Positions 1 through 38,352 of a stretch of DNA of 38,352 bases are shown here, in pieces. The notes beneath the pieces are model-generated. The model ran no database searches, was not told the DNA's origin, and saw only the letters and a list, made by a program, of their open reading frames with translations. Made by a program: the position numbers and the translations under genes. Position 1 is the first letter of the stretch; each line of letters starts with the position of its first letter. Location of the stretch: positions 1 through 38,352 of IMG/VR virus record IMGVR_UViG_3300042898_000518; one strand, written 5' to 3'. This DNA comes from a virus.

Positions 1-25
1 GGGCGCGAGCGCGCGATTTTTTGGG

Positions 26-54
26 GTTTGTGTTGGCTCGCGGTTTGTGTGGGC
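26..54 (+). repeat. GTTTGTGT repeat pair, left copy
   Basis: GTTTGTGTTGGC at 26-37 is followed five bases later by GTTTGTGTGGGC at 43-54. The same word recurs in the other non-coding region at 983-994 and 1056-1067, with degenerate forms at 954 and about 969. Restriction to the two non-coding stretches flanking the first gene suggests a protein-binding or replication role; that is inference. Confidence 0.55.
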
Positions 55-91
55 TGACTATCTGGGGGCGGTATCGGCTGAGCGTGTGTGT

Positions 92-106
92 GTACGATTA
101 TCGTAC
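92..106 (-). promoter_or_regulatory. 15-bp palindrome, site 1 (centre T)
   Basis: GTACGATTATCGTAC is the reverse complement of the copies inside the operon, so this site is the only perfect one in opposite orientation. It lies 43 bases upstream of the candidate -35 element of the first gene, which suits an operator or activator site. Confidence 0.65.
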
Positions 107-149
107 GGGCTGAGCGTGAAATTAGGGGGGAGACGCGTACCGTTTGGAT

Positions 150-178
150 TTGACTTAGGGGGGGCGATCTGGGAGAAT
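150..178 (+). promoter_or_regulatory. Candidate promoter P1 for the first gene
   Basis: TTGACT (150-155) is separated by 17 bases from GAGAAT (173-178), a plausible sigma-70-like pair with a weak -10. The 11-base context ATTTGACTTAG (148-158) is repeated exactly at promoter P2 (1116-1126), which supports function. Confidence 0.5.
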
Positions 179-229
179 TCTCTTAGTGGTTGAGGCATCG
201 GGTCTTAACCCTAATCAAGGAGAAAGAAT

Positions 230-853
230 ATGTCAGCATCAAAGGTATCTAAGAAGTCAGCACCAAAGGCAGAAAAGAACGAGGCAATTCATGACGCGAA
301 CGCGACTCTCGTAGCGCTCGGCGTTGATCTAATCAAGAACGAGTTAGGCTCTGAAATTGCGATTTATGAGCAACTGGTCTCCGATCTTAATCTGGGCAAG
401 TTATCCGTTCGCGGTGCAAAGGCTACGATCGGCGCAATTAACGCCGAGGCTGGCGCGCTTCCTTCGATCGCGGTTACATCTTGCCAGTACCTCATGGTTT
501 CCAATGTTGTCCGCAATTTGGAAGGTGGCAAGGCTGAGCCAATTAAGGACATCATCAACCTAACTATCCAAGGCACTCGCAAACTGGGCGCAGATGATTT
601 CAATAGCGCGATCAAGAAGGCGAGCAATTACTCCGCGCTGGCTAAGGTCGTAGAAAAGGCGCCTAAGAAGGAGAACGCCAAGGGCGCTAAGACCGTAGAT
701 CAAGCCATGAGCCAATTCATCAAGGCTATGGAGAACATCACCGACATCAAGCCAAAGGAGACCGACACCGCGCGCGACTTCCTTGCACTGGCTGGCGCGA
801 TCCAAACCGCTATTCGAAGCGCTCACCCAGTGAACGCCAAGAAAACCGCCTAA
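230..853 (+). CDS. Stand-alone protein of unknown function, Lys/Ala-rich N-terminus
   Basis: A 207-residue soluble protein that I do not recognise. The N-terminal ~17 residues are basic (several KK and SK pairs), the middle looks helical, and there are further lysine clusters near residues 140-150 and at the C-terminus. This suggests nucleic-acid contact but proves nothing. The ATG follows AAGGAG with an 8-base gap. The gene sits alone between promoter P1 and a strong UUCG-loop terminator, so it is probably a separately controlled and well-expressed transcript. It reads as more GC-rich at third positions than the operon behind it. A DNA-binding regulator of the palindromes is one possibility; there is no recognisable helix-turn-helix. 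Confidence 0.8.
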   Translation: MSASKVSKKSAPKAEKNEAIHDANATLVALGVDLIKNELGSEIAIYEQLVSDLNLGKLSVRGAKATIGAINAEAGALPSIAVTSCQYLMVSNVVRNLEGGKAEPIKDIINLTIQGTRKLGADDFNSAIKKASNYSALAKVVEKAPKKENAKGAKTVDQAMSQFIKAMENITDIKPKETDTARDFLALAGAIQTAIRSAHPVNAKKTA

Positions 854-868
854 CCAGTAACGAGATCA

Positions 869-898
869 CCCTCTCACCCTTCGGGGTGGGGGGGTTTT
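869..898 (+). terminator. Strong intrinsic terminator with UUCG tetraloop
   Basis: Arms 869-879 and 884-894 pair over 11 bp (two G-U), closing a C(UUCG)G tetraloop at 880-883 and followed by TTTT at 895-898. It lies 16 bases after the stop codon of the first gene and should isolate it from the operon downstream. Confidence 0.9.
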
Positions 899-928
899 CT
901 CATGCCCAGATTTTCCGGACTTTCGCGC

Positions 929-943
929 GTACGATTTTCGTAC
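929..943 (+). promoter_or_regulatory. 15-bp palindrome, site 2 (one mismatch)
   Basis: GTACGATTTTCGTAC keeps both GTACG/CGTAC ends but has a T-T mismatch near the centre. It begins the first of two composite blocks that end in GTTTGTGT (954). Confidence 0.55.
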
Positions 944-953
944 GGCGCGGAAA

Positions 954-1067
954 GTTTGTGTCCGACACTTTGTGTCGGGCGAGTTTGTGTTGGCTAGGTC
1001 GGGAGATAGAAATAGTCGCGCTACGAACTGCGTACGATAGTCGTACGGCGGGAAGGTTTGTGTTGGC
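954..1067 (+). repeat. GTTTGTGT repeat cluster, right copy
   Basis: GTTTGTGTCCGA (954-965), CTTTGTGTCGGGC (about 968-980), GTTTGTGTTGGC (983-994) and GTTTGTGTTGGC (1056-1067). Spacing is irregular, and two copies follow a palindrome by about 10 bases. Confidence 0.5.
1032..1046 (+). promoter_or_regulatory. 15-bp palindrome, site 3 (one mismatch)
   Basis: GTACGATAGTCGTAC, one base off perfect symmetry, begins the second composite block ending in GTTTGTGTTGGC at 1056-1067. Confidence 0.55.
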
Positions 1068-1117
1068 GTGGGCGTATCGGTAGCCGTTGTCGCTCGGTGG
1101 TCGTACCCTGATTTCAT

Positions 1118-1146
1118 TTGACTTAGCCGCCCCTATGCCGTATTCT
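1118..1146 (+). promoter_or_regulatory. Candidate promoter P2 of the left operon
   Basis: TTGACT (1118-1123), a 17-base spacer and TATTCT (1141-1146). The -35 context ATTTGACTTAG (1116-1126) is identical to that of P1. Transcription would begin near 1153, inside the inverted repeat that follows. Confidence 0.6.
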
Positions 1147-1152
1147 TATGGA

Positions 1153-1172
1153 GTGGGTATAACTATACCTAC
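1153..1172 (+). promoter_or_regulatory. Inverted repeat at the P2 start point
   Basis: GTGGGTATA (1153-1161), AC, TATACCTAC (1164-1172): nine-base arms with one G-T pair. Its place at the predicted transcription start suits a repressor operator different from the 15-bp palindrome. Confidence 0.45.
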
Positions 1173-1177
1173 TCGCT

Positions 1178-1192
1178 GTACGATAATCGTAC
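1178..1192 (+). promoter_or_regulatory. 15-bp palindrome, site 4 (perfect, centre A)
   Basis: GTACGATAATCGTAC lies in the leader of the left operon, 23 bases before the ATG at 1216 and downstream of P2, so a bound protein would act as a roadblock or on initiation of the first gene. Confidence 0.7.
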
Positions 1193-1215
1193 GGCAACTA
1201 CTGAAAGGTAAATAC

Positions 1216-1368
1216 ATGGTAACTCTACTAATGAGCGACATAGTGGCTATCACTATCGCGCTCACAGTTTCGGTCGGATTAGTAATATCAACCGCCGTTG
1301 CTAACCACCGTCTCACCGAGAAGGTAATCCAACTCCGCAAGCAGTTGCACTCTAAGGAGTCGCTATGA
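1216..1368 (+). CDS. Small single-pass membrane protein
   Basis: A 50-residue product starting at the ATG preceded by GAAAGG (1203-1208). An upstream in-frame start at 1087 would cross the promoter, operator and palindrome, so it is rejected. Residues ~3-28 form one hydrophobic segment rich in Ile, Val and Ala. The remaining ~20 residues are charged (HRLTEKVIQLRKQL) and likely form a short cytoplasmic amphipathic helix or coiled coil. It is the first gene of the left operon, and its end overlaps the next ATG by four bases (ATGA), so translation is coupled. Function unknown. Confidence 0.65.
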   Translation: MVTLLMSDIVAITIALTVSVGLVISTAVANHRLTEKVIQLRKQLHSKESL

Positions 1369-1625
1369 TCTGCGACATCATTGAGCGCGTCAATATCAAG
1401 AAGGTGGATAAGTGCCTAGACAGCGATCTACACTTAGACCCTAGTTACATCACTATGCACCCAAACGCTGAACGCATGTATTGCCATATCTGGCATGTCC
1501 GAGGTCCAAATTACAACCATGCGTTCTACATCACAGACATGATCTGCGAGATGGCACTTCACCCAACCCATGCCAAGCGTCTCTGGTCTGAAATGCTGCG
1601 CACTCTAAAGAGAGGCAAAAGATAA
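1365..1625 (+). CDS. Hypothetical protein, 86 aa
   Basis: Not recognised. An 86-residue soluble protein rich in His, Cys and Met, with several spaced Cys/His residues (C3, C17, C40, H43, C61) but no canonical CxxC pair. The basic tail ends KRGKR. AAGGAG lies 5 bases before the ATG, and the start overlaps the previous stop, so this is an operonic gene. Its stop TAA shares a base with the ATG of the next gene. No homology-based role can be offered. Confidence 0.7.
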   Translation: MICDIIERVNIKKVDKCLDSDLHLDPSYITMHPNAERMYCHIWHVRGPNYNHAFYITDMICEMALHPTHAKRLWSEMLRTLKRGKR

Positions 1626-1852
1626 TGCCTAGTTATCGTCTCGGCGGTATCAAGGCTAATCACTATCAGAAGCAGGAGTTCATTTACGATATCCTGCAAG
1701 CAGGGGCATGTTATGATGTAATCATAGCCCATGCCTTGTCGTTCCTTACATGGCGCGAAGTCCAAGAGATCGGATACCGCGCTACTACTCACCTAAAGAG
1801 ATCAGATGATGCGTACGATAATCGTACAGAACAAGGAGAAGCAGATGCCTAA
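1625..1852 (+). CDS. Hypothetical protein with palindrome-encoded C-terminus
   Basis: A 75-residue product, not recognised. Residues ~18-55 look like two or three helices (QEFIYDILQAG, TWREVQEIGY) that could be a small helical DNA- or protein-binding fold, but no clear helix-turn-helix can be shown. The last residues AYDNRTEQGEADA are encoded by the 15-bp palindrome (1813-1827) plus the ribosome binding site of the next gene. The C-terminus is therefore dictated by regulatory DNA. The same YDNRTE string ends the product of 4228-4437. The reading frame overlaps the amidoligase start by 8 bases. Confidence 0.65.
   Translation: MPSYRLGGIKANHYQKQEFIYDILQAGACYDVIIAHALSFLTWREVQEIGYRATTHLKRSDDAYDNRTEQGEADA
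1813..1827 (+). promoter_or_regulatory. 15-bp palindrome, site 5 (perfect, centre A)
   Basis: GTACGATAATCGTAC inside the 3' end of the preceding gene, 17 bases before the amidoligase ATG (1845) and just upstream of its AAGGAG (1833-1838). Confidence 0.7.
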
Positions 1853-3344
1853 TAACGATACTGTGTTCAGCCCTAGCAACACTTGGGCTTTCATAGAAAC
1901 TGGAGTGTGCGGTAGATGCCAGAAGCCACGCCACCTATACGCTAACTCAATGGTTCACAACTTCATAGGTTGTGGATACTGCGTACTTCAGAAGTTCCAA
2001 GACTCTTTGCGAGCCGTATCAGAATTAACTGGGCTTAGCGAAGAGTGGCAGGCTAAATATGATGTGATGTATGCCGAGTCTCAGCATATGCGGAATATGA
2101 GAGAAGCAATAACTCTGCCTGTGTTTGATGAGGATAACTGCCATGTCTGCTATCACCCTTTCGGTGAGGCTAGTTACCGTAAGTTGCAAGCGCTAGACGG
2201 AGAGGGCAACACTATCCAAGCCCATGCTATCTGCACTACATCTTGCGATAAATGCACCGTTACGCATGCTTCGTACGATTACCAAGCAAGCCGAGACGGA
2301 TTAACCTTCACAGACTTTGATAAGTATCTGGGAGAAGTTATCTGTCCGACATGCGTGATCGAAGTGAAGCAAGAGTACGGCGAAGCCGCTTTCTTCTACT
2401 GCGACCAGTGCTGTTCGTACGAGTTAAACGCAGACTCTCGTACCTTTAACGGTAGTCGCTACTGTTATCGTTGCTATGAGAACAATGTCTATGAGTGTTC
2501 CGACTGCAATACGGAATACTGGGATGGCAATAGCCATGACTGCGAGGAGGATATTAGTAGCCAACTTATCCACGAGTACAGTTATCGCCCACGCCCACAC
2601 TTCTTCGGTGAGGGTAAGTATCACTTCGGCTTCGAGTTAGAAGTTGAGTCCGAGGGTAATAGTCGTAAGGCAGGTGCTTCGTATGTGATAGATAAACTTA
2701 GCCCACGCGTGTACCTTAAAAATGACGGCTCACTGGAAGAAGGGTTCGAGATCGTGTCGCACCCGCATACTCTGGAGGAGTTGCAAAAGAAGTTTGATTG
2801 GGAAACCTTGGTTGGTCTGCGTAAGCAGGGCTTCCGTTCATGGCATACCAATACCTGCGGTCTGCATGTACATGTGAGCCGTACTGCCTTCGGTGAGGTA
2901 AGCACTAGGTCAGATATAAATAAGACGCAAGCCCACGAGTTGCGCTTTATTAAACTGATCTATGATAACCAACGCCAGATCGAACGCCTAGCAGGGCGCT
3001 CATCTAGTTATGCCAAGTTTAACGATAAGGGTAGCCTTGCTAACCGCGTTAAATACGGGCATCAAGATGATCGGTACGAGGCGGTCAATAGTCAGAACGA
3101 GAAAACGCTGGAAGTCCGAGTCTTTCGAGGCTCGCTAAAACCTGCGCGTGTGCTGTCTGCTGTTGAGTTGGTTCACGCTTCCGTTGAGTACACGCGTGAT
3201 CTAAAAGTAACTGGCAGTAATAGCGCCCTAAAATGGATTCACTTCGTACGCTTCGTAGCCGACCAAGCGGAGACATATCCTAACCTAGTCAATGCTATCC
3301 AAAGCACCTTCGATAATGATACGCCCGCCCAAGAGATCGACTAA
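1845..3344 (+). CDS. Amidoligase with cysteine-rich N-terminal region
   Basis: A 499-residue protein of the COOH-NH2 ligase (amidoligase) family, related to glutamine synthetase and gamma-glutamylcysteine ligase, which join a carboxylate to an amine using ATP. Family signatures seen: GFELEVE (~262-268, metal-binding acidic motif), KNDGSLEEGFEIVS (~292-305), CGLHVHVS (~338-345) and LEVRVFRGS (~422-430). Residues 1-235 carry repeated CxxC/CxxH pairs (C22/C25, C43/C46, C99/C102, C134/C137, C167/C170, C186/C189, C207/C210, C218/C221), predicted zinc-binding knuckles that may recruit the substrate. ATG 1845 has AAGGAG 6 bases upstream. The longer frame from 1806 would translate the palindrome and is not preferred. 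The next gene is a glutamine amidotransferase, its expected ammonia donor. Substrate unknown. Confidence 0.85.
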   Translation: MPNNDTVFSPSNTWAFIETGVCGRCQKPRHLYANSMVHNFIGCGYCVLQKFQDSLRAVSELTGLSEEWQAKYDVMYAESQHMRNMREAITLPVFDEDNCHVCYHPFGEASYRKLQALDGEGNTIQAHAICTTSCDKCTVTHASYDYQASRDGLTFTDFDKYLGEVICPTCVIEVKQEYGEAAFFYCDQCCSYELNADSRTFNGSRYCYRCYENNVYECSDCNTEYWDGNSHDCEEDISSQLIHEYSYRPRPHFFGEGKYHFGFELEVESEGNSRKAGASYVIDKLSPRVYLKNDGSLEEGFEIVSHPHTLEELQKKFDWETLVGLRKQGFRSWHTNTCGLHVHVSRTAFGEVSTRSDINKTQAHELRFIKLIYDNQRQIERLAGRSSSYAKFNDKGSLANRVKYGHQDDRYEAVNSQNEKTLEVRVFRGSLKPARVLSAVELVHASVEYTRDLKVTGSNSALKWIHFVRFVADQAETYPNLVNAIQSTFDNDTPAQEID

Positions 3345-3346
3345 CC

Positions 3347-3361
3347 GTACGATAATCGTAC
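3347..3361 (+). promoter_or_regulatory. 15-bp palindrome, site 6 (perfect, centre A)
   Basis: GTACGATAATCGTAC in the 33-base gap between the amidoligase stop and the amidotransferase ATG, 16 bases before that ATG. Confidence 0.7.
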
Positions 3362-3377
3362 AGAAAAGAGTAATGCT

Positions 3378-4235
3378 ATGTGTATGCTATGTGTAATCCC
3401 GCCTAATGTAATACCCACACGAGACAAGTTAGAAAACTCTGCTCTCAATAATCCAGACGGCTTCGGCTTCGCTATCGTTATCCCTAGCGAAAACCGTATC
3501 CATGTAGAACGCACCATGAACGCAGATGCTTCGATCTCACGCTTCCTAGAGATGCGAGAGAAGTATCCAGAAGGCTATGCTACATGGCATGCCCGATACG
3601 CTACTCATGGTTCGACCACCGTAGATAACTGCCACCCTTTCCAAGTTGGAATAGGTAACACGCAGACTTATCTAGCCCATAACGGTATCTTGCCAGTGCT
3701 TGAGCCAGTAGGTGATACTCGTAGCGATACGCGTATCTTCGCTGAGGATATCTTGCCTGCTATCGGTGGCGTAACTGCCCTAGATAACGAGCAGGTCTGG
3801 AATATCTTAGAGGACTTCACGCAAGGCTCTAAGGTTGTAATCCTTACCGTTGATCCACGCGCTAAGCACCAGTGCTATCTACTGCACGAGAACAAGGGTT
3901 GGAAGGATAGTAGCGGTGTTTGGTGGTCTAACCAGAGTTGCTATCTATCAACCCCTTCATTTGGCTTTGCTAGTCCGTACTCCTACGGACTTAAAGATGA
4001 TAAGGCTGAGAAGTGGGTAGATTGCGAAACTTGCGAGTCCTTCTTCGAGGTTTCTCAGATGATAGACGGCTATTGCAAGCAGTGTGGTACTTGCGTGGAC
4101 TGCAAAACCTATGTAACCGAGTGCCTATGCTATAAGGGTTCAAGTTACGATAAGAAAAAAGCAGAGGATAAAGTATGGGATGCATGGACAAGCCAGTTTC
4201 CTGATGCAGGTGGGGGGTGGCGTACCTATGAGTAA
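3378..4235 (+). CDS. Class II glutamine amidotransferase with C-terminal zinc ribbon
   Basis: A 285-residue Ntn-hydrolase-type glutaminase. The chosen start gives Met-Cys, so Cys2 becomes the N-terminal nucleophile after Met removal, as in this family. Supporting motifs are NNPDGFG (~24-30), WHARYATHG (~70-78), HPF (~86-88) and AHNGI (~100-104). The last ~70 residues hold a zinc-ribbon-like cluster (C216xxC219, C233xxC236, C239xxC242, C249xC251) not normal for plain GATase domains. Glutaminases of this type release ammonia for a partner synthetase. The partner here is presumably the amidoligase immediately upstream, which also carries zinc-type modules. The stop overlaps the next ATG by eight bases. 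Whether ammonia is channelled or the pair amidates a peptide or wall component cannot be told. Confidence 0.85.
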   Translation: MCMLCVIPPNVIPTRDKLENSALNNPDGFGFAIVIPSENRIHVERTMNADASISRFLEMREKYPEGYATWHARYATHGSTTVDNCHPFQVGIGNTQTYLAHNGILPVLEPVGDTRSDTRIFAEDILPAIGGVTALDNEQVWNILEDFTQGSKVVILTVDPRAKHQCYLLHENKGWKDSSGVWWSNQSCYLSTPSFGFASPYSYGLKDDKAEKWVDCETCESFFEVSQMIDGYCKQCGTCVDCKTYVTECLCYKGSSYDKKKAEDKVWDAWTSQFPDAGGGWRTYE

Positions 4236-4437
4236 GCCTCATGTACCAGTGCCACCTACTCCGTACTACTACGGCGTACGCGCAGAGTTATTCCTACATG
4301 ACGCTGAACAGGCGCTTCGTGAAGGAAGGTCGCAAGACCATGCAAAACTGATGGTGCGAGCCACGCACTATCAAGAGTTGGCAGGACAACTGCCGACTAT
4401 GTACGATAATCGTACAGAGGAAGGGATAAATGGATAA
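4228..4437 (+). CDS. Hypothetical protein, 69 aa, palindrome-encoded C-terminus
   Basis: A small protein starting at the ATG overlapping the previous stop, with a G-rich run (GGTGGGGGGTGG) as ribosome binding site. A proline/tyrosine-rich N-terminus (VPPTPYYYG) is followed by two predicted helices (residues ~17-53). The C-terminus reads MYDNRTEEGING because the frame passes through the palindrome at 4401-4415 and the next ribosome binding site. The end overlaps the following gene by eight bases. No family recognised. Confidence 0.65.
   Translation: MSKPHVPVPPTPYYYGVRAELFLHDAEQALREGRSQDHAKLMVRATHYQELAGQLPTMYDNRTEEGING
4401..4415 (+). promoter_or_regulatory. 15-bp palindrome, site 7 (perfect, centre A)
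   Basis: GTACGATAATCGTAC inside the 3' end of the preceding gene, 14 bases before the next ATG (4430). Confidence 0.7.
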
Positions 4438-4591
4438 ATACAAATCGTGTAAGTGTTATGCATGCAGGGTGCTAATCCAAGTGCCTGTGCATGATTACGC
4501 TGAGCGAAACTACTGCCACAGTTGTGCTATGGCAAAGATCGGTGCGTTAAGTATGGCAGATGCCAGAGGGGGAGTAGACCAGTATGAGTAA
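4430..4591 (+). CDS. Zinc-ribbon microprotein, 53 aa
   Basis: A short gene with GGAAGG upstream of the ATG (4430). The product has C7xC9xxC12 and C29xxC32, i.e. two knuckles about 17 residues apart, the layout of a minimal zinc ribbon. It overlaps both neighbours (8 bases with each), which argues for coupled translation with WhiB. Such small ribbons often bind nucleic acid or protein partners; no specific role can be assigned. Confidence 0.65.
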   Translation: MDKYKSCKCYACRVLIQVPVHDYAERNYCHSCAMAKIGALSMADARGGVDQYE

Positions 4592-4922
4592 TCATCATGT
4601 CGCTTTCTTTAAGGAACAAGCCTTATGCGCGTCTAGTGATCCAGACTTATGGTTCCCTGAACGCAGATACGCAACCGACTCTTATCACTATCGCACCGAG
4701 GAGTCTATGCAGGCGCGCGCCATATGTGGCGTGTGTCCTGCTAAGCCAGAATGTTTAGAGTATGCACTTAGGTACTCTGGGCTACATGGTATCTGGGCAG
4801 GTCTAGACCCCACTGAACGCTCTAAGTTGCAAGACGGTAAGAGTGTTATTCCGTTTCACACTACACTACCTATGTCTCATCAGGGCTGGGTTGAGGGTGT
4901 GAAGTTGGAGGAGAGTCTATGA
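4584..4922 (+). CDS. whiB: WhiB-family Fe-S transcription factor
   Basis: A 112-residue Wbl protein, a family practically confined to Actinobacteria and their phages. The four cluster ligands are C15, C48, C51 and C57 (C-x32-C-x2-C-x5-C), followed by the turn GIWAGLDPTER (~69-79), a variant of the usual G(V/I)WGG. Wbl proteins hold a 4Fe-4S cluster, bind region 4 of the principal sigma factor and redirect host RNA polymerase. The C-terminus is short and acidic (KLEESL) and lacks the basic tail used for DNA contact by some cellular WhiB proteins, so this copy may act mainly through sigma or as a dominant-negative, as reported for one mycobacteriophage WhiB (WhiBTM4). Translation is coupled to the upstream zinc ribbon. 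Confidence 0.93.
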   Translation: MSNHHVAFFKEQALCASSDPDLWFPERRYATDSYHYRTEESMQARAICGVCPAKPECLEYALRYSGLHGIWAGLDPTERSKLQDGKSVIPFHTTLPMSHQGWVEGVKLEESL

Positions 4923-5035
4923 TAGAAGATGACGATTACAAGTTAGAGAGCGTTACCGAGCAGTTGATATTCATACTGTGGCTATCCGTTGGGGTGGTCT
5001 CAAGTGTGTGTTTTATACTTGCTTTAGCGCTTTAG
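4919..5035 (+). CDS. Small single-pass membrane protein, 38 aa
   Basis: The ATG overlaps the WhiB stop (ATGA). An acidic N-terminus (MIEDDDYKLE) is followed by one long hydrophobic helix (residues ~15-38) that runs to the very end of the protein. The acidic head and lack of positive charge after the helix suggest an N-out or non-canonical orientation; topology is uncertain. The coupled start and clean hydrophobic pattern support a real gene. Function unknown. Confidence 0.55.
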   Translation: MIEDDDYKLESVTEQLIFILWLSVGVVSSVCFILALAL

Positions 5036-5052
5036 TTAGGTTATACTAAGAA

Positions 5053-5091
5053 GGTGGGTGGCTACCTGCCCGATGCTCGTAGCCACCTACC
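5053..5091 (+). promoter_or_regulatory. Long intergenic RNA hairpin
   Basis: Arms 5053-5065 (GGTGGGTGGCTAC) and 5079-5091 pair over 13 bp with one G-U and a 13-base loop. No T-run follows; instead palindrome site 8 starts five bases later. It is more likely an RNA processing, stability or attenuation element than a simple terminator. Confidence 0.6.
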
Positions 5092-5095
5092 TACT

Positions 5096-5110
5096 GTACG
5101 ATAATCGTAC
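5096..5110 (+). promoter_or_regulatory. 15-bp palindrome, site 8 (perfect, centre A)
   Basis: GTACGATAATCGTAC directly after the 13-bp hairpin and 18 bases before the ATG at 5129. Confidence 0.7.
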
Positions 5111-5128
5111 ACTAGCGAAAGGATAAGC

Positions 5129-5320
5129 ATGACCACAACAGTGGAAGTACATCGCAAGAGCGACTCTATGATGCAGTTAGGTTGGATAACTATTACCAAT
5201 GCGCCAGAAGGAGATACCGCCGTCTACGGTATTTTCCCTGCGTTAGAGGAAGCAATATCTCATGGTGATAAGTTAGTCAATGCTAATGTAGTGCCGATCT
5301 ATGCACCAACACTGCACTAA
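5129..5320 (+). CDS. Hypothetical protein, 63 aa
   Basis: A small soluble protein with GAAAGGA (5117-5123) ahead of its ATG. The sequence alternates strand-like segments (LGWITITNAP, DTAVYGIFPALEEAISHGDKL), suggesting a compact alpha/beta domain. No family is recognised. It is preceded by a hairpin and a palindrome and its stop overlaps the next ATG, so it belongs to the left operon. Confidence 0.6.
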   Translation: MTTTVEVHRKSDSMMQLGWITITNAPEGDTAVYGIFPALEEAISHGDKLVNANVVPIYAPTLH

Positions 5321-5436
5321 TGAAATGTCCTAATTGTAAAACGCGCATACCTAAAGAGGATACAACTCTAGAAGGCTTCCCCGTATGTATGGAGTGCTTC
5401 TGGATATCTCACCTAAGAATAGCAACTGTACGATAA
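5320..5436 (+). CDS. Zinc-ribbon microprotein, 38 aa
   Basis: The ATG overlaps the previous stop (TAATG). The product has C3xxC6 and C23xxC26 spaced like a minimal zinc ribbon, followed by a Trp/Ile-containing tail. The stop codon TAA (5434-5436) is supplied by the palindrome at 5428-5442, so gene end and regulatory site are fused. It is the last plus-strand gene before the operon terminator. Confidence 0.55.
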   Translation: MKCPNCKTRIPKEDTTLEGFPVCMECFWISHLRIATVR

Positions 5437-5442
5437 TCGTAC
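5428..5442 (+). promoter_or_regulatory. 15-bp palindrome, site 9 (perfect, centre A)
   Basis: GTACGATAATCGTAC overlaps the end of the 38-residue gene and sits two bases before the operon terminator rather than before a gene. This argues against a pure promoter or translation-start role for the palindrome. Confidence 0.7.
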
Positions 5443-5444
5443 AC

Positions 5445-5475
5445 GCCCCTTACCTTAATTGGTAGGGGGCTTTTT
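5445..5475 (+). terminator. Left-operon intrinsic terminator
   Basis: GCCCCTTACC (5445-5454) pairs with GGTAGGGGGC (5461-5470), 10 bp with one G-U, loop TTAATT, then TTTTT. It ends the plus-strand operon at the convergence point. The same bases encode the C-terminus and stop codon of the minus-strand gene 5455-5616. Confidence 0.88.
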
Positions 5476-5616
5476 CTTTGCCTTTTTTAGCCAGTGTTCG
5501 CCTGTCTTATGCTGGCAAAAACAACCGACAATACAATTCTGGTGCAGCATAATAGCGATAGCGAAATCTCCAGTGGAGTTGGCTAAGCCTGCTGACTTAC
5601 ATGGTGTGCAGATCAT
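5455..5616 (-). CDS. Cys/His-rich microprotein at the end of the replication operon
   Basis: A 53-residue product whose ATG (5616) overlaps the stop of the upstream gene (ATGA). Residues C3xxC6 and a second cluster H25, C28, C33xC35, H37 look like zinc ligands. The tail is lysine/proline-rich (KKAKKKPP). The final codons and TAA lie in the hairpin of the opposing terminator, the stop being in its loop. Coupled start and zinc pattern support it as a gene; function unknown. Confidence 0.6.
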   Translation of the reverse strand: MICTPCKSAGLANSTGDFAIAIMLHQNCIVGCFCQHKTGEHWLKKAKKKPPTN

Positions 5617-5975
5617 GCGTTATCTATTCCTTGCGCTTGGAACGGGGTAACGCGCTTGCTACGGCGCTCAGCGCGGTTGGCGGCAGCGCGAACAGGGGTC
5701 TGAGCAGGAGTTTGTGTTGGAGAGACCTCGCCGCTCTGCGATTCAGACCTAGCCGCTGTGTCATTAAAGATAGGAGAGTTGGCAACAGCGTTGCAATACT
5801 GTTCAAAGTAATCTACAAAGATATATATCTGAGCAGAAAGACTTTCTATTACACCCTTGATCTGTTCGAGCGATTTAACAAACTCAGGATCTTGGGCGTC
5901 AGTCCAAGTCTTGTCCGCTAACTTCGTCTCCAACCATTGAAATATCTGCGGTGTCTGGCTCAAGTTCTCTTGCAT
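5613..5975 (-). CDS. Hypothetical protein overlapping the sigma-factor gene
   Basis: A 120-residue product. I take ATG 5975, which has AGAGGA six bases upstream; a longer frame to 6026 has no such signal. Residues ~1-70 look helical (Trp, Leu and Phe-rich, e.g. FVDYFEQYCNAVANS). The rest is low-complexity Ser/Thr/Pro/Ala with a basic end (RAERRSKR). It overlaps the 3' end of the sigma gene by 77 bases in another frame, inside the acidic tail region of that protein. Unknown role; an anti-sigma or sigma partner is conceivable from the overlap only. Confidence 0.6.
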   Translation of the reverse strand: MQENLSQTPQIFQWLETKLADKTWTDAQDPEFVKSLEQIKGVIESLSAQIYIFVDYFEQYCNAVANSPIFNDTAARSESQSGEVSPTQTPAQTPVRAAANRAERRSKRVTPFQAQGIDNA

Positions 5976-6600
5976 TGGCTTCCTCTTCCGTGTAGTCCCG
6001 TTCCCTGCGTGGCTTACTACCACCAAGAATATTTATTAAGTTGTTCACTGATCTATTAACTCGCATACGTGCTGCATCTTCTGAGATGCCTAACTCATTA
6101 GCAAATGTCTTGTTATCACATCCATCGCCGAAACGAAGATACAACATACTCATCTGCTTCTCATCTAACTTAGCAAACCCACGCTGTATGTCTGCGACCA
6201 TAGCGAACCAGTTGCCACCTTCGGAGGCTACCTTCTTGCCAGTAATATACCCTAAGTCTTGAATAGATGGTGCTACAAGATCACCCCTGATAACAGAAGG
6301 TAATAGTGCTTCGATCAGTTCTCTGTCGTAGTAGTAGTTGTCCTCTACGCGATAGCCCACAGCCTGAGCCTTCTGCTTCTGGCAGTAGTCCTTAGCCGCG
6401 TTACGCAACGATCTAGCAATCAACTTAATAGACTGCTTGCCGTCTAATGCTTCCCATGTCTTTACCTTGTTAGGGTGTTCCAAGAACCATATCCATAGTT
6501 CCTGTCGCACATCATCGGCATCAACCATGTGAAACTTACGGCTAAACTCATAGGCGATATGCGCTACAAGTTGATCGTATTTGTCTGTATCTACTACCAC
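5899..6600 (-). CDS. Sigma-70-family-like factor
   Basis: A 233-residue protein read from GTG 6600, overlapping the upstream stop. The N-terminal part (~8-75, with VDADDVRQELWIWFLEHP) matches sigma region 2 core-binding helices. Residues ~145-192 (LDEKQMSMLYLRFGDGCDNKTFANELGISEDAARMRVNRS, quoted in part: GISEDAARMRVNRS) match region 4 with a helix-turn-helix that would read the -35 box. There is a longer linker than in most ECF sigmas and an acidic tail from ~200. Such phage factors usually direct host RNA polymerase to phage promoters, and late virion genes are candidates here. It lies at the end of the replication operon, consistent with delayed expression. Region 2 is divergent, so promoter melting ability is uncertain. 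Confidence 0.75.
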   Translation of the reverse strand: MVVDTDKYDQLVAHIAYEFSRKFHMVDADDVRQELWIWFLEHPNKVKTWEALDGKQSIKLIARSLRNAAKDYCQKQKAQAVGYRVEDNYYYDRELIEALLPSVIRGDLVAPSIQDLGYITGKKVASEGGNWFAMVADIQRGFAKLDEKQMSMLYLRFGDGCDNKTFANELGISEDAARMRVNRSVNNLINILGGSKPRRERDYTEEEANARELEPDTADISMVGDEVSGQDLD

Positions 6601-7334
6601 TTAAATGTTTTTCCATCCACAGTAAATGAATTGTTAATGATAGGAACTAACTGTGGTGTAACGTTCTTACCGTCTACATGCAAGATACCAAAGCCCTGTT
6701 GCCAAGTGAACAACCCTGCCTTGATATATTTTGCATTACGGTAATCCATAAGATTACCAAGTTCCATACCCCAAATAGTTTTAGGCTTACCACCACGATA
6801 TGTTTGAGTCTGATGTGTGAGACCCATGCGATGCGTGTGACCACACACTACGGACATACCTGAGCGTTTTGCTAAACCCAATGCAGTAGCGCCAGCCGTA
6901 GGCTGTACGTTTCCTTCATCACCATGCATAAGCAACCAGCCTGGGGCTAGTTCGTATGGGTCAGAATGATATTGAATCTCAAGTTCTTTAAGTCCAAGAA
7001 AGTTTTCTAATTGCAACTCAGGCAAACCAAGAAGTCCTGGCGCTCTCATAGCAACTGTTGTGAACAATCGATCCGTATGATTACTACGCACCATATGCTC
7101 AACGGTTAAGTCATACAAGACTTGACGAGTAAGATCACGGTCACGACCAATAGATCGTTCGAACTCTAGTTCAGTACCCTTACTCCATTTTGAAATAGTC
7201 TGCATATCCATTTCGTCACCACAGGATACGACTGTCTCTGGTTGATACCATTGAATGAACTTCGCCACTGCCTTCGTGGCTTCTACATCGTGATATGGGA
7301 CTTGAAGATCAGAAATACAGACTATGTTTTTCAC
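6594..7334 (-). CDS. Calcineurin-like metallophosphoesterase
   Basis: A 246-residue protein from GTG 7334 (four-base overlap with HNH stop). Metal-ligand motifs in order: SDLQVPYHD (D9, H15), CGDEMD (D40), SNHTDR (N85-H86, variant of GNHD), MHGDEG (H137) and CGHTHR (H166, H168). The set is complete, so a dinuclear-metal phosphodiesterase or nuclease activity is expected. SbcD-, MPPED- and YfcE-type proteins share the motifs; this length and the absence of a cap domain do not separate them. It sits between HNH nuclease and sigma genes. In replication operons such enzymes may trim DNA ends or act on signalling nucleotides; that is inference. Confidence 0.85.
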   Translation of the reverse strand: MKNIVCISDLQVPYHDVEATKAVAKFIQWYQPETVVSCGDEMDMQTISKWSKGTELEFERSIGRDRDLTRQVLYDLTVEHMVRSNHTDRLFTTVAMRAPGLLGLPELQLENFLGLKELEIQYHSDPYELAPGWLLMHGDEGNVQPTAGATALGLAKRSGMSVVCGHTHRMGLTHQTQTYRGGKPKTIWGMELGNLMDYRNAKYIKAGLFTWQQGFGILHVDGKNVTPQLVPIINNSFTVDGKTFKW

Positions 7335-7612
7335 TTTTTCTTGGCTCGTCTCTTATTTTCTAAGCCTACGTTTTTCTTCTTTGACAGGATGCGTAGGTTA
7401 GATATCCCATCTCGACCAGCACGACCACCATTATCAATGTGATCTACTTCCTGATTACGCTTTAGTTTCTTTCCTGTAGCGCGCTTAAAATCCAAGCGAG
7501 CCTTATTTGTAGATGTAGTTTCAGTAGTGCCATCTTTTTTCTTACGCTTGATAACGTAGATTGGGCGTCCACCATTTTGTTTGCTTCCTTTGTAAGGGCC
7601 GAATATTTTCAT
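7331..7612 (-). CDS. HNH-type endonuclease
   Basis: A small basic protein of 93 residues with the betaβα-metal pattern VDHIDNG (H58), SNLRILSKKKN (N72) and a terminal N/K-rich segment; the catalytic His is preceded by Asp-type context as in HNH families. It is very lysine/arginine-rich and lacks the CxxC pairs seen in structural-zinc HNH enzymes. It is stop-coupled to both neighbours. It may be a free-standing homing-type nuclease or a phage nicking enzyme; its place in a compact operon rather than in an intron favours the latter. Confidence 0.8.
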   Translation of the reverse strand: MKIFGPYKGSKQNGGRPIYVIKRKKKDGTTETTSTNKARLDFKRATGKKLKRNQEVDHIDNGGRAGRDGISNLRILSKKKNVGLENKRRAKKK

Positions 7613-7824
7613 TTGTATGCTCCTGTTTTTTCTTCTGCTAATTCTTTTGCCATGCCATTGTTATAAAAATCTATAATAATATCATCTAATTCATGCGTAT
7701 CTAATACATACCAATCGGAGTTACCATTTAGCCATAAATGTGTATGGTAGGAACCTCTCATAATCCACTCAAAAGGTTTTGCTAATAGTGGTCTTGGTTT
7801 AGGATAGAATTTTAGTTTATTCAT
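7609..7824 (-). CDS. Hypothetical protein, 71 aa
   Basis: Not recognised. The product is rich in aromatic residues (FEWIMRGSYHTHLWLNGNSDWYVL) with an acidic helix after it (DTHELDDIIIDFYNNG). The start overlaps the preceding gene by 8 bases and the stop overlaps the HNH start by 4, so it is translated in the replication operon. Confidence 0.6.
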   Translation of the reverse strand: MNKLKFYPKPRPLLAKPFEWIMRGSYHTHLWLNGNSDWYVLDTHELDDIIIDFYNNGMAKELAEEKTGAYK

Positions 7825-8125
7825 CAGGCCATTGTCCTTTCAGTACCATTAGTCCGATTATAGCATAGTTTGCAAGGTCGGCGTAGGAGTCTTGTAGTGA
7901 CTCGTTCTCTGCGTCCTTACCACTTTCGAGTAGGTGATTGATACGTGCGATCTTGTCCCACATTCTGACCCTAAGCCCGTTGAGGGGGCCTCCTGGGCTT
8001 TGAGAGATATTCTTTGGGCCGTAATCGTTATGCTTTCTGAGCAGTAAGTTAGTAAGTTCATCGACGTTGCTCCACAAGTCTAGTTCGAATTTGGTTGGAT
8101 CTTCTATCGTTTCCGCTTTACTCAT
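7817..8125 (-). CDS. DUF1599-like protein (nucleotide-modification-associated domain 1)
   Basis: A 102-residue protein with the pattern RKHNDYGP, LRVRMWDKIARINHLL and DSYADLANYAIIGLMVL, which I recognise as the DUF1599 / Nmad1-type fold common in phages. The conserved Asp, Glu and Lys residues in these helices suggest a MazG-like all-alpha nucleotide-binding arrangement. The family has been linked by genome context to DNA base modification, but its biochemistry is not settled. Here no base-modifying enzyme (methylase, thymidylate-synthase-like, glycosyltransferase) is seen in the window, so that link is unsupported locally. Confidence 0.7.
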   Translation of the reverse strand: MSKAETIEDPTKFELDLWSNVDELTNLLLRKHNDYGPKNISQSPGGPLNGLRVRMWDKIARINHLLESGKDAENESLQDSYADLANYAIIGLMVLKGQWPDE

Positions 8126-8459
8126 TGTCTTTGAGGAGCCTTTCTGCGCCGTTGATTATGTCTTTCATCTCTGAGGCTACGACAGCCTCTTCAATGTAAT
8201 CTTCTAGTTCATCATCAGATGCATTGACCATAAGGGTTGTAGCGCTCTGTACATGGTCAAAAATGCCGTCTAAATCGCCTTGATCTACAAGTTCATTAAG
8301 GATCTTTAAGAAGGTAAATAGATCAAATGAGTAGCGCTTGTTAAGTTTTACTTCCCAACCGAACTCAACACCACAATGGTCAAGAAATTCAAATACATTA
8401 CAGGTGGTGAAGTCGCAATCGTCCTGACAACTAAAGTGTCCGTCAACTGGCATTAACAT
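8118..8459 (-). CDS. Acidic hypothetical protein, 113 aa
   Basis: Not recognised. An acidic protein with three early cysteines (C11, C15, C20) and then largely helical sequence (FTFLKILNELVDQGDLDGIFDHV, quoted in part). It starts at ATG 8459 overlapping the TOPRIM stop (TAATG); Met3 is an alternative. Its position right after the primase could indicate an accessory factor, but only context says so. Confidence 0.6.
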   Translation of the reverse strand: MLMPVDGHFSCQDDCDFTTCNVFEFLDHCGVEFGWEVKLNKRYSFDLFTFLKILNELVDQGDLDGIFDHVQSATTLMVNASDDELEDYIEEAVVASEMKDIINGAERLLKDNE

Positions 8460-9079
8460 TATGCACCTTCTATCTTAGTTCTAAAGTAATCCGCACCATG
8501 TGTGCGGTACATAGAATTAACATCTTCTCCCTCAGGCATCTGTACTACAGTCAGATTAGGTAGTTCTCTAGCAAGAGTCTTACCAAATTCTGTTCCAGCG
8601 TTATCGCCGTCTGCGAATAAGAATACCTTATCAAAGTCGGCTAGGAGCCTTGAGTAGTGCTTCTTCCAGTTGTTGACTCCTGGGACTCCCACCGCAGGTA
8701 TACCGCAAGTGACATCGAGTGTGATCGTATCAATTTCGCCTTCGCATATACATATATATGACGATGCTTTGAAGAAGGCACTGACATTATAGAGATGCGT
8801 GGTAGCACCCGATAGACCCATGTACTTTGGCTCGGATAAATCCATTGACCTGAATCTAAGGTCAACCACCCCCGAACGCGTAATATATGGAATCGCCAAG
8901 CGATTCGTATAGGCTTCATGACCCGTTAGTGGCTCGAGCACGACGCCCAAGCGAACTTTCTGTGCTTGTTCCAGAGTTATTCCCCGTTCTGCGAGGTAAT
9001 CCTCCGCTTCGTGTAGAGCGCTGTGGTAGTACTTCGCCGCGCGCGTCAAGTATTCTCTGTGCGATGCTGACTGCTTCAC
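8459..9079 (-). CDS. Primase TOPRIM subunit (C-terminal half of split DnaG-type primase)
   Basis: A 206-residue protein with the primase core: YL..RGI entry helix (~28-33), PYITRSGVVDLRFR (~64-77), TOPRIM motif CEGEIDTI (~112-119, catalytic Glu) and FADGDNAG (~155-162, metal-binding DxD). It initiates at GTG 9079 with AAGGAG (9089-9094) nine bases upstream. It therefore has its own ribosome binding site inside the zinc-finger gene, which it overlaps by 164 bases in another frame. It should polymerise RNA primers once complexed with the zinc-finger product. No helicase domain is fused; the ATPase at 10263-11051 is the likely helicase partner. Confidence 0.88.
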   Translation of the reverse strand: MKQSASHREYLTRAAKYYHSALHEAEDYLAERGITLEQAQKVRLGVVLEPLTGHEAYTNRLAIPYITRSGVVDLRFRSMDLSEPKYMGLSGATTHLYNVSAFFKASSYICICEGEIDTITLDVTCGIPAVGVPGVNNWKKHYSRLLADFDKVFLFADGDNAGTEFGKTLARELPNLTVVQMPEGEDVNSMYRTHGADYFRTKIEGA

Positions 9080-9296
9080 GAAATTGAACTCCTTCTTTGT
9101 TCATAATAATAGCATACCCGTCGCCTTTCATCTGGCAAGCGTGGCAGCAAAATGCTCCATCATCAGTGTTAGCAGATGCAGATGCATGGCTATCATCATG
9201 GAATGGACACTTCATGGAGAACCAACCACGACGGGTCGGAACCCGAGCACCGTAGTACTCGAGAACCGCCGTCATGCTTGGCTTACCATATTTCAT
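8916..9296 (-). CDS. Primase CHC2 zinc-finger subunit (N-terminal half of split primase)
   Basis: A 126-residue protein with the CHC2 zinc finger: C30xxH33, then C51xxC54, flanked by the usual VLEYYGARVP and KGDGYAIIM sequences. The last ~45 residues (after EAVSIAQRIL) are low-complexity Arg/Ser/Gly and look like the by-product of reading the TOPRIM gene out of frame. In one-piece DnaG primases the zinc domain reads template trigger sequences and regulates the polymerase core. Here that function is on a separate polypeptide. The start overlaps the resolvase stop (ATGA). Confidence 0.85.
   Translation of the reverse strand: MKYGKPSMTAVLEYYGARVPTRRGWFSMKCPFHDDSHASASANTDDGAFCCHACQMKGDGYAIIMNKEGVQFREAVSIAQRILDARGEVLPQRSTRSGGLPRRTGNNSGTSTESSLGRRARATNGS
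9089..9094 (-). promoter_or_regulatory. Internal ribosome binding site for the TOPRIM gene
   Basis: AAGGAG on the minus strand, nine bases before GTG 9079 and inside the zinc-finger primase frame. It decides that the second half is separately initiated rather than only reachable by frameshift. Confidence 0.7.
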
Positions 9297-9634
9297 TTAT
9301 CAATAGCCTTCTTTAATAGTTCTAACCAAACTGATACAGGCATACTAGCATACCAATCGGCAGGCGAGCCTTTACCTTTTCGTTTATGAATAACAACACC
9401 AGTCCAAGCCTTTGCATGCTTAGTCTCTAGTATCATCTCTTCAATCCAACCAGATAGAACCATTTTGGCGTGATCTTTAACTTCTATGCAGACACCATTG
9501 ACTCCAGCGATGTCGCCCTTATCTTCCTGCGCCCCTGCTAAACGCCTTTCAGCGTATGGGAAACCGTTCTCAATCAGATAAGTAACAACATCACGTTCGG
9601 CTTTGGAGCCTTTGGCTTTCGCTGCATTAGACAA
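9293..9634 (-). CDS. Holliday-junction-resolvase-like PD-(D/E)XK nuclease
   Basis: A 113-residue protein starting at TTG 9634, directly after the transglycosylase stop. Motifs: KGSKAERDV (E14), RRLAGAQEDKGDIAGV (catalytic Asp in GD, ~40-41) and CIEVKDHA (E51-x-K53), the full restriction-endonuclease-fold triad. Archaeal Hjc and phage resolvases of this size have this arrangement. Expected job is resolving branched replication intermediates before packaging. VRR-NUC or a related repair nuclease is an alternative. The TTG start should make it less well translated than its neighbours. Confidence 0.78.
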   Translation of the reverse strand: MSNAAKAKGSKAERDVVTYLIENGFPYAERRLAGAQEDKGDIAGVNGVCIEVKDHAKMVLSGWIEEMILETKHAKAWTGVVIHKRKGKGSPADWYASMPVSVWLELLKKAIDK

Positions 9635-10060
9635 TTAATACCACCCATTTGCATTGTGAAACGCGAGTGCTCTTGAAGGAGAGCCGTATCGCGCCTTGAT
9701 ATATTTCAATCCTAAATCAATTTGCTTAGTTTGCGGAGTGTCCTCAGGCATCTTCAGCATCTGGGGAATGCCGTATGCGCTAGATCGTGGGTTATTTGCC
9801 GTATGATCCCAACGAGACTCTTTACTCCACAACTTGTAGAGTGCTTTCCACTCATAGTTGCTTTGGTATATAGCAAGAACTTTCCCTCTCGCTACCTGTT
9901 TTGCCATTTTCTTCATATACGAAATACTCGGTTCGCATGGTGGAACCATCTCGATCTTCTGTGTATGAGTCTTGGTAAGTATCGCAGCCGCAGCGTGAGG
10001 CAAAGTTCCCACAAAGACTACAGCAGACATTATCCAAGCGTATATTTTCAGTCGTTTCAT
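9635..10060 (-). CDS. Secreted lytic transglycosylase (SLT/lysozyme-like fold)
   Basis: A 141-residue protein with a signal peptide (basic start, hydrophobic residues ~7-22, ending near AHAAAA-type sequence PHAAAA). The C-terminal domain has LYKLWSKESRWD (catalytic Glu ~81), NNPRSSAYGIPQ (~89-100) and YIKARYGSPSRALAFH (~120-135), all typical of SLT-like peptidoglycan hydrolases of actinophages. It cleaves glycan strands outside the membrane. Unusually, it is encoded inside the replication operon, not next to the CHAP endolysin. It may therefore act earlier, or be an export-dependent second lysin. Confidence 0.85.
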   Translation of the reverse strand: MKRLKIYAWIMSAVVFVGTLPHAAAAILTKTHTQKIEMVPPCEPSISYMKKMAKQVARGKVLAIYQSNYEWKALYKLWSKESRWDHTANNPRSSAYGIPQMLKMPEDTPQTKQIDLGLKYIKARYGSPSRALAFHNANGWY

Positions 10061-10062
10061 TT

Positions 10063-10266
10063 TTACTCCTCAATCGGTGCGGTTGCCCGTGTTCCACAGT
10101 CAACACACTCCATATCTCTGAAATACATTCCGATAGTACCATCCTCATCGAACGATACCTTTAGATTCCAAACGAAACATCCACAGATGCATACCGAGGT
10201 AGGTTCACCACGGATATCCATCGCCCTTGTATAATCTGGGTATAGGTCATTGATGTCTTTCATCAT
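10063..10266 (-). CDS. Zinc-knuckle small protein, 67 aa
   Basis: Starts at ATGATG overlapping the ATPase stop. C26xC28xC30 and C54xxC57 form a likely zinc site around a beta-rich centre (VWNLKVSFDEDGTIGMYF). It resembles other tiny zinc proteins of this genome in design but not in sequence. Function unknown; coupled translation links it to the helicase-like ATPase. Confidence 0.62.
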   Translation of the reverse strand: MMKDINDLYPDYTRAMDIRGEPTSVCICGCFVWNLKVSFDEDGTIGMYFRDMECVDCGTRATAPIEE

Positions 10267-11051
10267 ACCCTCTCAGGTATATCCGAAACGTCCATCATTT
10301 CTGGATTGAACTGCAACCAAAAAGCCGTATCCCCTGTTGGATCTGCCTTACCGTATCTGTTCTTCACTGGTGCTACGGCGATAAAGCCAGGAGCATTAGA
10401 TCCGACAGTACAGATAAGAGCAGGCAACTGCGCCACCATGCCCTGCAAAGCAGAACGTGGTTGGCACGGATTCCCCAGATACGACTCTTTGGTGTGGTGC
10501 AGTAACAATACAGCAGCGTTGGTATCTCTTGCGAGATATTTCAACTCTTTAATTGTGGAACGCATAGCAGCAAACTCTTCCCCTCCATCATTGGCGATAT
10601 CCATAAGGTTATCAACAACGATGAGAGTCGGCGCACACCCCCACAATTCTTCGAATGCTTCTACCTCTTGGTCAAGATCGGACAGCGTTGGCGCTGACTC
10701 AAATGACCAGAAGATATGACCCGAAGAATTATTTATGATTTTTCTTGAGTTCTCAACATCATCAACTAAAAGCATCTCTGCTTCACTTTGAGGCTTGTTG
10801 ATTATCATTGATAGCAGACGCATAGCCATTGTGTGGGCGTTTGTGTCGGCTGAGATATACAGAGTTGGAACCTTAGCCCGTAAAGCAATCGCAAGTGCCA
10901 GCGTAGATTTACCTGCGCCTGGAGTTCCTGCAATCATCGATATTTCAGATCGCCGAATAACGACCTTGTTTGCATCAAAAGTGCGGAACACTGACGGCAA
11001 AGGTTCGCCACCAATATCAACACTGCCTACTGCTCGGGCTAGAGTTCTCAT
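10263..11051 (-). CDS. RecA/DnaB-like replicative ATPase
   Basis: A 262-residue single-domain P-loop ATPase: Walker A GTPGAGKST (~42-50), Walker B TLIVVDN (~142-148) and a terminal LLLHHT (~182-187) with a later Arg/Lys-containing loop (APVKNRYGK), an arrangement of the RecA/DnaB-C/KaiC group (AAA_25-like). It is too short for full DnaB, lacking an N-terminal primase-binding domain. It may be a hexameric helicase of reduced form or a RecA-like recombinase. With the primase genes a short distance downstream, a helicase role is preferred. ATG 11051 overlaps the stop of a 23-residue gene. Confidence 0.82.
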   Translation of the reverse strand: MRTLARAVGSVDIGGEPLPSVFRTFDANKVVIRRSEISMIAGTPGAGKSTLALAIALRAKVPTLYISADTNAHTMAMRLLSMIINKPQSEAEMLLVDDVENSRKIINNSSGHIFWSFESAPTLSDLDQEVEAFEELWGCAPTLIVVDNLMDIANDGGEEFAAMRSTIKELKYLARDTNAAVLLLHHTKESYLGNPCQPRSALQGMVAQLPALICTVGSNAPGFIAVAPVKNRYGKADPTGDTAFWLQFNPEMMDVSDIPERV

Positions 11052-11119
11052 CGTCTATGCATCTCCAATACGAATATGATTGCTAGTGCTACGAATAGCC
11101 CTGTAAGGGCTGCCCCCAT
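11048..11119 (-). CDS. 23-residue membrane microprotein
   Basis: An ATG directly abuts the stop of the 142-residue gene, and its own TGA overlaps the ATPase start (ATGA). The product is a nearly perfect transmembrane helix (LTGLFVALAIIFVLEM) with a basic end (HRR). The two couplings fill the gap exactly, as expected for a real gene. It might only serve to re-initiate ribosomes for the ATPase. Confidence 0.5.
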   Translation of the reverse strand: MGAALTGLFVALAIIFVLEMHRR

Positions 11120-11548
11120 TTAGAAAGAAGCCCATTCTGGATCGTTGCGACGAACCCATACAGGCTCGCACTGATCTGGAGTTCCCTTAGGTGAAGGACA
11201 CATAAATGCCTTCCATGGCCCCTTAGCCCCAGCGCCTGTGCGCTTAGACATTAGACCGTGAGAGCAGGATCGTGAAGTTGGCGCACCTGTGTTACTCGCT
11301 CCACCTGTCACTGGATGTGCAGTGTGGATGATGCTTGCTCCAAGTCCTTCTCGGATATTCTGTACTGCTTGAACACCATTAGAAGGTGCTCCGATTAGTG
11401 ATGATGCCATCTCCTTCAAGAGGTCTTGCGACTCCTCGATACCTACGGCACTCTCTAGTGCTTCACAGAAACCAGCAAAGGTCTCTGAGGCTACCACGAA
11501 AATACGTCCATCGGGTAGTTTACTGCTGACTTGGAAGTTACCAGTCAT
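11120..11548 (-). CDS. Zinc-type protein between nuclease and ATPase
   Basis: A 142-residue protein, ATG with AGGAGAAACAA upstream. The N-terminal half is helical/beta; the C-terminal half has C94xH, then KGPWKAFMCPS, QCEPVWVRRND, giving Cys/His ligands for one zinc. Proteins with a terminal KAF-CP...W motif are common beside Cas4-like exonucleases in actinophages, where a single-strand-DNA-binding or recombination accessory role is suspected. I cannot name the family. It is the second gene of the replication operon. Confidence 0.6.
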   Translation of the reverse strand: MTGNFQVSSKLPDGRIFVVASETFAGFCEALESAVGIEESQDLLKEMASSLIGAPSNGVQAVQNIREGLGASIIHTAHPVTGGASNTGAPTSRSCSHGLMSKRTGAGAKGPWKAFMCPSPKGTPDQCEPVWVRRNDPEWASF

Positions 11549-11557
11549 TTGTTTCTC

Positions 11558-12298
11558 CTATCGTTGTGTGGTTAAAAACTTGCAGTGGGATATTACACCA
11601 CATCTGCCACAATTATTAAGGTTAGGCAAGAAGATAGTTTCCTTGCGCGCCTTATCGAAGGTATTGAGTATATCTTCAATGCGATCTTCATGCAGGTTAT
11701 CTAGACTCCACTGAGTTACATGTCCTGTACGCGCATCCCAGAAGCCAGCACGATCTACGATCACGCCGTGTTTCTTCAAAGCCCATGCATAGACGGCTAA
11801 TTGTAGTGGGTGTCGCTGACTAGATGCACCTGTCTTGATATCAAGCAGGACTAACTTGCCCTCAAAGTCAACCATTACACGGTCAATAGCCATCTTGACT
11901 ACGGTATCCTCGATAGGGATCTCGTATTCCTTTTCGACAAAATCTTTATAGACAGACCAGCCAGAGTTACGGAACTTAATCCAACGCTCTAGCATCCAAA
12001 TGCCTTCGCCGTACCACCACGACATATCCTCACGCTTGGCAAACTGCCACTCGCTCATATCGCCATTGGCTTCTTCATCTTCTTTAACTTGTTGGAACCA
12101 GACATTGTTCCAGATAGTTTCTAGATCGCCACCTTCTAAGTCATAGACTTCGGTAGCCTTGTGGACGGCAGAGCCACCTGTAAACCAGACGGCATGACCT
12201 TCTGTGTGCTTCTCGACTTTGGTTAGATAATACTTCCAACCGCACTCTTGATAGGTGGATAGGGACGAGTAAGAGATGTGTTCAGGTAATGAGTTCAT
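11558..12298 (-). CDS. Cas4/RecB-like 4Fe-4S exonuclease
   Basis: A 246-residue PD-(D/E)XK nuclease. It opens with SYSSLSTYQECGWKYYL, and the core motifs are a conserved Asp region (MAIDRVMVDF), the metal ligand and lysine in VLLDIKTG, and the QLAVYA helix after it. One early Cys (C19) plus C230xxC233x5C239 make the iron-staple 4Fe-4S set known in Cas4 and AddB. It likely resects DNA ends for recombination-based replication or packaging. ATG 12298 is chosen because a TACACT -10 box sits exactly six bases before it, giving a leaderless message. The longer GTG start at 12316 would lie upstream of that box. Confidence 0.87.
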   Translation of the reverse strand: MNSLPEHISYSSLSTYQECGWKYYLTKVEKHTEGHAVWFTGGSAVHKATEVYDLEGGDLETIWNNVWFQQVKEDEEANGDMSEWQFAKREDMSWWYGEGIWMLERWIKFRNSGWSVYKDFVEKEYEIPIEDTVVKMAIDRVMVDFEGKLVLLDIKTGASSQRHPLQLAVYAWALKKHGVIVDRAGFWDARTGHVTQWSLDNLHEDRIEDILNTFDKARKETIFLPNLNNCGRCGVISHCKFLTTQR

Positions 12299-12310
12299 AG
12301 GGAGAGTGTA
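12299..12310 (-). promoter_or_regulatory. Leaderless promoter of the replication operon
   Basis: On the minus strand TACACT (12310-12305) and six bases (CTCCCT) precede ATG 12298; there is no Shine-Dalgarno. TANNNT at seven bases from the first codon base is the standard actinobacterial leaderless arrangement. No clear -35 is seen. Confidence 0.6.
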
Positions 12311-12319
12311 ACACACCCC

Positions 12320-12513
12320 AGACTAGGGGGAGACCCGACGACACGGGTTTCTAAAAATCTGCCCGAATCCGGATTTTAAGAAACGCCCCCCTACCCCCCA
12401 AAAAAAATTTGGTGGTTCAGGGGAGCGATGCTGTATTCAGGCATTTGCCGTCATCCATCATTTGAAGTTTCCGCCCCACGGCTTTCACCGCACATCGGAC
12501 TATACACCTATGT
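12320..12513. other. Divergent intergenic region between replication operon and zinc-protein island
   Basis: About 195 bases with no gene seen. It contains a small hairpin (ACCCG/CGGGT, about 12333-12348), the palindrome AATCCGGATT (12366-12375), a C-run followed by an A-run (about 12384-12409), and pyrimidine-rich spacer. It separates two outward-facing leaderless promoters. Confidence 0.55.
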
Positions 12514-12519
12514 TATGAT
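12514..12519 (+). promoter_or_regulatory. Leaderless -10 element of the zinc-protein island
   Basis: TATGAT is followed by six bases (CGGCGC) and ATG 12526, mirroring the spacing of the divergent minus-strand promoter. No Shine-Dalgarno precedes the ATG. No obvious -35. Confidence 0.62.
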
Positions 12520-12525
12520 CGGCGC

Positions 12526-12702
12526 ATGACAACTAAACTAAAAACATCACCCGAAGTATGTGCCACCAAAAGGCGCTGGGCTTGCAAGTCCCACGCCAAG
12601 TCATTTCTGAAAAAACATAAATGGCTACAGCAACACCCATACGTTTGTAATCAGTGTGGGTTTATCCATCTAACATCTTACACAAGGGACATGACCAAAT
12701 GA
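12526..12702 (+). CDS. Basic zinc-ribbon-like protein, 58 aa
   Basis: The product begins with a Lys/Arg/His-rich region (residues 4-36) and has C41xxC44 with H48 nearby; C12 and C20 may complete a zinc site. Basic character suggests nucleic-acid binding. It is read from a leaderless promoter and overlaps the next start by four bases. I do not recognise a family. Confidence 0.6.
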   Translation: MTTKLKTSPEVCATKRRWACKSHAKSFLKKHKWLQQHPYVCNQCGFIHLTSYTRDMTK

Positions 12703-12935
12703 AAATGGCCTGCGAATTATGCGATACTTGGACAGATCACACTACCTGTGAGGTCTGTGACGAAACCAGTTACTGTGAACAATGTCTATCATGTTGGGAG
12801 CCTCACTCAGTGGTTGAAATCGAGAAATGCTTTACTTGCGATAAAATAATTAATACCGAAGCAGACGCCTTCACTATCATAGATGATGCGACTTATCAGT
12901 GCTGGGACTGCTATTGCTTCCCACCAGGGAGATAG
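12699..12935 (+). CDS. Cysteine-rich zinc-binding protein, 78 aa
   Basis: ATG 12699 overlaps the previous stop (ATGA); a longer frame upstream would overlap the 58-residue gene and is rejected. Twelve or so cysteines are arranged as CELC, CEVC, CEQCLSC, CFTC and CWDCYC, enough for three zinc sites, like a compact B-box/treble-clef array. The protein is acidic, so protein binding is more likely than DNA binding. Middle gene of a three-gene island. Confidence 0.65.
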   Translation: MKMACELCDTWTDHTTCEVCDETSYCEQCLSCWEPHSVVEIEKCFTCDKIINTEADAFTIIDDATYQCWDCYCFPPGR

Positions 12936-12937
12936 CC

Positions 12938-13114
12938 ATGCCTACCTACGAGTACAAGTGCAATAAATGCGAACACCTGTTCGAAACGATCCGCTCCTAC
13001 CGCGAGCGCGAGACTGAGATTGATTGCCCCAAGTGTGGACTAGCCTCTACCAGAGTCTATTCAGCACCTGCGGTGGTCTTTAAGGGAACGGGCTTTTACT
13101 CTACGGGTGGGTAA
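12938..13114 (+). CDS. FmdB-family zinc-ribbon protein
   Basis: A 57-residue protein with the FmdB (CxxC-CxxC-SSSS) signature: PTYEYKCNKC at the start (C8, C11), a second pair CPKCG (C31, C34) and the family ending AVVFKGTGFYSTGG. The host family is named for a putative regulator of formamidase, but its real function is unclear. The start at 12938 follows GGGAGATAGCC; the longer in-frame upstream start would translate non-conserved residues. Terminated by the hairpin at 13127-13161. Confidence 0.88.
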   Translation: MPTYEYKCNKCEHLFETIRSYRERETEIDCPKCGLASTRVYSAPAVVFKGTGFYSTGG

Positions 13115-13126
13115 AAGACAAAAAAT

Positions 13127-13161
13127 CCCCCTATCCTGAGTATTTCTACTTAGGTAGGGGG
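13127..13161. terminator. Bidirectional terminator between converging transcripts
   Basis: CCCCCTA...TAGGGGG-type imperfect hairpin (arms about 13127-13142 and 13147-13161) separates FmdB (plus) from the virion/lysis operon (minus). On the minus strand it is followed by ATTTTTTG, a good U-tract; on the plus strand by only TTT, so it works best for the virion operon. Confidence 0.75.
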
Positions 13162-13205
13162 TTTCCTTGTCTCTACGGGGCTGCTAGGGTGCTTAAACGG
13201 GCTGT

Positions 13206-13400
13206 TTAGGCCTTGCTTCCGCGCCCAAATTCCTTGGCCTTAGGGTCTAAAGACTTCCAGAGGGGTGCTATAAAGGCAGAGGCAAAAGCGTAAGCCAATG
13301 TCTTAGGATCTGTCACGCCTGCTGCATAAAGAGCCACCACTGATGGCACTGCTGCACGTGCGTAGGTTGTTGCTACTGCGATTAGTTTATCTGTATTCAT
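13206..13400 (-). CDS. Small membrane protein after the endolysin, holin candidate
   Basis: A 64-residue protein, ATG with AAGGAGAAACA upstream. Hydrophobic segments at residues ~6-28 (VATTYARAAVPSVVALYAAG) and ~32-47 (LAYAFASAFIAPLW), then a charged tail (DPKAKEFGRGSKA). The size and arrangement resemble short actinophage holins, and it is the last gene of the operon just after the endolysin. Weak hydrophobicity of the second segment leaves doubt. Confidence 0.6.
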   Translation of the reverse strand: MNTDKLIAVATTYARAAVPSVVALYAAGVTDPKTLAYAFASAFIAPLWKSLDPKAKEFGRGSKA

Positions 13401-13409
13401 TGTTTCTCC

Positions 13410-13922
13410 TTAGGACTTGAACACTGGCTTGCCGAAGCCAACCACTGTTACTGCTTGTGACTTGCGTAACTTAGAACCATTCTTCTTCTTGAAGGCGCGT
13501 ACCTTGAGGCAGACCTGACCGCCGTTGCGCTGGTCGCCCTTCTTATCTGGGGCAGTATTGCCTTCGATGCAGGTAACTGTTCCGTCTCCGTTGTCCTTGA
13601 CTACGATACCAATATGTGAGATGCGATCTACACCATCGTTAGGGAAGTCAAAGAATGCGATGTCTCCTGGAAGTGGCTGTGCAGTATCGCTAGCCTTTTC
13701 CCATTGACCCTTCTTTTCAAATGCTTTAGCGCCAACAACTGTTGATACACAGTTAGGGATCTTTAGACCCACTTCATTAGCGCACCAGTTGACGAAGGAG
13801 CCACACCAAGGCAGGAAGTTAGCCTTAGTAAAGGCTCCATACTTGGTCTCGTTGTCCTTTGGGCCTTCAATGTAGCCCATCTCACCACGAGCAGTGGCAA
13901 TAAAGTTCATGCGTTGTCCCAT
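13410..13922 (-). CDS. Endolysin, CHAP amidase/peptidase
   Basis: A 170-residue CHAP-domain hydrolase. The catalytic set is C40 in PWCGSFVNWCANEVG, H103 in SHIGIVV and E120 in CIEGN, with the PGDIAFFDF strand (~85-93) typical of the fold. It cleaves peptide cross-links or the amide of the wall. There is no signal peptide, so it needs a holin for release. The C-terminal ~40 residues are basic (KVRAFKKKNGSKLRKSQ) and may bind the wall, as no separate binding domain is present. ATG overlaps the upstream stop; Met5 is an alternative start. Confidence 0.88.
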   Translation of the reverse strand: MGQRMNFIATARGEMGYIEGPKDNETKYGAFTKANFLPWCGSFVNWCANEVGLKIPNCVSTVVGAKAFEKKGQWEKASDTAQPLPGDIAFFDFPNDGVDRISHIGIVVKDNGDGTVTCIEGNTAPDKKGDQRNGGQVCLKVRAFKKKNGSKLRKSQAVTVVGFGKPVFKS

Positions 13923-14164
13923 TACTCACTCGCTTTCTTGTCAACCTTAGCAAAGGCTGCGTTGATTTCTTCTGATGATAGGCTGCCGTCTGCTAGATAG
14001 AAACGGGCAAGTGCTTCAAGCACTCGTGCTGCGCCTAGCGCACCAGCCAGAGTTGCTGCCTGCCATACTTCAATACCGACTAGAGAGCCAGCGCCAATAA
14101 CTCCGAGTGCTTCAGCAGCAATAACTGCAAAGATTCTCATCATTACATTTTTTAGTGTGTCCAT
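13922..14164 (-). CDS. Two-helix membrane protein, holin candidate
   Basis: An 80-residue product with hydrophobic helices at ~8-30 (MRIFAVIAAEALGVIGAGSL) and ~33-52, then an acidic soluble end (SSEEINAAFAKVDKKASE). It lies directly upstream of the endolysin with overlapping stop/start (TAATG). Small size, two helices and position make it the best holin candidate of the cassette. Confidence 0.68.
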   Translation of the reverse strand: MDTLKNVMMRIFAVIAAEALGVIGAGSLVGIEVWQAATLAGALGAARVLEALARFYLADGSLSSEEINAAFAKVDKKASE

Positions 14165-14331
14165 TATTCGTCCTTTGGGTTTCTAAGTGGGTAAGTAACT
14201 GCCCACGCGAATAGGGTTGCAAAAATAGCAACGCCTACAACTTGCTTGGCTGAACCATCAAGGACTACCCAGGCAATAAACATGCCTAGCAGTGTCCAGA
14301 GTTGTTCGACCATATCTTTTAATATCTTCAT
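14164..14331 (-). CDS. Two-helix membrane microprotein, holin or antiholin candidate
   Basis: A 55-residue product whose ATG overlaps the previous stop (ATGA) with GGAGAAAACC upstream, and whose stop overlaps the next ATG. Hydrophobic segments at ~11-25 ([14 protein letters not shown]) and ~30-48 ([15 protein letters not shown]), ending in PLRNPKDE. Paired with the 80-residue protein it could form a holin/antiholin set. Confidence 0.6.
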
Positions 14332-15764
14332 GGTTTTCTCCTATATGCTCCTGCTGCACCTGCTGCCGCTGATACCGCAGCCTGTCCAGCGATAACTGCT
14401 GCAACGATTGTCTGTTCTGATTCTCTTCGTTCTTCATCAGACATGTCTGCACCAATGCTGCCAATGGCAAGCAAGGCTTGAGCAGGATCTGTGAAGATCG
14501 CGTTGATAAGTTCTGCAGGGCTTTCGAGCACTAGAAGTGCTGCTGCTACCTCTGCTGTGATGACTACTTCGTTACCTTCGTCATCTGTGCGTACCTCAAC
14601 AGGAGTTTCTGGAGGTAGGTCTGAATATGTGAGTCCAGCATCTGCGATTGCTGCTGCTGTTACTGGTGCATCACCTGCTGCTTCAATAATTGCTTCTGCA
14701 ACTGCAGCCTTTTCTTCCTCTGTTGCGTTTTCATCTGCTACCATAGGAGGCTCTGGCGCTAATTCTGGCGCAGGTTCTTCTTCAATAGGAGGTTCAGGTG
14801 CAAGTTCAGGAATTAATTCAGGCTCTGGAGCAGGCTCAGGAGCGACTTCGGGTTCTGGCTCAGGAGCAGGTTCAGGTTCTGGGTCTGGCAGTGGCTCAGG
14901 TTCAGGAATGGGATCAGGCTCGGGCGCAGGCTCTGGGCTGGGATCTTCAACAGGAACGGGTTCAATGGCAGGTTCGGGAGCAGGCTCAGGTTCAGGCTCT
15001 GTTACAGGATCGAGTATCGGAGTGGGCTGCGGGTCAGGGGCAGGTGCTGGTGGATCAGGAGTTACCACAGGCTCAGGTCTGATAACAGGTGGCTCAGGTG
15101 TTACAATAGGCGTAGGTTCTGGAATAATTGGAGGTTGCGATGTCGCTGTCGAAGTATCAACTACTGTCGGGGTTTCTACTACTGCTGTCGCTGTATCTTG
15201 GACTACTGTGTTTGAGTCAGTATTTTCAGATACGAGAGTTGAAGTATCGTTTGCAGGCGGCGTCGGCTGTACAGCGGTTACTGTCTCAACGACGGGTGCG
15301 GTCACAGTTTCCGAAGGAGCAACCTGAGTGGAAGTCTCAGAAGTCGAAGGGCTAGGACTTGGACTTGGCTCAACAACAGTTGCAGTCTCTGATGGAGACG
15401 GACTTGGAGTTGGGGTTGGTTCAACTGGCGCTACACCATTGTAAAAGCGTAGCGACATATCAGTAACTGATGTGCTTACAAAAGTATTAAATGCTCCAGC
15501 AAAACCACCTTCGCAAAATAGTCTGGCAATATCCCCTTTATCTTGGAAAAATTGATCTTCGTTATTCCAACCAACATTAAATGTCTGCTCAACGCCTTCT
15601 GGATTAACGCAGGTAATCGTCACCTGACCAGTACTTACTGCGTTTGCTGTCGGTGAAAAGAAGAATGATGTGCCAAATACAAGAAGTAAAACGCTTAATT
15701 TTCTACTTGTCTCTCTCGCAAAGAAGGATGTAAATTTGGTCAACGCGGGCTTCCAGCCTTTCAA
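14328..15764 (-). CDS. Secreted Pro/Glu-rich wall-spanning protein with C-terminal anchor
   Basis: Up to 478 residues. The N-terminus (TTG 15764 or TTG 15743; no ATG in frame) leads to a signal peptide ([20 protein letters not shown], cleavage near residue 42). Then comes a ~65-residue folded domain with two cysteines, a long disordered stalk first of Pro/Ser/Thr and then of Pro-Glu repeats (~110-345), and an Ala-rich helical domain. Last is a hydrophobic segment ([21 protein letters not shown]) with a basic end (AYRRKP), the form of a membrane anchor. It overlaps the membrane gene upstream by 62 bases. Such a stalk would span the cell wall. Roles as spanin analogue, adhesin or superinfection factor are all possible. 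Confidence 0.72.
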
Positions 15765-15903
15765 CTTGGTCTTTGACTGATGATCCCCCGTTATTTTTAA
15801 GTTCGCTCAGATAGTGCTTAACAAGCCAGCGCACTGATCCAATAAAACTACCTACTATTGTGGTTACGGCAACTGCTAACGCTGCCCAATCTACGGCTGT
15901 CAC
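15703..15903 (-). CDS. Membrane protein with coiled coil, lysis-cassette type
   Basis: A 66-residue protein with one hydrophobic segment (~6-29, [22 protein letters not shown] in part) then a charged heptad-like tail ([19 protein letters not shown]). Similar short helix-plus-coil proteins lie beside endolysins in many Gram-positive phages (XhlA-like or accessory holins). ATG 15903 abuts the tail-protein stop. It overlaps the following gene by 62 bases. Confidence 0.62.
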
Positions 15904-18116
15904 TATAAGACGCTCCTGACTGTTACTAGGAGTAGACCACCGAATCCATCAAACTGACCATTAGGTGGAGTCTTACGTGAGAAGTCAATGCGCTCAATGA
16001 TTGCTTGGATACGCTCACCAGTGGTGAAGTCCTGCACGTTTACAATGTCGCCTACTGCTTCTATATCTTCGAGAGTTTGAATACGCTCCCACGCACGGCC
16101 TTCATATCCAGTTTGCACATTGTATCTGTCTTTTTCGATATCGTAACACCAGACTGGAAACTGAATCAGTCTCTGGCGCTTAGTGGCAGGTAGTGCTTTT
16201 GCTTGGTATCCCTTAAATATAGGGCCTCTACTGGTATCGCTTGCGCTGCGTGAGAGCGTAAACTTGTACGATAGGAACTCTTGTGGGCCTTCTGGGTTAG
16301 TTGTAGCAGCCTCTGGTGTTCCAATGCTAGCGTTGTAAGTAATAATATTATAAGTGTTAGAAGTACTATCAATGGACTGAATATCCATAGCGCCGTAAGA
16401 ATAGTCTCCACGCGCGCGGATAAATTTATAGTTCTTAGGTTCTAGAGTTCCGTAACGGATAGCACCAGTGGTTAGGTATCCAGAAGATACTAATGTAGAT
16501 GCAGACTCTAAATAAATTGCTCCGTCAGTACTGTCATATGCGGTAGCAAAGGCTAAACGGTTGGTAGTTCCGATAAAGGCAACGGTAGTGGTTTCGTGGG
16601 AACTATCTTGGGTTCCAATAATGTCATTAGCATAAGCAAAGCGAAGCGCTTCACCTTCAATGAGTTGGCTTAAATCAATGCGAGTAAGTCCTGCATTAGT
16701 TCCAACTCCAGTAGTAGCCCATACGAAACGATCACGAGCAGCAAAGTCATACACCGCTTGGGTTGTCTCTACGATTAGTGGGCCATAGGCAAGAGATCCG
16801 TCTTGATCGTTGATCTCAGCAACACGTACACCTTTGCTAGTACCGATCATCATGTAGCCAAGATAGTAATATAGTTTTTCTACTATCTCTCCAGGAGGAA
16901 ATTCAGCAGCAACAACAGCCTGTGTGAGCACTGGCATGGAGCCATTAGTGCCTAGGGTGTACTTCTGAATAGTTGAATAGACGCCTGAATGACCGGCAGT
17001 GTAGATAGCAGGGCCAGAAGCGGCTGCGGTTGTGTAATGATAATTTGTGTTGGGATTGGTGTACACCGAAGTAGGCAAAGCCGAAGCATTGGTTGTTAAC
17101 TCATATACAGAGTTATTTATACATAGAACAATACGATCTTTAACAAATTCCATAGCAGCATATACAATAACAGTTCCAGTTGCTGTAAACATAAGAGTTT
17201 CATCAGCAGTATTAGTTGCATCTCCAGTTAAAGGCTTCTTGTACATATGAAGTTTATTTGCACCACCAGCAACAGCATTAGTCACCCAATAGGCATTGAC
17301 TCCATCATCGCAGATAGCACGAACAGGCTCTGCGCTTCCAGTCAAATAGTCAATAAAATGAATTACTGGGTTGGTCACACCAGCACCGACTGGAGATACC
17401 GCAGTAGAAGTTACGTTAGATGCTGTTTTGGCGTAGGTAAATGTAGTTGCTGTGGGTACAGTTGTAATGCGGTAAGCACCATTAAATGTTGCATCTACCC
17501 CTGTAATTGTAATAGTCATGCCTATTGTAAGCCCGTGGGCTGTAGGTGTAGTTAGTGTTGCTACGTCAGATGTTAAAGCCTTATTGCTAATCGATACAGT
17601 AATTGCTGGGTAAATTTTGTCTACGTCGTACTCATCGTGAAGCAATACACCGTTTACGCCAGACCATTGAATTGAACGTGCGCGTTGGTGAGGATGCTGA
17701 TGATCGGTTCCAACTACAGCACCAGTTGTTGGATGAGTATTGGTAGTCTCTCTGAGAAGTGATACCTGTCCTTTAGTCCAGACATCCACGCCTTGGGAGT
17801 CCTTGAAACGATATCCAACAGACTCACCAGCAGTGGGATCATAGAAGTTAATGCCAGATCCACCATGGAATGATGATTGAGAACGGATCCACCAACCAGT
17901 AAGAGACTGCTCGCCAGGTTCGCGTGAGTTATCAAACTGTTCCTTGCGGTAAGGTGCAGTCTCTCTCTGGTATGGATTAACATCTGTTGGTGCTAAGAAG
18001 AACGGGATGCCACCAAAGGCTACGTCGTAATCCTCGGCATTGTTAGTCCAGAAACCTGCAGTTCCAGGATTACCAATGTTTAAGGGTAAATCTTCCGTGA
18101 TATCGGGGGTAGCCAC
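15903..18116 (-). CDS. Large tail protein, probable beta-propeller-type nozzle/hub
   Basis: A 737-residue structural protein starting at GTG 18116 with AAGGAG upstream. Strand-rich sequence with repeated aromatic and Gly turns (residues ~260-500 look like repeated blades, e.g. GGANKLHMYKKPL, AMEFVKDRIVLCINN, YYYLGYMMIGTSKGV). The C-terminal region (TGYEGRAWERIQTLEDIEAV) resembles minor tail proteins of actinophages. In a short-tailed phage this would be the nozzle or hub. It lies between the adhesin genes and the lysis genes, the usual place for distal tail proteins. Exact family not identified. Confidence 0.65.
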   Translation of the reverse strand: MATPDITEDLPLNIGNPGTAGFWTNNAEDYDVAFGGIPFFLAPTDVNPYQRETAPYRKEQFDNSREPGEQSLTGWWIRSQSSFHGGSGINFYDPTAGESVGYRFKDSQGVDVWTKGQVSLLRETTNTHPTTGAVVGTDHQHPHQRARSIQWSGVNGVLLHDEYDVDKIYPAITVSISNKALTSDVATLTTPTAHGLTIGMTITITGVDATFNGAYRITTVPTATTFTYAKTASNVTSTAVSPVGAGVTNPVIHFIDYLTGSAEPVRAICDDGVNAYWVTNAVAGGANKLHMYKKPLTGDATNTADETLMFTATGTVIVYAAMEFVKDRIVLCINNSVYELTTNASALPTSVYTNPNTNYHYTTAAASGPAIYTAGHSGVYSTIQKYTLGTNGSMPVLTQAVVAAEFPPGEIVEKLYYYLGYMMIGTSKGVRVAEINDQDGSLAYGPLIVETTQAVYDFAARDRFVWATTGVGTNAGLTRIDLSQLIEGEALRFAYANDIIGTQDSSHETTTVAFIGTTNRLAFATAYDSTDGAIYLESASTLVSSGYLTTGAIRYGTLEPKNYKFIRARGDYSYGAMDIQSIDSTSNTYNIITYNASIGTPEAATTNPEGPQEFLSYKFTLSRSASDTSRGPIFKGYQAKALPATKRQRLIQFPVWCYDIEKDRYNVQTGYEGRAWERIQTLEDIEAVGDIVNVQDFTTGERIQAIIERIDFSRKTPPNGQFDGFGGLLLVTVRSVL

Positions 18117-18125
18117 TATATCTCC

Positions 18126-18209
18126 TTAGTAAATTTGTTCTTCTGATTCATCCATGGCATCATCTATATCCCTTAGTAACGGGATTAGATCAGTTAGTAG
18201 CGTGTCCAA
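18126..18209 (-). CDS. Possible 27-residue acidic peptide
   Basis: A frame from TTG 18209 to TAA 18126 fills the gap between two genes and encodes an acidic amphipathic helix (LIPLLRDIDDAMDESEEQIY). It has no clear ribosome binding site. The protein-like composition and fit are the only support. Confidence 0.25.
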   Translation of the reverse strand: MDTLLTDLIPLLRDIDDAMDESEEQIY

Positions 18210-18386
18210 TTATTCAGTTTCTGGTGCTTCAAATGTTGTGCCGTTGTAAGTCCAATCAATGCCAACTGAATGTATATCAGTATATTCAACGCAAGTTAAA
18301 CCAGTTATTTGTTCTGCAGTTTCTTTTGAATCTGAAACAATAAGATTAGTTACTTTATTATTTTTAATTACAGCAAAATTAGCCAT
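18210..18386 (-). CDS. Small tail-fibre-assembly-like protein, 58 aa
   Basis: ATG 18386 with AGGAG eight bases upstream. The sequence NFAVIKNNKVTNLIVSDSKE followed by GIDWTYNGTTFEAP matches the short beta module repeatedly seen at the end of phage tail-fibre operons (bypass of N-terminal strand, conserved GxxWxYxGxxFxxP end). It may be a fibre chaperone or a baseplate decoration. It sits directly after the second glycine-rich adhesin. Confidence 0.65.
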   Translation of the reverse strand: MANFAVIKNNKVTNLIVSDSKETAEQITGLTCVEYTDIHSVGIDWTYNGTTFEAPETE

Positions 18387-18396
18387 TTATTTTCTC

Positions 18397-19203
18397 CTAG
18401 TAATAAATTAAAATACATCCAGCACCGCCAGCAGCACCTGTGCCGCCAGAGTTATTGTTTCCACCACCGCCGCCGCCGCCGCCTTGACCACCAGCGCCGC
18501 CTGCCACTCCAGTAGAACCAGTTCCTGCTGCTAGTAAACCACCACCGCCGCCGCCGCCGTTGCTTCCTGCTGTTCCACCTGCAAACACGCCAGCACCGCC
18601 AACACCGCCAGCGCCAATAAATTGACCACCACCGCCACCGCCTACTAAGCCTGACCCACCTGCACCAGCGCCGCCGTTTGCACCACCACCGCCACCGCCA
18701 CCGCTTACTCCTGCTCCACCTACACCTGCTGCTGTGCTGCTGCCAGAACCACCGCCACCACCGCCTGCACATCCAGCACTCGCCGCACCGCCGCTGCTAG
18801 CACCACCAGCACCACCAGGGCCACCAAATATATTTGTTGTTGCCGTACCTCCAGCGCTATTGCCGCTCCCGCCGCCGCCACCACCACCTACAGTTCCTGT
18901 ACCGCTACCTCCATTACCGCCTGCTCCCGCTATCCAACCTCCAAAAGTTGTATTGCCTGCAGCCGCGCCAATTACGGCAGGCATAGAAGTGCGAGCAGCC
19001 ATATAACCTTGAAGTACACAGCCGCCGCCGCCGCCACCTGCACCAGAACCAGCACCGCCGCCTGATGCTCCGTTACCGCCACCGCCTACCATCAAAACAT
19101 AAATTTGAGATACGCTTGCAGGAATAGTTACGGTTCCAGTAGAAGTAATTGTCTGTTTAAGTGAAATTCCTGTTGTTGGTGCTGGAATTATGTTAATAGC
19201 CAT
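18397..19203 (-). CDS. Glycine-rich tail adhesin 2
   Basis: A 268-residue protein. Residues 1-50 form a strand-rich N-terminal module (TITSTGTVTIPASVSQIYVLMVGGGG in part) and the rest is almost wholly Gly/Ala/Ser with GGGG runs at regular spacing, ending CILIYY. This is the glycine-rich domain type seen at receptor-binding tips of tail fibres, where polyglycine-II helices present variable loops. It is likely a receptor-binding protein. The gene shares its design with 19539-20333 (paralogue); overlaps the start of the upstream gene stop by one base. Confidence 0.8.
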   Translation of the reverse strand: MAINIIPAPTTGISLKQTITSTGTVTIPASVSQIYVLMVGGGGNGASGGGAGSGAGGGGGGCVLQGYMAARTSMPAVIGAAAGNTTFGGWIAGAGGNGGSGTGTVGGGGGGGSGNSAGGTATTNIFGGPGGAGGASSGGAASAGCAGGGGGGSGSSTAAGVGGAGVSGGGGGGGANGGAGAGGSGLVGGGGGGQFIGAGGVGGAGVFAGGTAGSNGGGGGGGLLAAGTGSTGVAGGAGGQGGGGGGGGNNNSGGTGAAGGAGCILIYY

Positions 19204-19505
19204 TAGGAAATCTCCACTCCGCTGATATGAAAATCAATAGTTGTTGCAGATGCAAAACCTTTAATAGTCTTTGTTGTAGCCAATACTTGCTTGAGGTCAA
19301 TGTATACTGTTGAGTTTGCTGCTATTGCAGTTGTTGTATGCAGGTCAACATCATCTAGCAATATAGTAAATGTACCAGCAGATGCAGCGGTGTTAGCCAC
19401 TGCTATGTTGGTAATTACTGTAGTTGTAGATGATGGGACTGTATATAGTGTTGCAACAGATGTTGCTGCTGATGCCCTTACTAGAGCCTTTGATACTGTA
19501 GCCAT
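19203..19505 (-). CDS. Small fibre-associated beta protein, 100 aa
   Basis: Strand-rich, Thr/Ala/Val-dominated protein (TLYTVPSSTTTVITNIAVAN, TFTILLDDVDLHTT) of the jelly-roll or trimerisation type often seen beside tail fibres. It sits between the two glycine-rich adhesins. The YTVPSSTTTVIT start resembles N-terminal attachment segments of fibre proteins, so it may be an adaptor. Family not certain. Confidence 0.62.
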   Translation of the reverse strand: MATVSKALVRASAATSVATLYTVPSSTTTVITNIAVANTAASAGTFTILLDDVDLHTTTAIAANSTVYIDLKQVLATTKTIKGFASATTIDFHISGVEIS

Positions 19506-19538
19506 TAGTTACTACCTTTCGTTTGTTGTTTGTTTGAA

Positions 19539-20333
19539 TTATCCGATTACTACAATGACTCTACCTGAACCACCAGTACCGCCTACTTGATTTGAAGGTG
19601 TGCCATTGTACCCGCCGCCACCACCGCCAGTATTTGCTGTACCATTATTAGCACTCGTACCACCAGAACCGCCACCTCCAGAACCGCCTGCACTACCTGC
19701 AGAACCACCACCACCAGCATAAGTTACTGATGTTCCAGTAATGGAATTAGCAATACCAGCACCGCCTGTTGAAGTTGAATTTGCAGCACCAGCACCTGCG
19801 CCACCTGTTCTTCTAGAACCATCGGCTGTGTTTGCTATAGAACTATTACCCTGTCCTGATGTACCTGCTCCTGCTGGGTCTCCTCCGCCACCTGAACCAC
19901 CAGGGGAGCCACGCCAGGTAACATTCGCGCCAGCAGTACCACCGAATCCACCGCCAACCGCGTAATAATTTCCTACTCTTGAGGCTTCGCCATTTCTTGC
20001 AGAACTGACTGTACCACTACTATCACCGACACCACCACTGCCACCTGCGCCAACGGTTACAGTAAGTGTTCCAGCAGGTAAATAAGCAGAAGTATCATAT
20101 AGGACTCCTCCACCACCACCTCCAGAACCAAAATACACTCCACCACCGCCGCCGCCTCCAACAACTAAAATTTCACAAGTGCCAGCAGTACCAACGGTAA
20201 TAGAACCAGAACCAGTAAAGTTATAAATTGTTTTACCAGCACGGCTAGATGTGTCTACGGAAGGTGAACCAGTAGTACCTGTAACCGTGGCTTTAGCAAC
20301 GCCACCGCCACCAATAGGTGTAAATAAAGGCAT
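19539..20333 (-). CDS. Glycine-rich tail adhesin 1
   Basis: A 264-residue protein with an N-terminal strand module (YNFTGSGSITVGTAGTCEIL) leading into VVGGGGGGG and then Gly/Ser/Thr/Asn-rich low complexity to the end, closing with GGSGRVIVVIG. As for its paralogue at 18397-19203, this matches glycine-rich receptor-binding tips. The alternation of GGGG with variable short loops is where host-range variation is expected. Confidence 0.8.
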   Translation of the reverse strand: MPLFTPIGGGGVAKATVTGTTGSPSVDTSSRAGKTIYNFTGSGSITVGTAGTCEILVVGGGGGGGVYFGSGGGGGGVLYDTSAYLPAGTLTVTVGAGGSGGVGDSSGTVSSARNGEASRVGNYYAVGGGFGGTAGANVTWRGSPGGSGGGGDPAGAGTSGQGNSSIANTADGSRRTGGAGAGAANSTSTGGAGIANSITGTSVTYAGGGGSAGSAGGSGGGGSGGTSANNGTANTGGGGGGYNGTPSNQVGGTGGSGRVIVVIG

Positions 20334-20341
20334 TATATCTC

Positions 20342-20887
20342 CTAAGCGTATTTGATTGGGCCAGCACCGAGTACGGTGAAGGTTGCTGATGCAGTTTTAA
20401 TAATTGTAAATGAGTAAGCATCAATAGAAGATGCGTTACCTGCTGCTGGGGCTGTGCCACCAGAGAACTTTGGAGTAATAGACGTGCCATCAATAGTCAT
20501 TGCTGTATGACGGTACGCAGTTGCACCATTAGTTACAAGAAACGCTACAGTGATTGCATCACCAGTAGCAAGAATACTGTCAAGTGTTGCACCAGAACTA
20601 CCACGAACATTGAGAGTCCAGTTGGCAGATGCGTTAGATGTGTAGTAAAGAACACCTTGGGTTGCTGCATCAAAGTTAATTGTTCCAGTTGCTGCTGTAG
20701 CAGATATTGTCATACGCTCTTCTGGAGAAATAATGACTGGAGTTGTAAGAGTTGGAGATGTTGAAGCAGCCTTTGTATCAATCTGTGTTTGCACAGCAGA
20801 TGTAACACCATCTAAGAATCCAAGTTCTGTGGCTGATACAGTTGTTAAGGCTGTACCAGCATTGGCTAGGTCTCTTGCTTTACTCAT
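20342..20887 (-). CDS. Tail-fibre-like protein, 181 aa
   Basis: Begins SKARDLANAGTALTTVSATELGFLDGVTSAVQ, a sequence shared by many phage fibre subunits (N-terminal attachment with LGFLDGVTS). The rest is strand-rich with a beta-sandwich look (NWTLNVRGSSGATLDSIL). It is stop-coupled to the large fibre and followed by the first adhesin, so it is probably an intermediate or tip subunit of the fibre. Confidence 0.75.
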   Translation of the reverse strand: MSKARDLANAGTALTTVSATELGFLDGVTSAVQTQIDTKAASTSPTLTTPVIISPEERMTISATAATGTINFDAATQGVLYYTSNASANWTLNVRGSSGATLDSILATGDAITVAFLVTNGATAYRHTAMTIDGTSITPKFSGGTAPAAGNASSIDAYSFTIIKTASATFTVLGAGPIKYA

Positions 20888-23004
20888 TAGTATGCTCCCA
20901 TAATTGTCATAATATCTTGGTCACTATTTGTAGCAGCAACCGCTGTGATAGTTGCGTAAGGTGTCAGGTCTGGGTCAGGTACTGCTGCCCATACAAGACC
21001 AGTTGCTGTAGTAGAATCAGCCTTGAGATAATGTCCGTTAGTTCCAAGTGTTAACTTACCTACAGTGTCTGCACCAGTGCCAGCAAGTAAATCTCCCTTT
21101 GCATCAAAAAGTGTAGGAGATAATACGTTGGCTAATTCAAATGCTGTAAAGGTAATAATCTCAAGTACATCTCCAGCAGTAAGTGCTGCAAGAGAAGAGA
21201 TGCTAGTTCCGTTAGTTGCTACATAATCTGTTGAGCGAACTAGCAATACACCGTTAAGGTATACTTGCTCTTTGCCAACAATATAAGAAAGAGTTAATCC
21301 GTTATCATCAAGACCTGACTCAGAAGTTTCTCCGCCTGATGCTGTAAAGCGATAGCGGAAAATGTCTGAGGTAGATGAGATGGATGCCCATTCAGCACCA
21401 TCCCACGCAAGCATTGCGTTAGATGTTGAGTTCCAATATAAAGCACCTTCAATAAGTGCGTTACCGTCATTGTCTACAGATGGAGCAGATGACTTGCTAC
21501 CAAGGTAACGGTCATCAAAAGAGTCATACGATTCAGCGGCAGCGGTTGCGCTTGCAGCGGCTGCTGTGGCAGAACCAGCAACGGTATCTACGTAAGCCTT
21601 TGTAGCGGCGTGTAGGTCTACTGTAGGCGCACCAGATAGGGTGAGAGCGCCAGTCATAGTTGAACCTGACTTGAGTACTACAGTAGACTCAAATGAACCA
21701 CCGCTTGAGATTGCAGTAGCAATCTCGTTTAGAGTGTTAAGAGTTCCAGGAGCACCGTCTACGAGAGCATTAACCTGAGCATCTACGTATGCTTTAGTTG
21801 AGGCATCCTGTGCTGAGGTAGGGTCTAGCAACGAGGTAATCTTCTGGCTGTTTAGCGATACTGAACCAGTAGGTGCAGCCATCTGGTCTAAGCGAGACGT
21901 GCGTACCTGTGTGTCAAAGTCAGAGATAGTTGAGGCTGCCTGTGTACCTGTGTGGTTGGCGCGAGCATATGGGTCAGATACCATCTTGGCTGCAGTAATA
22001 GTTCCGTCAGCAATATCTGTTGCTACGATAGTTCCATCTACCAAGTCAGCAGAAGTAATAGTTCCACCAAGACTTAACTTAGTGTAAGCAATACCTGCTG
22101 TACCAGAAACATCTTCGTTTACGATTGTGCCATTAGCAATCTTGGCAGAAGTTACTGCACCGTCAGCAAGGTCTCCAGTTGCGATAGTTGCATCTAGAAT
22201 TTTAGCAGAGGTAATAGCGCCATCAGCGATATCTCCAGCAACAATAGTACCGTCAGCGATCTTGGCTGAGGTAATGGCTGAGTCTGCAATCTTACCTGTT
22301 GTTACGTTAAGGTCTGCAATCTTTGCAGTTGTAATATTGCTGTCTGTAATCTTAGCGGTGGTAACTGCAGCATCAACAATCTTTTCAGTGGTTATTGATA
22401 GATCATCAATCTTAGTTGTGCCTACAGCACCAGTAGCAATCTTGCCGCTTGTAATAGCGCTATCAGCAATATCGCCAGTAGCGATGCCTAGATCAGCGAT
22501 CTTAGCGGAAGTAATCGCGCTATCTGCGATCTTTGCTGTTGTTACGTTAGCGTCAGTAATCTTGGCTGTAGTAACAGCGTTAGACTGCAACATAGCAGTC
22601 GTAATCATGTTTGTATCGGTTGTCTCAAGGACGTTAGCAATAGTCAAGCCATGGGCTGTGGTGACGTTTTCAATGTGAGTATTAGCCTCACGGAAGTCAC
22701 GGCCGATAGCCATGTGGCGAACTTTAGCGCCAGCAGAGTGAGCAATCGCAGTTGTGCCATCTACGCCACTACCACGAGTAATAGTAAGAGTGTTGCTTCC
22801 AGGTGCGCTGGGGTTAATTACATCAACAATTTCTTCAAGCGCTGTATCTGGATCGATAACTACTGTAAAGGTTTCACCTGCTGCTGGAGTAATACCAGAG
22901 AGGAGACCAGACGCAGAAGCCACAACCATCGTGCTTGCGCCTGATGATAACGCTGAGGTAAGTGTAGTTTCCTGTGAAGTGGAGGAGTATTTTCTTATTG
23001 TCAT
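20887..23004 (-). CDS. Tail fibre with tandem (T/S)AKIADxxIT repeats
   Basis: A 705-residue fibre. Residues 1-~130 form a folded N-terminal attachment domain. Residues ~143-345 consist of tandem ten-residue units such as TTAKIADSAI, TSAKIADLGI and ATGDIADSAI, predicted to build a long trimeric beta shaft. The C-terminal part has STKAYVDAQVNAL, ATKAYVDTVAGS and coiled-coil Ala/Ser stretches, found in other fibres (STKAYVD is a widespread fibre motif). It initiates at ATG 23004 overlapping the connector stop. It bridges the tail to the glycine-rich adhesins downstream. Confidence 0.85.
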   Translation of the reverse strand: MTIRKYSSTSQETTLTSALSSGASTMVVASASGLLSGITPAAGETFTVVIDPDTALEEIVDVINPSAPGSNTLTITRGSGVDGTTAIAHSAGAKVRHMAIGRDFREANTHIENVTTAHGLTIANVLETTDTNMITTAMLQSNAVTTAKITDANVTTAKIADSAITSAKIADLGIATGDIADSAITSGKIATGAVGTTKIDDLSITTEKIVDAAVTTAKITDSNITTAKIADLNVTTGKIADSAITSAKIADGTIVAGDIADGAITSAKILDATIATGDLADGAVTSAKIANGTIVNEDVSGTAGIAYTKLSLGGTITSADLVDGTIVATDIADGTITAAKMVSDPYARANHTGTQAASTISDFDTQVRTSRLDQMAAPTGSVSLNSQKITSLLDPTSAQDASTKAYVDAQVNALVDGAPGTLNTLNEIATAISSGGSFESTVVLKSGSTMTGALTLSGAPTVDLHAATKAYVDTVAGSATAAAASATAAAESYDSFDDRYLGSKSSAPSVDNDGNALIEGALYWNSTSNAMLAWDGAEWASISSTSDIFRYRFTASGGETSESGLDDNGLTLSYIVGKEQVYLNGVLLVRSTDYVATNGTSISSLAALTAGDVLEIITFTAFELANVLSPTLFDAKGDLLAGTGADTVGKLTLGTNGHYLKADSTTATGLVWAAVPDPDLTPYATITAVAATNSDQDIMTIMGAY

Positions 23005-23909
23005 TAGTACCTCGTGTAGTGGATTCGGGTTGGATAAACGTCTTTAAGTTTGCCTGATTCTTCTTGTAGGCGTTGCTGGAATAGACCAAGCATAAAGCGA
23101 GCAGTAGATGCTCCTGAACCGTATTGGATCTTTGTATCTGCGTTGTCTGCTTCTGCAGATGAATAGTTTAAACGGCCTGGGTCAATAAATGCGGCAAGGC
23201 GATAAGATGCACCATAAATGATTACATCCTTACAAGATGAAGGCAGTCCCGTCACTGTCTCAAATACTGCACTAGATGCAGATGCTTCTAGAGTTGCTGG
23301 TTTCTTAGTGTAATAAACTTGTACTTTACGACCTGCTTCTACAGCATCGTAGATCGATACTGTGTTGCCAGTTGTAAAGGCTGTGCTATTGGCTAATGGG
23401 TCATGACGCCAATTCCGGACTGGCAGCCACTCTTTAGATGCACCACTAACGCTACGAGATATGTAAAGTATAGTTTCTACTTCTGCTGGAATCTCATATG
23501 CTGAAACTGCTGGGTTATAGTTAAACACATAAGTTCCAACAGCAAACAGTTGAGGAAATACTGCATTCAGCGTATCGTTGATAGCCTTCTTTACGGTTGC
23601 CTTAGGGAAGGTAGGGGCAACGGTAACTTTTGTATTTGCTGTATGAAGTGCTGCAGTAGTACCGTTATAGCCACGACCATAAGGTGCAGCAGTGGCGGTA
23701 CTTGAAACACGGTCATAAGAGTCTAACCAGATGAGTTCGTCATCAATTTCAACAACACCCTTACCAATATTGGTAACGCTACCAAGATTAAGTGAGAGAC
23801 CAGAGGATGTTATATCCTGTGTAAGGTGCGTAGTACGATCTTGTCGCAAAGTATAACCTGCTAGATTGAGAAGGATCTCATCTACCATATTGGCATAGGT
23901 TGTTGTCAT
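23004..23909 (-). CDS. Connector / tail-adaptor-like structural protein
   Basis: A 301-residue protein. The N-terminus (MVDEILLNLAGYTLRQDR) and the body with predicted strand-helix layers, an aromatic Trp/Arg block (EWLPVRNWRHD) and a helical C-terminus (ARFMLGLFQQRLQEESGKL) look like head-tail adaptor or tail-tube A proteins. It lies after capsid and the lysine-rich genes and before the fibre. No diagnostic motif, so assignment is by position and texture. Confidence 0.5.
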   Translation of the reverse strand: MTTTYANMVDEILLNLAGYTLRQDRTTHLTQDITSSGLSLNLGSVTNIGKGVVEIDDELIWLDSYDRVSSTATAAPYGRGYNGTTAALHTANTKVTVAPTFPKATVKKAINDTLNAVFPQLFAVGTYVFNYNPAVSAYEIPAEVETILYISRSVSGASKEWLPVRNWRHDPLANSTAFTTGNTVSIYDAVEAGRKVQVYYTKKPATLEASASSAVFETVTGLPSSCKDVIIYGASYRLAAFIDPGRLNYSSAEADNADTKIQYGSGASTARFMLGLFQQRLQEESGKLKDVYPTRIHYTRY

Positions 23910-23931
23910 TTTAATCCTTTAAGGTTGATTA

Positions 23932-24390
23932 TTACTTAGACTTCTTTGCTGCTGCTTTTGCTGCTTGTTCTCTTTTTTTCCAGTCTGGAGTAAAAGCCTC
24001 AGCGGCAATAGAGAAACCACCAAAACGTGGCTTTGTCTTTTGAGCAGGTGTAGCCTTCTTAGCAGATGCTGCATAACGCACACCTGAACCAGTTGTATAA
24101 GTAGACTTGCTTGACTTAGCGCTTCCTGGTGTGTATCCGCCAGTGCCTGATGGCTTTGGCTTTCCAGCACCTAGACCACTAAAGCGTGAGTCTTTTGGCT
24201 TTGGAGCCGCAGCCTTCTTAGCAACAGCCTTCTTGGCTACTGACTTCTTGGCTACTGACTTCTTGGCTACTGACTTCTTGGCCGAACCCTTTTTGTTTTC
24301 ATAACGTGCTTGATTTAGAGCACTTTGGATTAGTGTGCGTTCCATTGCTGTATATTCTTTTGGCTTATCTTTGAATTCTGGATCTCTCAT
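23932..24390 (-). CDS. Lysine-rich protein with KKSVA repeats, 152 aa
   Basis: Start taken at ATG 24390, two bases after the previous stop; a longer frame to 24426 overlaps that gene. The N-terminus (DPEFKDKPKEYTAMERTL) is charged and helical. Then come tandem KKSVA/KKAVA/KKAAA units (near residues 40-65) of the histone H1/HU-tail type, a flexible Gly/Ser region, and a second Lys/Ala-rich C-terminus (KKREQAAKAAAKKSK). Such tails condense DNA. It belongs to a run of six short basic genes after the capsid protein, so packaging into the head as DNA-binding internal proteins is suggested, not shown. Confidence 0.7.
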   Translation of the reverse strand: MRDPEFKDKPKEYTAMERTLIQSALNQARYENKKGSAKKSVAKKSVAKKSVAKKAVAKKAAAPKPKDSRFSGLGAGKPKPSGTGGYTPGSAKSSKSTYTTGSGVRYAASAKKATPAQKTKPRFGGFSIAAEAFTPDWKKREQAAKAAAKKSK

Positions 24391-24391
24391 T

Positions 24392-24673
24392 TTACCATTT
24401 AACCTTATCTGCCCAATATGCGGCACTCATTTTACCTTTGGATATATTACTTGCATGACGTGCTTTGAAACTTTTACGTTTCATTTTCATTCTTTCGGAT
24501 TCCCCAGCCTTTGGTTTGCCAGCAGTGCTTGCGCCCTGTTCTCCAAATCGAATTGTTTGTACTTTAGTGCCTACCTTGGCAACCACTACATGTGATTTCT
24601 TTGGGTGGTTAGGAGTTCTCTTAGGCTTGTTATAGCCAGATACTCCTGCTCGGGTTAGTCTTGAATCTTTCAT
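24392..24673 (-). CDS. Basic conserved small protein, 93 aa
   Basis: The sequence contains SGYNKPKRTPNHPKKSHVVV, TIRFGEQGA and KSFKARHASNISKGKMSAAYW. I have seen near-identical phrases in small uncharacterised proteins of aquatic bacteria and their viruses, but I cannot give a family number. High Lys/Arg content. Start overlaps the previous stop by four bases. Likely a virion or DNA-binding protein by context. Confidence 0.7.
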   Translation of the reverse strand: MKDSRLTRAGVSGYNKPKRTPNHPKKSHVVVAKVGTKVQTIRFGEQGASTAGKPKAGESERMKMKRKSFKARHASNISKGKMSAAYWADKVKW

Positions 24674-24906
24674 CTGTAACCTGCTGTTTTCTTTGCTATT
24701 GCTTTAGGTTGTTTAACAAATTGCTTGCCTTTGGAATTCCCTTTGGCTTTAGCCTTGTTGGTAGCGGCTTTCTCTGCTGGACTTAATGCAGACCAAGCAG
24801 CAGCAGGTAGATATCTCTTCTTACCCTTTGACGGCTTGCCATCAGAAGTTTTCCACTTCTGTGCAGTCCACTTCTTGAGCGACTGCTGAGATTTAGCAAG
24901 TGCCAT
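24670..24906 (-). CDS. Basic conserved small protein, 78 aa
   Basis: Contains KPSKGKKRYLPAAAWSALSP and KGKQFVKQPKAIAKKTAGYR, phrases recurring in short basic proteins of viruses and aquatic bacteria, again with no known biochemistry. Strongly cationic. Stop and start overlap neighbouring genes on both sides. Member of the lysine-rich cluster. Confidence 0.7.
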   Translation of the reverse strand: MALAKSQQSLKKWTAQKWKTSDGKPSKGKKRYLPAAAWSALSPAEKAATNKAKAKGNSKGKQFVKQPKAIAKKTAGYR

Positions 24907-25094
24907 TATTTGTACCCTCCGCCTGCTTTCCTATATTGCACAGCAAGTAGTTGTGCCTTACGTGCAGACCATTCTCCAGGGTCTCCACCCTTAGAGCCAG
25001 CCTTAATCTTTTTGAACAAAGAAGCGCGCATGCCTGGCTTGGTATAATTACCAGCAGCATTAACTTTAGATACTGCCTTCTTCTTGGCTGCCAT
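24906..25094 (-). CDS. Basic conserved small protein, 62 aa
   Basis: The C-terminal half GGDPGEWSARKAQLLAVQYR followed by KAGGGYK is a motif I recognise from small basic proteins of large DNA viruses and phages (PGxWSARKAQLL). The N-terminus is Lys/Ala-rich (AAKKKAVSKVNAAG). The GGGYK ending plus Trp suggest a short structured domain. Same cluster; coupled start/stop. Confidence 0.7.
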   Translation of the reverse strand: MAAKKKAVSKVNAAGNYTKPGMRASLFKKIKAGSKGGDPGEWSARKAQLLAVQYRKAGGGYK

Positions 25095-25294
25095 TAGCGT
25101 GTGCGTCTCGGTAACTTTACATCTGCGTCAGAAGGTATCTTTTTATTTTTTGATGGAACCTTCATGCCTCGAGCGAGGTAATCGTTAAGTGTAGGGTTCT
25201 TAGGTAGAGGCCCAAGCGTAGCCTTAGGCTTTGGCTTAGGTGTCATAGTAGCCTTTGGTTTAGGCGTTGGCGTTTTCTTCATCATCCCCGCCAT
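25094..25294 (-). CDS. Pro/Lys-rich small protein, 66 aa
   Basis: An extended, probably disordered product with KTPTPKPKATMTPKPKPKAT, a proline-lysine tract, and a C-terminus with positively charged KNKKIPSDADVKLPRRTR. Such PK tracts resemble DNA-binding tails of virion core proteins. Start and stop are coupled to neighbours. No recognisable fold. Confidence 0.6.
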   Translation of the reverse strand: MAGMMKKTPTPKPKATMTPKPKPKATLGPLPKNPTLNDYLARGMKVPSKNKKIPSDADVKLPRRTR

Positions 25295-25296
25295 GA

Positions 25297-25455
25297 TTAC
25301 ATACCGCCGAATAGTCCGCGCTTAGGCGCAGCCTTCTTCATTGTCTTTTTCTTAGCAACTTTCTTTACTTTCTTACCAGTCTTGCTGGCTTCCATCTTTG
25401 CATCCTTTTCACCTTTTGCGGTGTAAGGGAATTTCTTTTTTCCGACCATTGGCAT
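25297..25455 (-). CDS. Lysine-rich microprotein, 52 aa
   Basis: The ATG overlaps the stop of the upstream gene (TAATG). The product contains KKVKKVAKKKTMKKAAPKR in its middle and ends GLFGGM. More than a third of residues are Lys. It is the first of six consecutive short basic genes (25455 to 23932). A nucleic-acid-condensing role is suggested by composition. Confidence 0.65.
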   Translation of the reverse strand: MPMVGKKKFPYTAKGEKDAKMEASKTGKKVKKVAKKKTMKKAAPKRGLFGGM

Positions 25456-25892
25456 TATATTGCTCCCACTTCTTTTAGTTTGGATACTGTGTTATTTTGG
25501 ATTATCTTGCTATCGCCCATGGTGTTAGCATCAAATGCTTTACCCATGACATCAGAGGCTCTACGAGCCTCGTTAATCTTGTCCATGCTAGTTCCTACAG
25601 GTTGTATGCCCTGTGCTCTTGCCTCTCGGTAAGCGCTCAGTTCACCTTCCCATTTTTTATTGGTCATAGACTTTTGATTACTGGCGTCTCCAGTAGATAG
25701 TTGTAGTCCTGCTGCTTTGCAGCCGAAGCACACATCTGGGCCACCACACTTGCTATGGTCAATAAAAACATCCATTACTCTAAATGGAACTGGAGAAGTT
25801 TCCTCGCAGTTGGTACATCCATACTTTACAGCCTTGAAATCGTGCGTATCAGTGAATCCCCATTCAAGCACCTTGCTGATATGTTCACACAT
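25455..25892 (-). CDS. Zinc-type protein between capsid and lysine-rich genes
   Basis: A 145-residue protein with early ligands C2xH4, C26xxC29, C49 and C55xxC58, giving one or two zinc sites, then a helical part with KKWEGELSAYREARAQG and conserved MDKINEARR. The start overlaps the previous stop. Similar zinc-plus-helix proteins follow the capsid gene in other actinophages, suggesting a head-completion or decoration role. Exact family unknown. Confidence 0.6.
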   Translation of the reverse strand: MCEHISKVLEWGFTDTHDFKAVKYGCTNCEETSPVPFRVMDVFIDHSKCGGPDVCFGCKAAGLQLSTGDASNQKSMTNKKWEGELSAYREARAQGIQPVGTSMDKINEARRASDVMGKAFDANTMGDSKIIQNNTVSKLKEVGAI

Positions 25893-26144
25893 TTATATCG
25901 TCTCCACCGTGTATCCTGCAGCCTCTAGTGCTGCCTTTTCTCCTGCGCTGACGTCATACGAATATCCGCCAATGTATGCGGCTTGAGCCGCCTGTACCTC
26001 TTCTGAGGACGGGTTACGCATCTCGTAGTATTCCCCGTCTATCTTGAGAACTGTGACGCCCCTTGTAAGCCTGTAACGGCTGAATAGACGCCCATCACTA
26101 GCAGGCCCCTCACTAATTGTAGGGGTTGTGAATCTGTATGTCAT
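25893..26144 (-). CDS. Small head-associated protein, 83 aa
   Basis: First gene after the major capsid protein. Starts MTYRFTTPTISEGPASDGRL and reads FSRYRLTRGVTVLKIDGEYY, a strand-rich N-terminal half, followed by an acidic helix (SSEEVQAAQAAYIGG) and a terminal beta hairpin. Position and size suit a head decoration or head-completion protein. It is preceded by AGGAGG. Confidence 0.65.
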   Translation of the reverse strand: MTYRFTTPTISEGPASDGRLFSRYRLTRGVTVLKIDGEYYEMRNPSSEEVQAAQAAYIGGYSYDVSAGEKAALEAAGYTVETI

Positions 26145-26172
26145 ATAGCCTCCTAAGCCGTTTTATGGATAA

Positions 26173-26192
26173 GGCTAGAGTTACCCCTAGCC
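26173..26192 (-). terminator. Weak hairpin after the capsid gene
   Basis: GGCTAG (26173-26178) pairs with CTAGCC (26187-26192) in the gap after the major capsid gene. No U-run follows on the minus strand, so it is at best a leaky terminator or mRNA 3'-end stabiliser that would favour capsid over downstream genes. Confidence 0.35.
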
Positions 26193-26208
26193 CCACCCAT
26201 CTAATTAC

Positions 26209-27396
26209 TTAGATACGAACTGATGATGCAGTCTCGATGCGGTATAGCGCTTCTTGACGGAAGATAGACCAGTTGATGATACCGTGCCAGCCGACTGGGC
26301 GGAAACGGTTCAACTTGTCTACAACGTTACCAAACTCAATGCCTGGTTCCTTCCATACTGCTTCAGCAAGTGCTTGCTGTCCGAGTACGTAAGTGTTGTA
26401 AACGCGTGCCTTTGGAGTAACTGTAAGTGTGTTTGTTCCAACAGTTCCTGAGTTAGCAACAGACACTGTGAATGTAGTGTTTGTTGTACCAACTGAGATT
26501 GCTGTAATCAAAGCACCAGTACCTACGTTAGTACCAGAGATAGCATCGCCAACCTCAGCAAGACCACCGAATGCGCCATTGGCTGCAACGATAGTGAACT
26601 CACCTGAGACACCGCTTACTGCAGGAGCAGTAGCAAGTGCTGTTAGAGCCTTACCTGAGATAGTGTTGGTCATGCGTGGTGTCTCGATGAAACGGACACC
26701 TTCCCATGCGCCGAGTTCTCCTGCAAGGAGTGGGCCGACGTTCTGGTACTCATGTGGTGTACGCCAGATGTTGTTTCCTGTCTCTGTGCGGAGATCGTGT
26801 GAAACTTCTGGGTGGATGTATGAAACATACATTCCGCCACGAGGAACAACATTTCCAGCGCGCAACTTTGTTACTGCGTAACGTACGTCGCGTCCCTTGA
26901 ATGTGTCTGTTGTATCGATTGTTGACTTTGCTGCAGTTGTAGAAAGCGCTCCGCCAGATTCACGGATTACGTTTGTACCTGCATCTAGAACAGCGGCGAT
27001 ACCGTTGTCTAGTGTTGTTGCCATGTTGAATGCAACTGCGTTAGCAATCCATGGATCAACATCTGAAAGTGACATAAGAGCCAACTTACGTGTTGGGAGT
27101 ACTACGCGACCTAGTTCTGTCTGTGAGACATCTAGGATTGTAGTTGCTGGCATTGCTACTGCATCTGGATCTACAGTCTCAGCGAGTGTTGCACCTGCGA
27201 TTGAGGTGTCAGCGATATCGTTGTAGAACTGGAAACGGATTGAAGAACCATCGTGGGTTGGGTTTCCGACCTTCTTGTCCGCGATTGCGCGGAACTGTGG
27301 TGTTGTACGCAAGTTCATTTCGATTAACTTGTCGTACGCCAAAGTTACAAGATTGGAACCTAAACCAGTGGTCGAGGTTGAAAAGACATCTGCCAT
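26209..27396 (-). CDS. Major capsid protein, N4-gp56-like, with inserted domain
   Basis: A 395-residue HK97-fold-type capsid protein; the phrases YVSYIHPEVSHDLRTETGNN (~190-209), GELGAWEGVRFIETPR (~226-241) and the final VGWHGIINWSIFRQEALYRIE are characteristic of the N4-gp56 family. Between ~244 and ~328 lies a Gly/Thr/Ala-rich strand segment (starting SGKALTALATAPAV) that interrupts the usual join to KARVYNTYVLG; it looks like an added Ig-like/bacterial-type domain. ATG 27396 has AGGAGATATCCGCCC upstream. Scaffold gene precedes. The most abundant virion protein is expected here. Confidence 0.92.
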   Translation of the reverse strand: MADVFSTSTTGLGSNLVTLAYDKLIEMNLRTTPQFRAIADKKVGNPTHDGSSIRFQFYNDIADTSIAGATLAETVDPDAVAMPATTILDVSQTELGRVVLPTRKLALMSLSDVDPWIANAVAFNMATTLDNGIAAVLDAGTNVIRESGGALSTTAAKSTIDTTDTFKGRDVRYAVTKLRAGNVVPRGGMYVSYIHPEVSHDLRTETGNNIWRTPHEYQNVGPLLAGELGAWEGVRFIETPRMTNTISGKALTALATAPAVSGVSGEFTIVAANGAFGGLAEVGDAISGTNVGTGALITAISVGTTNTTFTVSVANSGTVGTNTLTVTPKARVYNTYVLGQQALAEAVWKEPGIEFGNVVDKLNRFRPVGWHGIINWSIFRQEALYRIETASSVRI

Positions 27397-27428
27397 GGGC
27401 GGATATCTCCTTTCTTAGTAGTGTGCGG

Positions 27429-27911
27429 TTATTGACCGCTTAGGATGGATAAAATCTCATCTTCTGAGCCTGCATTCGCAATACGATTTGCAAGGTCATC
27501 TGATGCGCCAGGCGCTTCTGCTCCAGTTAACGCGTTATTCATTCTTTGCATGCTTTGGATATCTTGCTGGCTTACAGCCTGCTTTTCTTCGGCTTTAATT
27601 CCGAATACATCAGCATAGTTATCAAGCCATGCAGCGATTGCTTCTTCCGAAGCATCGATATCGTTTGGAATGAATGAAGCGATCTTTGGATTCACGCCTT
27701 TGGATGCAAAAGCATCCTTGATAATCCGCTCACGCTGGGCCTTGCTGAGTTCTCCGAGACTGCCTTCTAGTTCCTTGTTACGCTTCTGTGCCTGCTTGAG
27801 GTCTTTGCGTAGTTTCCGAACCAAGTCAGTATCTGATTCAAACGATGGCGTAAAGTCATCATCTTCATCTTCGTCAGTTTCCCAGTTGATGTTGTCGCGG
27901 TTGTTGCTCAT
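27429..27911 (-). CDS. Capsid scaffold protein
   Basis: A 160-residue acidic protein. The N-terminus is dense in Asp/Glu (WETDEDEDDDFTPSFESD), followed by a coiled-coil helix (TDLVRKLRKDLKQAQKRNKELEG in part) and a helical C-terminal half. The position immediately upstream of the capsid gene and the acidic plus coiled-coil composition are typical of scaffolds. GGGAGAGG precedes the ATG. Confidence 0.82.
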   Translation of the reverse strand: MSNNRDNINWETDEDEDDDFTPSFESDTDLVRKLRKDLKQAQKRNKELEGSLGELSKAQRERIIKDAFASKGVNPKIASFIPNDIDASEEAIAAWLDNYADVFGIKAEEKQAVSQQDIQSMQRMNNALTGAEAPGASDDLANRIANAGSEDEILSILSGQ

Positions 27912-27948
27912 AGCAACCTCTCCCTTAGTTAGTAGTTGTCGTACGCCT

Positions 27949-27972
27949 CAATATAAATGGGGGTCTATATTG
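27949..27972 (-). promoter_or_regulatory. Intergenic hairpin and possible promoter before scaffold/capsid
   Basis: CAATATA (27949-27955) and TATATTG (27966-27972) form seven-base arms around a G-rich loop in the 119-base gap, the largest in this part of the virion operon. On the minus strand TATATT and TATAGA could serve as -10 boxes, though no -35 is evident. It may boost capsid-gene expression. Confidence 0.35.
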
Positions 27973-28030
27973 GCTCGCACTCTCGGTCTTGCACACCACA
28001 TGGGGCCGATGGATCCAGTGGGATTCTAAT

Positions 28031-29284
28031 TTAGAGCAGTCCTGCTGTGCTCGTTCCGCCTAGTGAACCACCTGACATACGGTTGGCTCCTATTGTTCCT
28101 GACTTGCGCTGGAAGGCTAGTTGTTCTTCCTCAACGCGTCGTCTCAAAAGTTCTGATGCAGTGCCGCTAAATTGCTCGGCTTCTAACTGCTTCTGTAGGT
28201 CAGCGCGTAATTGTGATTCTGGCATAGATCCCATGCCTGTACGCTTTCCGTAAATCTGTTCAAGTTTAACTAGCGGATTAAGTTGTTGTCCGATTGTTTC
28301 GAATCCTTGAGCAGCAACGCCAGTTACCTGAGCCTCAGTAAGTCCCTTGGCTGTTAGTTCTGCGCCGATCTTTCTAGCAGAATCAAGATCAACGGCAATA
28401 CCTGACTGAGCACGACGAACTGCTTCTGTAACGAATGCAGCGGTGTTCACGTTCTGCTGCATTACTTCTTGACCGATCTTAGGATCTAGGTAGAAGTCTG
28501 TGAGACCAGTAGCGTCCTTGATGTTTCCAAGTTTAATTAGGGCTTGGACTTTTGCTGGATCTGCATTAATTGCAGCAAGGCGAGCAATATTTGCGCGCTC
28601 GCTGAATGTCTGAACATCTACGTTATTCTTAACAAGTTCTTTTAGATACTCAGGAGTTGTGAACTTCTTATCTAGGTTAAAGCGTTGCTGGACTAACTTG
28701 TAGCCTTCAACTGCGTTATATAGTTCGCTAGGAGGCTTAGGAGATGCCAGCACCTCATTGAGGTATCCATACTCTGTATAGAACGGAGACTTCATTTTAG
28801 TACCATTTTTGAGTGTGTACTCTTGGTTGTTCAAAAAGATATCTGTAGCGTTATCGTAATCAAGACCTTCTGCAAGAAGGCTGCTTAGGAAACCAGTAGA
28901 AGCATCAACGACTCCAGAAGAAAATCCTAGACCTTTGAGTTGTGCCTTCATAACATCGATGTTTGTAGTTGGCTTAGTTGGCTCAGTAACTGTCTTACTG
29001 CCAATTATCTCTTTGTCACCGTTGCTATAAACAATAGTCTTAGTGCCATCATTATTATCAACAATATCAAATACTGTACGGCTACCAGTAGGAATTACAG
29101 CAACTGGAGTAGGCTTAGCAGGCGGTGTGTACTTGCCATCAACAATGGCTCCACCAGCAGCAGCCGCAGATGCAGCGGCAGCAGCACGTGCTTCCGCAAT
29201 AGCGGCCTTAGCCTCGGCTACAGAAGGATCTACAACAGGAGTAGGAGTATTAGTTCCGCCAGATTCGGGTCTTGGTCTAGCCAT
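28031..29284 (-). CDS. Structural protein, probable internal/ejection protein C
   Basis: A 417-residue protein. The N-terminus holds a long Ala-rich helix (EAKAAIAEARAAAAASAAAA), then extended and helical segments rich in Leu, Asn and Gln (GYKLVQQRFNLDKKF, KIGAELTAKGLTEAQVTGVA) and a charged coiled-coil C-terminus (LQKQLEAEQFSGTASELLRR). It lies with 29284-30588 and 30590-36400 as three consecutive genes between portal and scaffold. Three successive ejected proteins are also found in P22 and T7, though elsewhere in their genomes. No specific family recognised. Confidence 0.6.
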   Translation of the reverse strand: MARPRPESGGTNTPTPVVDPSVAEAKAAIAEARAAAAASAAAAGGAIVDGKYTPPAKPTPVAVIPTGSRTVFDIVDNNDGTKTIVYSNGDKEIIGSKTVTEPTKPTTNIDVMKAQLKGLGFSSGVVDASTGFLSSLLAEGLDYDNATDIFLNNQEYTLKNGTKMKSPFYTEYGYLNEVLASPKPPSELYNAVEGYKLVQQRFNLDKKFTTPEYLKELVKNNVDVQTFSERANIARLAAINADPAKVQALIKLGNIKDATGLTDFYLDPKIGQEVMQQNVNTAAFVTEAVRRAQSGIAVDLDSARKIGAELTAKGLTEAQVTGVAAQGFETIGQQLNPLVKLEQIYGKRTGMGSMPESQLRADLQKQLEAEQFSGTASELLRRRVEEEQLAFQRKSGTIGANRMSGGSLGGTSTAGLL

Positions 29285-30588
29285 TATCGTCCTAACTTAC
29301 TACGAAGGGATTGCATAACGTTTACACCTTCGTTAATTGCTCGGGATGTTGTTCCATAACGTGAATCAGAGATAACGGCTTGGTTGACTTCAAACTCGTT
29401 TGGAAGGCGATACACGCCTTTATCATCTTTGAAGTTTGCAAGTTTAATAACTAGTGGGTCAGTAATGCCAACCTTGGTTTCTAGCGCAATACTCAATGAG
29501 TCCATCAATGGGTTGAGCACATCTGCGGCATCTTTGCCAGCCTTGAGGCTTTCAGCGATGCTCATGTACTTAGTACCCATCTTGTCGCGGATACCGTTGC
29601 GGTACTGAGTTAGCATCTCTGCGCTCTGATTGGCGTTGCTTGCACCGATAGCGTTTTTAATAATTGGGGCAACTGTAGATAGATCAGGAACTGTATCGAA
29701 GTTCTTAGAGTGTGCCTCAGCAATAGAGTCATACAGAACCTTGGCTGCTCCGCCTAGTTCTTTTCCACTCAAAGTTACATCAGGGAAGTTCTGGCTAATA
29801 TAGTCTGCCAAGAATGCTTGCTGTTCTTCTGCGGTAAAGCCTTCACCAGAAGTGGTTGTAGTACCAGTGTTGATAGTTTCATACTGTAGTTGCCCAGACT
29901 TATTAACAGCCTGCTTACCTGTCTTAGGATCAATAACAGGACGGTAAGTGGTTTTAGTACTTGTACTGGTTGTAGCCTTCTGACGCTTTACTTCTGCGTT
30001 CCAAGCGGTCTGGAAGTTTCCAAAACTTGATTCTTGAGGAAAGTATCCGTATGCTTGGAAGTGGGCATCATTGTAGCCTTGCTTAGCATCTGTAAGATCC
30101 TTGAACTGTAGCGCAGTAGATACGGCCTTGTTATACTTGGCAGTAGTATCTTGCTGCTTAACAGCACCATCTCCGCCAACACCACTTCTCTTGAAGAGTT
30201 CTAGTAGGGTTACTGGATCTGTATTGTTGGCTACAGCCAATGAAATAATCTTGTCTAGACCAGCAGCATCTCCTGGGCCAACTACTCCGATAGGAGTTTT
30301 CTTGTCCTTTACAAAACCAGTAGAGCGGAGAAGTGTCTGCAGGTATTCATATTGAGTGCCTTGACCACCAGGGCCACTGTTAGCAACACTCATCTCACGG
30401 CGGATATTCTGTAAAGCAAGAGCCTTTGCAGCAGGATCTGTAGTGCTTGCATACGCTAAAAGGTTATTAGTAGATGCGTAAATATTGCCAGGAACCTGTG
30501 AGGCCATCTCAGATATTGCTGCAAATGCAGATCCAGATAAACCAAGTGCAGCATTACTTGCTGCTTGACTCTGTTTAGTAACGGCCAC
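29284..30588 (-). CDS. Structural protein, probable internal/ejection protein B
   Basis: A 434-residue Ala/Gln/Ser-rich, largely helical protein with an N-terminal Ala/Ser stretch (SQAASNAALGLSGSAFAAIS), a Thr/Ser linker in the middle (TTSTSTKTTYRP) and a helical end. It is coupled to its neighbours (ATG overlapping the preceding context). The texture fits proteins stored in the head and ejected with DNA. Could also be a tape-measure-like component if the tail is long. Confidence 0.55.
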   Translation of the reverse strand: MAVTKQSQAASNAALGLSGSAFAAISEMASQVPGNIYASTNNLLAYASTTDPAAKALALQNIRREMSVANSGPGGQGTQYEYLQTLLRSTGFVKDKKTPIGVVGPGDAAGLDKIISLAVANNTDPVTLLELFKRSGVGGDGAVKQQDTTAKYNKAVSTALQFKDLTDAKQGYNDAHFQAYGYFPQESSFGNFQTAWNAEVKRQKATTSTSTKTTYRPVIDPKTGKQAVNKSGQLQYETINTGTTTTSGEGFTAEEQQAFLADYISQNFPDVTLSGKELGGAAKVLYDSIAEAHSKNFDTVPDLSTVAPIIKNAIGASNANQSAEMLTQYRNGIRDKMGTKYMSIAESLKAGKDAADVLNPLMDSLSIALETKVGITDPLVIKLANFKDDKGVYRLPNEFEVNQAVISDSRYGTTSRAINEGVNVMQSLRSKLGR

Positions 30589-30589
30589 T

Positions 30590-33500
30590 TTAGTCCTCCA
30601 GTTGTCCTGCGAATACGCCGTAGTACATACGACTAAATGATTGATTTCGTAGCATTAGTTCCTCTGCTAAAGATCGCAATTCGTTACGCATCAAAGTAGC
30701 AAGACCACCCTTTGAGGTGAGTTCTGCATAGTTAGATACCTTTGCCTTATTAAGAATGTCCTGGAATTCGCTATACTTTGAGTAGAACTCAGAAGTTTCC
30801 TTATATACTGGAGACTGTCTAAACGCTGGATCTTCTAGCGCGTTCTTAACAGAAGCGATCTTTTCAAGAACAGCACCTGTTGTGATAGTAGACGCTGGCT
30901 TAGATCCACCAAATGTTCTATCCAGTTTAGCAATCTGCTCTGTATACCAGATATCGCCATAGCCATTAGCAATCTGTTCATTAGCAATCTGACTCTTCAT
31001 CATAGTGTAGACGCGAGACTCAGCCTCATTTGCCAACTCATTTGTTGATAATGCACGACGAGCACCGCTACGCTTCTGCCAGTTGTAATACTTTAGAGAG
31101 TATTCCCCACCAGGGAAGAAGTATGGAATAATATCTCCAGGAGCCTTAGCATATTTAGCCACTGACTCTGGGTTGTTATTCAACCAAGTCCAAGCATCTT
31201 CTGTGCCTCTAACTCCTGGTGTAGTTCCACCAAGGGTAACAAGCAGGTTCTCGATGCCATAAGTATCAGCAAATAGCGATACAGCCTTGCCATAATCACC
31301 AGGATTATCGTCTGTAATTCTCTGCCAATGATCGTAAAGCATGGTCATTGTCATAAAGTTTAACTTGTTATCAGGGCTTTTAATTTTTGCAAGCACTTCA
31401 TCTTGTGGAGTTGCTGCTGAGATACTCTGGAATAGAGCACCAAAGAAGCCAACTTCGCGTGATAGTGATTCCGCATCCTTAAACAAGCGGTTTCTTTCAG
31501 CATCGCTAGCCATTGGATTCTCTCCATAGTTGCCAGTTGAGGCAAGATATGCAGCCCAATCTTTTACTCCGCGCTGTACAGTTGCTTCATCACCCATGCG
31601 ATATGCGATAGTCTTTTTGAGCCATGCAGGGAATACAAAGTCTCCTGCACCCTTTGGCGCACCAAATGGTGTAATGATGTCTCGCAAGATATCGTTAGCA
31701 GGGCCAAATGCTGTAGATTTACCTGTAGCAGCGAATAATCCTTGTGCTACTGGGCCAATACCAGGAAGTCCTGGGTTAACCTGTCCAAATGCTAAGTTAA
31801 GTGACTGAACTGGAGAAGTCATTTGTAGTGCTTGACTAGCACCTTCAACTCCAGAAGTCATACTAGCCATAGCACCAAGTACTGTTCCTGCAAATGGTGT
31901 CTTAAACTTCTTAGGGCCATTAGGGGTATCTTGATAGAAGAAACCCTGTTCTGGATCATAAGTTACGCCACTGATATCGTAGAGAACGTTTGAGCCTTCT
32001 TTATTCAAAGCATCGAATGCTTTAGCAAACTTAATTGCAGGCGTTGGGTTCTTAGATAGTTCAGCCCACTTGCTTAGCGTATTGTAATGTGCCTGAGCAA
32101 ACGGGAAGATTAGGCGGACAGCATTAGCGTATTGCTTTTGCTGACCTGCATCATAGAATAGACCTTTAACATACTTGCTTGCTTCACGAGCAGCCATAGT
32201 ATCAATAGTCTTTAGGCTTGTAGTTCCACCAACATAGGAAGGGTTCTTCTGGCGCTTTGCGATCTCTTTGTTGATCTCACGAAGCACTGGGCTTCTGCGG
32301 CCAAATATCTTCTTACCATTTTTGTTGATAGGAGAAAGCGACTTAATTGCATTAGCACGGAACTGGATTAAATCTTCTGTCTTTAGAAGTGGTGCGTATC
32401 CAGCAGCAAAGTCCCAATAAGCCATCTGGAACTCTGGGCCAAAGTTTAACTTAGACTCAGCATATGCTGCTTTTTCGAAGAACCAGTCCACGAAAGAAGT
32501 AAATGTTTTGTCTAATTCTCCAAAGACTGCTTCTTGATTTTTAACAAATACAGTAGAGCCTGTTAGATCCTCTGGCTTGAACTCATCAGCCATCTTCTTA
32601 ATAAATTCTCTTTCAAGAACATTAAGTTCTGCAACAGTTTTACCACCTGTTGAGTATGGGGCTTTAATCTTAACCAACTTGTTACCGCGAGTTACGGTTA
32701 TTTCTCCATCACGGATTAGATCAAAGATCATGTTTGACTTAGGGCCAGTGCCGGCAACGGCATTAATCTGGCTAATAACTGTATCGCCTTGGCTACTGTC
32801 AAATAGATGAATTAGAATATCGTCTATATTCATATTCTCTTTAACAATTCCAGGGCCTGATTCAGTTGTATTTTTTAGATAAATCTGTCGCAATCCAGGA
32901 TTGGTTGTGAATATGCTAGCCGCAAAGTTTCTTAAAGGATTATCCTTATTATCAAAATCTTTAACAAGACCTTCTAGCCAACTACGTTGCGCTTCTGGTG
33001 ATGAGTCTTTTAGTCTGATAATTGCAGACATGAACTTATCTGATACGAAGTTATTTACAGTGTATGCCAGACCTTCTGAGAAATCTGGGTGGTCACTTCC
33101 AACAACCTTAAAATTGTTAAATATCTGAGAGCGTCGATTAGAACGAATATCTCCAGCAGAGTTAAGTCTGTTCCACCAAGAACGGAATCCAACTGCGGCA
33201 TCGCCTAGGTCTGCTTCTGCTTGTTGAGTCTTAAATGCATTACCAGATGCATCGTATTGAAACTTAGCATACTTAGACATGAACTTTGTAAATCCGTTAC
33301 CTTCTGGATTTGCTACCACTGTAGATATAAATCCAAGAGGATTGGTGAATAAACTGTTGTGACCAGATAGCATTTGACGCATTTGCATTTCTGCGATATT
33401 GCGTGTTACATAAGCAAAACGACCGACCAACTGTGCTGTACGCCAGAAATCACCAAACTCTTCTAGTAATACTTTACCAGCACGAGCCTTGTTTATTACA

Positions 33501-36400
33501 GCGTTAGATTTGTACTTTCCTACTGCCTTGTAGATTTGTCTGCTATCTGGCAGGAATATAAAGTCTTGTACTGCTTGCCACTCCATGAGTGCTTTATCAA
33601 TAGCAATCGACTCGCCATTTGTAACAGTAATATGTGGACTGCTATCAGTTATCGCTTTGTTAAGACTATAAACTTCTTCAAGAGCGCGTTCTTTACCGCT
33701 TATCTTGGTAACTTTTTTAAGATCATCAATCAATTTAGCGTCTAGGGCTAGGTCTGTTCCGATTGCATCTACAATCTTAGCAACGCCATTTACTACAGCA
33801 GCACCACGTTCCTGATTAGTAGTAGCCTTGAATATGTCGCGTTGAATTTCAGCGATAAATACCTCTTGGCGATTCTTACCAATAGCCTGTTTAATACCAG
33901 CAGAACTTACCCAGTCGGCAACTCCATTAAGAAGTTCTGTGCCATTACCAAGGCTTAGTACAGATCCACGAACATAGTTGCGTCCGAATACACGGTCAAC
34001 CTTTTCTACAAATTTAACTACCTTTAGGTTTGCTGGATCTACCAGACGCGCCATTGGAGATGCTTGCAATTTTAAGCCAGTTGAGACCGCATCACGCACA
34101 GTGCGTGGATCCATAGTCTCGCCACCGACGTGATTCAAAAGAACTCTTAGTACATCTTCTGTGTTATCAGCATTAGTCAAAGCCTGAGTTAGTTCAAGAT
34201 CCAACTTGCCACCAAATAGGTTGTGAACTCGTACAGGATCTGTCTCTTTAGCAACTACTTCTGCCACAACTTCAAAGCGCTTACCAAGTAGGAACTTGAG
34301 GTGCTTATCAAAATCTTTAGTTACGTTGCCAGAGAAGCCATCAACTAAACCTGCTTCTACGCGTAGCGCTTCGATACCAGCAGTCTTTTCAGCAACCTGT
34401 GCTTCAATGTTTAGAATCTTCTTTAGACCCTTGTAATCTGGATCATTAATAAGTTCTTTTAGGATCTCTGGATCGTTGTTAGCGGCCTGACGAAGCGAGT
34501 AGATGTAGTTAAGTCTATCGTCTAGATCGTTACCCTTGAGAACTGCATCTTCAAGTTCATACTGACGGCGAGCAATTACTTCTTCTTTACCCTTGATAGA
34601 TGAAAGTAGTTTTGCAAGATTAGGGCCAAGGTTAGTTGGGTCTGCAACTTCTGCTGCAGCAACTGCAATCTCTGCTCCCTTTGCACCGATCTTTGAGTTA
34701 TTGGTGATTACTACACCACCAGTTTCTCCATAAATGGAGCGAATGTTAGTAAATCCGTCAACCTTCCAGATGCCTTCAATAGCCTTGCGAATTGCATACA
34801 TCGCTTCTGGGTTCTTATATTTAGCAACCTGACCAATAAGTGATCCTAGTGACTCTGCTTGAACAAGTTCATCACCGATAGCAAATAGTGTTCCGTGGAA
34901 ACCTTCTAGGTTTGCAGTTTGCTGATCTAACTTAGTGCTGAGTTCCTGGAATATCTGCATCTGAGTAGTATCGTCAGTCTTTTTAGACAGACCGCGGATT
35001 GCATCAATCAACTTAGCGCGCTTCTTGGCTTCTTCTGCAACCTGCTTAGGAGTAGCCTTGGCAAAGTTATCGTTTAAGTCAAGAAGGTTAAACTTCTGAT
35101 CGCCTCTAGCAGTGATTACATACTCAAACTGCTCTTGAGCGCCTACAGATATCTTACCTGCTTCTGGTACTTCATCTAGGAATATGTTACCTCTAAAGAA
35201 ACCACCAGTGTTCTTTGACTCTGCAGCAAGTGTATCGATAGCGCGAGTTAGTTCACCGCTGCGTACCTTTTCATGTGTGCTAAACCAATTAGCCACTGCA
35301 GGAACAGATAAAGTTTGACTTGCAATATCATCAGCAACCGCATCCCCTCCTGGGAACATGATGGTTTGCTCTGTGTTAAGCAGTTCTTTTACTGTGCTTA
35401 CCATAGTCTTATTAGACTTTTTTTCCAACTCAGCAATTTCCATGGCGGTTTTATGGAGGCTGGTATCAATGCGCTTGTATTGCTTAGCGGCTTCTTTCTT
35501 ACCAGTCTTGTAAAGTTCTTTACGCTCTGCGCGTAGTGCGGCTTGCTTCTCAGCAAGTGCAGCCTTCTGTGCAGCCTCTGTAAATGGCTCTGCAGCAAGT
35601 TTTAATTCTGAGGCTTTCTTACCGCCTTGAATAATCTTACCTACTGAGCCAGGCCCTAGCCATACAGAAGGATCTAATCCAATGTTAAGCACAGCATCAA
35701 TAGTGCCAGACATGATTTTGTATGCAGTTGTATCAGGATCTTGAGCCATGCTCTTAGCAGCCCAACGACCAATAGTAAATGAGTCTCCACCGATCTTGCC
35801 ATAGGCTTGCATAGCCTTGGCTTGATCTTTACCAACCTTAGATTTAGGATCAATAAAAAAACCAGAACCTGTATCTACACCGCCACCGTCAACAATATCA
35901 GTTATAAGAGAACCAAGTAGTGTACTTTTGAAAGTATTCATTGGATCAGAATATGGAAGACGACCTGTTGAAATATCACGTGCATTAACAGTTGTTAGGT
36001 CATAGATAGAACGAAGTCCAGCAAAACCTACACGAGTGGTGGTCTTAAATCCAGCATACACTGTGTTATTAAGAGCATTTCCAATTTGACCAACAATTCC
36101 ACGGTCAGATGCTACGGTTTTCTTAATCTTATCGACATTCATCATGTCGTTTTTAAGTTTTGTAATACCGTCTACAGAAACAATGGTTCCAATACCAGGA
36201 GTATCAGCAGTTAGACCCTGTTTTACCATAGAGGTAATCAAGTCTTTGCTGATATTTGGGTACTTGTTAGCAATCTTAGTAAAGTTATCAAACTTATCAG
36301 GTGTTAAAGAACCCAATTCCATAGAAACCATGCGGTTTCTTGTTTCTTGTACAGACGATTTAGAGTAAAGTTCCTTGTAAACATTTAATTTTTCTGCCAT
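30590..36400 (-). CDS. Giant 1936-residue internal virion protein
   Basis: The largest gene of the window. Mostly helical with many coiled-coil stretches; the N-terminal third includes several long Lys/Glu/Ala helices (AEKQAALRAERKELYKTGK). Around residue ~1430 there is a region with KQYANAVRLIFPFAQAHYN and NPTPAIKFAKAFDAL, a FPF-type motif that recurs in large phage internal proteins. Later come GAPKGAGDFVFPAWLKK and an aromatic C-terminal third (WQRITDDNPG, WTWLNNNPES). There is no signal peptide and no recognised catalytic motif. Placement between portal and scaffold is unusual for a tape measure, favouring an ejected channel- or core-forming protein. It may be multi-functional; a search for enzymatic domains is warranted. 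Confidence 0.7.
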   Translation of the reverse strand: MAEKLNVYKELYSKSSVQETRNRMVSMELGSLTPDKFDNFTKIANKYPNISKDLITSMVKQGLTADTPGIGTIVSVDGITKLKNDMMNVDKIKKTVASDRGIVGQIGNALNNTVYAGFKTTTRVGFAGLRSIYDLTTVNARDISTGRLPYSDPMNTFKSTLLGSLITDIVDGGGVDTGSGFFIDPKSKVGKDQAKAMQAYGKIGGDSFTIGRWAAKSMAQDPDTTAYKIMSGTIDAVLNIGLDPSVWLGPGSVGKIIQGGKKASELKLAAEPFTEAAQKAALAEKQAALRAERKELYKTGKKEAAKQYKRIDTSLHKTAMEIAELEKKSNKTMVSTVKELLNTEQTIMFPGGDAVADDIASQTLSVPAVANWFSTHEKVRSGELTRAIDTLAAESKNTGGFFRGNIFLDEVPEAGKISVGAQEQFEYVITARGDQKFNLLDLNDNFAKATPKQVAEEAKKRAKLIDAIRGLSKKTDDTTQMQIFQELSTKLDQQTANLEGFHGTLFAIGDELVQAESLGSLIGQVAKYKNPEAMYAIRKAIEGIWKVDGFTNIRSIYGETGGVVITNNSKIGAKGAEIAVAAAEVADPTNLGPNLAKLLSSIKGKEEVIARRQYELEDAVLKGNDLDDRLNYIYSLRQAANNDPEILKELINDPDYKGLKKILNIEAQVAEKTAGIEALRVEAGLVDGFSGNVTKDFDKHLKFLLGKRFEVVAEVVAKETDPVRVHNLFGGKLDLELTQALTNADNTEDVLRVLLNHVGGETMDPRTVRDAVSTGLKLQASPMARLVDPANLKVVKFVEKVDRVFGRNYVRGSVLSLGNGTELLNGVADWVSSAGIKQAIGKNRQEVFIAEIQRDIFKATTNQERGAAVVNGVAKIVDAIGTDLALDAKLIDDLKKVTKISGKERALEEVYSLNKAITDSSPHITVTNGESIAIDKALMEWQAVQDFIFLPDSRQIYKAVGKYKSNAVINKARAGKVLLEEFGDFWRTAQLVGRFAYVTRNIAEMQMRQMLSGHNSLFTNPLGFISTVVANPEGNGFTKFMSKYAKFQYDASGNAFKTQQAEADLGDAAVGFRSWWNRLNSAGDIRSNRRSQIFNNFKVVGSDHPDFSEGLAYTVNNFVSDKFMSAIIRLKDSSPEAQRSWLEGLVKDFDNKDNPLRNFAASIFTTNPGLRQIYLKNTTESGPGIVKENMNIDDILIHLFDSSQGDTVISQINAVAGTGPKSNMIFDLIRDGEITVTRGNKLVKIKAPYSTGGKTVAELNVLEREFIKKMADEFKPEDLTGSTVFVKNQEAVFGELDKTFTSFVDWFFEKAAYAESKLNFGPEFQMAYWDFAAGYAPLLKTEDLIQFRANAIKSLSPINKNGKKIFGRRSPVLREINKEIAKRQKNPSYVGGTTSLKTIDTMAAREASKYVKGLFYDAGQQKQYANAVRLIFPFAQAHYNTLSKWAELSKNPTPAIKFAKAFDALNKEGSNVLYDISGVTYDPEQGFFYQDTPNGPKKFKTPFAGTVLGAMASMTSGVEGASQALQMTSPVQSLNLAFGQVNPGLPGIGPVAQGLFAATGKSTAFGPANDILRDIITPFGAPKGAGDFVFPAWLKKTIAYRMGDEATVQRGVKDWAAYLASTGNYGENPMASDAERNRLFKDAESLSREVGFFGALFQSISAATPQDEVLAKIKSPDNKLNFMTMTMLYDHWQRITDDNPGDYGKAVSLFADTYGIENLLVTLGGTTPGVRGTEDAWTWLNNNPESVAKYAKAPGDIIPYFFPGGEYSLKYYNWQKRSGARRALSTNELANEAESRVYTMMKSQIANEQIANGYGDIWYTEQIAKLDRTFGGSKPASTITTGAVLEKIASVKNALEDPAFRQSPVYKETSEFYSKYSEFQDILNKAKVSNYAELTSKGGLATLMRNELRSLAEELMLRNQSFSRMYYGVFAGQLED

Positions 36401-36828
36401 TAAATGCCCAATTCGTTATAGGCTTCTACGATTGCAATTAGTTGACTAGAGTTTGGATTTGCTGCAAGCAAAGCACGAGCCATAACGGAACCAGGATCAA
36501 CAGCATCTACTGGTTCGGCCATACCTGTGTTATCTCCAGGGCCACCAGGGGCAGACTGAGATAATGGTACTTGTGTACCTGAGTATGAAGTTGCAGGAAT
36601 AGCCTTAATTGGATTAACATATTCTTGTTGTCCAGTTACGCTGCTTGCTGTAGGTGCTGTAGCAGAACCCTGCGCTAATTCTTTATTAGTTTTACGTTCA
36701 TTGTATGAACCACCAGATGCATTTTCAATTCTAGCACCGCGTTGTGCGCGCTGTGTGCGTTCTACAACGTTGCGATCTGTGCGAGATGAGCCTTTGCCAA
36801 CACCTGATACTTTTTGTTGAAATGCCAT
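36400..36828 (-). CDS. Hypothetical disordered protein, 142 aa
   Basis: A small protein that is basic in its first ~40 residues (DRNVVERTQRAQRGARIE) and Gly/Ser/Thr/Pro-rich in the middle, with a helical end (MARALLAANPNSSQLIAIVE). It looks largely disordered apart from the C-terminal helix. Overlaps the giant gene start by one base (TAATG). Portal-associated or early head-assembly role is possible from position only. Confidence 0.6.
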   Translation of the reverse strand: MAFQQKVSGVGKGSSRTDRNVVERTQRAQRGARIENASGGSYNERKTNKELAQGSATAPTASSVTGQQEYVNPIKAIPATSYSGTQVPLSQSAPGGPGDNTGMAEPVDAVDPGSVMARALLAANPNSSQLIAIVEAYNELGI

Positions 36829-36831
36829 GTA

Positions 36832-37059
36832 TTAGTCCTCATCATCATCTTCATAGGGTTCATCGCCAATTTTTTCTAGCGGTTTAACTGGGAGTATCCA
36901 CGATGGGAAAGACTCTTTATCTAGTATCATCCAATAAGCCATGTCACTTGAAAAACCTGCACGGCGTAAAGACTTGTACCACTCGTTCAAAGCAATCGCA
37001 TAGGCGTCCATAGCAGAGTAAGTATCTAAGTCAATGACTTTCTTACGAGTTGCCATCAT
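36832..37059 (-). CDS. Small protein after portal, 75 aa
   Basis: The sequence reads LDTYSAMDAYAIALNEWYKS then LRRAGFSSDMAYWMILDKES and ends in a run of acidic residues (EPYEDDDED). Two helices and an acidic tail. Similar short proteins with a GFS..MA motif are common directly after portal genes in actinophages, with no known function. Either Met1 or Met2 could start it; it lies one base from the portal stop. Confidence 0.65.
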   Translation of the reverse strand: MMATRKKVIDLDTYSAMDAYAIALNEWYKSLRRAGFSSDMAYWMILDKESFPSWILPVKPLEKIGDEPYEDDDED

Positions 37060-37060
37060 A

Positions 37061-38352
37061 TTATCCCATCGTTGCTAGAATGCTTGCTAAATCCTGTGGT
37101 GGTGCTTGTTGTGGAGAGGCCCCACCAGAAGGTTGTCCAGGAGTGGCTGGGGACGGGGGCGCCTGCTCTACTGGGCCTTGTGTGCCTGGTGGAGCCGTCT
37201 CTGGCTGCATCGGTTGTTCAGGCTTTGGAGGCGTGAACACTGCCAAGGCAGCATCCTCTATGTTTTCCCCCTTGCGACGACGTTCAATAACGTCGGCAAT
37301 ATTACGGATTAGCGCAGATGGATCTTGTCCCTGTGCGACCATCGCAGGAATTGCTTGTGCAGTTGCTGTGATAGAGGCTGTAAGATTATCGCGCATTTTT
37401 TCGATTTCAATTCGTTGTTCTTCTAATGTTACGTTAACGCTCCATGGAAGTTCACGACGGATGAAGTCTTTCGATACTAGGTCTGCACCTAGTGCTTGAA
37501 GTGAGAATATTAGGGCGCGGGAAGGGTCTAATCCAGCCATCAAACCATATCGAACCTCTATTGAAGAGTCTCCATTGATGTCTTTGCTTGGCTTGTACTT
37601 TAACTCGTACGGCGTACCTTGCGCTGTTCCTCTAACACTCTTATCTTCATCGAATAGCATCTCATCTACTTCAAAGCACAACTTGAGAATGTCCTCGAAC
37701 ACCTCAGCAAGAATGGTTTGACCAGCCTTGATCTGAGAGTCGAAAGCACCAAGTAGTGCCTGGACACCTTGACCAGTAATAATACTGGCATCAATGTTTC
37801 CAGTTCTACCCTCAGGATATCGAGCACCAAGTCGTAATTCAGATTGGAGTGCTGATTGCTCCTGAAAAGTAGCAGCGGGAATGTCAAGTTTGACACGCCC
37901 GACACCTTGTGGTTGGGATGTGCGAATAATCGCATCAGGCCCCATAGGCAAATCAATTACATCGTTAGGTACAACGAATGGTGCTTGGATAGACTTTTCA
38001 GCCGCTTCCATAGCAAGGTTTGCAAAACGAGCACGAGCCATCTGTACATAGATAACATCGTCAAATTGTCCGCGAGACTCATCATCAATTCCAGGACGAC
38101 GTGCAATACGCACAGTCATCTTACCCAATGGGTTCTTGATGCGGCTCAAAACTAAGTTACTGCGTGAAGGTACATATAGGACAGTCTGATCTTTGTCCAT
38201 GTACTTAATAAGTTCAACATCCATGTTGTTATCTCGGTCATAACCTAGACGACCAAGAAGCGCAGGAGCGTGTTCTGGGAACTCGTTAGCAAGTTCATGT
38301 ACAGTTTTCATGTAACGCTTGGCGTATGCTACGCATCGTCCAAAGCGATCAT
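37061..38352 (-). CDS. Portal protein, N-terminus cut off by window edge
   Basis: The frame is open to the right edge (38350 is its first complete codon, 429 residues seen), so the ATG at 38311 is internal and the gene is partial. The visible part has the portal texture: NPLGKMTVRIARRPGID, YVQMARARFANLAMEAAEKS, RTGNIDASIITGQGVQALLG, then a helical segment with FEDILKLCFEVDEMLFD and a long helix LTASITATAQAIPAMVAQGQ, ending in a Pro/Gln-rich tail typical of these proteins. It forms the dodecameric DNA channel of the head. Terminase genes presumably lie beyond the edge. Confidence 0.78.
   Translation of the reverse strand, partial: DRFGRCVAYAKRYMKTVHELANEFPEHAPALLGRLGYDRDNNMDVELIKYMDKDQTVLYVPSRSNLVLSRIKNPLGKMTVRIARRPGIDDESRGQFDDVIYVQMARARFANLAMEAAEKSIQAPFVVPNDVIDLPMGPDAIIRTSQPQGVGRVKLDIPAATFQEQSALQSELRLGARYPEGRTGNIDASIITGQGVQALLGAFDSQIKAGQTILAEVFEDILKLCFEVDEMLFDEDKSVRGTAQGTPYELKYKPSKDINGDSSIEVRYGLMAGLDPSRALIFSLQALGADLVSKDFIRRELPWSVNVTLEEQRIEIEKMRDNLTASITATAQAIPAMVAQGQDPSALIRNIADVIERRRKGENIEDAALAVFTPPKPEQPMQPETAPPGTQGPVEQAPPSPATPGQPSGGASPQQAPPQDLASILATMG

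Follow-up and report, generated by a model that had tools for sequence, protein, structure and literature searches.

Predicted ejection-protein cassette with a cysteine-free giant protein in a phage probably infecting freshwater actinobacteria

Three minus-strand genes at 28031-36400 of the window (the whole stretch of DNA analysed, 38,352 bases) encode a giant protein of 1936 aa and two partners of 434 and 417 aa, and very likely specify the ejection proteins of a short-tailed phage whose actinobacterial host probably lives in fresh water and stands close to 'Ca. Nanopelagicales'. This reading is based on the full-length homology of the giant to giants of short-tailed phages, the wall hydrolases on the partners and the enzyme inserts in the giants of relatives, the exclusion of cysteine and the exchange of the cassette as a block. 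The original prediction of a three-protein ejection apparatus as in P22 or T7 is thereby supported in its functional part, but not as regards sequence similarity to the proteins of those two phages.

Gene organization and conservation of the cassette

The cassette and the structural genes around it are arranged in the window as follows:

37061..38350, minus strand: portal protein lacking its 5' end (about 151 aa cut off by the contig end); phrog_104 portal, E=2e-14; full-length 580-aa homologs at 98-99%
36832..37059, minus strand: small conserved gene, 75 aa, in the portal/cassette interval; position kept in relatives
36400..36828, minus strand: 142-aa conserved gene directly upstream of the giant and homologous to gp7 of Immanuel3 (hhalign probability 92%); adjoins the giant in relatives
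30590..36400, minus strand: giant, 1936 aa, ATG start, cysteine-free, mostly helical in AlphaFold models; predicted to be an internal virion protein that is ejected, homologous to Streptomyces podovirus gp9 (hhalign 99.7%, E=6e-27, residues 86-1933, with bridging giants)
34676..35323, minus strand: alpha/beta domain within the giant, residues ~360-575; pLDDT ~85-95 over most of it; no Pfam match and no significant fold match
29284..30588, minus strand: 434-aa partner, GTG start; C-terminal domain of gp11/gp12 type (hhalign 97.6% to gp11, 95.7% to gp12), no Pfam or enzyme domain; N-terminal part possibly gp10-like (only 64%)
28031..29284, minus strand: 417-aa partner, ATG start, phrog_8424 family (2.3e-14), gp13 of Immanuel3 (hhalign 100%, E=2e-54)
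27429..27911, minus strand: scaffold-like protein at the cassette boundary; phrog_7813, 1.6e-37; phrog_648 head scaffolding, 8e-6
26209..27396, minus strand: major capsid protein; PF13252, 1.3e-13; phrog_1357, 3e-57
23004..23909, minus strand: head-tail adaptor; PF24175 SU10_adaptor, 3.4e-7; 35-46% identity to Streptomyces podoviruses and phages E7/F5

The genes are tightly packed, with 1 base between the giant stop and the 434-aa start, and 1-base overlaps between the 434-aa and 417-aa genes and between the 142-aa gene and the giant. The earlier description of three coupled genes of ~8.4 kb in the portal/scaffold interval is thus exact in its coordinates, and the synteny is kept in relatives. 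Beyond the capsid, the window encodes the SU10-type adaptor, fibre-like and glycine-rich proteins and a 737-aa protein. The longest ORFs of this region (737, 705 and 478 aa) had no tape measure match in the Pfam and PHROG searches, in agreement with the claim that no tape-measure-like gene follows the capsid. The contig itself looks circularly permuted (1-853 and 37061-38352); the terminase and the portal start seem to be missing, because the order in the relative L015 is a 207-aa gene, terminase and portal.

Relatives of the giant in IMG/VR numbered 28 by an initial scan and at least 185 by an alignment scan, with the gene order kept, so the cassette is not a chance arrangement. The order portal, small gene, 142-aa gene, giant, 434-aa gene, 417-aa gene, scaffold and capsid is kept with hardly any change in the loci examined, wherever the contigs are long enough, and giants of the window's own lineage have 1918-1970 aa. 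About 100 contigs of uncultured phages carry this cassette at the same place, as do E7 and F5, which are phages of Nanopelagicales, and the Streptomyces podoviruses (Beephvirinae). Further giant subfamilies with an identical layout came from a portal-based scan and from a scan with a 595-aa fragment of the F5 giant, whose matches are relatives of that fragment.

Homology, predicted structure and enzyme domains

The adaptor search matched Streptomyces phages as well as two Planktophila phages. In the Streptomyces podoviruses Immanuel3 and Kumquat, the portal/scaffold interval is occupied by a giant, gp9, followed by gp10, gp11, gp12 and gp13. The link between the window giant and gp9 was weak before bridging giants were included; one of these, L204, matches the profile of gp9 (1.9e-46) as well as that of the window (8e-12), and in tblastn it reaches Streptomyces giants down to 5e-28 and that of Abafar at 2e-26. 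With the bridging sequences, the window and gp9 families align over nearly the full length of the giant (hhalign 99.7%, E=6e-27, residues 86-1933). Similarly, the 417-aa protein matches gp13, which is located upstream of the scaffold (100%, E=2e-54), and the 434-aa partner has the phrog_6654/gp11C C-terminal domain (97.6% to gp11, 95.7% to gp12), while a gp10-like origin of its N-terminal part is weak (64%). A fusion of gp9 and gp10 in the window giant, which the lengths suggested, was rejected by hhalign comparison.

The cassettes of Immanuel3, Kumquat and Abafar therefore share with the window a homologous giant, proteins of the 417-aa and 434-aa types, gene order and portal/scaffold location; however, they have their own gp10 gene and carry NlpC/P60 and SLT domains on two partners, whereas the window has one enzyme-less partner. 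As judged from sequence homology, the window cassette belongs to the Streptomyces-type giant cassette, and it is classified as an enzyme-less homolog and not as an identical system because its partners lack both NlpC/P60 and SLT domains. In the Streptomyces records compared, the cassette genes are annotated as hypothetical protein, peptidase, glycosylase or minor tail protein, and never as ejection protein.

The helical character predicted for the giant is seen in the AlphaFold models of its two halves (residues 1-960 and 901-1936), which consist mostly of helices at moderate confidence (68.7 and 63.6). The giant and its alignments had no significant match among Pfam, PHROG and PDB sequences, and neither the giant nor the 417-aa protein matched a phage record in tblastn. 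Foldseek found no significant match for the N-terminal half against PDB and viral models, and only four uncharacterised phage proteins at E <1e-3 for the C-terminal half. The alpha/beta domain at residues ~360-575, which is confidently predicted, could be either resident cargo or part of the structure; a degenerate ART domain at residues 385-575 was considered and dropped, the ART-PolyVal profile having no match. No strong transmembrane segment is present in the giant, 434-aa or 417-aa protein of the window. The giant had also been credited with FPF-type motifs common to large phage proteins, which is mostly unsupported, as it contains a single FPF (residue 1432) that is missing from most related giants outside its own lineage; FPF as a family motif was rejected on the same ground.

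Wall-degrading domains are found on the partners of related cassettes. In Immanuel3, gp11 starts with NlpC/P60 (3.6e-30) and gp12 with SLT (2.5e-5), and SLT_3 is present on the matching partner in L029 (4.8e-16), L171 (1.9e-28), L155 (8e-10) and also L161. In the window cassette, Pfam gave no wall-degrading domain, and the 434-aa and 417-aa families are without any Pfam domain. Such domains are known to shift between, or disappear from, the ejection proteins of T7, K1E and P22 (PMC8954989). Elsewhere in the window, a short protein with an apparent signal peptide (9635-10060) has a weak SLT match, below the cut-off, among the replication genes, and a CHAP endolysin is encoded far from it, at 13410-13922.

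The giants of several relatives carry enzymes inserted in frame. An ADP-ribosyltransferase (ART) insert is present in five F5-type giants, of which that of L224 (10943-11581) matches PF03496 at 2e-16 and has the R, SST and ExE motifs. The L043 giant has a GNAT insert (4621-4920; PF00583, 1.3e-4, 22.6 bits against a cut-off of 20.7), and in other F5-type giants the inserts resemble ParB weakly, below the cut-off (e.g., L229, 8118-8603). The ART and ParB-like inserts occupy one common site. Domains of the ART and GNAT types work intracellularly and are characteristic of phage proteins that are delivered (PMC5512222), and the very large phage polyvalent proteins, with ART, GNAT or ParB-like domains, are thought to be delivered to the host (Iyer 2017, PMC5512222); the window giant differs from them in having no recognised enzyme insert, the inserts being found only in its relatives. 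The suggestion that the giant may hide enzymatic domains is accordingly borne out for related giants, but no enzyme or effector domain was recognised in the window copy (Pfam, PHROG and ART-PolyVal profile).

Because the giants of close relatives carry different enzymes, the cassette gives the impression of an exchangeable delivery system. The chances are about even that actinobacterial podoviruses have an exchangeable ejection cassette in which the cysteine-free giant acts as a carrier, with unrelated host-modifying enzymes (ADP-ribosyltransferase, GNAT, ParB-like) in the middle of the protein, and that whole cassettes are traded among phages of the same host. Such a cassette, if real, would deliver proteins into single-membrane bacteria, a system of which no description was found in the literature searched.

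Cassette exchange, cysteine exclusion and alternative functions

LanE43AprE7 and LanE43AprF5 (E7 and F5) are Planktophila phages isolated on one strain (Kavagutti 2023, PMC10202952). They have in common with the window the cassette position, the portal, scaffold and adaptor families and the WhiB and sigma factor genes; however, their giants (1764 and 1711 aa) are of other subfamilies than the window's. The two genomes are 96-98% identical on both flanks of the cassette, whereas E7 8373-16921 (L031) has no nucleotide match in F5 (L131), where the counterpart consists of the 1711-aa giant and proteins of 364 and 482 aa, the latter two still recognisable homologs. The genome sequences thus show the whole cassette exchanged between E7 and F5 as a single block. 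Other phage pairs have portals ~96% alike, yet giants of different subfamilies. The E7/F5 work describes an 8 kb island of three or four hypothetical proteins, without function in the main text (PMC10202952), and by size and content this island is the giant cassette.

Cysteine is nearly absent from the giants, with 2 residues in ~318,600 (n=186), both in over-extended gene calls and no further in than residue 14. The window cassette has 0 cysteines in 2787 residues against 8.5 predicted from the other virion proteins (P=1.9e-4, with residues treated as independent), and the sole constant cysteine in the cassettes is the catalytic one of NlpC/P60 (17/17). Among known ejection proteins, T7 gp15 and gp16, N4 gp51, gp52 and the first 3008 aa of gp50, and P22 gp7, gp20 and gp16 are cysteine-free and T7 gp14 has one, so that 8 of the 9 proteins checked in T7, N4 and P22 lack the residue, while neighbouring tail proteins mostly have it. 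The cysteine-free N4 virion RNA polymerase has been explained by threading through the tail (PMC3915230). However, tape measures are cysteine-poor as well (Scarif 0, Kamino 1); the exclusion therefore supports threading, but not ejection over a tape measure.

As is usual for podovirus ejection proteins, the window genes are clustered in one operon and one of them is much larger. N4, with a giant plus two partners, is a closer analogue than P22 or T7: its gp50-gp51-gp52 (Schitoviridae), ejected via the short tail (PMC12633501, PMC3915230), likewise comprise a cysteine-free giant and two smaller partners in one operon, but they have no sequence similarity to the window proteins and a different gene order, no polymerase was found in the window, and the window host is predicted to be actinobacterial. 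T7 gp14-15-16 and P22 gp7-20-16 are also cysteine-poor and encoded in operons of three genes, and a hydrolase domain sits on one member in T7 and is lost in P22 (PMC8954989). Their sequences are not detectably similar to those of the window, and their genes lie after the tail genes instead of in the portal/scaffold interval, a different genome position that had been foreseen. The T7, P22 and N4 ejection proteins, entered as single sequences, reached a best hhalign probability below 1% against the window families, and Foldseek of the N-terminal half of the giant (PDB and viral models) gave no significant fold similarity to them. The likeness is therefore functional, and the cassette is not placed in their families.

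By analogy with T7 and N4, which supply the packaging, exit order, pore formation and cytoplasmic giant of this scheme (PMC8954989, PMC12633501), the giant and its two partners would be packed in the head near the portal and, on adsorption, would thread unfolded through the short tail ahead of the DNA. The partners would line the passage across the cell wall and membrane, and the giant would reach the cytoplasm and help to pull the DNA in; in some relatives, it would carry a host-modifying enzyme insert into the cell.

The observation proposed at the outset as arguing for a tape measure was a long tail scaling with the giant. The Abafar (Beephvirinae) homolog has 1644 aa (L033, 6499-11433), for which ~247 nm would be expected of a tape measure at 1.5 Å per residue (the value used in PMC11536984), but Abafar is a podovirus with a tail of 16 nm (PMC11536984), so the giant is not a tape measure in Abafar; the short tail is known for this remote homolog and is a prediction for the window phage. 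A giant serving as tape measure of a long tail, with tail-tip proteins as partners, is accordingly very improbable, even though the giant is long, helical and cysteine-free like the Scarif tape measure, and gp11/gp12, the hydrolase-like partners of relatives, are annotated as minor tail proteins. The proteins searched include no tail-tube, tail-terminator or assembly-chaperone gene product but do include a podovirus-type adaptor, two tape measures compared by profile have no similarity to the giant, and enzyme inserts of 160-213 aa are present in close relatives of one subfamily.

The location between portal and scaffold would also suit assembly factors inside the head or at the portal that are retained in the particle, and block exchange is compatible with a self-contained head module. 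This is unlikely, since the hydrolase and host-modifying domains on relatives make sense only for proteins leaving the particle, and the cassette is swapped while portal, scaffold and capsid stay. An N4-type virion RNA polymerase, to which the giant with two partners and the name of the Abafar capsid (capsid_maj_N4) could point, is scarcely credible: Pfam and PHROG gave no polymerase family match, the first 3008 aa of N4 gp50 have no profile similarity to the giant, and the phage sigma-like and WhiB genes suit the use of the host polymerase. Ejection proteins thus remain the preferred assignment for the three genes.

Host, significance and other genome features

The window encodes a WhiB match (2.5e-16), and its WhiB and sigma-70-like genes (4584-4922; 5899-6600) are present as in the cultured Nanopelagicales phages. 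Together with the G+C content and the nearness to E7/F5, WhiB suggests a freshwater actinobacterium as the predicted host. The bacterial genome contigs scanned contained no relative, and therefore pointed to neither a prophage nor a host.

Most known ejection proteins belong to phages that infect Gram-negative bacteria, and the phi29-like phages of Gram-positive bacteria have none (PMC8954989). If the ejection assignment is true, the conserved giant-based cassette would reveal how podoviruses of Streptomyces and of the abundant actinobacteria of fresh water get through a thick wall and a single membrane. It would also give a role to thousands of residues labelled hypothetical or minor tail protein, and account for the 8 kb island left unexplained in the first Nanopelagicales phages brought into culture. 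As candidates for early host takeover, the enzyme inserts could be tested directly.

Additionally, two primase-like ORFs (126 and 206 aa) at 8459-9296 overlap by ~160 bases, perhaps through a frameshift, and a similarly long overlap is present in Immanuel3, Kumquat and E7. At 1806-4235, an Amidoligase_2 match (9.9e-6) adjoins a 285-aa protein, which presumably looks like a class II glutamine amidotransferase, and a similar gene pair is found in L015 and L021.
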